Shown here: in pieces, positions 1 through 64,000 of the stretch
Position numbering within the stretch: the first letter of the stretch is position 1
Layout of the letters: each line of letters starts with the position of its first letter
Source of the DNA: Plantactinospora mayteni
GTDB taxonomy: Bacteria; Actinomycetota; Actinomycetes; Mycobacteriales; Micromonosporaceae
NCBI RefSeq assembly: GCF_016862935.1
Contig: NZ_BONX01000023.1
Location: 310,001 to 374,000, forward strand
Length of the DNA: 64,000 bases
Direction of reading: 5' to 3'
Position numbers and translations under genes: made by a program
Notes under the pieces: model-generated
What the model saw: the letters and a program-made list of their open reading frames with translations, nothing else
Told to the model about the DNA's origin: nothing
The model's database searches: none

Positions 1-232
1 GATCGACCGCACTCCATGGGGGAGCCCGCGCCGGTTCCTCGATCAGAGGCACAGACCGCCCATTCGGGCATCGCCGGGATCACCAGGTCGGAGAGCCGGC
101 GTTCACCCCGCGTTCTCCGGCGTTCTCGCTGCTGTGCTGGTGGGCCCGGGTCGGCCCGGCCGGCATCCCGCTGGCTGGACCCGGCGGACCGCGAGCGCGG
201 CGGACCGCCGCCGGGAGTGCCACACTGGTCGA

Positions 233-2080
233 ATGCCTGACCTGCGGTCGAAGACCTCCACGCACGGCCGGACGATGGCCGGCGCCCGCGCGCTGTGGCG
301 GGCCACCGGGATGACCGACGACGACTTCGGCAAGCCGATCGTCGCCATCGCGAACAGCTTCACCCAGTTCGTACCCGGGCACGTCCACCTCAAGGACCTC
401 GGCGGCCTGGTCGCCGAGGCGGTGGCCGAGGCGGGCGGCGTCGGCCGGGAGTTCAACACCATCGCGGTCGACGACGGCATCGCGATGGGGCACGGTGGGA
501 TGCTCTACTCGCTGCCCAGCCGGGAGCTGATCGCCGACGCGGTCGAATACATGGTGCAGGCGCACTGCGCGGACGCGCTGGTCTGCATCTCGAACTGCGA
601 CAAGATCACCCCCGGGATGCTGCTCGCCGCGCTCCGGCTGAACATCCCGACCGTCTTCGTCTCCGGCGGCCCGATGGAGGCCGGCAAGACGGTGGCGATC
701 GAGGGCATCGTGCACGACAAGATCGACCTGATCGACGCGATGATCGCCTCGTCCAACGACGCCGTCACCGACGAGCAGCTCGGCGCGATCGAGCGCTCCG
801 CCTGCCCGACCTGCGGCTCCTGCTCCGGCATGTTCACCGCCAACTCGATGAACTGCCTCACCGAGGCGATCGGCCTCGCGCTGCCCGGCAACGGGTCGGT
901 GCTGGCCACCCACGCCGCCCGCAAGGACCTCTTCGAGCGGGCCGGCCGGCTCGTCGTGGAGATCGCCAACCGCTGGTACGCCGACGACGACGCCTCGGTG
1001 CTGCCCCGGGCCATCGCCTCCCGGGCCGCGTTCGAGAACGCGGTCGCCCTGGACGTGGCGATGGGCGGCTCCACCAACACCGTGCTGCACCTGCTGGCCG
1101 CCGCCCGCGAGGCGGAGCTGGACTTCGGCGTCGCCGACATCGACGAGATCTCCCGCCAGGTGCCCTGCCTGGCCAAGGTCGCCCCGAACTCGCCGAAATA
1201 CCACATGGAGGACGTGCACCGGGCCGGTGGCATCCCGGCGATCCTCGGCGAGCTGGACCGGGCCGGGCTGCTGCGTCGGGACGTACACGCGGTGCACTCG
1301 GCCGACCTGGACGGGTGGCTGGCCGACTGGGACATCCGGAGCGGCAAGGCCAGCCAGGAGGCGATCGAGCTGTTCCACGCCGCCCCCGGCGGGGTACGCA
1401 CCACCGAGCCGTTCTCCACCGCCAACCGCTGGTCCAAACTGGACACCGATGCGGCCGAGGGCTGCATCCGGGACCGGGCACACGCCTACAGCGCCGACGG
1501 TGGGCTGGCGATCCTGCACGGCAACCTCGCCCCGGACGGCGCGGTGGTGAAGACCGCCGGCGTACCGGCCGAGTGCCTCACCTTCCGGGGCCCGGCCAAG
1601 GTCTACGAGTCGCAGGAGGCCGCGGTCGACGCGATCCTCGGCAAGCGGGTCGTCGCCGGTGACGTGGTGGTGATCCGCTACGAGGGCCCGAAGGGCGGGC
1701 CGGGGATGCAGGAGATGCTCTATCCCACCTCGTTCCTCAAGGGACGCGGCCTGGGCCGGGAGTGCGCGCTGATCACCGACGGCCGGTTCTCCGGCGGCAC
1801 CTCCGGGCTCTCCATCGGGCACGTCTCCCCGGAGGCGGCCGGCGGTGGGCTGATCGCGCTGGTCGAGTCCGGCGACGAGATCGTCATCGACATCCCGGCC
1901 CGGAAGATCGAGCTGGCGGTGGCTCCCGAGGTGCTGGAGGCGCGCCGGATCGCGCAGGAGAAGCGGGAGCGGCCGTACACGCCGGTGGACCGGGAGCGGC
2001 CGGTCTCCGCCGCGCTGCGCGCGTACGCCTCGATGGCGACCTCGGCCAGCGACGGCGCCTACCGGCGCGTCCCCGAGTGA
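233..2080 (+). CDS. ilvD: Dihydroxy-acid dehydratase
   Basis: Dehydrates 2,3-dihydroxy-isovalerate and -3-methylvalerate to the 2-oxo acids in valine and isoleucine synthesis; cytosolic iron-sulfur enzyme. The 615-residue product matches the usual IlvD length. Two family cysteine motifs are visible, [10 protein letters not shown] near residue 122 and [11 protein letters not shown] near 190, as well as the C-terminal [11 protein letters not shown] stretch. At the N-terminus it reads [11 protein letters not shown], as in the E. coli-type enzymes. The ATG at 233 gives the standard start [13 protein letters not shown]; a longer frame opens at 134 but its extra residues are low-complexity Arg/Pro/Gly. 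No strong ribosome site or attenuator leader is visible. A strong hairpin lies just after the stop. Confidence 0.96.
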
Positions 2081-2092
2081 GCGCGACGGCGG

Positions 2093-2124
2093 GCGCGGGT
2101 CACCCGTCGACGGGTGACCCGCGC
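2093..2124. terminator. Perfect 14-bp hairpin, likely bidirectional terminator
   Basis: The arms GCGCGGGTCACCCG and CGGGTGACCCGCGC pair perfectly around the loop TCGA. It sits 13 bases after the ilvD stop and before the end of the convergent hydrolase remnant. No U-tract follows, which is usual in GC-rich actinomycetes. Its function is inferred from position. Confidence 0.7.
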
Positions 2125-2146
2125 TCGCCCGTCAGAGGTGTGGGTC

Positions 2147-2529
2147 CTACTCGGACAGGAACTCCGTGATCAGGTCGGCCAGTTGGCGCGGGCCCTCGGC
2201 CACCATGGCGTGGCTGGCGCCGTCGAGTTCGCGTACCTCCAGCCACGGGTTGTCCCGAACGGTCGCCAGCCGCTCCAGGACCCGACGCCGGTGTGCGGCG
2301 TACAGGTCGTGGAAGGGGCGCTGCTCGGGCATGTCCACTGTGGCTAGCACCAGCAGCAGCGGGCAGCGGACCTCCCGGTAGACCGGCGTCAGGTCCAGCG
2401 ACTCCATGGCCAGCCGCAACTCCTCGGTCAACTCCGGATCGGGGCGCCGGAGCCGCCGAAGTCCCGGGCGACGATCGGCAGGGTGCCGGAGTCGACAGAT
2501 ATCTCGGAGCAGTGGGGTACGTCAGGCAC
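2147..2529 (-). pseudogene. Alpha/beta-hydrolase remnant with internal deletion
   Basis: Two pieces of an alpha/beta-hydrolase lie in different frames. From a GTG at 2529 comes a 33-residue N-terminal piece ending in LPIVARDFGGSGAP, the usual run-up to the oxyanion loop, followed at once by a stop. In another frame the next bases continue as a C-terminal piece (EELRLAMESLD to ITEFLSE) containing the late catalytic-acid region and the DGASHAM histidine. The central part with the nucleophile elbow, roughly half of a normal 250-280-residue enzyme, is missing. The GTG overlaps the stop of the upstream HTH gene (GTGCCTGA), so the intact ancestor was probably translationally coupled to it. A short independent protein from 2431 is possible but would lack the active-site serine. 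Confidence 0.75.
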
Positions 2530-2992
2530 GGCGGGGCCGTCCTTCCTCCAGTAGTCGGTCACGGACGGAGGAGGGCAGCACACCACCTTCCGGATGACGG
2601 ACCAGCTTGCCCCGGTTGACCAGGTCGTGAACCCCCTGCCGGGTGATCCCGAGCATCGCCCCGGCCACCGCGTACGTCACCGACTCGGCGGTGGGGTGCC
2701 CGACCCGGTGCGCGATGACCTGGCCCAGCGGGCTGCGCCACCAGTCGAGCGGGGGCTCGAACGGGCCGTCCCCGGGATAGAGCGTCGAGACGATCCGCAC
2801 CGCGGTGCCGACCGCCTCCCGGTCGTCACCGTCGATCAGCCGGGACGCCCAGGTCTCGGCTCGAATCCGCACCACCGTACGCAGCGCGTCGACCACGTCG
2901 TCCCCGTCGAGCAGGATCTCCAGTGGATCGAGCAGCCGGACATCCATCGTCCGGAGCAGTTGCGCGACGAGTTCGTCATGGGTCGGCGGCAT
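2522..2992 (-). CDS. Small HTH DNA-binding protein
   Basis: 156 residues, probably a cytosolic DNA-binding regulator. The C-terminal third (about residues 105-150, TYAVAGAMLGITRQGVHDLV then NRGKLVRHPEGG) looks like a MerR/excisionase-type helix-turn-helix with a short wing. The N-terminal 100 residues are helical and acidic and I do not recognise them. ATG start with a good GGAGGG site. Directly upstream are two identical-spaced 19-bp palindromes, which suggests autoregulation. The only downstream gene is the broken hydrolase, so the original regulatory or antitoxin-like partnership may be lost. Function beyond DNA binding is unknown. Confidence 0.7.
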   Translation of the reverse strand: MPPTHDELVAQLLRTMDVRLLDPLEILLDGDDVVDALRTVVRIRAETWASRLIDGDDREAVGTAVRIVSTLYPGDGPFEPPLDWWRSPLGQVIAHRVGHPTAESVTYAVAGAMLGITRQGVHDLVNRGKLVRHPEGGVLPSSVRDRLLEEGRPRRA

Positions 2993-3005
2993 GGCACCCT
3001 CCTCA

Positions 3006-3045
3006 CTTGACGTTTAGTGTCAAGTACTTGACGGCCACTGTCAAG
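3006..3045. promoter_or_regulatory. Tandem 19-bp palindromic operators
   Basis: Two dyads of the form CTTGAC-N7-GTCAAG occupy 3006-3024 and 3027-3045. Their centres are 21 bp apart, two helical turns, so two dimers would bind the same DNA face. They lie directly upstream of the ribosome site of the minus-strand HTH gene. On the minus strand each dyad also supplies a TTGACA -35-like hexamer. Autorepression by the adjacent HTH protein is an inference. Confidence 0.7.
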
Positions 3046-3106
3046 CACCTGTCGGGTCGACGGTCCGGGGTCGCCGGCGGACCTGGGGCCGCGGACGGGG
3101 CGACGG

Positions 3107-3715
3107 TCAGTTCCGCACGCGGACCGGGTTGAGCAGCGCGACGAGCACCCCGTCCACCCGGTCGAGCAGCGGGCCGGCCGACGCGCCGTCCGCGAGGGCG
3201 CTCTCCATCACCCCGTGCAGCCCGTGCAGCAGGAACTCGACCGTGAAGGCGGGATCCTCGACCGCCAGTTCACCGCCGCGCACACCCTGCTCGACCAGGT
3301 CCAGCAGGCTGGCCCGGATCGGCCCGAGTTCGTCGCGCTCCTCGATGCCGGCCTCGTGGAACAGCAACGCGACCAGCGCGGCGTTGGCCACCCCGAACTC
3401 GAACATCCCGGCCACGAACCGGCGTACCCGATCGAGGGTCGACGCGTCCGGCCCGACCGAGACCGCTGCGGCACCGGCGGCCAGGATCTGCTCGTTGCAG
3501 CGGTTCCGCAACGCGGTGAAGACCTGGGCCTTGGAACCGAAGTACTCGTAGACGGTGCCCTTGCCGAGGCCGGCCTCGGCGGCGATACCGTCGATGGTCG
3601 CGTCGACCCCGTCCCGGAGCAGTACCCGGGCCGCCGCGTCCAGGATCTGGGCTGGTCGTTCGGCCGGCGCCCGGGCCGCGCGGGGCCGCCGTGCTGTCGC
3701 TCTGGTACCGCTCAT
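3107..3715 (-). CDS. TetR-family transcriptional regulator
   Basis: A 202-residue repressor of the TetR/AcrR type. The N-terminal HTH is clear: AQILDAAARVLLRDGVDAT, then GIAAEAGLGKGTVYEYFGSK at about residues 20-65. The rest is a helical ligand-binding domain with no recognisable effector pocket. The ATG at 3715 (MSGTRATARR) is preferred over one ten codons upstream because it leaves the intergenic operators outside the gene. It is divergent from the siderophore-interacting reductase at 3886, with two copies of a perfect palindrome between them, so it probably controls both genes. Confidence 0.9.
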   Translation of the reverse strand: MSGTRATARRPRAARAPAERPAQILDAAARVLLRDGVDATIDGIAAEAGLGKGTVYEYFGSKAQVFTALRNRCNEQILAAGAAAVSVGPDASTLDRVRRFVAGMFEFGVANAALVALLFHEAGIEERDELGPIRASLLDLVEQGVRGGELAVEDPAFTVEFLLHGLHGVMESALADGASAGPLLDRVDGVLVALLNPVRVRN

Positions 3716-3744
3716 AGCGCCGGAGCCTAGTGCCGGCCTTGACA

Positions 3745-3795
3745 ACCGACCAGCGGTCGGTAGGTTTGGACCACACTTACCGACCGACGGTCGGT
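3745..3795. promoter_or_regulatory. Paired TetR-type operators
   Basis: Two perfect palindromes ACCGACC-N3-GGTCGGT lie at 3745-3761 and 3779-3795, 34 bp centre to centre. They sit in the divergent gap between the TetR gene and the siderophore-interacting protein gene. Arm length and symmetry are typical of TetR-family operators; binding by the neighbouring regulator is inferred. Confidence 0.8.
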
Positions 3796-3885
3796 CGGAC
3801 CATAGGTCGTGGGCAACGCTTCACCCACGCCATCCGTCCCGACGCCACCACCGTCCCGCTCCCGGGTCGCCCCGAGAGGATCGAG

Positions 3886-4605
3886 ATGAGAAGCCCCGCG
3901 GATCTGCTCTTCCTGTCCGGCACCGTCGAGGAGATCGAGGCGGTGACCCACCGGATGCGCCGGCTGCGCGTCACCGGCGACCGGCTCCGGACCATCCCCT
4001 GGCTCCCCGGCCAGCATGTACGCGTGAACGTCACGCCGCCGCGCGACTGGCTGCGCCGCCCCGGAGACGCCCGGCGCAGCTACTCGGTCTGGGGACTGGA
4101 CCGTGACCGGGGCAGCCTCGACCTAGGCGTACTCGACCACGGCGACGGGCCGGGCGCGGCCTGGTCGCGTACCGCCCGGCCGGGCCAGTCGATCAGCCTG
4201 TCCCGTCCCGAGGGCCGGCTGACCCTGCGCGAGTCGGCGTACCACCTGTTCGTCGGTGACGAGACCGCCGCCGTCGCCTTCGCCGCCATGCTGCGGGCGC
4301 TGCCCACGCGGATTCCGGCGTACGGGGTGCTGGTCACCGACCGCCCCGGCGGAGAGGTGCCACTGCCCGCCGACCGGCAACTGCCCTGGGTGTATCGGGG
4401 CGACGCCGACCCGGCCGACGGCAGGACCCTGCTCCAGGCGGTACGCGCCCTCGACCTGCCCGGCGAGCCGGGCAGCGGCTACCTGGCCGGCGAGGCCCGC
4501 ACCTGCCAGGCCGTCCGGGACCATCTGGTCCGGGACCGGGGCTGGTCCCGGCGCCAGATCGTGGTCAAGCCGTTCTGGGCACCCGGGCGGCGGGGCCTCG
4601 ACTGA
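3886..4605 (+). CDS. Siderophore-interacting protein (FAD/NAD(P)H ferric reductase)
   Basis: A 239-residue flavoprotein of the ViuB/SIP family, which reduces ferric siderophores in the cytosol to release iron. The FAD-binding strand RRSYSVWGLD lies near residue 64, the NAD(P)H domain begins near FVGDETAAVAF, and the C-terminus carries YLAGEARTCQAVRDHL and the family ending KPFWAPGRRG. ATG at 3886 with a GAGAGGATCGAG leader; a longer frame from 3730 would run through the operators and is rejected. No iron-box was recognised. Control by the divergent TetR regulator is likely. No siderophore biosynthesis or uptake genes lie next to it. Confidence 0.88.
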   Translation: MRSPADLLFLSGTVEEIEAVTHRMRRLRVTGDRLRTIPWLPGQHVRVNVTPPRDWLRRPGDARRSYSVWGLDRDRGSLDLGVLDHGDGPGAAWSRTARPGQSISLSRPEGRLTLRESAYHLFVGDETAAVAFAAMLRALPTRIPAYGVLVTDRPGGEVPLPADRQLPWVYRGDADPADGRTLLQAVRALDLPGEPGSGYLAGEARTCQAVRDHLVRDRGWSRRQIVVKPFWAPGRRGLD

Positions 4606-4793
4606 GGACCCTGCTGCCGCAGACCAGCTCCAGATGCACGCCGGCCGGTCGCCCACCCGGACCGACCCGATCGACCAGGCCGACCGGGCCGAGCCGGGCT
4701 GACCCAGCCGACCGGGCGAGCCGGGCTGACCAGGCTGACCGGGCCGTGCCGAGCCGATCCGATCGACCGGGCCGACGGGCCGGGCCGGGCCGG
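4606..4793. repeat. Low-complexity GC-rich spacer
   Basis: Between two convergent genes is a stretch of irregular repeats of GACCGGGCCGAGCCGGGCTG and shorter variants, in several registers. No coding pattern is convincing. It probably arose by slippage and may help separate the two transcripts. Confidence 0.5.
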
Positions 4794-5585
4794 TCAGTAG
4801 CCGGGGAAGACCTGGCGCAGGTCGTCGAGGCTGAGCGGGCCGGTCACGGTCATCGTCTCGGGCGTGTTTTCGGGCGCCAGCCGGCCGGCGGCCAACCGCA
4901 GGAACGCCTCGGCCGGCCCGGTGATCTCGCCGGCGGGCTGCTCCGGCAGCTCCGCCAGCTCGACCCGGTCGGCCAGCCGCAGCCCCAGGGACCGGTCCGG
5001 GTCACTCAGCCGCAGCGCCAGTTCCACCGGCCGGTCGGCGACCGCGTCCGGCCGGCCGATCCAGCCGAGCAGGCCGTCGAGCCGGTCGAGCAGCAGCGGC
5101 ACCGCCTCCGGCGCCACCGTCGCGTACCGGTTGAAGGCGACCTCCACGTCCCACTCGTGCAGGGCGAACTCGCTGAGCCGCATCCCGGCGGCGGTCCCGA
5201 GGTCGACCGGCTCGGGCAGGAAACCGAGGTCGATCCGTACGCTCTCCCGGGTGGTCGCGTCCAGCGACTCGTACCGCTCGACGAGCCGCCGGTTGGCGTC
5301 GAGGAAGCCCTCGGCGTGTTCGATCGGGGTCATCGCGTCCCACCGCGCCCAGACCTGCTTGTTGAAGTCCGCGTCCAGCGCGGGGCCCTCGCGCAGCGCC
5401 ACGTCGAGGGTGGCCTCGTTGATCTCGGCGCCGCTGCCGAGATGGCTGAGCACCTGCGACACCTGCCACTCGCTGGCCCCGGACGGCCGGGTCAGGTCGG
5501 TCGGGCCGAGGTCGCGGACCAGCGCCGCGAGTTCGTCGTGGCCCGAGCGGAGGGCGGCGATGGTCGTGTCGGCAGTAGTGGCCAT
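4794..5585 (-). CDS. Maleylpyruvate-isomerase/DinB-family mycothiol-dependent protein
   Basis: A 263-residue protein of the MDMPI/DinB four-helix-bundle superfamily (TIGR03083-like). The N-terminal domain has the usual metal-site pattern: GASEWQVSQVLSHLGSGAEI supplies the first histidine near residue 50, and LSEFALHEWDVEVAF near 150 supplies the late His and acidic ligands. The C-terminal part is the small lipid-transfer-like domain of this family. Members use mycothiol as a thiol cofactor, consistent with an actinomycete; the substrate here is unknown. ATG at 5585 chosen because the sequence before it is non-coding Arg/Gly-rich. Confidence 0.8.
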   Translation of the reverse strand: MATTADTTIAALRSGHDELAALVRDLGPTDLTRPSGASEWQVSQVLSHLGSGAEINEATLDVALREGPALDADFNKQVWARWDAMTPIEHAEGFLDANRRLVERYESLDATTRESVRIDLGFLPEPVDLGTAAGMRLSEFALHEWDVEVAFNRYATVAPEAVPLLLDRLDGLLGWIGRPDAVADRPVELALRLSDPDRSLGLRLADRVELAELPEQPAGEITGPAEAFLRLAAGRLAPENTPETMTVTGPLSLDDLRQVFPGY

Positions 5586-5923
5586 GTCTTCCTGTCTCCT
5601 GGGTCGTACGTCGCCGGCTCCGGATCGGCCGGCGCGACACATCCGCCCATCATGCCCGCTGACCCCGACCGAGCGCCGACCCTCCGCCCGCCGACCCGCC
5701 CAGCGGGCCGACGCCGGAGCCGGCCGAGCAGTTCCACGGTCGTACGGTGCGACGCGGCCCGGGGCCGTCGAGCCCACCACCAGCACGGGATATTTACACC
5801 GGCAGACGTCTCGATTAGCATGATCACCAGTGAGTACACGTTGGGTGGCGCCCCCGACACGGGAAGTGACTATCCCTGCCGACCCGGCAGGGCCGTCACC
5901 GAAGTGACGACAGGAGAACTACC
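5586..5923. other. Divergent intergenic region with small hairpins
   Basis: 338 bases between the divergent MDMPI-type and carboxypeptidase genes. The first half is GC-rich with no recognisable signal. Near the carboxypeptidase start there is an AT-richer patch (5790-5830) suitable for a promoter. It is followed by two small perfect hairpins, CTGCCG-ACC-CGGCAG at 5876-5890 and GTCAC-CGAA-GTGAC at 5895-5908. These lie just before the AGGAG ribosome site and could affect translation. Confidence 0.4.
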
Positions 5924-7918
5924 GTGGGCTCCGAGATCACCCGACCCTCCCCCGACCACTCCGCTGCCGGCGAGCCGACCCCGCCGCCCGTACCCCGAAC
6001 CTTCCGCCGGCCGACCTCGAAGCTGGTGACCCTGCTGGCGGGCGCCCTCGTGCTGGCCAGTACGCCCCTGTGGGGGACCGGCGATCCGGTCGCGCTCGAC
6101 GACGCCGAACTCTCGGCGGCACCGACGTACACGATCGGGTTGCAGCCGGCCGCGGACCCGGGGCCGTTCCCCGGCAGCGTCACCCCGACCACCCCGACCA
6201 TCACCATCGCCGGGGAGCGGGACGGGGAGAGCACCTTCGACGTCGTACGGTATCCGCAGGTGCAGCCGAAGCAGCCGGGCCAGCTTGACTTCGACCACTT
6301 CCACACCGGGATCGAGATCCAGTGGTGGTTGAAGAAGTGGGCGCACGAGCGGCCGGACATCGTCGACCTCTACATCGTCGGCGAGAGCTTCGGCGGTGAG
6401 CCGATCTACCAGCTCACCATCACCGACAAGTCGACAGGTGCCGACACCGACAAGCCGGCCGCGTACTTCGAGGGCAACCGGCACTCCGGCGAGATCTCCT
6501 CGGCCGAGAGTTCGCTCTGGCTGGCACACCACCTGATCAGCCGGGCCGGCAAGGACCGGCAGGTGGACCGGATCCTCGCCGAGAAGACCGTCTACATCCG
6601 GCCGGTGAACAACCCGGACGGGCACAACCTCTACCTCTACACCGCGCAGACCAACCGGTCGTCGGTCCGGCCGACCGACAACGACGGGGACGGCAGGCTC
6701 GACGAGGACCCCGGCGAGGACCTCAACGGCGACGGCTACCTGAGCCAGATGCGGCAGTACGTGGGCGCCGGCAAGGGCACCCACGTGGTCGACGACCGCG
6801 ATCCGGCCAGGGTGGTGATGCGCAGCGTCGGGGCCGGCAACGGCGACTACCTGATGTACTCCGAGGGCATCGACAACGACGGCGACGGCCGGGACAACGA
6901 GGACGGCGTCGGCGGCCTCGACCTGCACCGGAACTACCCGTACAACTGGCACGTCATGCCCGGCTACGACGAGACCGGCCGGAACCTCACCCAGACCGGA
7001 GCCGGCGAGTACCCGCTGTCGGAGCCGGAGACCCGGCACGTCTACACCTGGCTGATGTCGCACACCAACATCGGCGCGGTGAACAGCATGGACACCCGGG
7101 TGCCGATGCACCTGCGCGGCCCGTCGACCTGCGACCCGGTCGAGTGCATGTACACCGGCGACCGCAAGCTCTACGAGCACTTCGACCGGGCCGGCGTCGG
7201 CTTCACCGGCTACCGGTACTCCGGCAGCGTCTACATCGACTACGCCACCCGCAACGGCGGCGACCCGGAGGCGCTCTTCGGGCACGGCCCGGACTTCGGC
7301 TACTTCCAGTACGGCGCGGTCTGGTACGGCGACGAGATCTGGAACGGCGGCGACTTCGTCGACTACGACAAGGACGAGCGGTTCGCCGACTGGGAGCGGT
7401 CGCGGTGGTGCGTCGAGAACCGGCGGACCAACTGCTTCCTGCCGTGGACGAAGATCCAGCACCCGAAGCACGGCGAGGTCGAGGTCGGCGGGATCAACCC
7501 GAAGTTCTGGGCGCAGAACCCGTCGCCGGACCTGATCGGGCAGTGGGCGGCGAACCAGGCCCGGTTCAACATCTATCTGACCGAGTCGCTGCCGCAGGTG
7601 GCGCTCTCGCAGGTCGGCGTACGCAAGCTCCGGGACGGGCAGAGCGACGGCGCGACGCACGAGATCACCGCCACCGTCACCAACACCGGCCGGATTCCCA
7701 CCGCGCTGGAGCAGGCGAAGGAAGTCAAGATCGTGGCTCCGGACACCGTCGAGGTGCAGGGCGCGCGGCTGGTCGGCGAGGCTCCGCAGTTCTTCCTGGA
7801 CGGCGGGAAGAAGCAGCGGGTGACGCTGCGGGTCACCAAGGCCGGGGCCGAGTCGGTCACGGTACGGGCGGTCAGCGTCCGGGGCGGGCTGGACTCCGCA
7901 CCGGCACGGCTGGGCTGA
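5924..7918 (+). CDS. Secreted M14 zinc carboxypeptidase
   Basis: A 664-residue exported metallopeptidase. An N-terminal cytosolic Pro-rich tail is followed by a hydrophobic signal segment (LVTLLAGALVLASTPL, about residues 31-46). The catalytic domain shows the HxxE zinc pair in GNRHSGEIS near residue 186, the third histidine and substrate-binding Arg/Asn in LDLHRNYPYNW near 337, and the GEVEVGG segment near 525 that carries the catalytic glutamate in this clade. Two Asp-rich calcium-loop-like stretches (DNDGDGRLDEDPGED, DNDGDGRDNEDG) sit between the zinc ligands. The last 110 residues look like a beta-sandwich with NTG-type motifs. GTG start with AGGAG seven bases upstream. Confidence 0.9.
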   Translation: MGSEITRPSPDHSAAGEPTPPPVPRTFRRPTSKLVTLLAGALVLASTPLWGTGDPVALDDAELSAAPTYTIGLQPAADPGPFPGSVTPTTPTITIAGERDGESTFDVVRYPQVQPKQPGQLDFDHFHTGIEIQWWLKKWAHERPDIVDLYIVGESFGGEPIYQLTITDKSTGADTDKPAAYFEGNRHSGEISSAESSLWLAHHLISRAGKDRQVDRILAEKTVYIRPVNNPDGHNLYLYTAQTNRSSVRPTDNDGDGRLDEDPGEDLNGDGYLSQMRQYVGAGKGTHVVDDRDPARVVMRSVGAGNGDYLMYSEGIDNDGDGRDNEDGVGGLDLHRNYPYNWHVMPGYDETGRNLTQTGAGEYPLSEPETRHVYTWLMSHTNIGAVNSMDTRVPMHLRGPSTCDPVECMYTGDRKLYEHFDRAGVGFTGYRYSGSVYIDYATRNGGDPEALFGHGPDFGYFQYGAVWYGDEIWNGGDFVDYDKDERFADWERSRWCVENRRTNCFLPWTKIQHPKHGEVEVGGINPKFWAQNPSPDLIGQWAANQARFNIYLTESLPQVALSQVGVRKLRDGQSDGATHEITATVTNTGRIPTALEQAKEVKIVAPDTVEVQGARLVGEAPQFFLDGGKKQRVTLRVTKAGAESVTVRAVSVRGGLDSAPARLG

Positions 7919-7930
7919 CCCTGCTCGTCG

Positions 7931-7962
7931 TCCCCGCCCCGCGCGACCCCGCGGGGCGGGGA
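7931..7962. terminator. Perfect 13-bp GC hairpin, bidirectional terminator
   Basis: TCCCCGCCCCGCG pairs perfectly with CGCGGGGCGGGGA around a six-base loop. It lies between the convergent carboxypeptidase and nudC genes, so it can end both transcripts. Confidence 0.75.
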
Positions 7963-7996
7963 CACCCCCGGCACCGGGGCTACGAGTGATCCGGGG

Positions 7997-8920
7997 CTAC
8001 GGGTGATCCGGGTCGGCGTCGAGCCAGGCTTCCAGCAGCAGCCGGTCGATCGAGTCCGGGTTGCCGAGCCGGCCGCGTACCGCCCGTCGGTCCCGCAGGT
8101 CCGCCCGGCTGAACCACCGGGTCTCCAGCAGCTCCTCGCCGTCCACAGTGGTCACCTCGTCCCCGGCCGTGGCGAAGAAGCCCACCATCAGGCCGGCCGG
8201 GAACGGCCACGGCTGGGAGGCGAAGTAGTGCACCGAGTCGACGGCGATACCGGCCTCCTCGGCCACCTCCCGCCGTACCGCGTCCTCCAGACTCTCGCCG
8301 ACCTCCAGGAAGCCGGCCAGCAGCGCGAACGAGTCCTCGCCCGCACCGGCGTGCCGGGCCAGCAGGCAGCGGGCCGGCGGGCCGGGCAACTCCACCAACA
8401 TGATCACCGCCGGGCTGATCCGGGGGAAGAGGAGCTGCTCGCACCCGGTGCACCTGCGGGCCGCACCGCCCTCGACCGACCGGGCAGGCTCGCCACACGC
8501 GCCGCAGAAGCGCTGGTTACGGTGCCAATAGCAGAGCCCCCGGGCGTACGCCAGCACCGCCGCCTCGGCCGGGTCGAGCCGCTGCACCAGCCGGCGTACG
8601 TCCACGGCCCGGTCGGCACCGACCGCGCTGAGCGCCTCGTGCTCCGGTACGCCGCTCAGGTCGACGGCGAAGATCGGCCGGTCGCCGTCGAGGCCGAGGA
8701 AGACCGGGTCACCGAGGTCGGTCGGTAGCCGGTGCTGACCGCCATCGGTCAACCGTGACACCGCGTCCCGCCTCACCAGGCAGCGGTCCCGCCAGAGCGG
8801 TACCACCTCGGCCCGGTCACTGGCGAACAGCCGGCGCAACCCGTCGGGATCCCGCCGCAGCCCACCCGCACGGTCCAGGGCCCCGCCCGCGTACGCGGTG
8901 ACGACGCCCCCGCTCAGCAT
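7997..8920 (-). CDS. nudC: NAD(+)/NADH diphosphatase (NudC-type Nudix hydrolase)
   Basis: 307 residues, similar to actinobacterial NudC. It hydrolyses NAD(H), and in other bacteria NAD-capped RNA, to NMN plus AMP. A four-cysteine zinc ribbon (CGACGEP then CTGCEQ) precedes the Nudix box GFLEVGESLEDAVRREVAEEAG, listed here only as its core GESLEDAVRREVAEE. The NudC-specific SQPWPFP motif follows. The N-terminal domain is the variable NudC fold. ATG at 8920 gives MLSGGVVTAYAGG; the frame stays open further upstream but reads as compositional noise. It is convergent with the carboxypeptidase across a strong hairpin. Confidence 0.93.
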   Translation of the reverse strand: MLSGGVVTAYAGGALDRAGGLRRDPDGLRRLFASDRAEVVPLWRDRCLVRRDAVSRLTDGGQHRLPTDLGDPVFLGLDGDRPIFAVDLSGVPEHEALSAVGADRAVDVRRLVQRLDPAEAAVLAYARGLCYWHRNQRFCGACGEPARSVEGGAARRCTGCEQLLFPRISPAVIMLVELPGPPARCLLARHAGAGEDSFALLAGFLEVGESLEDAVRREVAEEAGIAVDSVHYFASQPWPFPAGLMVGFFATAGDEVTTVDGEELLETRWFSRADLRDRRAVRGRLGNPDSIDRLLLEAWLDADPDHP

Positions 8921-9222
8921 CCGGCACCGCCGGGCCTGTGGCCGACCGGAGTGGGCCCGACCTGCGGGAAGTACGACATGATCAGCGGCACCACCGCATG
9001 TTATGCCCGACACCGCCCCGCCCGCCCGGTCGCCTCCGGGGCGAGCCGGGACGAGCCGCCAGTCGACCTGGACGCCGGGCAGCCGTCGGGCCGGCCGGCG
9101 GCTCGGCGGGGGCGGCTGTCGGCCGGGCCGGCAGGTGGAGCGCCGGGCAGCCGTCAGGTCGGCATCGGCACCTCGGAATCCGGCCTGGCAAATGCGTTGG
9201 ACAGCGGCAGCATCATGGATGC
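8921..9222. other. Divergent intergenic region with a direct repeat
   Basis: 302 bases between the divergent nudC and PcfJ-like genes. A 15-base direct repeat, CGCCGGGCAGCCGTC, occurs at 9073-9087 and 9140-9154, inside a very GC-rich stretch. The patch at 9180-9215 before the GTG is less GC-rich and may contain the plus-strand promoter. No further signals were recognised. Confidence 0.4.
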
Positions 9223-12165
9223 GTGACGTTGCGGCTGTCGGGCGGGGTGGTGCCCGGACCGGAGCGACGGATCTGGGCCCCCGGCCCACGAGGCCGGGCC
9301 GTCGAGCCGGGCGCGGAACTGGTCCCGGGCAGCCCGGTCGTGCTCGGCCCCCGCCCGGCCAGCCCGGAGGCCGCCGAGCAGGCGATCGCGGAACTCGCCC
9401 GGCTGGTCGCCTCCGGTGGTCCGCTGGCCGCCGGAGCCGGCGTCGACCTCGGGTACGGATTTCGCTCTGCCAGGGTCGAGGGTGCCGCCGGTGACCGACG
9501 GGACGCCGTGCTCGCCGCCCTGATGGTGCCGGGGCTGGCCGGACGGCTCGGCGACCGCCGGGCGGTACTCGTCGCGCTGTTCGGCCCGGACGCGACGAAG
9601 CCGCTCGGCGCCGCCGCGCAGGCCGTACTCGACGACGGTCGGTGGCCGGTGCTGCGCTTCGCGGTCGCCGCGAGCGACGTACTCGGGCCGGAACAGCTCG
9701 TCCGGGTGTTGGAGCTGCGGGCGCCGGACGGGATCGACCCGTTCCCGGGCAGGCTGCCGTCAGTGGTGGGCGGGCAGCTCACCCGAGTACTCCGGGAGGT
9801 GCCCCGGCCGCGCCGCCTCGCCCTGCTGACCGACCTGTGGCAGCAGGTCTGCGCCGACGGCGCGACCCGACTGCGGCGGGAGCGGCTGCGCGCCTCGCAG
9901 GGGCGACAGGACCGCACCGCCGACCTGACCGCGCGCTACCGGCGGTACGAGGAGGACGAGCTGACGCTGCGGCTGCGCCGGGAGTTGGGCCCCGAGCCGA
10001 CGGTGCTGCAAGCCGCCCTGTGGCGGCCGTCGGCCGGATACTGGCTGACCAGGGCGGACCGGGTGCTCCGGGACGCGCTGGCGGCGACGGTGCTGGCCCG
10101 GCTCGCGGCCACCGCCGTCGACCGTGGCCTCGACGCCGCCCTGGCCAAGCACCGGCACGAGATCGAGGCGGCCGTCGACGGATGGCCCCGGCCCGAGGCG
10201 TCGCTGTCGGCCCGCCGGACGGCCGGCCTCACTGGGCTGCCGGCCCGCCCCGGCTCGTACCTGCGGGACATCCTCGCCCGCAGCCGGCCCGGCGAGCCGC
10301 TCGACTCCCGGGCGGCGAGCTACCTCCGACAGCGGTTGGCCCGGGCCCGCGACTACGGCCGGATGGTGCTGGACGCCGCCGAAAAACTCGTCGATTCGTT
10401 CTTCCCCGAGGACTCTCTCTCACTGCGGGAGCAGCTCGCCGGTTGGGCCGGCAGGCCGCTGTCCGACTGGCGGGACCGGGTGGGCTACCTGTCGCCGGAC
10501 CGCACGGAGCGCTGGGACCACCAGCCGATCCTGAGCACGGAGCCACCCCTCCCGCCGCTGGCCGAGCGGCTGCGCGCCGCACCGCAGCGCCCGGTGGCCG
10601 AGGTCGAGACGATCGGCGACCTGCTCTGGTACGCCGAACTCGCCGACGCGCTCGCCCAGCTCAACGGCCACCCGCAGGCGGTACTCTCCCCGCACCTGGA
10701 GGGCCCGACCGCCGACACCGATCCGGCGCCGCCGGACGAGCCCCTGGTGCCCCGATCGCAGTCGATCCCGCTCGCCGTGGCCGGCGCCGCGCAGTTGGTG
10801 AACCTCGGTGCCACGGTCCCGCCCCGCTGCTGGAGCTGGCCGGAACTCGTCGCCGGGCTGGTCGACAACGCCGCCATCGCTTCCGCGCTGACCGGTGCCT
10901 TCGCCGTGCCGACCCCGGTCGAGCACTTCGACGGTACGGTGCTGCCCGGCACCGACGCCCGGATCGAACTGGCCCGGACGGCCCGGCAGTTGGCGGACTG
11001 GTCGCACTACATGGGCAACTGCATCGCCAGCCCGCACTACGTCGAGGACGCGACCCCGGGCCGGAGTGCGCTGATCGCCCTCCGCGCACCGGACGGCCGC
11101 ATCCTGGTCAACGCCGAGCTGCGGCCGAGCGCGCGCGGCTGGCGGCTCGAAGAGATCCGGGCCCGGTTCAACGAGGATCCCGATCCGACGCTGCTGCGCC
11201 AGACCGGCAGGTGGCTGCGTGCCCTCGCCCTGCCCGAGCCGGCAATCCCGGAGCCGCGCCGGGCGGCCCCGTACGACGAGACCGGACCCGGCCAGCCAGC
11301 CCGGGCCACCCGGCCCCGACCCGCCGTACGGGTGCTGCGTGACCTCGGCCACCGCCTCGACGAGCTGGCGGCGGCGACGGTCGCCGAGCCGGAAGCCGTA
11401 CGGGCGGCCGAGCTGCTGGCAGTCCTCGCGACCCGGTTGGCCGGCGCACCGGCGACACCGGCGTCCGACCCGCACGACGCACTCACCGCACTGCGCCGCG
11501 CCACCCCCGCCGCCGTCGCCCGGGCCTGCCGGCTCACCCTGGCCGACCCGGCCGGGCCCGGTCTGGTCGCGCTGTGGCAGGCGAGCGGGTACCGCCCACT
11601 GGCCCGTGCGGTGGGCACCCTGCCGCCGTCCCGCCCCGGCACCCCGGCACCGCCCACAGTGGACCGGCTGGCTCCACTACTGGTGGACGCGCCGCTGCCC
11701 GGCTCGCTCCGGCCGCTGGCCCGGGTCGGGCAGGTCGCCGTCGCCCGTACCGCCGACCTGGTCGCGCTGCGGCTGCGCGCCGCCCTGGGTACGCTGCTCC
11801 GGCAGGACGCCGCCGAACTGGCCGAGGCGGTACGGGCTCGGCCGCACCCCGGGCTGCTCCGGAGTGCCGCGCTGGCGGTGACCTCCTGGGGTGGCCTGCC
11901 CACCGGTCGCCCCGACGCCCGACCGTCCACTGCGGACGTCACCGCTGTGGCGCCACGTCGCCGGGTGCGGGTGCCGGGCTTTCCACAGTCGTCGCTCCGG
12001 GACGAGAACTGGCAGTCCGGCTGGCCCGACGCGATCGAGCTGGGTGCCGTACCCGACGGGTTCTGGGACCGGGTCGCCACGCACGGGCTGGTGCTGCCCT
12101 CGTCCTGGCTGGCCGACGGCGGCTGGGTCCCGCTCTGGTCCCGGGCCAACGGCCCGGATCGCTAG
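9223..12165 (+). CDS. Large PcfJ-like protein of unknown function
   Basis: 980 residues, cytosolic, no signal or membrane segment. The only recognisable part is near residues 585-660: DWSHYMGNCIASPHY, then ALIALRAPDGRILVNAELR and RARFNEDP. This resembles the PcfJ-like domain, in which a cysteine-tyrosine strand precedes a G-containing strand and an R-x-N motif. PcfJ proteins are best known from conjugative plasmids; here there is no conjugation gene nearby. The preceding 580 residues and the Arg/Ala/Pro-rich C-terminal 320 residues are unassigned and helical. GTG at 9223 (VTLRLSGG) is chosen because the frame upstream of it (open from 8938) is low-complexity. It could be a chromosomal orphan family; function unknown. 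Confidence 0.6.
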   Translation: MTLRLSGGVVPGPERRIWAPGPRGRAVEPGAELVPGSPVVLGPRPASPEAAEQAIAELARLVASGGPLAAGAGVDLGYGFRSARVEGAAGDRRDAVLAALMVPGLAGRLGDRRAVLVALFGPDATKPLGAAAQAVLDDGRWPVLRFAVAASDVLGPEQLVRVLELRAPDGIDPFPGRLPSVVGGQLTRVLREVPRPRRLALLTDLWQQVCADGATRLRRERLRASQGRQDRTADLTARYRRYEEDELTLRLRRELGPEPTVLQAALWRPSAGYWLTRADRVLRDALAATVLARLAATAVDRGLDAALAKHRHEIEAAVDGWPRPEASLSARRTAGLTGLPARPGSYLRDILARSRPGEPLDSRAASYLRQRLARARDYGRMVLDAAEKLVDSFFPEDSLSLREQLAGWAGRPLSDWRDRVGYLSPDRTERWDHQPILSTEPPLPPLAERLRAAPQRPVAEVETIGDLLWYAELADALAQLNGHPQAVLSPHLEGPTADTDPAPPDEPLVPRSQSIPLAVAGAAQLVNLGATVPPRCWSWPELVAGLVDNAAIASALTGAFAVPTPVEHFDGTVLPGTDARIELARTARQLADWSHYMGNCIASPHYVEDATPGRSALIALRAPDGRILVNAELRPSARGWRLEEIRARFNEDPDPTLLRQTGRWLRALALPEPAIPEPRRAAPYDETGPGQPARATRPRPAVRVLRDLGHRLDELAAATVAEPEAVRAAELLAVLATRLAGAPATPASDPHDALTALRRATPAAVARACRLTLADPAGPGLVALWQASGYRPLARAVGTLPPSRPGTPAPPTVDRLAPLLVDAPLPGSLRPLARVGQVAVARTADLVALRLRAALGTLLRQDAAELAEAVRARPHPGLLRSAALAVTSWGGLPTGRPDARPSTADVTAVAPRRRVRVPGFPQSSLRDENWQSGWPDAIELGAVPDGFWDRVATHGLVLPSSWLADGGWVPLWSRANGPDR

Positions 12166-12189
12166 TCGGCCTCGCTGCCGTCGCCAGCG

Positions 12190-12636
12190 CTAGCGGCGGC
12201 GGCGCGGGCGACGGTGCCGGCGGGCGGGCACGACCAGGGACGACCCCGACCGCGTCACATCGACCCGGGTGAGCACCGGGCGCCCGAGCCGGACCGACAG
12301 GCAACCGCGCTGGTATCCGGTCAGGTCGTTGACGAACACCACCGCGTCGACGTCGTCGGTCTCACACGCCTCGGCGACCTGCGCCAGCTTTCCGGCCCGG
12401 ATCAGGAACCGACGGGACAGTGGCGCCGTCAGCAGCCGTACCCCGCCGTCGGAGACTCCCCGGCGCTGGACGAAGCGCCCACAGACCCGGACGCCGAGCA
12501 CGCCGAGCCGGGCTTCGAGGGCGTCGAACTGGTCCTGGTGGTCGCGGACCTTGGCCGAGAAGAGCCCCACGAGAAGGGCGGTACGGATCGGAGCCACGTC
12601 GTCAGGATCGCAGCCCCGATCCGTCGACCGGTACAC
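12190..12636 (-). CDS. Stand-alone HflX N-terminal-domain-like protein
   Basis: 148 residues. The central part resembles the N-terminal nucleotide-binding-like domain of the ribosome-splitting GTPase HflX: TALLVGLFSA at the start, a glycine-rich middle, FVQRRGVSDGG, then a segment DAVVFVNDLTGYQRGCLSVR that parallels the HflX stretch before its GTPase domain. No G domain follows; the protein ends in an Arg-rich tail (RRHRRPRRRR). It starts four bases after the carbonic anhydrase stop and is probably co-transcribed with it. A GTG at 12597 is an alternative start. The Arg-rich tail suggests RNA or ribosome contact, but that is inference. Confidence 0.55.
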   Translation of the reverse strand: MYRSTDRGCDPDDVAPIRTALLVGLFSAKVRDHQDQFDALEARLGVLGVRVCGRFVQRRGVSDGGVRLLTAPLSRRFLIRAGKLAQVAEACETDDVDAVVFVNDLTGYQRGCLSVRLGRPVLTRVDVTRSGSSLVVPARRHRRPRRRR

Positions 12637-12639
12637 GTT

Positions 12640-13356
12640 TTAGTCGACCAGCGTGACCCGGCCGTTGTCCAGGTCGTAGCGGGCGCCGACGATCGCCAGC
12701 TCACCGGCGTGCACCTTCTCGGCGATGATTTCGCTGGCCTCGGCGAGGTGCCGCGCCTGGGCCAGTACGTTGGCCCGGACCGCCGCCTCCACCACGTCAC
12801 CGGGGGTACCGAGCAGCGGCTCCACCACCGGGCGCAGCGCCTCGACGATGGCGTTGATCGCGCCGGGGGCGTGTCCGCCGCTCTCGATCGTCTCCACGGC
12901 GGCGGAGACCGCACCGCAGCGCTCGTGGCCGAGGACCACCAGCACCGGCGGGGCGAAGTGCTCCACGGCGTACTCGATGCTGCCCAGCATGATGGTGTCG
13001 ACGATGTTGCCGGCGACCCGGTTGTCGAACAGGTCACCGAGGCCCTGGTCGAAGAGCACCTCCGGAGGTACCCGCGAGTCGGCGCAGCCGACGACGATCG
13101 CGAACGGGTCCTGCCCGGCGGCGAGGTCGTGGATGTACCGGGGAGACTGGTGCGGATGCCGGCCCCGGCCCTGGACGAAGCGCCGGTTGCCGTCGAGCAG
13201 GCGGGCGAGTGCTGCCCGCGGATTGTCGGCGGGTGCGTCGCCGGACGGCTGCGCGGCGGCCGGGCCGGCGAGGCCGACGGCACCGACGGCGGTCAGTCCA
13301 CCGGCGGCCAGGAGCGAGCGTCGGGAGATGGTCGACTGTCGTTGAATGTTCTTCAC
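12640..13356 (-). CDS. Tat-exported beta-carbonic anhydrase
   Basis: 238 residues. Interconverts CO2 and bicarbonate outside the membrane. The N-terminus (MKNIQRQSTISRRSLLAAGG) is a twin-arginine signal with a hydrophobic stretch ending in AGPAAAQ. The mature part has the beta-class zinc site: GCADSR near residue 91 and GHERCGA near 143, giving Cys-Asp-Arg and His-Cys. The GTG at 13356 places the twin arginines at the normal distance from the start. A start further upstream would push the signal inward and is rejected. It lies downstream of a SulP-carbonic anhydrase fusion on the same strand and upstream of the HflX-N-like gene. Confidence 0.9.
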   Translation of the reverse strand: MKNIQRQSTISRRSLLAAGGLTAVGAVGLAGPAAAQPSGDAPADNPRAALARLLDGNRRFVQGRGRHPHQSPRYIHDLAAGQDPFAIVVGCADSRVPPEVLFDQGLGDLFDNRVAGNIVDTIMLGSIEYAVEHFAPPVLVVLGHERCGAVSAAVETIESGGHAPGAINAIVEALRPVVEPLLGTPGDVVEAAVRANVLAQARHLAEASEIIAEKVHAGELAIVGARYDLDNGRVTLVD

Positions 13357-13563
13357 AAATCGTGAAGGTACGCCGCGCGGGAATGAACCTGAATGACGGC
13401 TGGGAGTTGCCTGCGCCACTATCCGGCACACTCCACGGTGCCCGGTGAACGGTCGGACGGGAACTCCTTGCCGTGTCGTGGCCGAAGGGTTACATTGCCG
13501 CGCCTCCAGCCTGGAGGGAGCGTCGATCCGGTCCTTCCGACGGACCTCCGAACTACGTCCGAA

Positions 13564-15957
13564 CTACGGGCGTACGAATCCGGCGCCGGTGATTTCCAGT
13601 TCCTGGTCCGGTGGGGAGGTGAACCGCTGACGCCGCTCGTCGAGGACCAGCAGCAGGCCGGTCTGGATGTCGAAGAACATGCCCTGCACCGACACCTTCG
13701 CCGCGTCGACGTCCCGGGCGGCGAGGAACTCCCGGAGTACCCCGACCTGCCGGGCGACGTTGACCATCGCCAACTGGTCGACCTCGGTACGACCGTCCCC
13801 GGCAGCGGCCAGCCCGACCGGGTGCCCGGCCCGCCACGTATCCAGGCTCGGCCGTCCCCAGCGCAGCCACCGGCCGACGTGGCTCTCCTCCTCGCCGCGC
13901 CCGCCGAGCAGCCCCTGCATCGCCCCGCATCCGGAGTGCCCGCAGACCAGCAGCGCGGGCACACAGAGCACCTCGACGGCGTACGAGAGGGCAGCCGCGA
14001 CCGAGGACTCCGCGACATGGTCGGTGGGGATGAGGTTGCCGATGTTGCGCACCGTGAAGAGGTCACCCGGCCCGCTGCTGGTGATCACGTTCGGCACGAT
14101 CCGCGCATCGGCACAGGTCAGGAAGAAGCTGTACGGCTCGTGCCGGCCATCGAGTCCGGTGAGGAACGGCCGCAGCCGGGCGGCCGAGCGGCGATGGTAT
14201 TCGCGTACCCCGACGTGCAGTGGTCGGAGCGCGGCATGCACCGCCTCGGACTGGTCGGCGCGGTTCGGGTCACCGGCCCCGTCGGGGTGCCCCGGGTGCC
14301 GGGCCTGCCAACTCGACCACGGCGAGAACCAGCGCGGCGGCACCAGGGCGTGGATCCGCCGGGGCGGCCGGGGATGATCGCCGCGCAGCGCCGCCGGGCC
14401 GACCTCGTCGAGGTGTACCCGCCCGCCGGTGGTCTCGTGCTGGCGTACCCACCCGTCGAGGTGGTCGAAGGCCGCGTGGTCCAGGAAGTCGGTGACGAGT
14501 TCCAGGTCGACGGTGCTGCCCGGCGGCACCCGCCCGAGGACGACGGAGAGCCGTGGGACGGCGAGAAAGCTGAGCGTTCCCTCGACGTGTACGGACCAGT
14601 GCTCGCGGCCCGTCGGACCGGCGCGTACCCGCTCGGCGTGCACCTTGGCCCAGACCACCCGGCGGAGGATCAGCACGACCGCCAGGACGAGCCCGATCAG
14701 TACCCCCTCCAGCAGGTTGAAGACCACCACGCCGAGGGCGGTGACGACGTAGACGGTCAGTTCGCGGTGCCGGCGTACCCGCCGGATGTCGGAGATCTTC
14801 ACCAGTTGCAGGCCCACCACGACGAGGAGCCCGGCCAGCGCGGCCATCGGGATCCGCTCGACGAGTACGACCAGCAGGACCGCGAAGAGCAGTACCCACA
14901 CCCCGTGCAGCACGGCGGAGCCCCGGGTCCGGGCCCCCGCGTTGACGTTGGTGGAGCTGCGCACGATGACGCCGGTGACGGGCAGCCCGCCGAGCAGCCC
15001 GGAGACGCTGTTCGCCACTCCCTGGCCGATCATCTCCCGGTCCAGGTTGCTCGGCCTGCTCGGGCCGTACCCATGGGGTCCGGGTTGACCGGGTGGCCCA
15101 CCCTGGCCGGGCACGTCCGGGCTGGCCCGGTCGGCGGCCAGCCGGTCGACGGCGGTGGCCGAGAGCAGGCTCTCGACGCTGGCGATCACGGCCACGGTCA
15201 GTACCGCTGCGGCGACCGCCAACCAGTCCCGGTCGGGCAGCACCGGCAGGTGTACGGCGGCCAGCAGTGATCCCGGCATCTCCACCCGGGCCAGGTCGAC
15301 GTCGTTCCAGACCACGGCGGCGAGGGTGGCCAGGGTGACGGCGACGAGCGGGCCGGGTATCCGGCGGACCGGTCTCGGTAGCCGGGGCCAGAGGACCAGC
15401 AGCCCGATCACGGTGAGTCCGATCAGCGCGGCGTGGTCGTGCCGGGTCGCCAGTTGGGCGGGCAGGTCGAGAAGATTGCGCATCGGTGTGCTGCCGGGTT
15501 CGCCACCGAGCAGCACGTGCAGTTGCCCGAGCACGATCGTGACCCCGATCCCGGCGAGCATCCCGTGCACGATCGCGGGCGAGAGGGCGAGCGCGGTACG
15601 GGCGATCCGGCACAACCCGAAGCCGACCTGCAACAGCCCGGCCGCGACGGTGATCGCACAGGTGGCCGCCCAGCCGTACCGGCTCACCAACTCGGCGACG
15701 ACCACGGTCAGCCCGGCCGCCGGGCCGGTGACCTGGAGCGGTGACCCGCCGAGCAGGCCGGCGACGACCCCGCCGACCACGGCCGCGATCAGTCCGGCGG
15801 CCACCGGGGCGTTGGAGGCGGCGGCGATGCCCAGCGACAGCGGGACCGCGACCAGGAAGACGACGAGCGAGGCCGGTAGGTCGTAGCGCAGGCTTCCGTG
15901 TATCCAGGAGCGGAGTCGGGTCGGTGTGCCGGCCAGGCCGATCGAGGTGGGCGACAT
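13564..15957 (-). CDS. SulP anion transporter fused to beta-carbonic anhydrase
   Basis: 797 residues, inner membrane. Residues 1-440 are a SulP/SLC26 permease with about ten to twelve hydrophobic segments, starting SLRYDLPASLVVFLVAVPLS. A STAS-like domain follows (about 455-540). From residue 590 comes a complete beta-carbonic anhydrase with TCADAR near 617 and GHSGCGA near 676. Fusion of this kind is known in actinobacteria and points to bicarbonate as the transported ion. A Gly/Pro-rich loop (SPDVPGQGGPPGQPGPHG) sits in the middle of the permease, before an NxDREMIGQG helix, and looks like a lineage insertion. ATG with a strong GGAGGAG site. Confidence 0.92.
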   Translation of the reverse strand: MSPTSIGLAGTPTRLRSWIHGSLRYDLPASLVVFLVAVPLSLGIAAASNAPVAAGLIAAVVGGVVAGLLGGSPLQVTGPAAGLTVVVAELVSRYGWAATCAITVAAGLLQVGFGLCRIARTALALSPAIVHGMLAGIGVTIVLGQLHVLLGGEPGSTPMRNLLDLPAQLATRHDHAALIGLTVIGLLVLWPRLPRPVRRIPGPLVAVTLATLAAVVWNDVDLARVEMPGSLLAAVHLPVLPDRDWLAVAAAVLTVAVIASVESLLSATAVDRLAADRASPDVPGQGGPPGQPGPHGYGPSRPSNLDREMIGQGVANSVSGLLGGLPVTGVIVRSSTNVNAGARTRGSAVLHGVWVLLFAVLLVVLVERIPMAALAGLLVVVGLQLVKISDIRRVRRHRELTVYVVTALGVVVFNLLEGVLIGLVLAVVLILRRVVWAKVHAERVRAGPTGREHWSVHVEGTLSFLAVPRLSVVLGRVPPGSTVDLELVTDFLDHAAFDHLDGWVRQHETTGGRVHLDEVGPAALRGDHPRPPRRIHALVPPRWFSPWSSWQARHPGHPDGAGDPNRADQSEAVHAALRPLHVGVREYHRRSAARLRPFLTGLDGRHEPYSFFLTCADARIVPNVITSSGPGDLFTVRNIGNLIPTDHVAESSVAAALSYAVEVLCVPALLVCGHSGCGAMQGLLGGRGEEESHVGRWLRWGRPSLDTWRAGHPVGLAAAGDGRTEVDQLAMVNVARQVGVLREFLAARDVDAAKVSVQGMFFDIQTGLLLVLDERRQRFTSPPDQELEITGAGFVRP

Positions 15958-16170
15958 GGTGTCTCCTCCGGCTCCGCCGGCCGCGATGACGGCAGAGGGA
16001 TTGGTTGCCGGGCCGGCTCGCGTCCGATTCCGGGTGCGCTGGTCGGGCTGTGGAGGGGGAACGTCGCTGTCCGTCAGAATTGTAGCGCTAGGTCATTGGA
16101 ATTCCCTATAGTGACGATTTATCACTTTTACTCGGCAAGGACTTTGCCTGAAGACGAACAGGGTGAACCG

Positions 16171-18441
16171 CTATTCGATCAGATGTGGCTGCACCAACCG
16201 ACTAGTGAGGAATGGGCTGGGCGTGCCATGCCAGGTGACAGCCAGCTCGTCTCGGGCTCGGGTGGCTGCGACGAAGAGCAAGGAACGGTCCCGCTGCCGT
16301 TCCCTCTGGTAGCGCCGGGGATCGGTTTCACGGTGGCGTCCGATCACCTGCCGGGGAACAAGTCCGTCGCTGGCGCCGGCGATGATGACTCGCTGGTATT
16401 CGAGCCCCTTGAACCGATGCATGGTGCCAACATGCACACCGTCCGGACGCTTCGGCCCGTCCGGACCGATCTCGACTGCCGGGATGCCGTCGGCTTCCAG
16501 CCGGTCCGCGACCTCCGCCGCCAACTCCCGCGTTGGTACGGCAACGGCCACCGAACCGTTTGCCGGCCTTCCCCAGGCCGTCAACTGAGCAATGATCAGC
16601 TCACGTTCCTGGTGCCAGGATGCCGCGCTCTGGAAGGTCGGCAAGCCACCACGCAGCAGTGACCGGTAGCCGGCGAGATCCTCCGCACCGCCGTCGAGGT
16701 CGTCATACGTCTCGCCGCTCATAATCTCCAAGGCTGCGGCGAGGATCTGGCGGGTAGTCCGATAACTCAGGGTCAACCGGGCGGACCGGCCCCGGATGTT
16801 GATGCCCAGGCTGCTCAATGTCACATGGTTGTCGTAGATCCGCTGGTGCGTGTCACCCGTCAGGAACAGATCATCCGGGCCGGCGGCAACCATCGCACGC
16901 AGCATCTTCCAGTGCGCGGCGCTAAGGTCCTGCGCCTCGTCCACGACGATGTGCCGGTATCGGTGCCGCAGGAAGCCGCCCGAGTCCTCCGGCGGCAGGC
17001 CCGCACTGCGCTCGGCCCGGTCCATCTCCAACCGGGCCGCCCGTTCAGCCACCTGCCGCCAGGTCCATCTGCCCTGGTCGTCGAGCCACTTGGTGAATCG
17101 CTCGGTGAGCCGCCAGATCTGGTCACGTTCGGCCCGGCTGAGCGAGCGACCTCGACCAGGACGCCGCGCGTTGAAGTAGTCGGTCCGGGAGCCGAGCACC
17201 TGGCCGAGGATCACCTGGGTCCACTCGGCGGCCAGGAACTCCGCGTGCCAACCGGATTCCCCAGTTTCCAGCAGGTACTGCTGCCAGAGATCGGGAACCG
17301 CGTTGTCGTCGACGATCCGCTTGTCCGTTCCCGCCTTCGCCTCGGCGACGACCCGGCTGGCCAGCCGGTCGATGTTCACGATGTCCACCCGAGACACCAG
17401 ATCCTGCCCGCCGAGGGCGATCAGTCGCGTCCGTAGGTCCGCCGCGAGATTTCGATTGAAGGTGGTCAGCAGGACTGGCTTGTCCACCCCAGGCGGTAGC
17501 TTCCGGACCAGGTAGGCGACCCGGTGCAACGCCACGATCGTCTTGCCGGTCCCCGGACCACCACCCACCCGCGTGGGCCCCTTGTACCGCTTCTCGACCA
17601 GTCGGCGTTGGGTCGGATGAAGGAAGATCTGCCAGCGGTCGAACGACTCGGCGAGCATCGCCTGCAACGCCTCGTCGTCGGACGAGACCTGCGTGGCCGG
17701 CCGCTCCACCGCCCGCCGGTAGTCGTCGGGGTCGACCACCTCCTCCGCCCGTACCGGCTCGGTGATGTGGGTGCGCACGTGGTCGTACGACCTGCCGTCG
17801 TACAGCGACAGCAACACGTCGGTGGTGAGCTGGGGAGCCCGCTCGGCCAACTCCAGCAGCCCGGTCTCGCTCGTCAGGTCGCGGATCTGCGGCAGTAGCG
17901 GTTCGGCGACTCCCAGCTCGACCAGTTGCGTGTCCGTGAATCTCTCGAACAGCGGTGCCGCCACCGCCGCCGAGTCGCCGGGTTCACCGTCATACGAGGC
18001 TTCGCCCTCCCGGCCGGGGGCGGGCAGGTCGACCGCCGGAGCGACCTCCGGCACGGCCACCGACGAGTCCGGCGAGACCACCCGACCGACGATGCTGTCC
18101 CCCACCGGCTCCAGGTTGATCACCTCGATGCCGCCGGTCACCCGGTTGATCCGGTACGAGTACCGGTCCAGGTTCTCGTAGACGTCCTTGCGGTGCCGGA
18201 TCGCGACGAGCAGGTAGTCCTGCTCGGCGATGTGCAGCAGTAGTGCCCGGTGGTCCTGGTTAATCCGCGCGGACCAGAGCCGGGAACTGCCGGAAAGCTG
18301 CTTCAGCCGCAGTCCCGGATTGCTCGGGTTGTGCCGGAACTTGTGCATGAACTCGTAGACGGCTCCGATCTCCGCCCGGGAGAGCTTCATGACCTCCTTG
18401 TCGGCCCGGTCCAGCATCCGCAACGTCGCGGCCTTGGCCAT
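16171..18441 (-). CDS. UvrD-like superfamily 1 helicase with RelE/ParE-like N-terminal domain
   Basis: 756 residues. The first 95 residues resemble a RelE/ParE toxin fold: AEIGAVYEFMHKFRHNPSNP, GLRLKQL, LWSARINQDHRALLLH, then IRHRKDVYENL. After an acidic linker comes an SF1 helicase: Walker A GGPGTGKT near residue 294, Walker B VVDEAQDL near 504, LSYRTT, GTMHRFKGLEYQ near 674 and AATRARDEL near 727. Its ATG overlaps the stop of the giant helicase upstream (TGATG), so the two are translationally coupled and probably act together. The frame is open as far as 19302 but that part lies inside the upstream gene in another frame and is rejected. Defence role inferred from context. Confidence 0.85.
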   Translation of the reverse strand: MAKAATLRMLDRADKEVMKLSRAEIGAVYEFMHKFRHNPSNPGLRLKQLSGSSRLWSARINQDHRALLLHIAEQDYLLVAIRHRKDVYENLDRYSYRINRVTGGIEVINLEPVGDSIVGRVVSPDSSVAVPEVAPAVDLPAPGREGEASYDGEPGDSAAVAAPLFERFTDTQLVELGVAEPLLPQIRDLTSETGLLELAERAPQLTTDVLLSLYDGRSYDHVRTHITEPVRAEEVVDPDDYRRAVERPATQVSSDDEALQAMLAESFDRWQIFLHPTQRRLVEKRYKGPTRVGGGPGTGKTIVALHRVAYLVRKLPPGVDKPVLLTTFNRNLAADLRTRLIALGGQDLVSRVDIVNIDRLASRVVAEAKAGTDKRIVDDNAVPDLWQQYLLETGESGWHAEFLAAEWTQVILGQVLGSRTDYFNARRPGRGRSLSRAERDQIWRLTERFTKWLDDQGRWTWRQVAERAARLEMDRAERSAGLPPEDSGGFLRHRYRHIVVDEAQDLSAAHWKMLRAMVAAGPDDLFLTGDTHQRIYDNHVTLSSLGINIRGRSARLTLSYRTTRQILAAALEIMSGETYDDLDGGAEDLAGYRSLLRGGLPTFQSAASWHQERELIIAQLTAWGRPANGSVAVAVPTRELAAEVADRLEADGIPAVEIGPDGPKRPDGVHVGTMHRFKGLEYQRVIIAGASDGLVPRQVIGRHRETDPRRYQRERQRDRSLLFVAATRARDELAVTWHGTPSPFLTSRLVQPHLIE

Positions 18442-21400
18442 CACTGACGCCCTCCCCCACTTCTCGTGCCGAGCCGGTCGATCAACTCGTCCGCCGACCA
18501 CTCCCGCGCGGTCCGGACGTGCCAACCCGCACCGGCATACGCACCGTCCCGGTCCTGCACCTCCGGGTCCTCGGCGGCACCGGAGAGCACGACCGCGACC
18601 CGTTCCTCCGGCCAGGCCAGCTCGGCCTGCCAGCCCTGGTCCCCGAGTTCGTAGCCGACGACCGGCACCGGCAGGTCGCGGCGGATCAGCGCCTGCACCA
18701 GCGATTCCAGGCCGGACTCGTCCCGATTGAGGTAGTGCAGCACCTCCCCCCAGGGCGAATCGGTACTGGTGACGTCGTCGTCCGGCGGCGTCGTCTCCGG
18801 CGAGAGCCCGAGCCACGCGGCGGTCTCGGCGTCGACCGGTATCGGCCGCTGGGTGAGCCGCAGACCGGTTCCCTCGGTCACCGCCATCGAGGCAGGGTCG
18901 AAGTCGTCCAGCGCGGTCCAGGCGAGCTGAGCGCCGTCGCCACCACCGCTGCTCAGGAACTGGATGATGTTGGCCCAGGCCAGCCAGCCCATCCAGCGAC
19001 GCCGGTGCTGCTCGCGCCCGTCGTCGGTAGCGGCGTTGACCGTCTCCGGCCGGTCGTCCACCACCGTCAACGCCGACCAGATCCGCTCCGCGCCTCGACC
19101 GTCCACCACGATGGTCACCGGGCAGTCCGCGGCGTCGGCCGACCGGACCAGGGTGATCCGGCCCGGCCGGGCCGGCGGCAGGGCCTCGCCCCGCAGCGAA
19201 GCCATGATCCGCTCTCCGATACCGGCCGAGTCGGCAATGCTCGGCTTCTCCGTCGCCTGGACCAGCAGGCCGGCCAGGGCCGCCTCGGCACGGCGTCGCC
19301 ACCGCTGCGGGTCGGGCTCGGCCAGGAACCGCAGCAACAACTCGACCGGGTTGGTCCAGAGGTACCGTTCCAGATCGGCGGGGTCGGCGTCCGGTACGGA
19401 CTGCCGGTACAGGTCACGGGCGCGTTGCTTGGCCAGCCCGCCGTACGGCTCCCAGGCCGCCTCCGCCCCGCCCGTCCCGCCCCGCCAACCGTCGACATCG
19501 TCCCAGGTGATGCCGAAGACGTGGAAGTCGTGTGCCCGCAACCGGTTGCGCTTCTCGGCGTCGTCGGCGAGCCGGTTGTACTGCGGCGACGCGTGGTACT
19601 TGAACCCGTCGAGGTAGACCGCGATCTCCGGCGAGGGCGCGTCGAGCCGGCGGAAGTGCACGTCGGGGCGGGTGCCCCGAATCGTGTTCTGGAGCTTCAT
19701 CTGCCAGTGTGTGACGTCCACACCGTTCGGGGCGGTGAACCGGAGGTCTGCGATCCGCGCGCCGTCGTGGTCGGTCCGCCGCTCGACGCGTACCCCGGAG
19801 CCCCGCTCGCCAGCCCAGGCCAGCAGCTTGTTGAGGAACCGCATCTCCAGCTCGCTCTCCACCTGGTGGATCAGCGAGATCTCGTCGGTGCTGCGGGTGC
19901 CCGACCGCACCGCCCAGGTGTCCAGCAACCGGCTCAGCATCCCCAGCGCCTCGTCCCGGCTCATCAGGTTGAACTCGCTGTCCCGCGCGTACCGGAGCAG
20001 GCAACGGTGGCAGGCGGCCCTCCCCTCGTGCCGGCAGACACAGTTGCCGATGATCTGGCGGGCCCGGACGAGGATCTGCCGGAACTGCTCCGGGTCGGCG
20101 AGCCGATGCAGGTAGCCGGTGCCCTGCGGCTGCGTGTCGTACACGACCACGTAGTTGCGGGTCGCGCCACTCTGCGCGTCGGGCATGGTCCCGCGGAGCA
20201 CCCGCAGATGGGCCGGGTCCCCGCCGTACTCCGCCGCGATGCCGAGTCGCACAGCGGCGGCGAACGAGACGACACGCTCCTCCACCAACGCGGTGACCGC
20301 CGGGATCAGGATGCGCAGCGCCTCGGTCCGCAGTTCGTGGGCCAGGACCAGCGGTACGTGGTTCGCCGTCCCCGGCGACCGGCGGTGCGGACACCAGGGC
20401 CGGTGGTGCTCGGCCTCCTTCGCCACCGCCGAGCCGGCGAGGTGCGCGGCGATCTCCTGACTCACCGTCGGCTGCCCGTCGACGGTCGTGCCGCCACAGG
20501 AGTCGCAGGTGTGGAACGGGTTGACCCGCACCTCGTCCCCGGCGAAGGATTCACTGGCCCGGTCGTAGCGCTGGGCGCCCAGGTTGTAGTGGCGAATGGA
20601 CGCATGGCGGGTGTAGTCGACCCCGAAGGTGTCCCCGGTGTGCCGCCACGACGAGTCGATAAGCCCAGGGTCGACATCGACGGTGATGGGCGTGACGTAG
20701 AAGCGGCGGTCCCGGTCATCGCTGTCGTCCCGGATCCGGGCATCATCGCGGCGGTCCCGGGTGAGCACCCGGGTCGGTTGCAGCACGTTGAACAGCCGGC
20801 TCTGGTCGGCGAGGCCCTCGTCGCCGCAGCGCGGACAGGGGCTGGTGTCCTCCTGGGCGAGGTGGGTACGGGTGTAGCCGCACCGGGCACAGATCCGCCA
20901 GCGCTCGTACGCCGGCCGGTTCGCCGGGCCGAGGTCCAGACCGGAGATCTCGTGCTTGTAGCCGCGCACGTAGTACGTGTTGCCGGGGGCGATCTCGACC
21001 AGTGCCTGCCGGGCCGGGCGGTCGTACTCGCGCAGCTCGGTGTGGAACCGCCGGCTGCCGTCCGGCATCTTCTCTTCCCAGGTGAGGGTGGCGTCCAGCA
21101 GCGTCCGGTTGTCGATCAGGGCGTAGTTCGGCAGCAGACCGAACTCGACCAGCGTGCCGTGCGCGGCGGCGCCGGCGATCCGGTGCAGCAGCTTGCGCAC
21201 CTCGCGCGCCTCCGACTTGAGCATCTTCAGCTCGCGGGCGTGGTCCGGGTCGCTCTTCACCAAAGTGCCGGCGACGGCGTCGATGCCGGCCAGCCGCCGT
21301 TGCAGGTCGCCCCGCCGGTCCTCCCAGGCCGCGTCAGCCCGCTTCACCCGGTCGGTCAGCCCGGCGTCGGCGAAGTGCCGGAGCTGCTCGGCGGCGACGT

Positions 21401-24400
21401 CCGAGACCTTGTCGCCGAACAGTCGGAGGAATCCCTCGACCAGCCGGGCGCCGTCGCGCTGCCCGGCCTCGGCCAGCGTGGCCAGCCAGCCGGTGGCGCC
21501 GAAGAGCAGGTGCGCGCGTCGGGGCAACGGCAGTACGCCGGGCAGCCGCCCCCGGGCGGCCAGGTCGATCAGGTGTGCCAGGTACTGCCGGCGCAGGATC
21601 TCCACGGCGGAGAGGAAGCAGCCGGGCGGCACGATCTGGCCGGCGATCATGTTGCGCGGCTCGGTGAGGTAGTAGCGGTCGCGGTCTGAGCGCCCGACCA
21701 GGGTCAGCACCAGTGCGTTGCCACTCTTCCGGCCGGCCCGGCCGGCCCGCTGGACGTAGTTCGCCGGCCCGGTCGGCAGCGACGCCAGCACCACTGCGGA
21801 CAGCGCCCCGATGTCAATCCCCATTTCCAGCGTCGGGGTGCAGGAGAGCACGTTCGGGTCGGTGTACCGGTCACCGGTCCGGAAGTGCTCCTCGACGGTC
21901 TCCCGCTGTCCTCGGGTGAGCATGCCGGTGTGTTCGCCCGTGACGACCCGGAACACCGGACTCTCCAGGTAGAGCCGCCGGTAGTAGTCGTCCGGCGCGG
22001 TGTCGTCCGGCGCGGGCCGCAGCCGCCCGCCGCAGCGGTACTGCCGGCACGGCTGCCCGACCCAGTCGGCCACCCGGTCCGGATGCTCGGTCTGCTGCCA
22101 GTGGCAGGTGTCGCAGCCGACCCCGGCCAGCACCGCAGAGGTGTCGTCCAGGAGCGTCACCCGGAGGTGGCCGGGCAGCAGCCCGTACACCCGGTTGCCG
22201 TCCTCGGTGTCCCGCGCCGCGACGATGCCGGCGGCGGCCAGCGCCGGCAGCAGCCGGGCAAGATATCCGGTGGCGACCGCCGGATCCAGGCCGAGGCACC
22301 GGCTGGTCCAGTCCTGGTACCAGTTCCCCTTGGCGGTGACCGCGTCGAACTCCGAGCGGGATTTCGGGGTGGCGAGCAGGAACGCGGGTCCGGAGAGCCC
22401 GCGCGGAAACGCCGGCATCCCCTCCGGGCGACCACCCCAGATCTGCCAGCGGGTGCCGCCACGCCGCAGGTAGGGCACCAGCCACTCGTGATAGACCGCC
22501 CCCCGGATGCGCAGCCGCTCCAGCAGACCCCGCAGGAAGGCGAGGTAGCGGGCGTCGTCCGGCAGCGGGCCGCCGTCCACGGCAGGCCCGGTCAGGTGTA
22601 CGTCCCGGCACACCGCCGCCGCCCCGGCCGGGTCGTCGAGCAGCACCTCGACCGCGACGGTACGGGTCAACTCCAGGGTTCGGCCCTGCCGGGCGCGCAG
22701 CCCGGTCTCCAGGACGGCGGCGAAGGCGAGCCGCTCGGCGACCAGCGTCCACGCCTTCCGGTCCCGGAGGTTGTCCCCGGCCAGCAGGCCGTCGACGCCC
22801 GGCTGGTCGTGCAGGTCGGGCGGGACAACGGTGCAGAGGATCTCCGGCTCGACGGCCGCGCCGACCATGTCCACGATCAACTCGTCCAGCCCGACGGGCT
22901 GGCCGGGACGGAGTTGGCTGGCCAGCAGCGAGCGCAGTGAGAACGCGTACGACCGGTTGGCGACGAACCCGGCCCGGTGCGCGGCGTCCTGCACCGAGTC
23001 GTTGAAGAGCAACGTCTTGCGTTCGGCGCCGGCCAGTTCTCCGCCGGTGAAGAGTTGGGTGATCGCCACGGAGGCGAGGGTGGCCAGGCCGGCGCCGAGG
23101 TAGCGGATCCCGTGGTCGAGTTCGCAGGAGGGGCAGCGGTCCTTCTCGGCGGCGTCCAGCCCGAGCAGGTCGCCGAGGACGACGACCGACTCGTCGCCGA
23201 GCCGTCCGGCGCGGTCCTGGGCCGGGTCGAACGGCCGGACCCGGCGGCCGTACTCCAGCACCAGCAGGCCCCGGTCGCGGTGCTGGATCTCGTCGGCGGT
23301 GGCGGCGATGAACGCCCGGACCCGGCGCTTGTCCCGACCGACCGAGCCCCGGTAGATACGGTCCGGATCGACCTCCAGCTCCTGCGGGTCCTTCTCAGGT
23401 GAGAACGCTGCCCAGCCGGAGCGCCCGCAGTGCCGGCAGTAGATTGCGGGAAGTCGCCGGTAGCGGGTGTCCGCCACCACCTGGTCGACCTCCGGGGCGA
23501 ACGGATCGGCGTCGCGCTCCGGCTCCCCGTACCAGCCGAAGGTGGTTTCCGGGCCGACGCCGCGCAGCAGCCGGGAGACCGCGCGTACCCAGAGGTGGGT
23601 CTCGATGTTGAGCAGCGGGCGGCCCGGGGCGTCCGGATTCTCGGCCCGGGCCAACAGCCCGACGAACCGGGCGAGCGCCTGCGCGGTGACCTCGGGCCGG
23701 GTCTTCATCGCGCTGCCCCAACCGGTGGCATTCTTGCGCGGCAGCACCTCGATGACCTCGGCGAAGGTACGCGGCTCGGTGCCGAGCGAGTCGAGCACCG
23801 CCTTGGTCAGCGGGTGCCGGCGCAGCAGCGCGCCGAGCTGCGCCCGATCGGCCGGCGCCTTCCCCAGCAGGAGTTCGGCCACCCGGTCGGTGAGCCGGTC
23901 GGAGGCGCGCTCGTCGAGCGCGGCGATCTCCTCGGGGTCGGGCAGTGGCAGGTCGAAATCCTGCTCGGCGAGGAACTCGGCCGGCTCGTAGCGGTCCTCA
24001 CCGATCAGCGACTCCGGTGCGAAGGGCACTCCGAAGACCTGTTCGGCGACCTCCCGGATCGCCGCCCGGCCGTCCCGGGCGCCGCCGGAGCCGAGGGTCG
24101 CGGAGGTGGCCACCGGGCAGATCGGCCCGAGCGGACGCTCCGGGGTCGACCGGCCGAGCGCGGCGGCGAGCCGCCGCAGCAGGATCGCGACGTCCGTGCC
24201 CTGGGCACCGTCGTAGGTGTGGAACTCGTCCAGTACGACGTACGCCGGCTCGGCGCCCTCCCAGAGCGGCAGGTCGTCGGCGCGTTGCAGCAGCAGGTCG
24301 AGCATCTTGTAGTTGGTGATCAGGATGTCCGGCGGAGTACGCCGCATCTCGGAGCGCTTGGTGAGCACCCGGGGGTACTCGACGGCGGCGACGTCGCCGA

Positions 24401-24902
24401 TGTAGAGGCCGGCGGTGACCTGGTGCAGCTCGGCATGCTCGACCAGCAGGTCGTTGAGCCGCTTGGTCTGGTCGGTGGCGAGCGCGTTCATCGGATAGAG
24501 CAGGATCGCCTTGATGCCGGGGCCGCGCTGCCGCCGGACCCGCTGGCAGTGGTCGAGCAACGGGATCAGGAACGCCTCGGTCTTGCCGGAACCGGTGCCG
24601 GTGGTGATCAGGGTCGGCTCGGCGTCCTTGCCCAGTGTGGACAGTCGACGGAACGCCCTCGCCTGGTGCAGGTACGGCGTGAAGCCGGCCGGCGCCCACT
24701 CCAGTGCGGACCGCCAGTTGGCGGTGGCCGGCCGGAACGGGGTGCGGATCCGCAGGTACGGCCCTCGGAAGATGCCCTGCTCGGGGTGGGTGAGGAACGC
24801 CTCCAGCCCCTGCCTGACCGGCTCGTCGGTCAGTCCGAAGGTGGTGGTGAGGTACTGGGTGAGCGTCCTGCGAAGGGTGTCGGCGGCGATCGTCGGCTTC
24901 AT
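18441..24902 (-). CDS. Giant DUF1998/MZB DEAD-box helicase, DruE-like
   Basis: 2,153 residues. Superfamily 2 helicase: Walker A TTGTGSGKTEAF near residue 105, YPMNALATDQ, motif II VVLDEFHTYDG, ATSATLG and motif VI QRAGRAGRKSG. A DUF1998 (MrfA zinc-binding, MZB) domain ends near 1620-1635 with the cysteine set NCVCRHEG...CHRCL. After it come a region with RPDVHF and IAVYLDGFKYH near 1740-1770 and KRNRLRAHDFHVFGITW, which look like a DUF559/Vsr-type nuclease fold, and a C-terminal domain (GWQAELAWPEERVAVVL). Size and layout resemble DruE of Druantia systems, but no other Druantia gene is seen. ATG at 24902; coupled to the UvrD-like gene. Confidence 0.85.
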   Translation of the reverse strand: MKPTIAADTLRRTLTQYLTTTFGLTDEPVRQGLEAFLTHPEQGIFRGPYLRIRTPFRPATANWRSALEWAPAGFTPYLHQARAFRRLSTLGKDAEPTLITTGTGSGKTEAFLIPLLDHCQRVRRQRGPGIKAILLYPMNALATDQTKRLNDLLVEHAELHQVTAGLYIGDVAAVEYPRVLTKRSEMRRTPPDILITNYKMLDLLLQRADDLPLWEGAEPAYVVLDEFHTYDGAQGTDVAILLRRLAAALGRSTPERPLGPICPVATSATLGSGGARDGRAAIREVAEQVFGVPFAPESLIGEDRYEPAEFLAEQDFDLPLPDPEEIAALDERASDRLTDRVAELLLGKAPADRAQLGALLRRHPLTKAVLDSLGTEPRTFAEVIEVLPRKNATGWGSAMKTRPEVTAQALARFVGLLARAENPDAPGRPLLNIETHLWVRAVSRLLRGVGPETTFGWYGEPERDADPFAPEVDQVVADTRYRRLPAIYCRHCGRSGWAAFSPEKDPQELEVDPDRIYRGSVGRDKRRVRAFIAATADEIQHRDRGLLVLEYGRRVRPFDPAQDRAGRLGDESVVVLGDLLGLDAAEKDRCPSCELDHGIRYLGAGLATLASVAITQLFTGGELAGAERKTLLFNDSVQDAAHRAGFVANRSYAFSLRSLLASQLRPGQPVGLDELIVDMVGAAVEPEILCTVVPPDLHDQPGVDGLLAGDNLRDRKAWTLVAERLAFAAVLETGLRARQGRTLELTRTVAVEVLLDDPAGAAAVCRDVHLTGPAVDGGPLPDDARYLAFLRGLLERLRIRGAVYHEWLVPYLRRGGTRWQIWGGRPEGMPAFPRGLSGPAFLLATPKSRSEFDAVTAKGNWYQDWTSRCLGLDPAVATGYLARLLPALAAAGIVAARDTEDGNRVYGLLPGHLRVTLLDDTSAVLAGVGCDTCHWQQTEHPDRVADWVGQPCRQYRCGGRLRPAPDDTAPDDYYRRLYLESPVFRVVTGEHTGMLTRGQRETVEEHFRTGDRYTDPNVLSCTPTLEMGIDIGALSAVVLASLPTGPANYVQRAGRAGRKSGNALVLTLVGRSDRDRYYLTEPRNMIAGQIVPPGCFLSAVEILRRQYLAHLIDLAARGRLPGVLPLPRRAHLLFGATGWLATLAEAGQRDGARLVEGFLRLFGDKVSDVAAEQLRHFADAGLTDRVKRADAAWEDRRGDLQRRLAGIDAVAGTLVKSDPDHARELKMLKSEAREVRKLLHRIAGAAAHGTLVEFGLLPNYALIDNRTLLDATLTWEEKMPDGSRRFHTELREYDRPARQALVEIAPGNTYYVRGYKHEISGLDLGPANRPAYERWRICARCGYTRTHLAQEDTSPCPRCGDEGLADQSRLFNVLQPTRVLTRDRRDDARIRDDSDDRDRRFYVTPITVDVDPGLIDSSWRHTGDTFGVDYTRHASIRHYNLGAQRYDRASESFAGDEVRVNPFHTCDSCGGTTVDGQPTVSQEIAAHLAGSAVAKEAEHHRPWCPHRRSPGTANHVPLVLAHELRTEALRILIPAVTALVEERVVSFAAAVRLGIAAEYGGDPAHLRVLRGTMPDAQSGATRNYVVVYDTQPQGTGYLHRLADPEQFRQILVRARQIIGNCVCRHEGRAACHRCLLRYARDSEFNLMSRDEALGMLSRLLDTWAVRSGTRSTDEISLIHQVESELEMRFLNKLLAWAGERGSGVRVERRTDHDGARIADLRFTAPNGVDVTHWQMKLQNTIRGTRPDVHFRRLDAPSPEIAVYLDGFKYHASPQYNRLADDAEKRNRLRAHDFHVFGITWDDVDGWRGGTGGAEAAWEPYGGLAKQRARDLYRQSVPDADPADLERYLWTNPVELLLRFLAEPDPQRWRRRAEAALAGLLVQATEKPSIADSAGIGERIMASLRGEALPPARPGRITLVRSADAADCPVTIVVDGRGAERIWSALTVVDDRPETVNAATDDGREQHRRRWMGWLAWANIIQFLSSGGGDGAQLAWTALDDFDPASMAVTEGTGLRLTQRPIPVDAETAAWLGLSPETTPPDDDVTSTDSPWGEVLHYLNRDESGLESLVQALIRRDLPVPVVGYELGDQGWQAELAWPEERVAVVLSGAAEDPEVQDRDGAYAGAGWHVRTAREWSADELIDRLGTRSGGGRQ

Positions 24903-25093
24903 GAGCAACTCACCGCAGGCATGCTACTCGTCTATCTCTAGATCATTCTGTCATGATTCCGTCTACGGTGGACGGCCGAACGGTGGGATGCGGGCTGCCG
25001 AAGGTGTGACGCAATCCAGACTCCGGGCAGGCACTCGATACCTTCGCAGCGGACCTGCCGCCACGGGAACGACTGACCCAGTAGGCTCCCGTC

Positions 25094-26335
25094 GTGGCTG
25101 TCAAGCGTCCGCCGTACCTGCTCAGGCTCAAGGTAAGCAACTTTCGGAGCCTCCGCGCCGTGGAAGTACGCCTCGCCGCGCTAAACGTACTGGTGGGTCC
25201 GAACGGCGCCGGGAAGTCCAACCTCCTGGACGTGATCGCGTTCCTGGGGGACGCGATCAGGGATGATCTCGGTCCGGCACTCGACCGTCGCGGCGGCTTC
25301 GAGCGAATCCTGTTCCGGGGGACGAAGCCTGGGAACGCCATATCTGTTGAGGTCGAGGCAGCAGTCACCAAGAACAGCAATACACGCACGACGGATAACT
25401 ACTCGCTGGAATTCTCGCTGGGCAAGCTCCGCACCAAGCGGAACCCTCGGAACCCAGGCTTACGAGAGCCCCTACGGGACAGATTCTACCTCCGCCGCTC
25501 GGAGGCGTTCATGTTCAAGCGCACTGCCGGCCCGGGACGAAGAATCGAGGTCAAGGGAAGCGAGATCACCTTCAATGTCGGCGGCAAGGAGAGCACCGCG
25601 AGTCTGCGTGAAGGGTCCCTCGGGTTGGCGACACTCCCGAAGCTGAGTCCGGAGGATGGCGGCGAGCAGGTGGAGGCACTGGCGGACCTGTTCGCCAGTT
25701 TCCGGGTCTTCGATGTCGACGTTGCCGCGGCCCGTCGACCGGCCACCCAGCGGTTGAGCCAACGCCTGGACAACGACGGGACGAATCTGGCGTCCTTCCT
25801 GGCCTACATGGCGGATGCTCACCCCGAACGCTTCAGGGCCCTGGTCCGGGACGCCCGGCGGTTCATTCCAGGGCTCGCAGATCTGGGTTTCGAGACGATC
25901 GGCGGCGCGGGCGAAGGTACCGTACTCAACCTGCTCGAGGAAGGTCTACCTGGATCGACAACTCTTCAGGAGGCCTCGTACGGATCGATTCGCGCGCTGG
26001 CCCTGCTCGCCCTGCTGTACGACCCAGCGCCGCCACGCCTGACCTGCATCGAGGAAATCGATCACGGATTACATCCGCACGTCCTGGACCGGCTGGTGGA
26101 GCTGCTGCGGGAGGCCTCGGAGCGTACGCAGTTCCTGATCGCCACCCACTCGCCGGCCCTGGTCAACCGGCTGAGATCTAGCGAGTTGATCGTCTGCGAG
26201 CGTGACGAGGAGGCTGCTTCCCGGATACCGGCGATCGAGCCCGAGGTCGTCCGACGGATGGAAGCGGAACTGCACGGGGAGATCGGGCTCGGCGAGCTCT
26301 GGTTCACCGGCGCGTTGGGGGGCTGCCCTGAATGA
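25094..26335 (+). CDS. AAA/ABC-type ATPase, OLD/RecF-like
   Basis: 413 residues. An SMC/RecF-like ATPase: VSNFRSLRAVEVRL, Walker A GPNGAGKSNLLD near residue 38, a signature-like EASYGSIRALALLALL, Walker B LTCIEEIDHGLHP near 320 and the switch ATHSPALVNRL. The two glutamates after Walker B fit the AAA_21/COG4637 family found in OLD nucleases, PARIS AriA and retron effectors. GTG start at 25094. Its end overlaps the next gene by four bases (ATGA), so the ATPase and the small partner are translated together. It is divergent from the giant helicase across 191 bases. Confidence 0.88.
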   Translation: MAVKRPPYLLRLKVSNFRSLRAVEVRLAALNVLVGPNGAGKSNLLDVIAFLGDAIRDDLGPALDRRGGFERILFRGTKPGNAISVEVEAAVTKNSNTRTTDNYSLEFSLGKLRTKRNPRNPGLREPLRDRFYLRRSEAFMFKRTAGPGRRIEVKGSEITFNVGGKESTASLREGSLGLATLPKLSPEDGGEQVEALADLFASFRVFDVDVAAARRPATQRLSQRLDNDGTNLASFLAYMADAHPERFRALVRDARRFIPGLADLGFETIGGAGEGTVLNLLEEGLPGSTTLQEASYGSIRALALLALLYDPAPPRLTCIEEIDHGLHPHVLDRLVELLREASERTQFLIATHSPALVNRLRSSELIVCERDEEAASRIPAIEPEVVRRMEAELHGEIGLGELWFTGALGGCPE

Positions 26336-26982
26336 CGGGCAAACGCGGCGCCCCTCCGCGCGCAGTGGTGATCCTGGGTGAAGACGACAACGACCGTCAA
26401 GCAATCAAGATCCTCGTTGCGGCGCTCCGCCCCGACCTCGGGACCGGCATCCAAACCCTCCGCAAACCAATGGCATTGGTCAAGAACGTTCCTCCAGAGC
26501 GGCTGCCGAGCAAGGCCCAACGCGACGGCGCTCTGCTTCGCGCCGTCCATGCGCGGAAACCGATCCGATGCGTCTTCATGCACGAGGACGCCGACGCCGT
26601 CGAGCCCGCGCACGAGCGCCTGATCACGAAGATCGAGGAGTGCTATTCGGATCTCCCCTGGCCGGTCCACGCCGTCGTGCCGGCCTGGGAGACCGAGACC
26701 TGGTGGTTCCTCTTTCCCAAGGCCCTCAAGGCGGTACGCCCCTCGTGGCGGATGCCGACGGAGTACGCCGGGCGTGATCTCGGCAGGATTCGCAACTCCA
26801 AGGAGGAACTGAAGAAGGCGCTGCTCCCGGCCGGGTCGAAGCCCGCCACCCTCAGGACGTACGCTGAGGCCGACAGCGCCCTGATCGCGGAGAAGATCGT
26901 AGCCCTCAAACTGCTGGCACCGCCCTGGTTCGCCAAGAGCGCCAGTTGGTTGGCCTTCGTCAAAAAGGTGACCGAAGCCTAG
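26332..26982 (+). CDS. TOPRIM/DUF4276-like partner of the AAA ATPase
   Basis: 216 residues, cytosolic. The pattern VVILGEDDNDRQAIKILV near the start, VFMHEDADAVEP near residue 82 and AWETETWWFLFP near 122 follows the acidic-residue order of TOPRIM-like DUF4276 proteins (first Glu, then D-x-D, then a Glu-Trp strand). In OLD-like and PARIS systems such a protein is the nuclease or toxic effector of an AAA ATPase. The ATG overlaps the ATPase stop by four bases. Lys-rich C-terminal half. The assignment is by motif order only; the first motif is GEDD rather than the usual EGxTE, so it may be a diverged family. Confidence 0.6.
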   Translation: MTGKRGAPPRAVVILGEDDNDRQAIKILVAALRPDLGTGIQTLRKPMALVKNVPPERLPSKAQRDGALLRAVHARKPIRCVFMHEDADAVEPAHERLITKIEECYSDLPWPVHAVVPAWETETWWFLFPKALKAVRPSWRMPTEYAGRDLGRIRNSKEELKKALLPAGSKPATLRTYAEADSALIAEKIVALKLLAPPWFAKSASWLAFVKKVTEA

Positions 26983-27085
26983 ACATTGGATGGGCTCGCT
27001 CACCAGGATCACCGTGCGTTTCGATCAACGCTCGCACTTCCGCCCATCGACCTCGGTCGGACGCTCACCCCTGGAGCAGACTGAA

Positions 27086-28477
27086 GTGACACATGAGCCG
27101 CCCCGCCGCAGGCACCCCTTGATCAACGGCCGGAGGGTCCGGGTCTGGGACCTGCTCGACGCCGGCATGCTGGATCCGGAGCAGGTCATATCCTATCGAC
27201 CTCCATATTCAGACCTCGCGCACGAGGCCGTGATCACCAAGCGGGGACGGATCAAGCTCGCCGACGGTCGTGAGTTCAATACGCCGTCCGGAGCCGCCAA
27301 AGCAGTCAACTCCGGCCGAAACGTTCACGGGTGGTACGCCTGGCGCCTCGATACGGACGGGCCGTTCCTGCACGAGCTACGGCGGTTACTGCTGCAAGCC
27401 GTCGCCGACGAGCCATCAGGCACGGACGAACCTGAAGATGCGGTCGTTCGGGAGGCTGTACGCCGGCGGTTCGACATGCTGAACGAGGCTTCCCGGCGGG
27501 CCGAGGTCGGCGATCCGATGAGCCTGACCGTACGGGAACTCATCCGGCTCTGGGGCTTCGAGGAGCGGGACCGCGACACGAGCCAGCAGATCGATGCTGA
27601 CCTGGCCAATCATGGTCTTGTCACCGTGCCGGACTTCCGCGCGGTCACTCTCGACCGCACTGTCACGCTGGTGCCCCTGCCGGCTCCGGGTGACGAGAGC
27701 CGCAGCGGTGTGCCCGTCGGTCATGACTCAAGCACGCTCCAGGCAGAGCTGACCGACGAGGCTTCGGCCGACATCGGAGTGACCCTAGGCAACCTCCTTT
27801 CCAATGACGAACCGCTGGTCTCCGTCTCACCCTCGGCCTCCTTGCAGGAGGTCATCACCATCATGCTGCTGAACGACTTCTCCCAGCTCGCCGTGCTCGC
27901 GGCACCGGACGAGCTGTACGGCGCGGTGAGCTGGAAGTCGATCGCACAGGCCCAGCATGCCGACCGGGATGCATCCCTGAGCACGATGATCACGCCCGCC
28001 AAGGTGTTCGACTACGACGTGCGCCTGCTCGATGCGATAGCCGACCTGCGGCGGGAGGAGTTCGTCTTCGTCCGGGATTTTGATGGCAAGATCACCGGGA
28101 TCATCACGGCAGCGGATGTTGTACAGAAGTACGACGAGACAGCCGCACCGTTCCTGTTGATCGGCGAGATCGACCAGGAGTTGCGCCGCCTGATCCAGAA
28201 CACCTTCGACCTGGAGACAGCCCAGCAGGCCTGTGCGGGTAAGAACCTGAAATCATTCGACCACATGACCATGGGCCAGTACCAGTCCGTCATAAGCGAC
28301 CCTGAGTGCTGGCAGATCCTCGGGTGGCCCCTCGACCGGATCGTCTTCATCAAGCGACTCGACCAAATACGGCACATCCGCAACAAGGTGATGCACTTCA
28401 ATCCGGACCCGGTCAAGCCAACCGACGTGCATCGGCTCCGGTACTTTCTGGACCTGATCCGCACCTTCAACACCTGA
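27086..28477 (+). CDS. RAMA-CBS-HEPN multidomain protein
   Basis: 463 residues from a GTG at 27086, which has GGAG nine bases upstream; an ATG at 26990 in the same frame lacks a ribosome site. Residues about 15-95 (RVRVWDLLDAGMLDPEQV, RIKLADGREFNTPSGAAKAV, GWYAWRL) match the RAMA domain, a module tied to DNA modification. Residues about 230-365 hold two CBS motifs (SASLQEVITIMLLNDFSQLA; ITGIITAADVVQKY), which bind adenine nucleotides. The C-terminal 100 residues end with IRHIRNKVMHF, an R-x4-H motif of HEPN ribonucleases of the Swt1/abortive-infection type. It follows the ATPase pair on the same strand, 103 bases on. A modified-DNA or nucleotide-triggered RNase is the inferred role. Confidence 0.7.
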   Translation: MTHEPPRRRHPLINGRRVRVWDLLDAGMLDPEQVISYRPPYSDLAHEAVITKRGRIKLADGREFNTPSGAAKAVNSGRNVHGWYAWRLDTDGPFLHELRRLLLQAVADEPSGTDEPEDAVVREAVRRRFDMLNEASRRAEVGDPMSLTVRELIRLWGFEERDRDTSQQIDADLANHGLVTVPDFRAVTLDRTVTLVPLPAPGDESRSGVPVGHDSSTLQAELTDEASADIGVTLGNLLSNDEPLVSVSPSASLQEVITIMLLNDFSQLAVLAAPDELYGAVSWKSIAQAQHADRDASLSTMITPAKVFDYDVRLLDAIADLRREEFVFVRDFDGKITGIITAADVVQKYDETAAPFLLIGEIDQELRRLIQNTFDLETAQQACAGKNLKSFDHMTMGQYQSVISDPECWQILGWPLDRIVFIKRLDQIRHIRNKVMHFNPDPVKPTDVHRLRYFLDLIRTFNT

Positions 28478-28502
28478 CCGGGCGACGCCCCCGGGCGCCT
28501 GC

Positions 28503-29078
28503 TCATCCGATCGGGGCCCGCTCCGAGGCGAGCCGGGCGAGCACGTCGACTGCTTCGCGGGCCGAGTAGTTCGACAGCCACATGCTCACCGTGAACGTCC
28601 AGCGCCTGACCTCCCGCCCATCGGGCGGGCGCAGCGTGGCCGGCAGGTCCTTGACCCGGACCACCAGGGTCCAGGGGCCGCCGGAGATACCCACACGACT
28701 GGTCTGGATCGCGAAGATCGACTCGATGTGGTTCCACGGCACCCGGAGCGCGAAGGCATCCGTACCGCTGCGACTGCGGGCCCGCACCCAGACCCCGCCC
28801 GGGTCGGCGGCGAGCCAGACCCCGGTCACCCTGGACACGACGCGGACCATCGCGAAGAGCACCACGATCAGAAAGGGCAGGACCAGCACCAGCAGCGTCC
28901 ACGGCACCCCCGAGGGGTTGATGGCGGCGATGCACAGTGGCGACAGGACACCCAGCCACACGACGGGTTGAAGCGCCAGCACCCACACGAGCGCCCTGCG
29001 ACGTAGGACGAACGGCTGTCCCTCGTCCGGAATGCTCGGCGCGCTCCGGACGATCCGATCGTCAGCCATGGATTCCAT
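28503..29078 (-). CDS. Two-TM membrane protein with PH-like domain
   Basis: 191 residues. Two hydrophobic segments, about residues 30-50 and 60-80 (LVWVLALQPVVWLGVL; WTLLVLVLPFLIVVLFAMV), form a hairpin in the membrane. After them is a beta-rich domain (VWVRARSRSGTDAFALRVPW, ISGGPWTLVVRV) of the bacterial PH-like type, facing the cytosol by inference. ATG codons at 29078 and 29069 are both possible. It is convergent with the RAMA-HEPN gene with only 25 bases between stops. Function unknown; the same kind of protein recurs at 54985. Confidence 0.6.
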   Translation of the reverse strand: MESMADDRIVRSAPSIPDEGQPFVLRRRALVWVLALQPVVWLGVLSPLCIAAINPSGVPWTLLVLVLPFLIVVLFAMVRVVSRVTGVWLAADPGGVWVRARSRSGTDAFALRVPWNHIESIFAIQTSRVGISGGPWTLVVRVKDLPATLRPPDGREVRRWTFTVSMWLSNYSAREAVDVLARLASERAPIG

Positions 29079-29301
29079 CGGGACTCAGCATCCCCGATCC
29101 CTCCCGCCATGCCGAGCCAAACGATAGCAGTCAATTTATTGATCAGGTCTGGCCACGCTCCTCAGCCTGCATGACGTCGGAGAACCTGACCCAAAGCGGC
29201 GCCCAGACCACCCCGGTAGGCGTTACAGGCCCCGGGGCCGCCACCCGTCTAGCGCCGCGCGTACGGCGATGTTGCATCCGGATGGCGGCGGAGGCGTTCG
29301 G

Positions 29302-31518
29302 TCAGAGGCCGAGGGCGCCGATGGCGGCGGGAAGGGTGGGTGCGGTGGCGAGCTGGCGTACGTCGGAACGCTCGCGGAGCCACACCCGGCAGGTGACGCC
29401 GTCGTAATGGACGGCGACGGGTTGCCCGGGGTGGTGGCGGGCGAGCCGGCGGAGTAGGGATACGGGGTCGTCGACCGCGATCGGGGTCGGGGTCTGCGGT
29501 ACCGGGATCTGCTTGTCGGGGTTGGCGGGGACGTTGCCGGCGATGGCGAGTTCGAGATATTCGAGGCAGTGCGTGATCGCGGCTTCCGGAGTGGATCGGG
29601 TGGGCGGGTCGGCCGGGGCGGGGAGCTGGCGGGGTGTGTTGACGGTGACGTCCCTGCTCTCGCCCTGGAGAAGGCGGAGGTCGCCGGCATTGCGGATGTG
29701 GTCGACGAGGGTGATCGTGACCGTCAGGCGCAGCCCGAGGACGAGCCGGACCAGGTCGGCCAGGGGTGGCACGTCGGGTCGGCGGGCCAGCACGAAGAGC
29801 CGGCCGCCGGGTCGGCCCCGGGCGGCCCAACGCAGGTACTCGGTCAGCGGGTCGGCGTCGGGCCGGTGCAGGGTTACGGTGCCGTCCCGGAGACTGTGGT
29901 CGAGGTCGCCGCCGCCGTCGAGTTCGACCAGGTCCTCCGGGCGTACCCCGAAGTGGTCGGCCCAGCCGGCGAGCCGGAACTGGTCGGGAAGCTGGTGCAG
30001 CGGCTTGCCGCCGGGGTGGGTTGCCACGTGCGGTGCCCGCACCTGATTGCCGGTCCGCCAGGTCTCATCCCCCGCCGGCCCGGCCCGGCCGTCGCCGGCT
30101 CCGGCACGATCGGCCTGGTGGCCGGCGGGGTCGTCCTGCCAGGCGAATTCACCGGTACGCCAGCCGGACGCGTCGCCGTGCCAGCGGAGGTGTACGACCC
30201 GGCCGGCGAGGTCGGTGATCGTGATGGCCGCCTCGGAGTGGAGTCGGCGGCTGCCCCGGCAGGTGTAGCAGCGCAGCAGTGACGGGCTACGGCCGGAGCC
30301 GGCACACTTCGGGCAGTCGGGGTCGGCGCGGTCGGTGCCGAGTCGACAGTCGCAGCGTCGGAGTCGGCTGTGCGGGTCGCAGTCGGGGCAGTCGACGTAC
30401 GGGATGGGCGAGTCCTGCCACGACGGTGCCGGCGGCTGCCATCCCCGGCGCAGCTTCGTCGCACGCCGGCTGTAGATCTGCCCGGTCGACCACTCGGTGA
30501 GGGTTTCCGTGGTCCCGGCGGTACGCAGGCTGGTGTGCCACCAGCGGCCGTCCCGCCAGATCGCCTGCGCCCCGGCGGTCGGGTCGCCGGTGGCGAGGTC
30601 GAGACAGTCGGCGAGGATCCGCCGTTCGAGCTGGTCCAGGTCGATCGTGGGTGGGTCGGGTGGTGGCTGCCCGATGGTGAGGTGGTGGGCGGGGACGGTC
30701 AGGCCGCGCTCCTCCAGGCCGTCGCAGGCGTCGAGGGTTGTCGTGGTGCTGATCGCGGTGGTCAGGTCGTCGGCGTAGCCCCGGGCCTCGGACGGCACCG
30801 GGCCGCCCGGCACCTCGAAGCGGATCGCCCAGGTCAGCCCGTCGGTGGCGATCAGGCGGCGGGCCTCGACCACCAGGTCCAGGCAGAGCAGATCGGCCAG
30901 CCGGCAGAGCCGGCCCAGCTCGGCCGCCGCCTCCCGGGGCGGCGCGACCGCGGCCCGGCCGAGATAGAGCCGCCACGCGTCGCTGCTCTCCCCGGCGATG
31001 GCCTCGGCCTCCAACACCTCCCGGACCGACGCCGAGTGCTCCGGCCGCCAGGCGCGGGGCAGGAGGACGAGCGGCCCGTCCGGATCACCGGGCTGGCGAA
31101 CATCCGTCCACGAGCCGGCGCCGACACCGACGGCGGCGGCCAGGTCGCGGAGCAGCGGGGCGAGCGGCAGATACCAGCTCCCACCGCCGTCGTCCGGCCA
31201 CGGCGCCGGTTCCACCACCCCGGGTACGACGTTCGCCGAGGCCACCGCCCCGGTGTCCAGATTCGCCATGGTGAGTACGAGTTGGGCGCGGCGCCGCCCG
31301 GTCTGCCCGCAGTCGTGGCAGGGCCGACCGACCGTGCCGACCCCCTGACACTCCAGGCAGTCCTGGTACGCCTCCCCCGCTGGCCGCCGATCCGCGTCGC
31401 TGTCGCCGATGCTTTCGTCGATCAGTAGGCGGTTGCCGCCATAGGTGCAGCGGCACGGGTCGAGGGTGAAGGAGAGGCCGTCACACGATCGGCACTGCAC
31501 TATCGGAGGGCCGGCCAT
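29302..31518 (-). CDS. Zinc-cluster (DnaJ-CR-like) protein of unknown function
   Basis: 738 residues, cytosolic. It has several zinc-knuckle pairs of the CxxCxGxG type seen in the cysteine-rich region of DnaJ: IVQCRSCDGLSF at the start, CLECQGVG and CHDCGQTG near residue 55-75, and a second group near 365-405 (CPDCDPHSR, CDCRLGTD, CPKCAGSG, CYTCRGSRR). No J-domain HPD motif is present. The regions between are acidic and unassigned. The ATG at 31518 overlaps the stop of the DivIVA-like gene upstream (TGATG), so the two are coupled. A scaffold or chaperone-like role is possible; nothing in the sequence fixes it. Confidence 0.6.
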   Translation of the reverse strand: MAGPPIVQCRSCDGLSFTLDPCRCTYGGNRLLIDESIGDSDADRRPAGEAYQDCLECQGVGTVGRPCHDCGQTGRRRAQLVLTMANLDTGAVASANVVPGVVEPAPWPDDGGGSWYLPLAPLLRDLAAAVGVGAGSWTDVRQPGDPDGPLVLLPRAWRPEHSASVREVLEAEAIAGESSDAWRLYLGRAAVAPPREAAAELGRLCRLADLLCLDLVVEARRLIATDGLTWAIRFEVPGGPVPSEARGYADDLTTAISTTTTLDACDGLEERGLTVPAHHLTIGQPPPDPPTIDLDQLERRILADCLDLATGDPTAGAQAIWRDGRWWHTSLRTAGTTETLTEWSTGQIYSRRATKLRRGWQPPAPSWQDSPIPYVDCPDCDPHSRLRRCDCRLGTDRADPDCPKCAGSGRSPSLLRCYTCRGSRRLHSEAAITITDLAGRVVHLRWHGDASGWRTGEFAWQDDPAGHQADRAGAGDGRAGPAGDETWRTGNQVRAPHVATHPGGKPLHQLPDQFRLAGWADHFGVRPEDLVELDGGGDLDHSLRDGTVTLHRPDADPLTEYLRWAARGRPGGRLFVLARRPDVPPLADLVRLVLGLRLTVTITLVDHIRNAGDLRLLQGESRDVTVNTPRQLPAPADPPTRSTPEAAITHCLEYLELAIAGNVPANPDKQIPVPQTPTPIAVDDPVSLLRRLARHHPGQPVAVHYDGVTCRVWLRERSDVRQLATAPTLPAAIGALGL

Positions 31519-31832
31519 CAGCGCCTCGCCAACTCGTGCGCCGTCGGCGCCTGCCGGGCCTGCCACCGCCGCAACGCGTCCTTGATCCGGGCGTTCTGCT
31601 CCCGGACGCCGGCCAATTCGGCGTACGCCCTGGCCAGGTCACCGGCGACCTGCTCCAGGAACTCGGTCACCTCGTCCGGATCGACTCCCCGCCGACCGAA
31701 GCCGACCGGGGTGAACCGGCGCAGCCGCACCTGCGACGGCAACAACGGCCGGTACGTCGCCGACCGGTACGCCGAGCCGAGCCGCCGCAGCGACTGCCCC
31801 TCTCGCCCCTCCCGCCGGAGCAGAGCACGCAC
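31518..31832 (-). CDS. Small DivIVA-like coiled-coil protein
   Basis: 104 residues. The central RFTPVGFGRRGVDPDEVTEF followed by a helical run with heptad character (LEQVAGDLARAYAELAG and VREQNARIKDALRRWQA) matches the start of DivIVA/Wag31-type proteins, where the GFGRRGYDPxEVD-like loop contacts membrane or partner. It is much shorter than Wag31 and stops after one coiled coil. GTG start with AAAGG upstream. It is translationally coupled to the zinc-cluster protein, so it may position or oligomerise that protein (inference). Confidence 0.6.
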   Translation of the reverse strand: MRALLRREGREGQSLRRLGSAYRSATYRPLLPSQVRLRRFTPVGFGRRGVDPDEVTEFLEQVAGDLARAYAELAGVREQNARIKDALRRWQARQAPTAHELARR

Positions 31833-32157
31833 AACCTTTCACCAGCCTCTCGGAGAACAGGACGTGGACAGGTGGCCCCGGCCGGAACCTTCGGCTTGCC
31901 CTACCCCAGACCGGGGCCACCCCGCCCCACCGCCGCACGCACGAGCAACACGTACGGCAGCAGGGCGTGACTCAGCAGCCGGGACGGACAACCCGTACAA
32001 GCTGACCGTCCGGCCGGGAGGTGACACCCCAAGTGCCATCCGGAGGCGTCGCGACGAACCTACAATCGGTAGCGGTTGTAGGTCAAGGATTAGGTACAAC
32101 CGGTTGAGGTTGGAGGTGGATCCGTGATCGAATGGGCATGCCATCCGGGGAGTGTGT
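31833..32157. other. Divergent intergenic region with a duplicated segment
   Basis: 325 bases between the DivIVA-like gene and the GntR gene. The part at 31862-31980 is a diverged copy of 32552-32665. On the minus strand the two copies would read SHALLPYVLLVRAAVG and NHALLPYVLPVAGAVG. The part near 32058-32106 holds inverted repeats that look like operators for the GntR gene. Confidence 0.45.
32058..32106. promoter_or_regulatory. Candidate GntR operators
   Basis: An inverted repeat ACCTACAA-N10-TTGTAGGT spans 32058-32083, and a perfect 10-bp palindrome CAACCGGTTG lies at 32097-32106. Both sit 50-100 bases before the GntR gene. They probably overlap its promoter; autoregulation is inferred. 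Confidence 0.55.
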
Positions 32158-32376
32158 ATGCCCAAGCAGCAGTACCAGGTGCTCGCAGACGAGCTACGTC
32201 AGAAGATCGAGTCAGGAGAGTGGCCGCCGGGCACGAAGCTGCCCAGCCGGTCACAGCTCTGCAAGGAGTACGGCGTCTCGGACACCGTGGTCGGCAAGGC
32301 CATGATGATCCTTCGGGCGACCGGACTAACCGAGACGCTTGAGGGCGTCGGCGTATTCGTGGCCGAACGCAAGTAG
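32158..32376 (+). CDS. Minimal GntR-family winged-helix regulator
   Basis: 72 residues containing little but a GntR winged helix: YQVLADELRQKIESGEWPPG, TKLPSRSQLCKEYGVSDTVV, then the wing GLTETLEGVGVFVAE. No effector domain follows, as in the stand-alone GntR-type regulators common near mobile or secondary-metabolism genes of actinomycetes. ATG at 32158 has GGGGAG six bases upstream; a GTG two codons earlier is possible. The upstream inverted repeats suggest self-control and perhaps control of the divergent DivIVA-like/zinc-cluster operon. Confidence 0.85.
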   Translation: MPKQQYQVLADELRQKIESGEWPPGTKLPSRSQLCKEYGVSDTVVGKAMMILRATGLTETLEGVGVFVAERK

Positions 32377-32944
32377 TCAGCAGCGCAACGGTGCCGAAAA
32401 GCGGCAGCAGTGCCGCCGGCCTCGACTTCTTCGAACAGTGGTCCACCGACCACGTTGGCGTAATGCTAGCGTGATCCGTTCCGCACTGGTTCACGTCCGC
32501 AGCCGGATACCAGCAACTCGCAGACGGTCTCACCATCTCTCGACCACTACATGTGGACGGGCGGCCCCGGTACGAATCACCGGCGCGCTCCCCCGAATTA
32601 AGGCCACGCCGGCCCACTGCCCCAGCCACAGGCAGCACGTACGGCAGCAAAGCGTGATTCAGGGCTGGCACGGCCAGCAGGGAGATCACGAGCCGTGTCA
32701 GCAGCGAATGCCCAAAGCCTGTTCAAACTCATCGCAAACGAAGATCTGTCGGAGCAGCAACTTGCCGGCCAGGAAAGGTACGTTCGATTGCGATAGAAGT
32801 AGCCGATCAGCCAGGTCGGCACAACTGGCCCATAAAACGATGATCCCGTCGCCAACCAGTTACTCAACGTGATTATGACTGGCTCACGATATACAAGTTT
32901 ACGGTTACCCGCAGATCGCGGCAGACATCCCATGATGTTTGTTG
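32377..32944. other. Gene-poor, lower-GC stretch
   Basis: 568 bases between the GntR gene and the transposase, clearly less GC-rich than the flanks. I see no convincing gene. It contains the second copy (32552-32665) of the segment found at 31862-31980. It ends at the IS110 element, whose right end is somewhere near 32,920. Decayed accessory DNA is likely. Confidence 0.4.
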
Positions 32945-34180
32945 TCAAGTGGTGGGTTGGGTTTCGGGCCATGCGGTGGTCTCGTCGTAGTTGGTGGCGG
33001 TCTTGAGGCAACCGTGGAGGATGCCGACGAGTCTGTTGGACAGTTGGCGGAGGGCGGCTTGGTGGCCGGTGCCGCGGTCGCGTAGTTGCTGGTAGTAGGC
33101 GCGGGCTCCGGGTGAGGCGCGCATGGCACAGAATGCCCATTGGTGGACGGCGTCGCCGAGGCGACGGTTGCGGGCATAGCGGGCGAGGACGACCCGGCGG
33201 CTTCCGGACGCGCGGGTGATCGGTGAGGTCCCGGCGTAGTTGCGGCGAGCTCGAGCGTCCGTGTAGCGGTCGCGAGCGTCGCCGAACTCACCGAGCAGGC
33301 GGGCGCTGAGGACGGGACCGAGACCGGGCAGGCTGAGGTAGCGGTGCGCGTCCCGGTGCCGGCCAAAATGTTCGGCCATCACCTCACCCAACTCCGCGAT
33401 CTCAATGTTGAGGATGTTGATCAGTTGGACCTGGGTGGAGACGATCGCCGCGTAGGCGTTCTGGACCGGGCCGGGCTGACGCAACTGGTCAGTGCGTAGA
33501 GCCTGCCCGATCGCGGCCGCTCTGCCCTCAAGGTCCCGTCGTCCGGCCCGGCGCAGCGCCGCGATGATCGCGGTGCGGGTCAGCCGCGCGGCTTTGACCG
33601 GGTCAGGTGCCTTATCCAGCAGTTCCAGGGCCTCACCGGAGGTCAGATCGTCGAACGCGTCCAGCGCGGCCGGGAAGAACTCCCGCAGCGCGGACCGCAG
33701 CCGCAGCACCTGACGGGTCCGGTCCCAGATCAGGCTCTGGTGCGCGCGGGCGATCAGCTTCACCGCCTCCGCAGCCGGACTGTCAGCGGCGGCTCGCCGG
33801 TGATGAGCGTGATCCAGCCGCACGATCTCCGCCAGGACGTGCGCGTCACCGGCGTCGGACTTCGCTCCGGACGTCGAATGGCGTTCACGGTAGCGGGCAA
33901 CTGACATCGGGTTGATCGCATAGACCCGGTATCCCGCCGCGAGCAGCGCCTGTACCCACGTGCCGCGATCGGTCTCGATCCCGAACCACACCCTGCCGGC
34001 AGCCTCGCCCGGGTCGAGGTCCGCCCACCCGGCCGGCATGTGCTCGGCGATCAGCGTGTGAAGCCGCTGCATGCCTTCCAGACCCTCCGGCAGCCTCGCC
34101 TTGGCCAGCCGCCGGCCGTCCTCGCCCAGGATCTCGATGTCGTGATGGTCCTCGGCCCAGTCATCTCCTACCCAGATCAT
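32945..34180 (-). CDS. IS110-family transposase (DEDD recombinase)
   Basis: 411 residues. N-terminal DEDD RuvC-like domain: MIWVGDDWAEDHHDIEIL with the first Asp, FGIETDRGTW with the Glu/Asp strand, and SGAKSDAGDAHVLAEIVR with the late acidic pair near residue 110. C-terminal Transposase_20 domain with LSLPGLGPVLSARLLGEFGD and the serine motif YAGTSPITRASGSR. The length is full for the family, and the gene appears intact. ATG at 34180 has GGGGAG six bases upstream; an ATG at 34201 lacks such a site. IS110 enzymes insert using an element-encoded bridge RNA. Confidence 0.95.
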   Translation of the reverse strand: MIWVGDDWAEDHHDIEILGEDGRRLAKARLPEGLEGMQRLHTLIAEHMPAGWADLDPGEAAGRVWFGIETDRGTWVQALLAAGYRVYAINPMSVARYRERHSTSGAKSDAGDAHVLAEIVRLDHAHHRRAAADSPAAEAVKLIARAHQSLIWDRTRQVLRLRSALREFFPAALDAFDDLTSGEALELLDKAPDPVKAARLTRTAIIAALRRAGRRDLEGRAAAIGQALRTDQLRQPGPVQNAYAAIVSTQVQLINILNIEIAELGEVMAEHFGRHRDAHRYLSLPGLGPVLSARLLGEFGDARDRYTDARARRNYAGTSPITRASGSRRVVLARYARNRRLGDAVHQWAFCAMRASPGARAYYQQLRDRGTGHQAALRQLSNRLVGILHGCLKTATNYDETTAWPETQPTT

Positions 34181-34201
34181 CCTCGGCTCCCCTGTGGACA
34201 T

Positions 34202-34430
34202 TAGCGGTCAGCAGCGCGGAGGAGACACCAGCGATCTAATAGTCAAGTGCTCACCGCCACGAGCCGGGGCACGTCATCCCATCAGCTGTCACGTCTCCTC
34301 ACGACCAGCGGGCGCACGGTCTGCCGCAAGACCTCGCAAGGGTCAGATGAGAAGAGTGCTGACCCACCAGCCGCTACCGGAGCCATCCTGCACCAGCAGG
34401 CTGACAGAACCTATTAGATGAGAAGGGCGC
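34202..34430 (-). ncRNA. Candidate IS110 bridge RNA region
   Basis: The non-coding left end upstream of the transposase start is where characterised IS110 elements (IS621) encode the bridge RNA that pairs with target and donor. The stretch contains repeated GATGAGAAG (34345-34355 and 34416-34426) and several short complementary blocks, but I cannot fold it by hand with confidence. Confidence 0.35.
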
Positions 34431-34658
34431 CCGCAGCGTCCAAGCGCGAAGGTCGCTACTCCATGGCCGTGGCGTCGGCAGCCGCGCTTCGGAGCGGATT
34501 GTCGTACTGGGACGGCGATAAGGCCGTCTTATTCAGGCGTCGCTGCTCCGATCAGCGCGCTCTAACGTTGAGACTTCACCGTAAGTCATAGAGCACAAGC
34601 AGAGCAGGGGCCGAATTTTGACTCGGAGACCTATCCGTTCAAGCTCGGACGGCACTCG
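34431..34658. other. Intergenic spacer beside the IS element
   Basis: 228 bases between the estimated left end of the IS110 element and the end of the AbiJ-like gene; no gene or clear signal seen. Composition is mixed, with an AT-rich patch just after the AbiJ-like stop. Confidence 0.3.
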
Positions 34659-35891
34659 TCAGGGCTGCTCCTTCGCGAGCCAGTCCTTCGCCTTCTGCGA
34701 AATCGTGTCCGGATACTTTCTCCGAAGAAACGTTAAGAACTGCCGCATACCTGCCGACTGGTCGTTGCCGTACGAGTCTTTTGTCGGTAAATCCAGCAAG
34801 CGGTCAAGGTCGGCTCCAATGAGCTCGTCGGCCACGAGCTCAAGCCGCATCAGCACGATGTTGCTGTGGTCGTAACTCCGGGTAAAGTCAGCCTCGTCCA
34901 GCCACTTCGTCTTGAGCACCTTGCGCACCGCCGAGGACTGAAGTTTGGCAGGGAGCGTCAGGTTTCGCAGCCACTTGCCATCCTCGAAGTCACGGTAAAA
35001 GGCACCTGCGGTTGGGTAGCTCTGTCGCTTGGCGAGAACCAGGTCTTCAAGCTCCCTGATCGTTTCTTTGCTGACGTATCGCGTGATTAGGTCGTAGGCG
35101 AGGCTCGCCAGCGAGATGTAGTGCACGGCAAGGTTGGGTTCGAGAGATGTTGCCGGCGTGTGGGCCTTCTCATTTCTGAGATGCTGGACACCCAAGTGTA
35201 GGTACCCGATACCTCTGAAGAAGTCCGCTTCGGCGTCGTTGGCAGGTGTCGCCTTACCGAACAGAGCTTCATAATGTGCGGTGTTCTGGGCGCTATTGTT
35301 GAAGACGTCCGAGGCCTTCTCTTTGCCCGTGATCTCGCGAAGCTTCCCGCGCACCAACTTGTAGGACTCCTCGACGGCATGGAAGTAATCCCCGGTCACC
35401 AAGTACTGCCCGATGTGGTCGTAAATTTCCCCGTGGATCTCGATCTGAATCTTGTTCTTTGAAACCGTCGCTTCGGTGGTGTAGATTGCGCGGGTGGGAT
35501 CAGCTACGTTGTCGGCCGCCGTTGTCTGCCCCATACCGGCAGACGGTGCACCATCGAGCTCCACCGCGATCCTTCGGATCCTGGCGATCTGGTCGTCCGT
35601 GATTTCCTCGCGGAAGCCTGAAAAGCCCGGAGCAGCCTGCTTTGCTTCGATGTAGTCCGCAAAGGTACCGAGCGCTGCCGCGACCTCGTAATCTGAGCCA
35701 ATTCTCCACAGCGTCCTCAACCTGTTTGCCTTCGACACTCCGTACTCGGCGTACTTATCATCGTAGATGTCGACGGCGAGGTCGTCGAATAGCTGCGCCA
35801 AAGATGTGTTTGTGAGATCGAGGACGTGTCCACCACTCATGCCCAGCACAGCCTCCAGGAAGGTCTTGTCTGGCAACGACAGCTTGCTCAC
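34659..35891 (-). CDS. AbiJ-type N-domain plus HEPN (TIGR02391/Ymh) protein
   Basis: 410 residues. Residues about 20-90 (LTNTSLAQLFDDLAVDIYDD, KYAEYGVSKANRLRTLWRIG) match the N-terminal domain found in AbiJ abortive-infection proteins. Residues about 190-260 (VFNNSAQNTAHYEALFGKAT, then HLGVQHLRNEKAHTPA) match TIGR02391/Ymh, a HEPN domain; RNEKAH near 238 is the R-x4-H ribonuclease motif. The C-terminal 120 residues are unassigned. GTG start with AGAGGAG upstream. It follows the methyltransferase gene by 85 bases on the same strand and is less GC-rich. A growth-arrest RNase acting behind the restriction-like genes is the likely role (inference). Confidence 0.75.
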   Translation of the reverse strand: MSKLSLPDKTFLEAVLGMSGGHVLDLTNTSLAQLFDDLAVDIYDDKYAEYGVSKANRLRTLWRIGSDYEVAAALGTFADYIEAKQAAPGFSGFREEITDDQIARIRRIAVELDGAPSAGMGQTTAADNVADPTRAIYTTEATVSKNKIQIEIHGEIYDHIGQYLVTGDYFHAVEESYKLVRGKLREITGKEKASDVFNNSAQNTAHYEALFGKATPANDAEADFFRGIGYLHLGVQHLRNEKAHTPATSLEPNLAVHYISLASLAYDLITRYVSKETIRELEDLVLAKRQSYPTAGAFYRDFEDGKWLRNLTLPAKLQSSAVRKVLKTKWLDEADFTRSYDHSNIVLMRLELVADELIGADLDRLLDLPTKDSYGNDQSAGMRQFLTFLRRKYPDTISQKAKDWLAKEQP

Positions 35892-35976
35892 GGCTCGTTG
35901 CTCCTCTACTCAACCTGTCGTTCTCTAGTGAGCCAGCATGATGACGTCTGCCCGACTGCACGACCAAGCACGAGTC

Positions 35977-38900
35977 TCATGCCCTGTCCGCATGTTCGGC
36001 GAGTCGTCGGCTGAACTCCGCGTGCGCTTGGCGATACTCACTCTCCCGGTCCGCCTTGTAGAACGGCGCCGTGTATCCCTCCGGCACCGGATTCTGCTCT
36101 GGATCCTCTAGGTACGCCACTAACTGCTGATAGTGTTCCTTCGTCTGCCCGAACCCGAAGCCGTAGGAGTCGGCGGAGATTCTTCTACCTGAGGAATCAA
36201 ACCACATCCGATCCTCACGATCAGTCAGAATCGGATAGCGGGATCGTAGAACCGCTATCAGCGCCTCAGCGTCCATCCCAAACCAAACCGCCACTAGTGC
36301 ATCGATTTCAACCAAAGCTGCTCGACGTCCCCGCTCACTCCGAAGCGGGGTCGACCTTTTCCAAGTAGGACCAATATCACTTAGCCCAGCGAGCCCGGGC
36401 CACCTTGTCGCCCAGCATTCGTCGAGCCACGCCTCCTTGAAAAGCTCTGACCAAAGGTCACTGAAGGCGTCCGTCATGCAATTAAGTCGAAGAATACGAA
36501 GCAATAGAGCCTGCACCAAAGGGTGATCGATATCGGCGGCGGGCATTTCCCTTACGGCACTGGGAGTAAGGTCCGCTCGTCCCGTTATTCGAAGTAGATA
36601 ATCAAGTGGCAAGGCGGCCCAGAATCCGGCAGCAAGTGCTGTTTCAAGATTGTCACGGAGCGCCATCGAGTGTACGGCGTGAACGTGAGTAGGGCCAGGA
36701 GGGATCAGGGCAGCAAAGAGAGACCTTTCTGCGCTTTTCGTATCGATCATCCGTCTCCAAAAGAGGCGATATCTCTCCTCATATCGATGATCACCTTCGG
36801 CATCCCGACCAGCCTGGGCAATCGTCTCCTCGCCGGTCATCACGTAGGTCGTTCGCGGAACTGCATTTGAGCTCAAAGCAATAATATCCCAAGACGACCA
36901 ATCCTTGTTGTTGCGGAAGGGTTCATTCGGCTCTTTCGCAAAGGGAGTAGCGATACCGAAATGTGTTCCTTGCAGTATCGCCTCACTTAGAGATTGAACA
37001 CGTCCCACCTTGTAACGAATAGAGCCCTCAAGCCGAGCAACAGTTTCGTGGTACCCGCTACTTATCCTTGGACGATAGTAACCGATACGGCGAGGCTGAG
37101 ATGCCAGCGCTTGGATAGCGCTTTGCTCATTTGTCGTGATTGGGTACAGTAGTTGCGTGTACTCCACCGGGCCTTCCGAATCACCCCTCAATCGCCCCCA
37201 ATCAGCAAGGAGATTGGCATTTACATTGATTACCCGAGTTCGGTGCGGTCTGACGTCCCACTTGCCCTTATACTTCTGTCCCGGAACTTCTCCTGATCCA
37301 TCATGAGAAAGCGAAGCAATCAGAACCGTAGGGTCATAAACTTGGGCTAGATGAAGGAAATTAGTTGGTCCAGATGAACCGTAAACGTGCACCCCAAATT
37401 CAGTGTGCGGGTTTATCTCACGGAACAGGTTCTTATAGTTGCAGAATTGAGCGTGAAGCCGCAGGTAACCATAAGTGGCAGCTCTTAGATTTTGCTCCCT
37501 GGGACCAACAAGGTGAGTATCAGGGTGGAGCAACCCCGCTGTTCCAGGCGCACGAAGATGCGACCAGACCCGACACATAAAAGCGCGATAGATATCGGGT
37601 TGCGTGCCAACCAGCAATGGAAATTCACTCATACTTCCGAAGAAGGAAAGGACACCAGAATTCGCTGTCAACTCCGCAAAGAAATGCAATCGCACAAGAG
37701 GCTCTCGGAGCAGTAGCAACTTGCGTTGCCGCCACAGTTCTATTGGCGGCTTTTCTGCCAGTCTAAACCAAGGATCATGTTCCGCGAGCACCACGTCCTC
37801 CATCCACCTCGGCCGTACCCAAGGTGGATTGCCGACCTGGAGGTCGAAGCCGCCTCTGCCGAACGCCTGCGCGAAGGTCAGTTCCCAGTGGAAGAAGCCC
37901 TGTTCCTCGGCGATCCGGGTCGCGGTGTGCAGCCAGGGGAAGCGTTCTTCCAACCGGAAGGGATTCTCCATCCCCATCAGCCCCTCAAGCCGACCCTCGT
38001 ACTCGCTCAACTCACTCAGCGAGGTGAGCTGCGAGACCAGCGAGTCTTCCGGGATGTCGGCGCGACCGAGCAGGGCTTCGGCGAAGATGAGCCAGCCGTC
38101 CAGGTTCGCCAGCGGCACCGGTCGACGCAACTGCTCGGCGAAGCTCACCTTCCGGGTCCCGGTCTGCCGGACCGGCATCTTCAACTGCTGCGGCTCGACC
38201 TCGTCCCAGAGCGAGACCTTCTCGTAGACGGCCGGATCGTCGTACGCCGGCACCTCCCGGACGTGCGTGACCTCGACCGGCTCGGCCGGATACACCTCGG
38301 CCGACCCGTCCAGCAGTTCAGCGGCGTCCAGCGGCCAGAACCACAGCGCGCACCAGGCGTCCATCACGGTCTTCAACCGCCAGTACGGCGTACCGGCCGC
38401 CGTCAGGTCGGCCAGGATCTTCTCCCTGGCCACCGCCCCGTCGGCCGCCGGCAACGGCCGCTCCGGCTCCACCTCCCACACCGGGATATCCCGACGGATC
38501 TCCCGCTCCGAGATCTCCAGCCGACGCCCCACCAGCTTCCACAGGAACTCGACCCGCCCAGCCAGCGCCTGCAACCGAGCCACCTGCGACGGCTGTTTCC
38601 TCGTCCCCTTGGCCGACGGCACGCGCTTCATCGCCGTACGCCATTTCTTGAGCTTTTCGGTCTCGGCCGGCGCCAGCTCGCGGGCCTCCTTCTCCCCCGC
38701 GACCGCGCCCCACCCGTCGGCCGGGAGCAGGAAGTGGTGGATGGTGCCCGGCTCGATGTTCCCGTCCCGGAACGGCCGGTCCTCCGGTGCCGTGTTCAGC
38801 CACGACTTGTCGGCAAGCTGTTCCGGCCGGTAGAGCCGCCGCCCACCACCGATCAGCGAGTTGCCCCGCTTGAGGTGCAGCCCGAACCACGGCGCCTGCA

Positions 38901-40920
38901 ACCCAACATGCATCACGTTCAGCCAGAGCGACACATCGGCCAGCTCGACCGCGGTCCGGTTCAGGTCGACGCCATAGCAGTTGTGCAGCGCGATGTACGC
39001 CTTCACCCGCTGCAACTCCAGGTGATAGGCCTCCGGTTCGAGAGCGGTCCCCAGCTCCTCCTGGCGCCGCCGCAGGTATTCGGCGGCCACCTGGTTGATC
39101 GCCTCGTTCAGGAAGGCGCCGGAGCCGAGCGCCGGCTCGCAGATCGTCCAGTCCAGCAGGTCCCGGGCGCGCAGCCCATCGCCAGCTTCCTCGATCCGGT
39201 ATTTCAGCGCGAGCTGGACGGTGACCTCGGTCAACGACTGCGGGGTGTAGTAGGAGGCGCTGGTCTGCCGGTCCCGCCCGGCGAGCCGGTAGACGAACGA
39301 ACCCGGCTCGTACGGGATCCGGCTCTTCGCCCCGGTGACCGGGTTCTCCTTCAAGACGAAGACTTCGTCGTCGTAGTCGTCCACCTTCGACTCGGGGATC
39401 ATCCACGAGCCGTCCTTCGGGTCGCCGTGCTTCGCCACCTCATAGAGCCGCTCGGTGGCGACGAATCCGGTGTACGACATCAGCCCCTCGTAGACCGCGC
39501 CGAGCTGGTTGATCCCCAACTGGGCGTACGAGATGAAGCCGCCACGCTTCCGCTTGCCGCCCTTGGTGATCATCAGCCGACGCAGCACCTCGTAGAGGGT
39601 GCGGTTGCGCAGCCGGGTGTCCAGCTTCGGCCCGTGAGGGTCGTCCGGGTCGTCGGGGTCGTCGGGGTCGTCCTCGTCGCTGCCCGGCTGCGGGATCTGC
39701 CGGCCGATCAGCCGGATCGCCTCCGGCAGGAACAGGTCGGACCGCATCGGCTCGAACCGCAGCCCCACGTCCTCACTCGTCTGCTCGCCGACCTCCTCGC
39801 CCGCCCCACGCGGCCGGTGGCCCTCGTTGACCATCCGGCAGAGCAGGTCCAGCGACTCGTAGAGGTGGAAGCCCTCCTCGGCCGAGGGCGGCAGCCGCCG
39901 CGAGATCAGGTCACCGAGCCGGGCCAGGCTGTAGCCGGAGACGTACTCGGGATCGTTGACCGGCAGCACGCCCAGCTCGGGGCGGGCCTCGGCGTAGAGC
40001 AGGAAGAGGATGCGGTAGAGGTAGCGCAGCGCCTCCCGGCTCAGGTCGCGGGCCAGCTCGTCCAGGTCGGCGACCTGCTCGGGACGGTAGCCGGCCAGGC
40101 GGATCCGGTCCAGCACCTCGTTGGCGATCAGCTCGACCGAGGTACGCAGCCCTTCCCGCAGCTCGCCGCTGACCCCGACCGCGTGCTGTCGGGAGCCGGC
40201 CACCAGGTCGGCCAGCGGCTCGCTGCCGCCCTCGGCGGGCGGGCGCAGCGAGTCCGCGCCGAAGAGCGCCGCGACGACGTCCAGCTCCCGTTCGTCATTC
40301 CGGCCGTACGCCACGTCGAGGCTGACCGCCAGATAGCGGCCCTCGCCCCAGACGCTCCGGTCGGCGAGGGTGATCACCCCGCCGCTCATGATGAGCACGT
40401 ACCTCGGCGGGTCCTCGGTGGCGAAGAGCCAGGAGGCGAGCTTGGCGCCGGTCTCGATGCGCTCCCCGCCGGCCAGCTCGATTGGGTCGAGCAGCCGGCC
40501 CGCCTCGGTCGGATCCTGGGCGGCGTCGGTGTCGACGGCCCAGCCGCAGTCCAGCGCGACGATGCCGTGCCCGGCGCCGCCCAGTTCGGCGTGCGCGACC
40601 GGGATCTCCTGCTCCTGCCCGGCCCGCTCGACCGTGATCGTCTGCCGTTGCGGGTCGCCGAAGCCGAGCACCTTCAACAGCTCGAAGTGCAGCTTTTGCA
40701 GCCGTTCCGGGTCGAACAGCTCCGGGTCGGCCAGCTCGATCTTCCGGTCGAAGTAGTCGCGCCGGAAGCCGCGCAGCCCGGCCCTCGGCGTCACCCGGCC
40801 GCCGCGCTCCTCCTCCGACCAGCGCTTGACGAGGCCACCCTTGAGGGTGGTCGGCAGCACCTCGGCCAGGTAGTGCGCGGAAAGATATTCACCCCGGTTG
40901 GTCAGCGACTCGAAACTCAT
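35977..40920 (-). CDS. Giant N6-adenine DNA methyltransferase (Eco57I-type)
   Basis: 1,647 residues. The SAM-binding motif I is CEPALGSGAFLNEAINQV near residue 600. Catalytic motif IV is DLQVGNPPWVRPRW near 1028, which marks an N6-adenine enzyme of the Eco57I/type IIL/PglX class. The N-terminal 550 residues and the last 600 (presumed target recognition) have no domain I can name. The ATG overlaps the SNF2 helicase stop by four bases (ATGA). No PD-(D/E)xK nuclease motif is evident. Codon use changes sharply after about 37,800: the 3' third is much less GC-rich. DISARM class 1 also pairs an N6-adenine methylase with a SNF2 helicase. The upstream extension of the frame to 42357 is a shadow. Confidence 0.88.
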   Translation of the reverse strand: MSFESLTNRGEYLSAHYLAEVLPTTLKGGLVKRWSEEERGGRVTPRAGLRGFRRDYFDRKIELADPELFDPERLQKLHFELLKVLGFGDPQRQTITVERAGQEQEIPVAHAELGGAGHGIVALDCGWAVDTDAAQDPTEAGRLLDPIELAGGERIETGAKLASWLFATEDPPRYVLIMSGGVITLADRSVWGEGRYLAVSLDVAYGRNDERELDVVAALFGADSLRPPAEGGSEPLADLVAGSRQHAVGVSGELREGLRTSVELIANEVLDRIRLAGYRPEQVADLDELARDLSREALRYLYRILFLLYAEARPELGVLPVNDPEYVSGYSLARLGDLISRRLPPSAEEGFHLYESLDLLCRMVNEGHRPRGAGEEVGEQTSEDVGLRFEPMRSDLFLPEAIRLIGRQIPQPGSDEDDPDDPDDPDDPHGPKLDTRLRNRTLYEVLRRLMITKGGKRKRGGFISYAQLGINQLGAVYEGLMSYTGFVATERLYEVAKHGDPKDGSWMIPESKVDDYDDEVFVLKENPVTGAKSRIPYEPGSFVYRLAGRDRQTSASYYTPQSLTEVTVQLALKYRIEEAGDGLRARDLLDWTICEPALGSGAFLNEAINQVAAEYLRRRQEELGTALEPEAYHLELQRVKAYIALHNCYGVDLNRTAVELADVSLWLNVMHVGLQAPWFGLHLKRGNSLIGGGRRLYRPEQLADKSWLNTAPEDRPFRDGNIEPGTIHHFLLPADGWGAVAGEKEARELAPAETEKLKKWRTAMKRVPSAKGTRKQPSQVARLQALAGRVEFLWKLVGRRLEISEREIRRDIPVWEVEPERPLPAADGAVAREKILADLTAAGTPYWRLKTVMDAWCALWFWPLDAAELLDGSAEVYPAEPVEVTHVREVPAYDDPAVYEKVSLWDEVEPQQLKMPVRQTGTRKVSFAEQLRRPVPLANLDGWLIFAEALLGRADIPEDSLVSQLTSLSELSEYEGRLEGLMGMENPFRLEERFPWLHTATRIAEEQGFFHWELTFAQAFGRGGFDLQVGNPPWVRPRWMEDVVLAEHDPWFRLAEKPPIELWRQRKLLLLREPLVRLHFFAELTANSGVLSFFGSMSEFPLLVGTQPDIYRAFMCRVWSHLRAPGTAGLLHPDTHLVGPREQNLRAATYGYLRLHAQFCNYKNLFREINPHTEFGVHVYGSSGPTNFLHLAQVYDPTVLIASLSHDGSGEVPGQKYKGKWDVRPHRTRVINVNANLLADWGRLRGDSEGPVEYTQLLYPITTNEQSAIQALASQPRRIGYYRPRISSGYHETVARLEGSIRYKVGRVQSLSEAILQGTHFGIATPFAKEPNEPFRNNKDWSSWDIIALSSNAVPRTTYVMTGEETIAQAGRDAEGDHRYEERYRLFWRRMIDTKSAERSLFAALIPPGPTHVHAVHSMALRDNLETALAAGFWAALPLDYLLRITGRADLTPSAVREMPAADIDHPLVQALLLRILRLNCMTDAFSDLWSELFKEAWLDECWATRWPGLAGLSDIGPTWKRSTPLRSERGRRAALVEIDALVAVWFGMDAEALIAVLRSRYPILTDREDRMWFDSSGRRISADSYGFGFGQTKEHYQQLVAYLEDPEQNPVPEGYTAPFYKADRESEYRQAHAEFSRRLAEHADRA

Positions 40921-43733
40921 GCCACACCCTCCGAGGCGTCGTCGACGAGGACGGCGAGCAGCCGCAGCAGCGGCTCGCCAGCGGTTTCCAACCGGGTGAC
41001 CAGGTCGGTCTGCTCCCGTACGGTCCGGGACACCCGCTGCCGGCGGCGCTCCCGCTGGGCCGGCGCCAGCTCGCCGAAGAGGCTGGCCTGCGCGAACCGC
41101 TCCAGCTTGCGGCGGTGCTCGCGCAGCGGCGCGGCGATCTCGGCGTCCCATTCGGCCCGCCGGGCGGCCAGGTCGACCCGGGCCGCCTGGACGGCGGCCG
41201 GGACCAGCGCTTCGAGACGGTCGAGCGGAACCCGCCGGCCCGGGTTCGCCATCTGCGGCCCGACCTTCGCGTCGGCCAGCGCGTCGAGCATCGGGCCCAC
41301 CCGGGGCGCGTCCGGCAGCCCGGAGACCGCCATCCACTCCACCACCGTCGGCTGGCCGAGCCGGTTGCAGTAGACGCCCTGGACCAGAAAAACCGGTTCC
41401 GGTACGGCTGCCATCAGCACCAGCGCCTGCTGCCGACCCAGCCGGGACAGCACCTTGTCGACCAGCCACTCCAGCATCGGATGTACGTCGCTGAGGAAGG
41501 CGATCTCCGGCCAGGTCGGTTTCGTCGACTCCCGGGCCTCGTCCAGTTTCCGCTGTGCGAGGCGCCGGTCGAAGGTCACCTTCAACCGCAGCTCCTCCCC
41601 CTCGGCGTGCGCCCGCAGATAGGACCGGGGCAGGTCGCCGAGCCGCTGCACCAGGTCGGCCGGGGCGAGGAACGACATCAGCTCGTCCTCCCGGCGCAGC
41701 CCGATCCGGTCGTCGGGCCGGTCGTCGTAGAGCTCGGCCAGCGCGGTGTCGACGAAGTCGCTGGTCGCGGCGAAGAGCTTCGGCACCTGCACCCGTTTCG
41801 GCTCCGCACCGACCGGCGCCTCGCCCACCGACGCCATCAGGTCGGCGAGCACGTCGACCTCGAAACCGGCGGCGTACGACTCGTCGACCGTCTTGCCCTC
41901 CAGCAGGTCGCGGACCAGCCGGTCCTCCTCCAGCCGGGCGTCGTAGAGGCCGGTCATCGCCTCCACACTGCCGAGACTGCGGTGGGCCGCCTCCTCGCGA
42001 TCGAGCAGCTTCTCCGCCACCGTCCGGTCGTCCTTGGCGTCCGGCACGTTCGAGGTGAGGATCAGCGCCCGGAACTGCGGCTCGTGCCGCTGGCCGTACC
42101 GGTCGATCCGGCCGTTGCGCTGCTCGATCCGGATCAGGCTCCACGGGATGTCGTAGTGCACCAGGTGGTGGCACTGCTGGTGCAGGTTCACCCCCTCGGA
42201 GGCCACATCGCCGGTGAAGAGCAGCCGCACGTCGCTGCCGGCCAGCTCGAACTCCTGCAACACCTGCTGCTCCTCGGCGTCGGTCAGCCCGCCGTGCAGG
42301 ACGCGTACCGCCGAGGGTTTCAGGCCGAGCCGGCGCGGCACCACCTCGGCCAGCCACTTGAGCGTCGGTACCCGCTCGGAGAAGACCACCGCCCGGACCG
42401 GGCGGCCCGGCCCGACGCCGATCTCATCGCGCAGCACCTCGACCAGCTTGGCCAGCTTGCTGGAGTCGTCGTCGGTCATCGCCGCCGTCAGCTCCGCGAG
42501 CCGGTCCAGCGCCGCCCGTTCCCTGCCCACCGCCTTCGCCGACCGGCTCCGGACCGTCGCCGCCAGCGCGACGTGCGAGGAGAGGAAGGACTTCAACAAG
42601 GTGTACGGGAACAGCCGCTCCTGTCCCCGGATCGGCCCGTCGGTCCACTCGCCGGCCAACCACACCTCGGTCAACTCGGCGAAGATCTGCTCCTCGGCGT
42701 CACTGGCGGGGCAGTGCAGTGCCCGGGACGGCCCACGATCGGCCCAGCGGTTGCCGATCTGGTCCCGTACCTCCGGACTGATCTTCGTCCGGCGCAGGTA
42801 GAGGTGGGCGATGTCCTCCGCCGAGTAGTCGTCGGGGTCGGTGATCGCGGTGGGGTCGAGCAGCGAGATCAGCTCGGCGAACGACCGCTTGTCACCGTTG
42901 TGCGGGGTGGCGCTGGCCAGCAGCAGCGCATCGGTCCGGGCGGCGAGCCGCCGGGCCAGTTCGTTGCGCTGAGTCCCCTTGTTGATCAGATTGTGCGACT
43001 CGTCGATCACCACCGCGTCCCACTCGATCGCATCGAGATGGTGACCGAACTGCCCGGCGTCCTTGAGGGTGTCGACCGAGATGATCGCCCGCTTGAAGTA
43101 GGTGAACGGGTTCCGCCCGGCCGGGATCTCCTGCTGGATCCGCTGGATCCCGGTCGAGTCCAGCCGGACCAGCGGGATGGCGAACCGGGTCCACAGCTCG
43201 CGCTGGAACTGCTCCAGCACCTGCTGCGGCGAGACCACCAGAATCCGGTCGCCCCGACCGCGCCGGATCAGCTCGGCCAGGATCAGCCCGATCTCCAGGG
43301 TCTTGCCGAGCCCGACAACATCGGCCAGCAGGATCCGCGGCCGCAGCCCGGCCAGCGCCGACTCCGCCGGCCGCTGCTGGTAGGTCAACGGGTCGAGCAG
43401 GAACCGGTCGGCCAGCGCCAGGCCGCGCTCCGACTGCGGCAACGGGGTACGCCGGAGCACCGCCTCCAGAAACAGTCGGCTGCGCCGGAACCGTGCCGAG
43501 GTGTCCGGGACCAGTTTGGTCTCCTCCGGCACCATCGCCCGGATTTCGTCCAGCTCGGTGAAGAACGTCGCCTCGACGTCCTGGACGAACTCGGAGACTC
43601 CGACGGCTTTGACCATCATCTCGCCGTCCCGGACCGGTCTGGCGTTCCGGACCAGCCATTCCTCGTCCCGGACCAGGATGCGCGAGCCGGGTGCGAACTG
43701 CTGGATAGCGGAGGGAGCGGGCGGAGGCGTCAT
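40917..43733 (-). CDS. SNF2-family helicase, DrmD/RapA-like
   Basis: 938 residues. SF2 Swi2/Snf2 ATPase: Walker A ADVVGLGKTLEIG near residue 139, DEAH-type motif VVIDESHNLI near 244, SATPHNGD, and the second RecA lobe with LLFTGDVASEGVNLH and QRNGRIDRYGQ near 540. The C-terminal 350 residues are helical with a charged coil (REHRRKLERFAQ). Its stop overlaps the methyltransferase start by four bases, so the two are translated together. DrmD of DISARM class 1 has a similar size and the same neighbour, but drmA, drmB and drmC are not next to it. ATG with AAGGA upstream at a rather long spacing. Confidence 0.88.
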   Translation of the reverse strand: MTPPPAPSAIQQFAPGSRILVRDEEWLVRNARPVRDGEMMVKAVGVSEFVQDVEATFFTELDEIRAMVPEETKLVPDTSARFRRSRLFLEAVLRRTPLPQSERGLALADRFLLDPLTYQQRPAESALAGLRPRILLADVVGLGKTLEIGLILAELIRRGRGDRILVVSPQQVLEQFQRELWTRFAIPLVRLDSTGIQRIQQEIPAGRNPFTYFKRAIISVDTLKDAGQFGHHLDAIEWDAVVIDESHNLINKGTQRNELARRLAARTDALLLASATPHNGDKRSFAELISLLDPTAITDPDDYSAEDIAHLYLRRTKISPEVRDQIGNRWADRGPSRALHCPASDAEEQIFAELTEVWLAGEWTDGPIRGQERLFPYTLLKSFLSSHVALAATVRSRSAKAVGRERAALDRLAELTAAMTDDDSSKLAKLVEVLRDEIGVGPGRPVRAVVFSERVPTLKWLAEVVPRRLGLKPSAVRVLHGGLTDAEEQQVLQEFELAGSDVRLLFTGDVASEGVNLHQQCHHLVHYDIPWSLIRIEQRNGRIDRYGQRHEPQFRALILTSNVPDAKDDRTVAEKLLDREEAAHRSLGSVEAMTGLYDARLEEDRLVRDLLEGKTVDESYAAGFEVDVLADLMASVGEAPVGAEPKRVQVPKLFAATSDFVDTALAELYDDRPDDRIGLRREDELMSFLAPADLVQRLGDLPRSYLRAHAEGEELRLKVTFDRRLAQRKLDEARESTKPTWPEIAFLSDVHPMLEWLVDKVLSRLGRQQALVLMAAVPEPVFLVQGVYCNRLGQPTVVEWMAVSGLPDAPRVGPMLDALADAKVGPQMANPGRRVPLDRLEALVPAAVQAARVDLAARRAEWDAEIAAPLREHRRKLERFAQASLFGELAPAQRERRRQRVSRTVREQTDLVTRLETAGEPLLRLLAVLVDDASEGVA

Positions 43734-43800
43734 GGAGTGGGGGCGTCCTTCGCAGGAGGGGTCTTCTGTTGTCTAGGAGATCCAAGCCGTAGCGGTGCGG

Positions 43801-44949
43801 TCAGAGGGTGCCGCGTCGGGCGTACTGCTGGCGCAGCCGGTCGGTCAGCCAGCCCACCTCGGCCCGTGGTCTGTCCGACGGCTCGGGATCCACAAGCGTC
43901 GTCGGCAGCCGCCGGGGCGGATCGGGGTCGACCCCGGTATTCGGCCCGTCGTTCGCAGGTCTGCCGATGTCGTCGTCGCTGGCACCGTCGTCGCTACCGC
44001 CACCGCCTGCGGCAACGTCCTCCTCCGGGTTCTGAATCGGGTCGGCGAACTCCGGTGGCACCATGATCTCGGTGCTGCCGTCGAAGGTCAGCTCGCCCAC
44101 CCGGCGCCGCATCTCGATCACGGGTACGCCGCCGGAGGTCGCGATCGCGAGCAGCCGGGTGCGTACCACCGGCAGGCTGGGCCGGGCAGTCGGATCGTGT
44201 GCGAGCATCGCGCCGAGCAACGGGGCCACCTCGCCCGGCACGCCGGAGAGGTTCGGTAGCACGTCCGGGTCGACGATCTGGAGCAGCAGTCCGGGCAGCC
44301 CACCGGCCGCGGAGTAGAGCTTCTGCCCGGTGAGCGCGAAGACCAGTGTCGCGGCGAGTCCGTAGATGTCCGAGCCGGCGCCCTGGTCCCGCTCGCCCTT
44401 GACCCGCTCAGGGGACATGTAGTGCGGAGTCCCGACCACGGCGCCCGGGTCGGTCAGGTAGTCGTCTCGTTCGGTGAGCACCGCCAGGCCGAAGTCGATC
44501 AGCACCGGCCCGTCCCGGCCGAGGATGATGTTCTGCGGCTTCAGGTCACGGTGCAGCAGGCCGGCTTGGTGCACCCGGTCCAGACCGTCGGCGAGCATTG
44601 CCCCGATCATCGCCACCAGTGGTAGCGGCAGTGGGTCGCGCTGCTCGACGTATTCCATCAGGGTCGAGCCGGGCACGTACTCGACCGCCAACCAGGCGGG
44701 ATCGCCGATCGGGTCGGCAGCCTCCAGGCGCGCGACCCGGGAACCCCAGACGAGTTGCAGACTCTCCACCTCGGCCGCAAACCGCTGCCGCACCGTCGAA
44801 TCAGCAAGTAGGTGCCGTCGGATGACTTTGACTGCGACCCGGTCCGCCGTCGGCGACACACCGAAGTAGACGTCTCCCATTCCTCCTGACCCAAGTGGAC
44901 GGATGAGCCGATAGTCGCCGAGCTGCTGCAAGGTGGGTGGCACAGTCAC
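43801..44949 (-). CDS. Cytosolic Hanks-type Ser/Thr protein kinase
   Basis: 382 residues. All main kinase motifs are intact: GSGGMGDVYFG (P-loop), VAVKVI with the ATP lysine near residue 41, HRDLKPQNIIL near 134, DFGLAVL near 153 and GTPHYMSPERV. Unlike PknB-type kinases there is no membrane segment or PASTA domain; after the kinase domain comes an acidic, Gly-rich, probably disordered tail (EEDVAAGGGGSDDG). GTG start. It lies between the TGT-like gene (49 bases) and the SNF2 gene (67 bases), all on the minus strand. Kinases also serve in Pgl (PglW) and Stk2 phage defence, so a signalling role in the operon is plausible. Confidence 0.9.
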   Translation of the reverse strand: MTVPPTLQQLGDYRLIRPLGSGGMGDVYFGVSPTADRVAVKVIRRHLLADSTVRQRFAAEVESLQLVWGSRVARLEAADPIGDPAWLAVEYVPGSTLMEYVEQRDPLPLPLVAMIGAMLADGLDRVHQAGLLHRDLKPQNIILGRDGPVLIDFGLAVLTERDDYLTDPGAVVGTPHYMSPERVKGERDQGAGSDIYGLAATLVFALTGQKLYSAAGGLPGLLLQIVDPDVLPNLSGVPGEVAPLLGAMLAHDPTARPSLPVVRTRLLAIATSGGVPVIEMRRRVGELTFDGSTEIMVPPEFADPIQNPEEDVAAGGGGSDDGASDDDIGRPANDGPNTGVDPDPPRRLPTTLVDPEPSDRPRAEVGWLTDRLRQQYARRGTL

Positions 44950-44998
44950 GCGCCGGATCGCCTCCCCATAACGATGGCACTCAACACATTACCGGCGA

Positions 44999-46225
44999 TC
45001 ACTCTGGCGATGTCGTCCGATCACTCCTCCGTTGCGGCGGAATGCTCCAACCTGGACGGCGTGGCGGAGGCGACGGATCATCCGATGGGGGTAGCCCGAT
45101 CGCCTGTTGCCAGTGGTCGAGTGCGGGTAGCGTGTCCCAGCCCACCTCCCGACGCCAGTACGCGGCATTGGCGCACCGGGCCCGCCAGGTCAACTGGTCC
45201 CGCCGGGGATCGGGCCCGATGAGCTGCTCCCGCAACTCGACGAGGGCGTCGAGTGAGTGCTGGAAGGCCAGCCGCTCCCGCATCCATTCGGGACGGTGCA
45301 GTATCCAGTCCAGGTCCCTGCCCTCGCAGGTCGAGCACCCACACCCCCACAGGTTGGTGTCCGGGTGCTGTCGCTTCGTGCGCGCCACCGTGCCGAGCCG
45401 CTTGTAGGAAAGGCAACCGGACACGACCACGGACGGCGCCGGGCGGGGCCAACCGCCGCGCGACGACGGCGGGACCATGGGATAGAGGTGGCGCAGGGCG
45501 GCGCGGGTACCGACCGCCGCCGCGACCGCGCCGCAACAGAGCGCGCCCAGCGCGGAGATATCGCAGCGCAGCAGGAGCAGCGGTACCTCGCAGTTCAACA
45601 GTTCGATCAGACCGTCGACGACACCCCGTACGCCGAACGGGTCGGCTTGGTGTTCGACGACGATCGCGATTGGTACGGCGAAGGCGCGTACGTGCCGCAG
45701 CAGGGCGTCTCGGGCACTCGGCACTCTGAGCCAGGACAGGTGCAGCGGCAGCAGTGCGATCGCGTCGTCGATCATCGCCGTCCGGCGCAGGATCGCGACG
45801 AGCCCGTCGAGGTCGCCCAGTCCCACGTAGCCCGAGTCGGTGAGCACCGGCAGTCCCAGGTCCCGCTGCCGCCCCAACCAGTCCGAGTCGAATGGTGTGG
45901 TGGCAGGCAGTCGACCGTTCCCGCCGTACCGGTTCGCGTCGAGAAGGAGCGGGCGGTCGTAGCCCTTCTCCACCAGGTAACACGCCCAGCGGTAGACGCC
46001 GGGTAGGTTGCCTTGGTTGGCGGTGACGACAAGACCCGTTCCGGGGTGGTTCACGATCCTTCTGACGTCGTCGACGTCGGCGATTCCGCACTGCGCCAGC
46101 AGCGTGCGGTCGAGCCCTTCGATAGTCCGGAGTGGAGAACCGAGCGATTGAGTCTGATCGGGCGCCACGTCGACCCCTATCGACGACCCTAAGTATCTAT
46201 AGGGTAACTCGACGCGATCGATCAT
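44999..46225 (-). CDS. tRNA-guanine-transglycosylase-like protein
   Basis: 408 residues. Two features recall TGT enzymes. LPVLTDSGYVGLGDLDG near residue 128 parallels the LTDSGGFQ loop with the conserved Asp. WGCGCSTCEGRDLDWILHR near 294, followed by LAFQHSLDALVELREQL, parallels the CxCxxC zinc site with its trailing helix and HNL motif. The middle is a plausible TIM-barrel with LLLLRCDISALGA. It is not a standard queuine TGT and lies far from any queuosine genes; the DpdA branch, which inserts 7-deazaguanine into DNA, is the nearest functional analogy. ATG at 46225 chosen; the TTG upstream frame is not convincing. First gene of the minus-strand run that includes kinase, helicase and methyltransferase. 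The Pro/Arg-rich tail is probably disordered. Confidence 0.55.
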   Translation of the reverse strand: MIDRVELPYRYLGSSIGVDVAPDQTQSLGSPLRTIEGLDRTLLAQCGIADVDDVRRIVNHPGTGLVVTANQGNLPGVYRWACYLVEKGYDRPLLLDANRYGGNGRLPATTPFDSDWLGRQRDLGLPVLTDSGYVGLGDLDGLVAILRRTAMIDDAIALLPLHLSWLRVPSARDALLRHVRAFAVPIAIVVEHQADPFGVRGVVDGLIELLNCEVPLLLLRCDISALGALCCGAVAAAVGTRAALRHLYPMVPPSSRGGWPRPAPSVVVSGCLSYKRLGTVARTKRQHPDTNLWGCGCSTCEGRDLDWILHRPEWMRERLAFQHSLDALVELREQLIGPDPRRDQLTWRARCANAAYWRREVGWDTLPALDHWQQAIGLPPSDDPSPPPRRPGWSIPPQRRSDRTTSPE

Positions 46226-46286
46226 GAATCGGTGCGGGCCCCGCCGGATCGGCAGGGGCCCGCCGTACGTCGTCAACCGGAAGCGG

Positions 46287-46513
46287 TCACTCGGCGCGCA
46301 GGTAGTCCAGGTCGTGGGTGCCCGGGCTGACGAAGATCAGGATTCCGCGTACGTCGGCCAGCGCCGCCGAGTCACACGACATCTCGGTGGGTGCCGCAGC
46401 ACGGTGAAGCCGGCGGGCTGTGCGGGGCCGGCCGGCGCGGCAGAGACGGGTGCTGGCGAGGCCGCGAGCATCAGCCCGGCCAGCGCTAGCAGCAGGGGGA
46501 CGTGGTGCTTCAT
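46287..46513 (-). pseudogene. Frameshifted small secreted protein
   Basis: An ATG at 46513 with GGAAGGATC upstream begins MKHHVPLLLALAGLMLAASP, a clear signal peptide ending in VSAAPA. After TVLRHP the frame continues as an Arg-rich tail to an early stop, whereas the adjacent frame reads MSCDSAALADVRGILIFVSP to HDLDYLRAE and stops at 46287. One base is probably missing near CACCCACCG (about 46,390), so the intact protein would have been about 75 residues. Alternatively it is a genuine 59-residue product. Function unknown. Confidence 0.55.
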
Positions 46514-46554
46514 GGCGGTGGTGATCCTTCCGGGAGCGGTGTCCGGAAACAGGG

Positions 46555-46630
46555 TGCGGATCAGAGCGATGAGCCGGTGCGGCGAATCAGTGCTGCGAGA
46601 CGGTGCGTCGGACCAGTGCTGCGGATCAGT
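46555..46630. repeat. Degenerate short tandem repeat
   Basis: Three to four imperfect units of about 23 bases built on GTGCGG-N-ATCAGTGCTGCGA, between the broken secreted-protein gene and the end of the beta-mannosidase gene. No hairpin of note. Slippage product, function unlikely. Confidence 0.4.
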
Positions 46631-49103
46631 GCCGTCGAACCATGTCGTTGACGCAGCGGAGTACCGGGCGGGTGGTGAGCGCCGCCGGGTCCAGCGCGGC
46701 CGTGGACCGTACGGTGAACGTGGTCGACTCCCCCGGTAGCAGCGTGACCAGCGCCTCGTCGACCTCCGCCGCCGGATCGAGCCGATCCGGGGCGAGCACC
46801 AGGTCGCGCAGGATCGTCCGGGCGGTCACCCGGACCCGTACGCCGTCCGGCGACGACTCGACCGTGGCGTCGTATCCGGCCGGCGGGTAGGCCAGTTCGC
46901 GGTCCTCGGCGAAGAACCAGAAGCTCCGCTCGCCGTCCCCGCCGGGATCGGCGACCAGCAGTTCGGCGCGCGGGTCGTCCGAGGTGGCGAGGTCCGCCGG
47001 CAGCGGCCAGGTGATTTCCGAGTACGGCGGCACCGACAGCTCGACCGACGTCTTGCCCCTCGGCTCGCCGGCCAGGGTCAGCCGGGTCACGTCCACCCGC
47101 CCGGTCCACGGTGCGCCGCCGTCGTTGACCGCGACCAGGGCCAGCCCGCCCTGCCTCGGCTGGATGGTGAGCAGCTTGTCGGCGTACGCGCGGCGCAGCG
47201 CGTACCAGAGGGGTTTGCGGCGGCCGTCACCGTCGACGGCGGCCCAGGAGGTGACCGGCCAGCAGTCGTTGAGCTGCCAGACGACGCTGCCCATGCAGAC
47301 CGGCCGGTACGACCGCAGGTGCTCCACCCCGACGCTGACCGCCCGGGCCTGGTTGAGCTGGGTCAGGTAGTGCCAGTCGTCGAAGTCGCGGGGTGCCGGC
47401 AGGTGCGCGTCCAGTCCCCGGGCCAGCTTGAGCCGCCCGTCCCGGGCCTTCTGCCGGTGTGCCATCGCGGGCGAGTCCTCAGCCAGTTGTCGCCGGTCCG
47501 AGATCGCCCGGCGCAGCGTGGCGTGGCTGGCCGGGCCCTGCCAGCCGAACTCGGCGACGAACCGGGGCAGGTAGTCCCGGTAGTGCGAGTAGTCGAGCTG
47601 GTTCCAGACCGTCCAGATGTGCATGCTGCCGTGCGCCGGGTCGTTCGGGTGGATCTCCGGCCGTCCCGACCACGGGCTGCCCGGCCAGTACGGCCGGCTC
47701 GGGTCCAGCTCGGCCAGCAGGCTCGGCAGCAGCTCGAAGTAGTAGCCGGCGCCCCAGGTGCGGTCGGCCAGCTCCTGCTGCCAGCCCCAGTCGTGCCAGC
47801 CCCAGATGTTCTCGTTGTTGCCGAACCAGAGCACCAGGCTCGGATGGCTGGCCAGTCGGACGACCTGCTCGGCCGCCTCGGCCCGGACCTCGGTGCGGAA
47901 CGGCTCCTCCTCCGGGTAGGCGGCGCAGGAGAAGAGGAAGTCCTGCCCGACGAGCAGGCCCAGTTCGTCGGCGAGGTCGTAGAAGTCCTCGGACTCGTAC
48001 CGACCGCCGCCCCAGATGCGCAGGAAGTTGACGTTCGCGTCGCTGGCCTGCCGGAGGCGTTCGGCGTAGCGCTGTCGGGTCACCCGGTGCGGGAAGCAGT
48101 CGTCCGGGATCCAGTTCACGCCCCGGGCGAAGACCGGCAGGTCGTTGACGACGACGGTGAACGCCGAGCCGTGCGCGTCGGCGGCGGTGGAAAGGCGTAC
48201 CGAGCGGAAGCCGATCTTCCGCTGCCAGGTGTCGAGTTCCCGGTCCCGGGTGTGCAGGGTGACGGCGAGCGGGTAGCGCGGCTGGGCGCCGTACCCCCGG
48301 GGCCACCACAGTTCGGGGTCGGCGACGGTGACGGTCAGCTCGGCGACGCGCTGCCCGGGCGCGAGCACCGTCTCGGCGACCTCGCCGGCCACGGTGGCCC
48401 GGACGGTGAGCGGCGCGGCGCCGTCGCCGTCGTCGGCACGGTCGACCTCGACGCGTACCCCGACCCGGCCCTCGGTGTCGGCGACGGTGACCTGCGGGCG
48501 GACCTCGGCCAGCCGCGCGGTCCGCCAGGTGCGTAGCCCGATCTCCTGCCAGATTCCGGCGGTGACCAGCTCCGGTCCCCAGTCCCAGCCGAAGTTGCAG
48601 GCCATCTTGCGGATGAAGTTGAACGGCGTCGGGTACGCCTTCGGCCGCGCGCCGAGCCGCCGCTGCTCCGCCTCGGCATACCGGTACGCCGAGTCGAACC
48701 GCACCCGCAGCACGTTGTCGCCGACCCGCAGCACCTCGCCGACGTCGAAGGCGTAGCTCCGGTGCATGTTGGCGGTGCGGCCGAGTTCGACGTCGTTGAG
48801 GGTGACCGTGGCGACCGTGTCGAGGCCGGCGCAGACCAGTTCGACCCGGTCACCGTCCGCGCCGCCGTCCCACCGGAAGGTGGTCTGGTAACACCAGTCG
48901 GTGCGGCCGATCCAGCCCAGCGTGAGTTCGTGCTCGTCGAGGTAGGGATCCGGGATCAGTCCGGCGGCGAGCAGGTCGGTGTGCACGCAGCCGGGCACGG
49001 TGGCCGGGACCGGGCCGGACCCGACCGCCGCCGGGACCTCCGGGTTGCCGATCGCGGTCAGCGACCAACCGTCGTGCAGGCTCTGCCAGGACGTCACGGG
49101 CAC
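46626..49103 (-). CDS. Beta-mannosidase (glycoside hydrolase family 2)
   Basis: 825 residues, cytosolic; no signal peptide. Removes terminal beta-mannose from oligosaccharides. The N-terminal jelly-roll domain begins LHDGWSLTAIGNPEVP and holds the WIGRTDWCYQTTF stretch. The TIM barrel holds WGGGRYESEDFYDLADELG, the acid/base motif WFGNNENIWG near residue 428 and the nucleophile FVAEFGWQGP near 516. The usual two C-terminal beta domains are present. GTG start with GAGG just upstream; a second GTG lies two codons in. It is divergent from a LacI regulator, which probably represses it in the absence of manno-oligosaccharide (inference). Confidence 0.9.
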   Translation of the reverse strand: MPVTSWQSLHDGWSLTAIGNPEVPAAVGSGPVPATVPGCVHTDLLAAGLIPDPYLDEHELTLGWIGRTDWCYQTTFRWDGGADGDRVELVCAGLDTVATVTLNDVELGRTANMHRSYAFDVGEVLRVGDNVLRVRFDSAYRYAEAEQRRLGARPKAYPTPFNFIRKMACNFGWDWGPELVTAGIWQEIGLRTWRTARLAEVRPQVTVADTEGRVGVRVEVDRADDGDGAAPLTVRATVAGEVAETVLAPGQRVAELTVTVADPELWWPRGYGAQPRYPLAVTLHTRDRELDTWQRKIGFRSVRLSTAADAHGSAFTVVVNDLPVFARGVNWIPDDCFPHRVTRQRYAERLRQASDANVNFLRIWGGGRYESEDFYDLADELGLLVGQDFLFSCAAYPEEEPFRTEVRAEAAEQVVRLASHPSLVLWFGNNENIWGWHDWGWQQELADRTWGAGYYFELLPSLLAELDPSRPYWPGSPWSGRPEIHPNDPAHGSMHIWTVWNQLDYSHYRDYLPRFVAEFGWQGPASHATLRRAISDRRQLAEDSPAMAHRQKARDGRLKLARGLDAHLPAPRDFDDWHYLTQLNQARAVSVGVEHLRSYRPVCMGSVVWQLNDCWPVTSWAAVDGDGRRKPLWYALRRAYADKLLTIQPRQGGLALVAVNDGGAPWTGRVDVTRLTLAGEPRGKTSVELSVPPYSEITWPLPADLATSDDPRAELLVADPGGDGERSFWFFAEDRELAYPPAGYDATVESSPDGVRVRVTARTILRDLVLAPDRLDPAAEVDEALVTLLPGESTTFTVRSTAALDPAALTTRPVLRCVNDMVRRH

Positions 49104-49493
49104 CTCAACTTCCTCGGTCGCGGCCGACCTTCACCGGGGCGCGACCGGCCACGACCTCGGCGCGCCTTCCCTGCTGGAGGGTGCCGTCGCCGCACCGGGA
49201 GGCACCCTCAAGACATCGAGGGATGTCGACTGAACCGGATAAGTAAAGTCACCGTACGGGTGCCCCTCCGCCCTGTCAACGGTCCCAAATTCGGCCACGA
49301 ATGGCCGACATTCGATGGCCGAGTTGGTCCCGCTATGCTTAACCGGAAAAGTTCACTCCCGTGGCTTGCGCGAGCTTTCCCGGCGTGCGGCAGCACCTCC
49401 ACAGCATGTGCGGCGCACGTGGCCAGGGATGCGGCGGCAGGTGACCCGACCGGCCCACCCGGGCTCGGGTCGTCGCAGACGAAGGAGCGCCGG
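49104..49493. promoter_or_regulatory. Divergent GH2/LacI control region with a repeated motif
   Basis: 390 bases between the divergent beta-mannosidase and LacI genes. A 14-base motif occurs twice in the same direction: TGAACCGGATAAGT at 49231-49244 and TTAACCGGAAAAGT at 49339-49352, 12 of 14 identical. The second overlaps a TATGCT that could be a -10 element for the LacI gene. The motif is not a full palindrome, so it may be a half of a degenerate LacI site or a site for another regulator. Confidence 0.5.
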
Positions 49494-50513
49494 GTGAAGC
49501 GGCCGACGATCGCGGATGTGGCCCGGCGGGCCGGGGTCTCCAAGGGCGCCGTCTCCTACGCCCTGAACGGACAGCCCGGCGTCTCGGACGCCACCCGGCA
49601 ACGCATTCTCGCCATCGCCCAGGAGATCGGCTTCAACCCGAACAGCGCCGCCCGGGCACTCTCCGGAGCCACCGCCAACGCGGTCGGACTGGCGCTCTGC
49701 CGACCCGCCCGGATCCTCGGCATCGAGCCGTTCTTCATGGAGCTGATCAGCGGCGTCGAGGCGGAACTCTCCGCCCGGTCGTACGCGCTGACCCTCCAGG
49801 TGGTGGCCAGCCCGGAGGCCGAGATCGCGGTCTACCGGCGCTGGTGGGGCGAGCGGCGGGTGGACGGCGTACTCGTCTGCGACCTGCGGGTCGACGACCG
49901 CCGGGTGCCGGTGCTGGCGGAACTGCGCCTGCCGGCGGTGGTGATCGGCGGGCCGGGCGACGGCGGCGGGCCGGAGTACGTCTGGTCCGACGAGTCGGTG
50001 GCCCTGACCGAGGTACTCGAATACCTGGTCGCGCTCGGCCACCGCCAGATCGCCCGGGTCGGCGGCCTGCCCGGACTGCTGCACACCGAGATCCGCACCG
50101 AGGCGTTCGGCACCGTCTGCCGCCGGCTCGGCCTCGACCGTACGGTCACCGTCTCGTCCGACTACAGCGGCGAGGAGGGTGCCCGGGCCACCCGGCGCCT
50201 GCTCAGCTCCGCCGACCGGCCGACCGCGATCGTGTACGACAACGACGTGATGGCGATCGCCGGGCTCTCGGTGGCCCAGGAGATGGGGCTGACCGTGCCC
50301 TCCGACGTCTCCATCGTCGCCTGGGACGACTCGCCGCTCTGCCAACTCGTGCACCCGTCGCTGACCGCGCTGCACCGGGACATCCCGGCGTACGGGGCGC
50401 ACGCCGCCGGCCGGCTCCTCGCTGCCATCGCCGGGGAGCCGCTCGGCGACTTCCAGGACGAGACCGCGCACCTCATCCCGCGCGGCAGCACCGCACCGCC
50501 CCGACAGACCTGA
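49494..50513 (+). CDS. LacI-family transcriptional regulator
   Basis: 339 residues. The N-terminal HTH and hinge helix are typical: RPTIADVARRAGVSKGAVSY, ALNGQPGVSDATRQRI and PNSAARALSG. The rest is a periplasmic-binding-protein-like ligand domain ending with DVSIVAWDDSPLCQLVHPSL. GTG start with GAAGGAG eight bases upstream; the upstream part of the open frame is rejected because LacI proteins begin at this methionine-equivalent. It is divergent from the beta-mannosidase and is the likely regulator of that gene and itself, with a manno-sugar as inducer (inference). Confidence 0.93.
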   Translation: MKRPTIADVARRAGVSKGAVSYALNGQPGVSDATRQRILAIAQEIGFNPNSAARALSGATANAVGLALCRPARILGIEPFFMELISGVEAELSARSYALTLQVVASPEAEIAVYRRWWGERRVDGVLVCDLRVDDRRVPVLAELRLPAVVIGGPGDGGGPEYVWSDESVALTEVLEYLVALGHRQIARVGGLPGLLHTEIRTEAFGTVCRRLGLDRTVTVSSDYSGEEGARATRRLLSSADRPTAIVYDNDVMAIAGLSVAQEMGLTVPSDVSIVAWDDSPLCQLVHPSLTALHRDIPAYGAHAAGRLLAAIAGEPLGDFQDETAHLIPRGSTAPPRQT

Positions 50514-50634
50514 CCCGACAGACCTGACCCGGCGACCCCTGACCCGGCCGGGTGGGCGGCGGCGGCTGAGCTGGCCGGTCCGGTAACCGATAACATCGGC
50601 GGCGAGGCGTGGACCAGCCAGGAGGACGACCACC

Positions 50635-51903
50635 GTGCACGTACCACCGATTCCCAGCCTGACCGCCACCGACCCGGAGTTGGCGACGCTGATCGAGTCC
50701 GAGGCGACTCGGCAGCACGACAAGCTGCGGATGATCGCCTCCGAGAACTACGTCTCGACCGCCGTCCTCGAAGCCAGCGGCACGGTGCTGACCAACAAAT
50801 ACTCCGAGGGCTACCCCGGCCGCCGCTACTACGAGGGCCAGCAGTTCGTCGACCCGATCGAGACGCTCGCGGTGACCCGGGCCCGGGAACTCTTCGGGGT
50901 CGCGCACGCCAACGTGCAGCCATACTCCGGCTCCCCGGCCAACCTCGCGGTCTACCTGGCATTCCTCTCCCCCGGCGACACGGTGCTCGGGATGGCGCTG
51001 CCGATGGGTGGCCACCTCACGCACGGCTGGTCGGTCTCGGCCACCGGAAAGTGGTTCAACCCGGTCCGCTACGGCGTCTCGGCGGAAACGGGCCGGATCG
51101 ACCTCGACGAGGTACGCGACCTGGCCCGCCGGGAACGCCCCAAGCTGATCTTCTGCGGCGGTACCGCCGTGCCGCGCACCATCGACTTCGCCGGCTTCGC
51201 CGAGATCGCCCGGGAGGTCGGCGCCGTGCTGGTCGCCGACATCGCGCACATCGCCGGGCTGGTCGCCGGCGGTGCCCACCCGTCGCCGGTCGGGCACGCC
51301 GACGTGATCACCACCACCACGCACAAGACGCTCCGGGGTCCGCGTGGCGCCATGATCATGACCACCGCCGAGCACGCCAGCGTGATCGACAAGGCCGTCT
51401 TCCCCGGCCTACAGGGCGGCCCGCACAACCACACCACCGCCGGCATCGCCGTCGCGCTGCGGGAGGCCGGCACCGAGGACTTCCGCCGGTACGCCCACCA
51501 GGTCGTCGCCAACGCCAAGGCGCTGGCGGCGGCACTGACCGAGCGGGGCTTCACGCTCTCCTCCGGCGGTACGGACAACCACCTGATCCTCGCCGACCTG
51601 ACCGGCAAGGGCATCGCCGGCAAGCCGGCCGCCCAGGCGCTGGACCGGGCCGGCATCGAGCTGAACTACAACACCGTGCCGTACGACCCGCGCAAGCCGT
51701 TCGACCCCTCCGGCATCCGGCTCGGCACCCCGGCGCTGACCACCCGGGGCCTGACCGAGGAGCAGATGCCGCAGGTCGCGGCCTGGATGGACGAGGCGGT
51801 CAGCGCGGCGGTCAAGGACGACGAGGCCACCCTCGACCGGATCGCCGGCGAGGTCCGGGACCTGCTGGCGGCGTACCCGATGCCGGGCTACGCGGCCGAC
51901 TGA
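50635..51903 (+). CDS. glyA: Serine hydroxymethyltransferase
   Basis: 422 residues. PLP enzyme that transfers the hydroxymethyl group of serine to tetrahydrofolate, giving glycine and methylene-THF. LRMIASENYVS, TNKYSEGYPGRRYYEGQ and the PLP lysine site TTTTHKTLRGPRG near residue 230 are all present. GTG start with GGAGG eleven bases upstream and a GATAAC -10-like hexamer about 45 bases before the start. I see no glycine riboswitch. The sequence differs at several usually fixed positions (for example GMALPMGGHLTHGW), so a second, lineage-specific copy elsewhere in the genome is possible. Confidence 0.95.
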   Translation: MHVPPIPSLTATDPELATLIESEATRQHDKLRMIASENYVSTAVLEASGTVLTNKYSEGYPGRRYYEGQQFVDPIETLAVTRARELFGVAHANVQPYSGSPANLAVYLAFLSPGDTVLGMALPMGGHLTHGWSVSATGKWFNPVRYGVSAETGRIDLDEVRDLARRERPKLIFCGGTAVPRTIDFAGFAEIAREVGAVLVADIAHIAGLVAGGAHPSPVGHADVITTTTHKTLRGPRGAMIMTTAEHASVIDKAVFPGLQGGPHNHTTAGIAVALREAGTEDFRRYAHQVVANAKALAAALTERGFTLSSGGTDNHLILADLTGKGIAGKPAAQALDRAGIELNYNTVPYDPRKPFDPSGIRLGTPALTTRGLTEEQMPQVAAWMDEAVSAAVKDDEATLDRIAGEVRDLLAAYPMPGYAAD

Positions 51904-51945
51904 CCCACTCGGTCGGCCCGCCGACTGACCCACTCGGTCCGCCCG
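51896..51945. repeat. Two 25-bp tandem copies at the glyA stop
   Basis: CCGACTGACCCACTCGGTCGG plus four bases is repeated immediately at 51921-51945 with one mismatch in 25. The first copy contains the last codons and stop of glyA, so the second carries a duplicate stop. Probably a slippage duplication. Confidence 0.6.
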
Positions 51946-51966
51946 CCGGGTCGGCGTGGTCGGTCG

Positions 51967-54612
51967 TCAGCGGGACGGGCTCGGGAACTCCTCCAGATAC
52001 GCCTCGACCCGCTCTGCCGGAGCGGGTCGGGACAGTGCATACCCCTGGCCGAGCTTGCAGCCCGCCCTGCGGGCCTGCTCGACCTGCCCGGGCGACTCCA
52101 GCCCCTCGGCGATGATCTCCAAGCCGAACCGCTTGCCGAGGCCGACCAGTACGTCGACGAAGGGCTTGGTCTCGCCGTCCCGGGTGCCGCCCTCGGTCAC
52201 CAGGGTCCGGTCGACCTTGAGGAAGTCGACCGGCAGCCGGCGGAGTTGGGCCAGCGACGCCTGCCCGCTGCCGAAGTCGTCCAACGCGGTCCGTACCCCG
52301 AGCGCCCGCAACCCGGCGAGCTGGGTCACTACCGCCGGCACGTCGACCCCGCCCCGGGGCTCCGCGATCTCCAGCACCAGCCGGTCCGGCTCGACCCGGT
52401 GCTCGGCCAGTGAGGTGCTCACCCAGCGGACGAAGTCGGGCGCGGTCAGCTCGCGGGCCGAGACGTTGACCGACATCCAGAGCCGTCGGGGCCGCTGCGA
52501 CCAGGCGGCCAACTGCCGGCAGGCGGTGTCCAGCACCCAGCGGCCCAACTCCTCGACCAGCATCAGGTCCTCGGCCACCGGCAGGAGTTCGGCCGGCAGC
52601 ACCGTGCCGAGCGCCGGGCTGCGCCAGCGCAGCAGCGCCTCGGTCCCGACCGGCTGCTGGTCGTCGAGGTCGAGTATCGGCTGGTAGACCAGGTCGAGTT
52701 CGCCCCGCTGCACCGCACCGGGCAGCTCGCGCTCCAGGTCGAGCCGCCGGGTGAACTGCTCCTCCAACTCGTCGTCGTACCACTCGACGCGGTTGCGGCC
52801 GAGCTGCCGGGCGCGCAGCCTGGCCAGGTCGGCCCGGCGGAGTACGTCGTCGACACCGTCCCCGCCGGAGAGGTCGGCGAGGCCGATGCTGGTGCCGAGG
52901 TAGAGCACCGCGCCGGGCATCGGGTACGGCTCGGAGAGCCCGGTCAGCAGCCGCGTCCCCATCGCGTACGCCAGTACCGGCCGGTCCACTGTCACCACCG
53001 CGAACTCGTCCCCGCCCAGCCGGGCCACCACGTCGGCGGCCCCGACCCCGAGCCGCAGCCGTCGACCCGCCTCGGCCAGTACGGCGTCGCCCATCTGCCG
53101 CCCGTGCACGTCGTTGATCCCGGACATGCCGTGCAGGTCGATCACCAGCAGCGCGCCGCTGTGCCCCGGCACCGCCCGCTGGGTGACGATGGTCCGCATC
53201 AGTTCCCGGCGGTTGGCCAGCCCGGTGAGTTCGTCGGTGAAGGCCAGTTCGTTGAGCTTGCGCTCCAGCAACTGCCGTTCGCTGACGTCCCGGACGTGCA
53301 CCACCAGCGCGGCCACCTCGGGCACCGCCCGCTGGTCGCTGACGGTGGACTCGGTGTCCCGCCAGGCGCCGTGCCCGTCCCGCAGCCGGGCGGTGACCAG
53401 TTGCGGGCGCCCGGTCGGCACGTCCCGCCCGGCGAGCACGTCGGTGAGTACCTGGGTGACGTCGGCGGCGTCGTCCGGATGCATCAGGTTGGGGAACGCC
53501 CGGCCCAGCACGTCGGCATCGGAGAGCCCGAAGAGCCGGGCGGCGGTCGGCGACTGCCAGCGGATCAGCAGGTCCTCGCCGACGATCACGATCAGGTCGT
53601 TGGCCCCGGAGACCAGCGAACGGAAGTGCGCCTCCTGGTCCGCCAGCCGCTTGGCGTACCGGCGGATGTCGAGCATCACCAGCACCTCCCGGACCACCAG
53701 GGTCGGGATCACGGCCAGACCCAGCAGGATCGAGGTGTGGTCGAATGAGCCGACGGTGACCAGGTGCCAGAGCGCGGAGAGCGTCGCCAGGATCGCCGGA
53801 ATCGTCAGCAGCGGATAGGCGGTCAGGTTGGTCTGCGGCCCGGTCGGGGTGGTGCTCGGCTGGGCCACCGGATTGGCCCGGCGGGCCCCGGCGGCGATCA
53901 GCGTCGGGCCGGCGACCAGCGAGATGGCGACCAGCGGCAGCGCGGTCGCCGGTGCGCCGTAGTCGATCAGTATCGCGATCAGCGAGTGCCCGCAGACCGC
54001 CAGTCCCGCGCCGATGCCGCAGAGCGCGGCGGAGCGCCGGTATTCGTAGGCCCGAAGTGTGGTGATGGTGACCACCGGCAGACCGACGACGGCGAAGAGC
54101 GCGGCGATCATGGCGAGCGGCGGCAGCGCGTCCGGCGGGATCACCCAGGCCGAGAAGGCGAGGCTGATGCCGAGGCTCAGCCCGTCGAAGGCACGACGCA
54201 GCCGTACCGGCACCGTGCCCGCGGCGCCGGGCAGCAGCATCAGGCCGAGCAGGTAGAGGGCGAACGCCAGTACCAGCGCACCGAGCGCCACCATCGACCG
54301 GGCCTGCGCCGGCGCCAGGAAGAGGACGAGCGAGGAGAGCGCACTGGCGACCAGGCCGAAGCCGAGGAAGCCGGCGCCCCGGCACGGGCCGAAGCCCGTA
54401 CCGCCCCGGTGCAGTCGGATGGCCAGCCGGACCAGCCGGGCGGCGGCCACGGCGGCGACCACGCCGACGGCGACCGCGACGGCGGCAAAGGGCGGCAGCG
54501 CGCCGAAGTGAGCGGCGAACAGGACGCCCACGGCGAGCAGTGGGGCACCGGTCTCGGTGACCCGGACGACCAGCCGGCGGGCCCGGCCGTCCGCGATGTG
54601 CGCCACGGACAT
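51967..54612 (-). CDS. Membrane PAS-GGDEF-EAL protein (cyclic-di-GMP turnover)
   Basis: 881 residues. About nine to ten hydrophobic segments fill residues 1-310 as a membrane sensor. A PAS domain follows (about 325-440, DLIVIVGEDLLIRWQSP). The diguanylate cyclase domain has an intact ARLGGDEFAVV near 532. The phosphodiesterase domain has GTEALLRW near 660, DDFGSGQASL near 779 and DFLKVDRTLV. Both sites look catalytically complete, so the protein could make and degrade cyclic di-GMP, with one activity dominant under signal. ATG at 54612 (MSVAHIADG) is preferred to one 30 codons upstream. Confidence 0.9.
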   Translation of the reverse strand: MSVAHIADGRARRLVVRVTETGAPLLAVGVLFAAHFGALPPFAAVAVAVGVVAAVAAARLVRLAIRLHRGGTGFGPCRGAGFLGFGLVASALSSLVLFLAPAQARSMVALGALVLAFALYLLGLMLLPGAAGTVPVRLRRAFDGLSLGISLAFSAWVIPPDALPPLAMIAALFAVVGLPVVTITTLRAYEYRRSAALCGIGAGLAVCGHSLIAILIDYGAPATALPLVAISLVAGPTLIAAGARRANPVAQPSTTPTGPQTNLTAYPLLTIPAILATLSALWHLVTVGSFDHTSILLGLAVIPTLVVREVLVMLDIRRYAKRLADQEAHFRSLVSGANDLIVIVGEDLLIRWQSPTAARLFGLSDADVLGRAFPNLMHPDDAADVTQVLTDVLAGRDVPTGRPQLVTARLRDGHGAWRDTESTVSDQRAVPEVAALVVHVRDVSERQLLERKLNELAFTDELTGLANRRELMRTIVTQRAVPGHSGALLVIDLHGMSGINDVHGRQMGDAVLAEAGRRLRLGVGAADVVARLGGDEFAVVTVDRPVLAYAMGTRLLTGLSEPYPMPGAVLYLGTSIGLADLSGGDGVDDVLRRADLARLRARQLGRNRVEWYDDELEEQFTRRLDLERELPGAVQRGELDLVYQPILDLDDQQPVGTEALLRWRSPALGTVLPAELLPVAEDLMLVEELGRWVLDTACRQLAAWSQRPRRLWMSVNVSARELTAPDFVRWVSTSLAEHRVEPDRLVLEIAEPRGGVDVPAVVTQLAGLRALGVRTALDDFGSGQASLAQLRRLPVDFLKVDRTLVTEGGTRDGETKPFVDVLVGLGKRFGLEIIAEGLESPGQVEQARRAGCKLGQGYALSRPAPAERVEAYLEEFPSPSR

Positions 54613-54984
54613 TGCGGAATGCCTTCGCAGAGGGGGCACGGACGTGGTGCGGGTCAGGTCCGGTACGACCGAACGGCCGAAACCAGTCCTATCAACCCCC
54701 AACGATCGACAGGGGGCGTGGTTACGTATTGAACCTTGTTCAGCCTCCCGCCGCGGCCCGTGGGGTCGTGGCGGGAGGCCGGGGCGGCTGCCCCGGGCCG
54801 GTCAGGTTGAAAAGGTTCAACGGTAGGAGTCTGCACTCTGGTTGCTCGGCAAATCTTCCCCCAGTCGGTCAAGCCCGTTCCACCCCGGCCCGGCCAGCGG
54901 TCCCGACCACCCGGCCGACCCCACTCGGCCCGGCCGGCCGAGGCCCACGCCCGAGCGGCCGGGGCGGGGTGCGAAAATCGCCGG
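54613..54984. promoter_or_regulatory. Divergent region with nested palindromes
   Basis: 372 bases between the divergent GGDEF-EAL and PH-like genes. At 54730-54742 is the palindrome TGAAC-CTT-GTTCA and at 54806-54821 the palindrome GTTGAA-AAGG-TTCAAC. The blocks TTGAACCTT (54729-54737) and AAGGTTCAA (54812-54820) are also complementary to each other. Between them is a perfect 10-bp hairpin, GCCTCCCGCC with GGCGGGAGGC (54743-54779). The pair may be operators of one regulator, or the arms of a large cruciform. Confidence 0.55.
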
Positions 54985-55383
54985 GTGGGTAGGACCGGCA
55001 CACTCCGCTTCCGGCACAGCCAGGCGATCTGGGTGGCCGCCGTCATCGCGTTCCTCGGCGCCCTTCCGCTGGCCACCGCCCGGTGGTATCTCGTCCCGCT
55101 GCTGCTGGTACCGGTGGCGGTCGGAGTGTGGGCCTGGCGGGCCGGCACCGACGCCGACCGGGCCGGGGTACGGATCCGGGCACTGCTCGGTGAGCGCAGG
55201 ATCGCCTGGTCGGAGATCGCGGAGCTGGCGTCCGACCCGCGCGGACAGGCGGTGGTACGCCTCCGCGACGGCAGTACCGCCACCCTGCCGGCGGTCCGGG
55301 CCGCAGACCTGCCCGGCCTGGTCGCCGCCAGCGGCCAGCCGCTCGGCGAGCCCCGCCCCACCCCGGACCACCCCGACGACTGA
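54985..55383 (+). CDS. Small membrane protein with PH-like domain
   Basis: 132 residues. Two hydrophobic segments (IWVAAVIAFLGALPLA; WYLVPLLLVPVAVGVWAW) form a hairpin, followed by a beta-rich bacterial PH domain: AGVRIRALLGERRIAWSEIA and AVVRLRDGSTATLPAV. This is the common actinobacterial PH-domain membrane protein. GTG start at 54985. It lies upstream of a 17-bp tandem repeat and is convergent with the D-2-hydroxyacid dehydrogenase. No specific function is known. Confidence 0.82.
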   Translation: MGRTGTLRFRHSQAIWVAAVIAFLGALPLATARWYLVPLLLVPVAVGVWAWRAGTDADRAGVRIRALLGERRIAWSEIAELASDPRGQAVVRLRDGSTATLPAVRAADLPGLVAASGQPLGEPRPTPDHPDD

Positions 55384-55404
55384 CCACTCGGGCCAGTACC
55401 CGCC

Positions 55405-55489
55405 GACGGTCAGCACCGATCGACGGTCAGTATCCGCCGACGGTCAGTACCGGTCGACGGTCAGCACCCGTCGCCGGTCAGTATCCGTC
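55405..55489. repeat. Five 17-bp tandem repeat units
   Basis: Five consecutive 17-base units of the form GACGGTCAGYAYCNRYC, with a weaker partial unit before them. The last unit supplies the stop codon of the minus-strand dehydrogenase gene. The unit is too short for CRISPR and has no spacers. It lies between convergent genes and may act as a transcript end or be neutral slippage. Confidence 0.7.
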
Positions 55490-56404
55490 GACCACCTCGT
55501 TGACCAGCGGGGTTCCGGCCACGAACCGGCGCAGTTGCTCGCCGGCCAGCCGGTAGCCCCGGGGCAGCAGCCCGCGTACCGAGCCGGCGACGTGTGGGGT
55601 GAGCAGCACGTTGGGCAGATCCCAGAGCGGGTGCCCGGCCGGCAGCGGCTCGGGCTCGGTGACGTCCAGCGCCGCCGCGATCCGGCCGGTCGTCAGCTCG
55701 GCGACCAGGGCGTCGGTGTCGACCACCGGTCCACGGGCGGCGTTGACCAGCAGGGCACCGTCCCGCATGGCAGCGAGGAACCCGGCGTCGACCAGGCCCC
55801 GGGTGGCCTCGGTGAGCGGCACCAGCAGCACCACCACGTCCGTCTCGGGCAGCAGCGCGGGCAGGTCGTCGACGCCGTACACCCGCTCGGCGGGGCGGGC
55901 CGTCCGGGCGACCATGGTCAGTTCGACCTCGAACGGCGCCAGCCGGGCCCGGGCGGCGGCTCCGATCGAACCGGCGCCGACGACGAGTACCCGCTTGCCG
56001 GCCAGCTCGTCGGTGGGGTTGACCTGGTCGTACGACCACTCGTGCCGGACCTGGGCGCGGGCGAAGAACGGGAACGACCGCAGGTACGACAGGATCGCCG
56101 TGACCACCCACTCCGCGGTGGACGAGTCGTGCACCCCGCGCGCGTCGCAGAGGGTGACCTGCTCGGGCAGCCGGCCGGCCCAGGCGTCCGCCCCGGCCGA
56201 GAGCAACTGCACCACCCGCAGGTCGGGCAGCTTGGCCGCGACCGGAACCGCGGCGGGCTGGGCGAGGAACGGCGGCACCCAGAACCGGACTCCGGCCGGG
56301 TCCGATGGGAGCCGGTCCGGCGCCGGGGCGACCTCCACGGTGACGCCGTCGGGGATCTCGCCGAGCAGTTCCAGGCCCACGGGATGAGGGATCCACACCT
56401 TCAC
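55478..56404 (-). CDS. D-2-hydroxyacid dehydrogenase
   Basis: 308 residues, NAD(P)-dependent. The Rossmann loop VLVVGAGSIGAAARARL lies near residue 150. The catalytic set is Arg in NAARGPVVD near 230, Glu in DVTEPEPLP and His in LTPHVAGSV near 277, in the order of the family. The N-terminal substrate domain (VKVWIPHPVGLELLGEIP) is short, as in the hydroxypyruvate/glyoxylate reductase-like members. GTG start at 56404; the frame upstream of it overlaps the control region of the divergent sugar dehydrogenase. The substrate cannot be told from the sequence. Confidence 0.9.
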   Translation of the reverse strand: MKVWIPHPVGLELLGEIPDGVTVEVAPAPDRLPSDPAGVRFWVPPFLAQPAAVPVAAKLPDLRVVQLLSAGADAWAGRLPEQVTLCDARGVHDSSTAEWVVTAILSYLRSFPFFARAQVRHEWSYDQVNPTDELAGKRVLVVGAGSIGAAARARLAPFEVELTMVARTARPAERVYGVDDLPALLPETDVVVLLVPLTEATRGLVDAGFLAAMRDGALLVNAARGPVVDTDALVAELTTGRIAAALDVTEPEPLPAGHPLWDLPNVLLTPHVAGSVRGLLPRGYRLAGEQLRRFVAGTPLVNEVVDGY

Positions 56405-56499
56405 GGACGCCGACGATAGTCCTCGACGGCCGGTGGCCGGTGGCCGCCCTCGGATCCCTGCGGCGGCCTGGCCAGCGACGACTCTGGAAGGTCGGTTCA

Positions 56500-57732
56500 A
56501 TGATCGAGCGAACCGACGGCACCCGGCGGGAGCGGACTACCCTGGTCCGGGTGAGCGCTCGTCCGTACCCCAGACTCAGCCGTCGGCGCGCGGCGGTCGC
56601 GCTCTGTGCGGCGGCCGTGCTCGTCACCAGTGGTTGTGCCTTCGGCGAGCCGGAACCGGATCCGGCCGGCGAACCGCCGAGGTTCCCCACCCCGTCCGTC
56701 TCGCCCAGCCAGAGCGGGGCCGGGCAGCAGGTCGCGGCCACCGTCCTCGCCAGCAGGTTGCAGATCCCGTGGGGAATCGCGTTCCTGCCCGACGGCGGTG
56801 CGCTGGTGACCGAGCGGGACACCGCCAAGATCCTGAAGGTGGGCCCGGAGTCCGACACGAACGGGCTCAAGGTCAGCACCGTGCAGACCGTCGACGAGGT
56901 CGACGCGGCCGGCGAGGGCGGCCTGCTCGGCATCGCCGTCTCCCCGGCCTACCAGCGGGACAAGACGGTCTTCATCTACTACTCGACGTCCGAGGACAAC
57001 CGGGTCGCCAAGCTGACCCTGGGGGCCAGGCCGACGCCGATCGTCACCGGCATCCCGCTCTCCGGCATCCACAACGGCGGACGGCTCGGTTTCGGCCCGG
57101 ACGGCTTCCTCTACGCCACCACCGGGGACGCCTCGGAACGCGGGCTCTCGCAGGACCTCAAGAGCCTCGGCGGCAAGATCCTCCGGATGACTCCGGCCGG
57201 CAAACCCGCCCCGGGCAACCCGTACCCGAACTCCCTGGTCTGGTCGTACGGGCACCGCAACGTGCAGGGCATCGCCTGGGACAGCAACAAGCGGCTCTAC
57301 GCCACCGAGTTCGGGCAGAACCAGTGGGACGAGATCAACCTGATCACGCCGGGCAAGAACTACGGCTGGCCCGAGGTCGAGGGGCGCGGCGGAGGTGGCG
57401 CCGACGCCGAGAAGTACGTCGAGCCGCTGGTCACCTGGAGCACCGCCGAGGCGTCCTGTTCCGGGGCGGCGATGATCGACCGGGTGTTCGTGGCGGCCTG
57501 CCTGCGCGGCGAGCGGCTCTGGCTGGTGGAACTCACCGCCAACGGCACCGTACTGGGCCAGCCCCGCCCACTGCTGGTCGGCGAGTACGGCCGGCTCCGC
57601 ACCGCGGTGGCCGCGCCGGACGGCTCGTTGTGGATCTCCACTTCCAACCACGACGGCAAGCGTGACCCCGCCCCCGAGGACGACCGGATCTTCCGGCTGG
57701 TCTTCTCCGGCGGCGCGGCCGGAAAGAGCTGA
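56500..57732 (+). CDS. PQQ-dependent sugar dehydrogenase-like lipoprotein
   Basis: 410 residues. The signal peptide ends in a lipobox, LVTSGCAFG, so the mature protein is anchored to the outer face of the membrane by a lipid. The rest is a six-bladed propeller of the glucose/sorbosone dehydrogenase family: PWGIAFLPDGGALVTERD, GEGGLLGIAVSP, GIHNGGRLGFGPDG, YSYGHRN-like WSYGHRNVQG and TEFGQNQWDEIN. The conserved His of this family is in SGIHNGG. ATG at 56500 has GGAAGG eight bases upstream; a GTG at 56551 is an alternative. Sugar substrate unknown. Confidence 0.88.
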   Translation: MIERTDGTRRERTTLVRVSARPYPRLSRRRAAVALCAAAVLVTSGCAFGEPEPDPAGEPPRFPTPSVSPSQSGAGQQVAATVLASRLQIPWGIAFLPDGGALVTERDTAKILKVGPESDTNGLKVSTVQTVDEVDAAGEGGLLGIAVSPAYQRDKTVFIYYSTSEDNRVAKLTLGARPTPIVTGIPLSGIHNGGRLGFGPDGFLYATTGDASERGLSQDLKSLGGKILRMTPAGKPAPGNPYPNSLVWSYGHRNVQGIAWDSNKRLYATEFGQNQWDEINLITPGKNYGWPEVEGRGGGGADAEKYVEPLVTWSTAEASCSGAAMIDRVFVAACLRGERLWLVELTANGTVLGQPRPLLVGEYGRLRTAVAAPDGSLWISTSNHDGKRDPAPEDDRIFRLVFSGGAAGKS

Positions 57733-57960
57733 CCTCCCCGGCGACCGGGGCGGGCGGCACACCCGCCCGGACCCGGAGGGGCGTCGCGTCACCGCCTCGT
57801 CCCGGCGTGCCCAGACCTGGCACACTGGCCGACCGGTGGCGGGGCGGCCGACGGCGGGCCGGGCGGCGCGAGTGGGAGAGCTAGCTCATACCGGCGGTGG
57901 AAATGGCGCTGACCTGCGGCGGGTTTTGAAGATGTCGCGTTGGGCAGGTGATGATGGAGC

Positions 57961-59610
57961 ATGGACAGGCGGAGGAATGACACCCGAGCCGCCGGGGGCA
58001 CACCGCCCCCGGCGGCTCGGCGTGTGCTGCGCTGGACGGGTGCCGCCGCGCGCACCGTCGTCCGGGGCAGCCGCGCCGTCCTGACCTCGAAGCCGAGCCG
58101 TCGGGCCGGGCTGGCACTGTCGATCATCGGCGTCACGGTGGTCGGGATCGTGGTCGGCGCCCTGCTCGGCGGCCGGATGGAGACCGACATCGGGCCGTTC
58201 CGGGCGGAAATGGCGATCACACCCTCGGTCGACGGCGGCACCACGGTCACCATTCCGCCGCTCGGCGCACTCCAGCTCAGCAGCCATGCCGGCCCGGCAC
58301 ACCTCTCCGTCCGGCTCGGCTCGCTCGACCAGCGCCGCACCGAGGCGCTGATCGACGACCCGGCCAGCATCAGCCTGGCCAGCCAGTCCGCCGTCAGCGA
58401 CGTGACCAACGGGGTGATCCGGGTCGGCGTACGGACGGTCGCGGTCTCCGTACTGGCCAGCATGATCCTGGCGGCGCTGGTCTTCCGGCGTACCCGTCGG
58501 GTGGCCTGGGCCGGTGGACTGGCGCTGGTGATCACCGGCGGCAGCCTGGGCATCGCCGCGCTGACCTTCCGGCCGGACTCGATCGAGGAGCCCCGGTACG
58601 AGGGCCTACTGGTCAACGCCCCGGCGATCGTCGGCGACGCCCGGCGGATCGCCAACGACTACGGCCGGTACGCCGACCAGCTCCAGCGGATGGTCGGCAA
58701 CGTCAGCCAGCTCTACACCACCGTCTCCACCCTGCCGGTCTTCGACCAGGAGCAGGGCACCGCACGGGTGCTGCACGTCTCCGACCTGCACCTGAACCCG
58801 ACCGCCTGGCAGGTGGTCCGGACGGTGGTCGAGCAGTTCAAGATCGACGTGGTGATCGACACCGGGGACATGACCGACTGGGGCAGCGAGCCGGAGGCGT
58901 CCTTCGTCGGCTCGATCGGCCTGCTCAAGGTCCCGTACGTCTTCATCCGGGGCAACCACGACTCGCCGGCCACCGCCGCCGCCATCGGCCGGCAGCCGAA
59001 CGCGATCGTGCTGGACAACTCGATCGTCAACGTCGCCGGGCTGACCATCGCCGGCATCGGGGACCCCCGGTTCACCCCGGACAAGGAGACCTCGCCGGCC
59101 GGGTCCGGCAGCCTGCCGCAGACGGTCGACCAGGTGGCCGGGGCCGGCGAGAAGCTCGCCGCGACGATCCGGGCCTCGGGCAAGCCGGCCGACATCGCGC
59201 TGGTGCACGATCCGGCGTCGGCCGAGGCGCTCTCCGGCGTCGTACCGCTGGTGCTGGCCGGGCACACCCACAACCGCGAGGTACGCGAGCTGCCGCAGGT
59301 GCCGGACGCGCCGCCGACCCAACTCCAGGTGCAGGGCTCCACCGGCGGGGCGGGGCTGCGCGGCCTGGAGGGCGACAAGCCGACCCCGCTGGCGATGTCC
59401 GTGCTCTACTTCGACCAGCAGCGGGCGCTCCAGGCGTACGACGACATCCTGCTCGGCGGTACCGGCGAGGCACAGGTCAACCTGGAACGGCACGTGGTCG
59501 AGCAGCCGGAGCCACCGGTCCCGGCGACCCCGACCCCCGGTACGCCCAGCCCGGGCAGCCCGACCCCACCGGCCGGTGCTCCGCCGCCCGAGCCGACCCC
59601 CACCGGCTGA
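57961..59610 (+). CDS. Membrane-anchored metallophosphoesterase
   Basis: 549 residues. An N-terminal cytosolic Arg-rich stretch is followed by a membrane segment (AGLALSIIGVTVVGIVVGALL), an outside loop of about 90 residues and two more membrane segments near 165-210. The calcineurin-like phosphatase domain follows: HVSDLHLN near residue 272, DTGDMTDWG near 301, RGNHDSP near 330 and AGHTHNRE near 433, all metal-ligand motifs intact. A Pro/Thr-rich tail closes the protein. ATG at 57961 with GGAG close by. The phosphoester substrate is unknown; cell-surface location is inferred. Confidence 0.85.
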   Translation: MDRRRNDTRAAGGTPPPAARRVLRWTGAAARTVVRGSRAVLTSKPSRRAGLALSIIGVTVVGIVVGALLGGRMETDIGPFRAEMAITPSVDGGTTVTIPPLGALQLSSHAGPAHLSVRLGSLDQRRTEALIDDPASISLASQSAVSDVTNGVIRVGVRTVAVSVLASMILAALVFRRTRRVAWAGGLALVITGGSLGIAALTFRPDSIEEPRYEGLLVNAPAIVGDARRIANDYGRYADQLQRMVGNVSQLYTTVSTLPVFDQEQGTARVLHVSDLHLNPTAWQVVRTVVEQFKIDVVIDTGDMTDWGSEPEASFVGSIGLLKVPYVFIRGNHDSPATAAAIGRQPNAIVLDNSIVNVAGLTIAGIGDPRFTPDKETSPAGSGSLPQTVDQVAGAGEKLAATIRASGKPADIALVHDPASAEALSGVVPLVLAGHTHNREVRELPQVPDAPPTQLQVQGSTGGAGLRGLEGDKPTPLAMSVLYFDQQRALQAYDDILLGGTGEAQVNLERHVVEQPEPPVPATPTPGTPSPGSPTPPAGAPPPEPTPTG

Positions 59611-59708
59611 CGCCGCCGGTTCGGTGGTCGTCGGCCGGGTCGGGCAGGTGGAGCAGGCACCCGGAAAGGTCCGGCACAGCGGGGCGACCCGGCTCCGGGT
59701 ACCCGAAA

Positions 59709-59746
59709 GGGCTCCTCCCCGCGCCGGCCGCGACGGGACGGAGCCC
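59709..59746. terminator. Interrupted hairpin between convergent genes
   Basis: GGGCTCC (59709-59715) pairs with GGAGCCC (59740-59746), with further CCCG/CGGG pairing inside. It lies between the convergent metallophosphoesterase and gatB genes, 13 bases from the gatB stop. Confidence 0.5.
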
Positions 59747-59758
59747 TCCGGGGGTCGG

Positions 59759-61276
59759 TCAGCCCTCGACGCCGAGCCGGGACAGGATCAGCGAACGGAC
59801 GGTCTTGGCGTCCGCGCCCCGGGTGCTCTTCATGACGGCCCCGACCAGCGCGCCGGCCGCAGCCACCTTGCCGTCCCGCACCTTGGCCGCGATGTCCGGG
59901 TTGGCGGTGATCGCCTCGTCCACGGCCGTGGTCAGCGCCCCGGTGTCGGAGACCACCTCCAGGCCCCGAGCGGCCATGATCTCGCTCGGCGAGCCCTCGC
60001 CGGCCACCACACCCTCCAGCACGGTCCGGGCCAGCTTGTCGTTGAGCTTGCCCGCGTCGACCAGCTTCTGTAGCTCGGCGACCTGGGCCGGGGTGGCGCC
60101 GACGGCGGACAGCTCGACGCCGGCCTCGTTGGCCCGCCGGGACAGCTCGCCCAGCCACCACTTCCGGGCGCCGGCCGGGGTCGTCCCGGCGGCCACGGTC
60201 TGCTCGATCAGCTCGACCGCACCGGCGTTCAGCACCGACTGCATGTCGTGGTCGTTCAGGCCCCAGTCCTGCTGCAAGCGCCGCCGGTGCAGCCGGGGCA
60301 ACTCCGGCAGCGCCGCCTTCAGATCGGCGACCCAGGCCGGATCCGGGGCCAGCGGCACCAGGTCCGGCTCGGGGAAGTAGCGGTAGTCGGTGGCGGTCTC
60401 CTTGGACCGGCCCGAGGTGGTGTCGCCGGTGTCCTCGTGGAAGTGCCGGGTCTCCTGCACGATCCGGCCACCGGTGTCCAGTACGGCGGCCTGGCGCAGC
60501 ATCTCGGAGCGGACCGCCCGCTCGACCGAGCGCAGCGAGTTGACGTTCTTGGTCTCGGTCCGGGTGCCCCACTCGGCGGAGCCGGCCGGCGACAGCGACG
60601 TGTTCACGTCACAGCGCAGCGAGCCCTCCTCCATCCGGACGTCGGAGACGCCCAGCGAGCGGACCACGTCCCGCAGTTCGGTGACGTACGCCCGGGCCAC
60701 GATCGGGGCCTTGGCGCCGGTACCGGGAATCGGCTTGGTGACGATCTCGACCAGCGGGATGCCGGCCCGGTTGTAGTCGACCAGCGACTCCGTCGCGCCG
60801 TGGATCCGCCCGGTGGCGCCACCGACGTGCAGCGTCTTGCCGGTGTCCTCCTCCAGGTGCACCCGCTCGATGCCGACCCGGAACAGCTCGGGCTGGCCAT
60901 CCTCGCCGACGATTTCGACATCGAGCCAGCCGTCCACGCAGAGCGGCTCGTCGTACTGGCTGATCTGGTAGTTCTTCGGCATGTCGGGGTAGAAGTAGTT
61001 CTTCCGGGCGAACCGGCTCCACGGCGCGATCGAACAGTTCAGCGCGAGGCCGATCCGGATGGTCGCCTCGATCGCGGCCTTGTTCGCCACCGGCAGCGAG
61101 CCGGGCAGCCCGAGGCAGACCGGGCAGACCCGGGTGTTCGGCTCGCCACCGAAGTCGGTCGGGCAGCCGCAGAACATCTTGGTCTTCGTACCCAGCTCGA
61201 CGTGGGTCTCCAGGCCGATCACCGGGGCGTAGCGCTCGACGACGTCGTCGTACGAGGGCAGGACGGTCGTGCTCAT
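59759..61276 (-). CDS. gatB: Asp-tRNA(Asn)/Glu-tRNA(Gln) amidotransferase subunit B
   Basis: 505 residues. Subunit of the GatCAB complex that converts misacylated Glu-tRNA(Gln), and Asp-tRNA(Asn), to the correct amide form; cytosolic. The kinase-like cradle domain begins [20 protein letters not shown], carries the zinc site [19 protein letters not shown] near residue 40-60, the [16 protein letters not shown] helix and the [16 protein letters not shown] motif. The C-terminal YqeY/tail domain ([14 protein letters not shown] to LILSRLG) is complete. ATG at 61276. gatA and gatC are not in the window beside it, and the next gene upstream on this strand is the AftA-like one. Confidence 0.96.
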
Positions 61277-61437
61277 CAAGACTCCAGCTCTCGGGCGGCA
61301 GCCGGCCCCCCGGCGGCATCCGGACAGAACCCTGCAAGCCTAGTCGTTGCCCCGACCCGGGCTCGTCCGGGTTTCGCCGCCGTTGCCCGGAGCCGGGATC
61401 GGGGCCGACGCCGGAATCAGGGCTCAGGGATCAGGGA

Positions 61438-63429
61438 TCAGGGCCGGCGCACGGCCACCAGGTATCCGTCGATCGTCGTGCTGTCGAAGTGCTCCGGACC
61501 GATCAGCCGGGCCGGGATCCGGACCGTCCGGCTCTTGGTGCCGAAGGGGAAGGCGTCGTCGGAGCTGTGGAAGATCAGATCGTCCTTCTCGATCCGCAGC
61601 ACCAGGACGTCGATCCGGTCGTACGGGTTGTCGGCCGTCCGTACGGCGAACTCGGCCGGGCTGCCCGCCCGGGCCACCTCGTCCAGGAAGTCCAGCCGGT
61701 CGTGGTAGCGAGCGGTCGGATGGGAGTAGTTCGCGGTCCACTGCCCGAACCCGTAGTACGGGTAGAAGGCGAAGAGGTTGGCCCGGTCCGAGAGTACGAC
61801 CGGATGCCCGGCGCCCCGGTACCGCGCGGAGATCGCCGAGCGCACCGCCTCGGCGGCCGGCAGTTCCGGCTTCGCCTCCTCGTCGTGGAAGCCGGGCAGC
61901 CGGCCGTCCGGGAACGTCTCGTCGTGCGCCACCCTGATCCGGTCGTCGTCGACCACTGTGGTGACGAACCGGTCCGTGGCGAAGACCGCGAGCAGCACAC
62001 CGCCGAGGGCCACCACCCGCCAGAACTGCTCGGTACGGGTGGCCGTGCCGCCGCCATCCGGTGCCGGTGGCTGTGCCGGTGCCGGTGGCTGTGGCTGTGC
62101 TGGCGCCGGCAGCCGCTCGACGGCGTACCGGGTCAACCGGACCAGCCCGAGGGCCGCCCCGGCCAGCAGTACCACCGGGACCAGGGCCTTCGCCCGGAAC
62201 GACATCAGCGGCATGTCGACGGCGGCGAGGAGCCAGCCCAGCGCGTGCCAGACATAAAGCGAGACGAAGACGATCAGCAGGGACCGGGACAGCGCCTCCC
62301 GGAGAGTCACCACCAGGAAGCCGAGGCCGAAGAGGCAGAGCGCGCCGAGTACCGAGGGCGAGAGCATCGGCAGGGCCAGGTCGCCGGAGTTCAGGGTGAT
62401 CCACCGGTTGTTCAGCGACTCGAACTGCGGCGCGGTCAGGAAGTTCCAGGCCAGCGGCGCCCAGTACGGCGAGGCCCCGACCGCCGCGATGGCCAGTACG
62501 CCGAGGCCCCGGCCGGCGAGCCGCCAACTGAACTCGCCGCGCCACCGCTGCACCGCCAGGAAGAGAGCGAACACGATGACGAAGACGAAAAAGTAGTAGT
62601 AGTAGACGCAGAACAGCACCGCGCCGATCAGGCCCAGCACGACCGGGTGCCGAGGCCGCAGACCGGGCCGGGTCAGCCCGTGTACGGCCTCCAGCCACCA
62701 CGGCACGATCGCGACCAGCACCAGCCAGCCGTACGACTCGTACAGCTCGGGGACGACGAGCGGCACGGCCGAGATCAGTGCCGCGACCCGTACCGGCACC
62801 AGCCGACGCCAGAGCAGGTACGAGATGAGCGGCGTGAGGAAGCCGACCGCGACCAGGCCGTACTTGAGCATCTTCCACGGCGCCACTCCGGCCAGGTCGG
62901 CGGCCCGGCCGAGCAGCCAGAAGAAGCCGGGCGCGTAGTAGGCCGGCAGATCCCGATAGGTGTAGTCGGCGAGCCGCCACGAGTCGGCGAACCGGGTGAC
63001 GATGGCGGTCCGGAACGTCTGGTCGCCCTGTAGCCCGTTGGCGTCGAACGGGGTGCCGTGCAACGCGGTGAGCAGGGTCAGCGCGGCGAGGCCGCCGAAG
63101 AGCGCCGGCAGCAGGTCGGCATCCCAGGACTGGCCACGGCGCCGGGCCCACCAGACCGCGAGCACGGCGAGGGCGGCGACGACGAGCGCGGCGGTGTGCA
63201 GGCCGTACTCGGTACGCCCGGAACGGGGGCTGACCCCGGCCCGTACCGCCAGGGCGTGGATCGCCAGCACCACCAGTCCGGCGGCACCGGCGAAGAGCAG
63301 TGGCCGGAGCGCCAACAGGCCACGCTGGACGAGGCCGGTGGCCGGCGCGGCTCCGGACGGTTCCGGATCGGTGACCGGCCGCTCGGGTACGCGGACACGC
63401 TGATCCTGTTCGGCAACCCCGTGTTCCAC
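61438..63429 (-). CDS. aftA: AftA-like arabinofuranosyltransferase (GT-C fold)
   Basis: 663 residues, polytopic membrane protein. About 12 hydrophobic segments span residues 40-470 and a periplasmic C-terminal domain follows a Pro/Ala-rich linker. The first loop has GDQTFRTAIVTRFADSWRLA, then YTYRDLPAYYAPGFFWLLGR and APWKMLKYG. These match AftA, which adds the first arabinofuranose from decaprenyl-phospho-arabinose to galactan in Corynebacteriales. The loop Asp-Gln pair sits where the GT-C catalytic acid is expected. Arabinose is a normal wall sugar in Micromonosporaceae, so a related role is reasonable; the exact acceptor is not known. GTG at 63429 with GGGGA upstream. Confidence 0.75.
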   Translation of the reverse strand: MEHGVAEQDQRVRVPERPVTDPEPSGAAPATGLVQRGLLALRPLLFAGAAGLVVLAIHALAVRAGVSPRSGRTEYGLHTAALVVAALAVLAVWWARRRGQSWDADLLPALFGGLAALTLLTALHGTPFDANGLQGDQTFRTAIVTRFADSWRLADYTYRDLPAYYAPGFFWLLGRAADLAGVAPWKMLKYGLVAVGFLTPLISYLLWRRLVPVRVAALISAVPLVVPELYESYGWLVLVAIVPWWLEAVHGLTRPGLRPRHPVVLGLIGAVLFCVYYYYFFVFVIVFALFLAVQRWRGEFSWRLAGRGLGVLAIAAVGASPYWAPLAWNFLTAPQFESLNNRWITLNSGDLALPMLSPSVLGALCLFGLGFLVVTLREALSRSLLIVFVSLYVWHALGWLLAAVDMPLMSFRAKALVPVVLLAGAALGLVRLTRYAVERLPAPAQPQPPAPAQPPAPDGGGTATRTEQFWRVVALGGVLLAVFATDRFVTTVVDDDRIRVAHDETFPDGRLPGFHDEEAKPELPAAEAVRSAISARYRGAGHPVVLSDRANLFAFYPYYGFGQWTANYSHPTARYHDRLDFLDEVARAGSPAEFAVRTADNPYDRIDVLVLRIEKDDLIFHSSDDAFPFGTKSRTVRIPARLIGPEHFDSTTIDGYLVAVRRP

Positions 63430-63539
63430 GTATCCCCGCTCATCTCCCCAGAGGACAGAACCCGGAGCAGGGTAGCCGACTCTCGACCTGGTACCGCTCC
63501 GCCGTTCCACCGACCTCCGCTGGTCGAACGGCCACCCCG

Positions 63540-63617
63540 ACCATCCCCCGGCCAGCCCAGCTCGACCCCGGCTCAGCCCAGCCCGGCTCAGCTCAGCCCA
63601 GGTCGACTCGACTCGGC
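63540..63617. repeat. CAGCCCAGCTCG-type low-complexity spacer
   Basis: Irregular repeats of GGCTCAGCCCAG and CTCGACTCGGCTCAG between the AftA-like gene and the end of the response-regulator gene. No gene or hairpin of note. Similar slippage-prone DNA lies at 4606-4793. Confidence 0.4.
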
Positions 63618-64000
63618 TCAGCTCGGCGGGTCGGTCGGCGTGCCGGGGCGGACCAGGCCGGTCTCGTACGCCACGATCACCAACTGGACCCGGTCCCGGA
63701 CGCCGAGCTTGGCGATCGCCCGGGTGATGTGGGTCTTGGCGGTCAGCGGGCTGATGAAGAGGCGCCCGGCGATCTGCTCGTTGGACAGCCCGGTGGCGAC
63801 CAGCCGGAGGACCTCGCGCTCCCGTTCGGTGAGTACCGCCAGCCGCGCCTCCGTGTCGGTGGCCGCCACCGGCCGGTGCGCGAACTGCTCGACGACCCGG
63901 CGGGTGACGCTCGGCGAGAGCAGCGCCTCGCCGGCGGCGACGATCCCGACCGCCTGGCGGAGCTGGGCCGGCTCGATCTCCTTGGTGAGGAATCCGCTGG
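63618..64000 (-). CDS. LuxR/NarL-type response regulator, 3' part only
   Basis: The last 126 codons of a NarL-type response regulator; the gene continues beyond base 64000. The visible part has the end of the receiver domain (SGFLTKEIEPAQLRQAVGIV and GEALLSPSVTRRVVEQF), with the conserved Lys in FLTKE, and a full LuxR-type HTH: LTEREREVLRLVATGLSNEQ then LFISPLTAKTHITRAIAKLG. A sensor kinase usually lies next to such a gene, and would be outside this window. Stop at 63618, near a low-complexity spacer. Confidence 0.92.
   Translation of the reverse strand, partial: SGFLTKEIEPAQLRQAVGIVAAGEALLSPSVTRRVVEQFAHRPVAATDTEARLAVLTEREREVLRLVATGLSNEQIAGRLFISPLTAKTHITRAIAKLGVRDRVQLVIVAYETGLVRPGTPTDPPS

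Follow-up and report, generated by a model that had tools for sequence, protein, structure and literature searches.

Five co-directional genes in Plantactinospora mayteni raise the question of whether they form a defence system of their own or part of one that already has a name. They lie in a window, by which we mean the whole analysed stretch of 64,000 nucleotides, and all are encoded on the minus strand: a gene for a TGT-like protein (44999-46225, 408 aa, with ORF starts possible up to 46276), a kinase gene for which we coin the label armK (43801-44949, 382 aa), genes for an SNF2/RapA-like, BrxHII-like helicase (40917-43733, 938 aa) and a PglX-like N6-adenine methyltransferase (35977-40920, 1647 aa), and an AbiJ/Hypoth_Ymh HEPN-like gene (34659-35891, 410 aa). 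Genes were called with a codon-usage script trained on six genes of the window rather than with a published gene finder; the methyltransferase gene overlaps the stop of the helicase gene by 4 bp, and the start at 42357 offered by the ORF lister is an in-frame extension upstream. An earlier note had read the run as one new system, in which the TGT-like enzyme and the kinase stand in for drmA/B/C and the AbiJ/HEPN protein acts as effector. Its five ORFs, the gaps between them (49, 67, -4 and 85 bp) and the IS110-family transposase beside them (32945-34201, minus strand, NF033542 164 bits) are exactly as it described; the genes exist as stated, yet they do not make up a new system that stands alone.

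The helicase and methyltransferase are, judged by sequence, ArmA and ArmB of ARMADA Type II, which Bell et al. (2025, PMC12458937) tested in E. coli as a set of four genes. The missing half is found within the same window, past an 11-kb block of cargo, where armC (18441-24902, 2153 aa) encodes a YprA/DruE-like helicase and armD (16171-18441, 756 aa) a GajB-like UvrD helicase, both on the minus strand, and it is the presence of these two helicases that identifies the locus as ARMADA Type II. The order armA-armB-armC-armD and the strand are kept across the 11 kb separating armB from armC, the four proteins are each 35-37% globally identical to those of the E. coli plasmid, and the eight residues mutated by Bell et al. 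are all conserved in alignments. In the proteins of the E. coli plasmid, K136/D236, G605/N971, K110/D234 and K266/D454 stand exactly where Bell et al. placed their mutations, and these positions correspond to K144 and D244 of the window's ArmA (Walker motifs), G599 and N1031 of its ArmB (SAM motif and NPPW), K107 and D225 of ArmC, and K300 and D501 of ArmD. The two further helicase/nuclease modules that the earlier note saw nearby include the armC-armD half of the same system, and its substitution of a TGT-like protein and a kinase for drmA/B/C fails on the same two genes. Because armC and armD lie in the window, as they do in homologous operons, we reject the reading of the five genes as one system as very improbable, for all that the genes are co-directional and closely spaced.

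At the level of domains, Pfam confirms the SNF2 helicase and the Eco57I-type methylase, bearing out the note's DISARM-class-1-like pair within a defence locus. PADLOC, with models of 2023, matches the Arm proteins only piecemeal, as DrmD, REase_MTase_IIG, DruE and GajB. The C-terminal part of ArmB (approximately residues 1050-1600) is GC3-poor and divergent in its composition and identity profile, making it a candidate target recognition region. ArmC has DEAD, Helicase_C and MZB (DUF1998) zinc domains in Pfam and scores 308 bits against DruE in PADLOC. Its C-terminus bears a motif of the form PD...F / VAVYLDGFRYH / D..KR (alignment A5, 18 rows), in which D1747, G1766, H1770, N1776, D1781 and R1785 are invariant and which may be that of a Vsr-type nuclease; no such piece has a Pfam match above cut-off, and the window's own has none at all. 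ArmD carries a UvrD helicase domain (Pfam 2.4e-21; PADLOC GajB 90 bits), preceded in an AlphaFold2 model by a beta-alpha-alpha-beta-beta-beta unit of moderate confidence, whose topology suggests a RelE/ParE-like fold. Sub-threshold ParE-type matches occur in three of the four ArmD N-termini scanned, that of the window not among them, and the 50 Foldseek matches listed for ArmD are helicases, with no RelE. ARMADA Type II is described as having a RelE-like N-terminal domain in ArmD and a C-terminal Vsr-type nuclease in ArmC (PMC12458937). A scan of IMG/VR returned six relatives, with 28-43% identity in the best segment.

How, then, do the two outermost genes of the original run relate to this system? 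Pfam, PADLOC and NCBIfam give no match for the TGT-like protein. It might take an active part by base exchange of the 7-deazaguanine type in DNA or tRNA, feeding the defence in the manner of Dpd or BRIGADE, and it has features to match: a zinc site of TGT type, CxCxxC...H, invariant in 15 of 15 sequences (alignment A3), a barrel-like alpha/beta model (pLDDT 84.8), a weak hit against the profile of the archaeosine TGT (1iq8 ArcTGT, E 0.011), and adjacency to the kinase, helicase and methylase genes in a second member of the genus (G005) as well, an arrangement that also speaks for the five-gene reading. We nonetheless consider such a role improbable, as Foldseek returns mixed barrels and other alpha/beta folds, with human QTRT1 weak at rank 20 (E 5.8e-3), and the catalytic aspartates are not established; Dpd, which joins a DpdA transglycosylase to a preQ0-type pathway and Dpd helicases, is likewise set aside, there being no DpdA match in PADLOC or NCBIfam. 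We saw the gene accompany the locus only inside the genus, in the window and G005, with relics in G002 and G004; its closest paralogues lie elsewhere on the chromosome, and a search of genome contigs with the protein alone gave 20 pattern matches and no relative. Among 80 homologous loci it is absent at E <= 1e-3, which tells against the five-gene reading too. The TGT-like gene looks like a genus-specific accessory upstream of the kinase.

The AbiJ-like gene, of lower GC, encodes a protein with a Hypoth_Ymh domain (PF09509, 2.2e-13) and an RNEKAH stretch that we presume to be a HEPN-type motif, a point for the five-gene reading. It occurs, however, in one of seven genomes of the genus (G000) and, among 90 kinase-bearing loci, in the window only, and this rarity places any AbiJ RNase arrest outside the conserved system, contrary to the note's proposal. 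The gene looks like cargo or an accessory rather than core, and it belongs to a block of approximately 11.1 kb with genes on both strands (24903-35976) that fills the space between armB and armC. Divergent from armC, on the plus strand, the block encodes a HEC-01A-like AAA ATPase (25094-26335, PADLOC 8.7e-136), with a mad3 match well below its HEC-01A score, a HEC-01B-like partner (26365-26982, PADLOC 2.9e-36) and a protein with RAMA and CBS domains (27086-28477, PF18755 3.2e-18, CBS 1.4e-9, plus strand), followed on the minus strand by genes for two further proteins, one of 738 aa (29302-31518), which has look-alikes close to the locus in G002 and G004, and one of 104 aa that is DivIVA-like below cut-off (31518-31832). 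No direct-repeat pair of at least 16 bases flanking the block was found between 24500 and 36500.

Its halves being 11 kb apart, with an IS110 element in the interval, and the locus being reduced to relics in G002 and G004, a sign of decay in the genus, the system of this strain could be a broken remnant whose defence was lost when armB was parted from armC. We consider this improbable. All four core ORFs are open at full length with their catalytic residues conserved, and in the kinase-bearing clade armB|armC is the sole core junction at which cargo is seen: 30 loci, the window included, have armC in view beyond a split and 33 are contiguous, while 10 have too little sequence past armB to be scored and in 17 no armC appears within 2.9-10 kb. 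With loci lacking armC in view counted as split, the tree requires at least six changes between the split and contiguous states, and in two loci scored as lacking armC in view (G026 and G477) armC lies 14-16 kb further on, on the same strand. An XRE gene is present in 40 of 47 junction blocks and 3 of 90 upstream regions, and RAMA-CBS-like genes show the opposite trend (3/47 against 8/90), both as counts uncorrected for length. In other loci the cargo includes caspase-helicase or GmrSD-type genes, mostly accompanied by genes for XRE and DUF397 proteins, and this single bay deserves a search for defence genes not yet known.

The kinase behaves quite differently from both outer genes. It has a clear kinase domain (Pfam Pkinase 1.9e-34), a variable linker and a conserved C-terminal tail. 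Within one clade it adjoins armA in all 90 loci that could be assessed, against none of 20 loci outside, with a gap of -4 to 283 bp in which no gene is seen. In a tree of ArmA from 112 loci a single supported branch (98, starred) sets all 90 kinase-bearing loci apart, so that kinase presence needs a single change, a value as low as which arose in none of 500 shuffles. The clade spans many actinobacterial genera. A six-frame profile search, which recovered the kinase in five of five control loci, found one weak kinase in the 20 kinase-free loci (L092), on the opposite strand and away from armA. The kinase is thus genuinely linked and a new part of the locus, as the earlier note held in placing it with the helicase-methylase pair, and its presence in every assessable locus makes it likely to be a fifth core gene of the actinobacterial clade. 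Both findings that the earlier note named as counting against its reading hold in part: some of the gene set is unlinked in other genomes, and the core is the named system ARMADA. The main text of Bell et al. (PMC12458937) contains none of 'kinase', 'phosphoryl-', 'accessory', 'Streptomyces', 'XRE' and 'DUF397', and it uses 'cargo', 'embedded' and 'interrupt-' with other meanings in the passages listed.

These counts have a defined scope. The numbers 90 and 20 give no prevalence, because most loci were drawn from the 80 closest among at least 546 relatives; in an even draw across phyla the kinase is present in four of nine loci. The tree omits the duplicates L095 (contig of L076) and L180 (contig of L166), and L131 and L160, where no armA was found beside armB; L103 and L130 could not be assessed for the kinase because their sequence starts inside or near armA. 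L024 (the same gene as L040) and L095 are counted among the 90 kinases but enter neither the distance test, the kinase tree nor the tail counts. In whole-genome searches only the two or three best candidates per genome were scored. For six plasmid loci, from E. coli, Klebsiella, Gemmobacter, Microvirga, Aulosira and Tsukamurella, we set the states by hand on the basis of their annotation, scoring them as contiguous and without kinase, and a six-frame search likewise found no kinase near armA in them; for Microvirga, whose record begins only shortly ahead of armA, it took in an extra stretch. As the E. coli type also protects without a kinase (PMC12458937), ARMADA as such does not depend on one.

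Is the kinase then a partner of the Arm proteins or only their neighbour, controlling the cargo, the XRE/DUF397 regulators or general physiology? The published kinase-free protection would suit a neighbour, as would the other kinases that also occur in these loci and the lack of a clade-specific phosphosite: serine or threonine occupies 11 of 71 clade-specific columns in ArmA-D, without enrichment, and as such columns do not stand out no phosphosite is supported. On the kinase tree, linked and unlinked kinases need three changes rather than one, although the starred branches force only one. We judge a mere neighbour unlikely all the same. Thirty-three kinase loci are free of cargo, so the kinase does not come with it; nothing separates the kinase from armA in the 90 loci; and its distances track those of ArmA nearly as closely as ArmB's do (correlations over 88 loci of 0.935 for kinase-ArmA, 0.906 for kinase-ArmB and 0.945 for ArmA-ArmB, values that shared descent alone also raises). 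The C-terminal tail carries an R..Y motif in 83 of 88 different linked kinases, in none of 11 unlinked ones (one cut by the locus end) and in 63 of 1800 random 30-mers from kinase bodies, and the HRD and DFG-type aspartates are present in 88 of 88.

From the observed gene content, order, catalytic residues, kinase linkage and correlated divergence, we hold it probable that the locus is an ARMADA Type II belonging to the actinobacterial clade with the kinase, that cargo divides it into kinase-armA-armB and armC-armD, and that it works along the following lines. ArmB would methylate adenines of host DNA at a target read by its divergent C-terminal part, with ArmA, a translocase of SNF2/RapA type, surveying DNA alongside it. 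Unmodified or replicating phage DNA would be passed to ArmC, with its helicase and putative Vsr-type nuclease, and ArmD, with its UvrD helicase and putative RelE-like domain, which may stop phage replication directly, in keeping with the non-abortive phage protection reported for the ARMADA of E. coli NCTC 12900 (PMC12458937). The kinase's role we infer: a soluble enzyme, it may dock onto ArmA or ArmB via its C-terminal tail and phosphorylate the complex, switching it between modification or rest and restriction. A precedent exists in Pgl, where PglW reportedly activates PglX (Hoskisson 2015). The cargo, here HEC-01-like and AbiJ-like, would supply separate back-up defences. A stronger version, in which the kinase is an obligatory subunit, docked by its conserved tail, that switches the system from its ArmA-ArmB half, for modification and surveillance, to its ArmC-ArmD half, for destruction, while the bay holds interchangeable back-up effectors under the XRE-DUF397 pair, making this a signal-gated ARMADA, is one we put forward only tentatively. 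The clade would offer, beside Pgl and MADS, a further case in which defence couples a kinase with an adenine methylase, and it would reduce the question of how such systems spare their host to one kinase and one short tail.

Several known systems share parts of this locus, but membership of DISARM class 1, Druantia, Pgl and MADS was rejected. DISARM class 1, made up of drmA, drmB and drmC together with drmD and drmMI, has a comparable pair of SNF2 helicase (DrmD-like) and PglX-like methylase (DrmMI-like), with ArmA scoring 274.9 bits against the DrmD-like PADLOC model; it falls away with 293 of the 610 bits needed for the NCBI DrmD model and no DrmB or DrmC among the matches listed for 15 window proteins. 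Druantia shares the DruE likeness of ArmC, whereas the window has ArmA and ArmB in addition and no other Druantia protein among the PADLOC matches listed for the same 15 proteins. Pgl/BREX type 2 likewise combines a Ser/Thr kinase and a PglX-like methylase in an actinobacterial defence operon, but the kinase here is small and stand-alone, unlike PglW, whose model it matches with 45 of 990 bits; the PglX models give 15-19 bits, and neither PglZ nor BrxC/PglY is among the matches listed. The kinase also scores on MAD6 models of MADS (PADLOC 162 bits; NCBIfam 102 bits, far under the cut-off of 460), although its best PADLOC model is PD-T4-6 (183 bits) and no Mad set is among the matches listed. 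The HMA-embedded candidates of the guilt-by-embedding work (PMC12988326) are likewise defence genes inside a defence operon, and the window's cargo has a HEC-01A/B-like pair; the host operon here is ARMADA II and the cargo lies at one junction. Closest of all is ARMADA Type II itself (PMC12458937), with which the window shares gene order, level of identity and catalytic residues, and from which it differs by an extra Ser/Thr kinase before armA, the cargo between armB and armC, and an upstream TGT-like gene.

The five minus-strand genes of the earlier note and the spacings between them were borne out as given by an ORF check of the window. The methyltransferase gene, armB (35977-40920, minus strand, 1647 aa), has an ATG start that overlaps the stop of the helicase gene by 4 bp, and the longer ORF reaching 42357 is an in-frame extension of this gene; the drop in GC at 34-38 kb of the window spans the AbiJ-like gene and the methyltransferase's C-terminal part. 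For the helicase, armA, the nearest PADLOC and NCBIfam model is DrmD, at an NCBI score of 293 bits, far under the cut-off of 610, while the nearest PADLOC models for the methyltransferase are type IIG and DrmMI. A search with the methyltransferase as query over 151 related genomes (its own included), followed by gene maps of the fetched stretches, revealed kinase-helicase-methylase as a recurrent three-gene unit, which in many genomes is followed by a gene of ~2000 aa whose N-termini resemble one another (M/V-R/K-PT..). The window's gene of this type is armC, at 18441-24902 (Pfam DEAD, Helicase_C and MZB; PADLOC likeness to DruE), after which comes a UvrD helicase gene, armD, at 16171-18441 (Pfam UvrD; PADLOC likeness to GajB). 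This gene content is that of ARMADA Type II, the four-gene antiphage system armA-armB-armC-armD, as described in the accessible text of Bell et al. 2025 (PMC12458937). The earlier note knew of no described system with its combination of genes; the core matches ARMADA Type II, and the kinase is a new feature of the variant.

The residues mutated by Bell et al., as given in the accessible text (PMC12458937; ArmA 136/236, ArmB 605/971, ArmC 110/234, ArmD 266/454), are exactly those found at all eight positions of the Arm proteins of an E. coli plasmid, and all eight are identical in the window (ArmA K144 and D244; ArmB G599 and N1031; ArmC K107 and D225; ArmD K300 and D501). The E. coli system was reached by tblastn against plasmids, as was one of Klebsiella, in whose record the four arm genes lie next to another large helicase gene and one of the STY4851 family. 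The identification of the ARMADA Type II core in the window is well supported, and is independent of two further putative domains, Vsr-like in ArmC and RelE-like in ArmD, whose fusion to these proteins is moderately supported. The C-terminal motif of ArmC, PD...F / VAVYLDGFRYH / D..KR, which we take to be Vsr-like, is present across an 18-sequence alignment, and a Pfam scan of the C-terminal piece of the window ArmC gave no match. The ArmD model has an N-terminal beta-alpha-alpha-beta-beta-beta unit; weak ParE-type matches were obtained for three of the four ArmD N-termini scanned, with none for the window's own, and the fold matches to the whole model were helicases in all 50 listed. The two neighbours of the arm genes in the Klebsiella record are presumably Druantia III.

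Genomes scanned with 17 ArmB queries yielded at least 546 relatives, and on our gene maps of the best 80 of these, armA is present in 78 loci and a kinase lies directly upstream of it in 75; among the remaining five, L156 does carry a kinase, L103 and L130 begin inside or near armA, and L131 and L160 are without armA. On an ArmA tree (FastTree, 112 rows, long branches flagged), a single branch (98*) sets all 90 kinase-bearing rows, together with two unassessable ones, apart from the 20 kinase-free rows; one change is enough to explain kinase presence, which 0 of 500 shuffles equalled. A six-frame kinase-profile search of the 20 outside loci and of the stretch before the start of a Microvirga record found no kinase adjoining armA, the one weak match (L092) being on the opposite strand and away from armA; the control recovered five of five kinase loci, and 14 mapped outside loci hold 4.3-7.7 kb upstream of armA. 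Kinase-armA spacing within the clade ranges from -4 to 283 bp (90 loci). The kinase as a conserved feature of the clade is well supported, and we infer its function.

All 88 linked kinases, those upstream of armA, keep the HRD- and DFG-type aspartates (strict patterns find 82 and 80, listed variants account for the others), and the VAIK-type lysine was scored by a simple pattern, which 79 of 88 match. Past residue 270, hydropathy stays below that of a membrane segment in every one of the 88 (highest 1.32), whereas seven of 11 unlinked kinases reach it (1.93-2.67). A C-terminal tail motif, R..Y, is shared by 83 of the 88 different linked kinases and occurs in none of the 11 unlinked ones (one cut by the locus end), against a background of 63 in 1800 random 30-residue pieces of kinase bodies. 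Distances correlate across 88 loci at 0.935 for kinase and ArmA, 0.906 for kinase and ArmB and 0.945 for ArmA and ArmB, values that shared descent alone also lifts. The picture is less simple on a tree that combines linked and unlinked kinases, where three changes are required and the starred branches force one of them. A second Ser/Thr kinase gene follows armD in L093 (23497-24879, cut by the locus end) and L095 (23523-24467, without the tail motif). Directly upstream of the linked kinase, L095 also has a 634-aa gene (4155-6059) matching N6_Mtase, which places a second adenine methylase next to the ARMADA genes. In other Micromonospora loci the same place is taken, judged by size, by genes of 630-650 aa.

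In an even phylum draw of 396 genomes, with two candidates scored per genome, ArmB matched at E <= 1e-60 in eight, and the nine loci comprised four with the kinase and five without. The host genome has one locus of each kind, that of the window and a kinase-free one on contig C50 (L089), where drmA-like and drmB-like genes lie upstream in place of the kinase. PADLOC places such genes directly upstream of armA in L089 and in the kinase-free Tsukamurella locus L174, and gene size suggests the same for L085-L088, L091 and L182; one armA-armB pair may therefore work with two YprA helicases, one of DISARM type and one of ARMADA type. Elsewhere, L090, L092 and L186 carry a 171-aa gene and a 371-374 aa gene before armA; the scan of the 171-aa gene covered L090, where it has DUF4365. 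The Microvirga plasmid locus L194 has a gene with the annotation of a Lit-family phage exclusion protein (3125-4072) a few kb before ARMADA II. A third YprA-like helicase ORF of the host genome (1723 aa) lies near another ArmB-like methylase ORF (1491 aa) on contig C72 (38863-48478), and this pair is perhaps another system of the ARMADA kind.

The earlier note had joined the TGT-like gene to the kinase, helicase and methylase in one system; under the methylase query the kinase does recur with the helicase-methylase unit. The TGT-like gene was found with the locus only within the genus, complete in G005 and as relics in G002 and G004. The relics are a TGT-like fragment with an armC N-terminal stub in G002 (L025), and in G004 (L039) what is left of the TGT C-terminus and the kinase N-terminus. 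A paralogue of ~50% identity lies elsewhere, in a gene neighbourhood similar across several genus members. The TGT-like protein of the window is modelled confidently (pLDDT 84.8), and its zinc ligands C295, C297, C300 and H323 do not vary across 15 sequences; the best PDB match of its profile is archaeosine TGT, spanning the zinc site (E 0.011), and in the fold search human QTRT1 is one weak match, at rank 20 among mixed folds.

Across the kinase clade, armB and armC are contiguous in 33 loci and stand apart in 30 where both are visible, the window among these; armC is out of view in 17, and 10 loci could not be scored. All 20 loci outside the clade are contiguous. For G026 and G477, two of the 17, armC turns up on the strand of armB about 16 and 14 kb further along its contig; in G005 the armB contig stops 2 kb past armB, with armC on another contig. 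The tree needs at least six changes between split and contiguous states when the loci with armC out of view are scored as split. No interruption was seen at other core junctions among the clade loci scored: the armA-armB gap is at most 395 bp (90 pairs), and armC and armD are adjacent in 33 of 33 loci where the gene after armC is visible, 17 more stopping at the locus border. In counts not corrected for length, 47 junction blocks and 90 stretches upstream of the kinase differ in XRE/DUF5753 genes (40 versus 3), DUF397 genes (35 versus 3), HEC-01A-like genes (15 versus 0), GmrSD-type genes (14 versus 1) and caspase-helicase-like matches (10 versus 6), with RAMA-CBS-like matches running the other way (3 versus 8). 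The window block has nine genes, one of them a 72-aa gene at 32158-32376; the scan of the eight others found no XRE or DUF397 domain. This cargo bay is well supported as a conserved feature, and its function is one that we infer; defence genes embedded in defence operons are already known from the HMA-embedded candidates in the accessible text of PMC12988326. In a Streptomyces locus (L158) the bay has a gene that joins a caspase (C14) domain to an AAA helicase (17608-22608), with a Beta_protein gene alongside.

Within armB itself, GC3 falls from above 0.9 to 0.47-0.60 over 35977-37800 (about aa 1050-1647), and the G005 orthologue is 44-66% identical over aa 1101-1600, down from 79-93% over aa 1-1000. 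From sequence, this C-terminal part is a candidate for a swapped or fast-evolving target-recognition-like part.

According to the accessible text of Bell et al. (PMC12458937), all four Arm proteins are required, protection is not abortive, and helicase and methylase motifs both matter; on these results ArmB would modify, ArmA would survey and ArmC-ArmD would act. No phosphosite for the kinase emerges from sequence comparison, and no published link between kinase and ARMADA was found in the accessible literature covered, PMC12839542 included for the passages listed (12 of 30). By analogy with PglW-PglX, as far as the accessible account of Hoskisson 2015 describes it, the kinase may switch the Arm complex. 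The window locus is a described system, ARMADA Type II, in a new variant.
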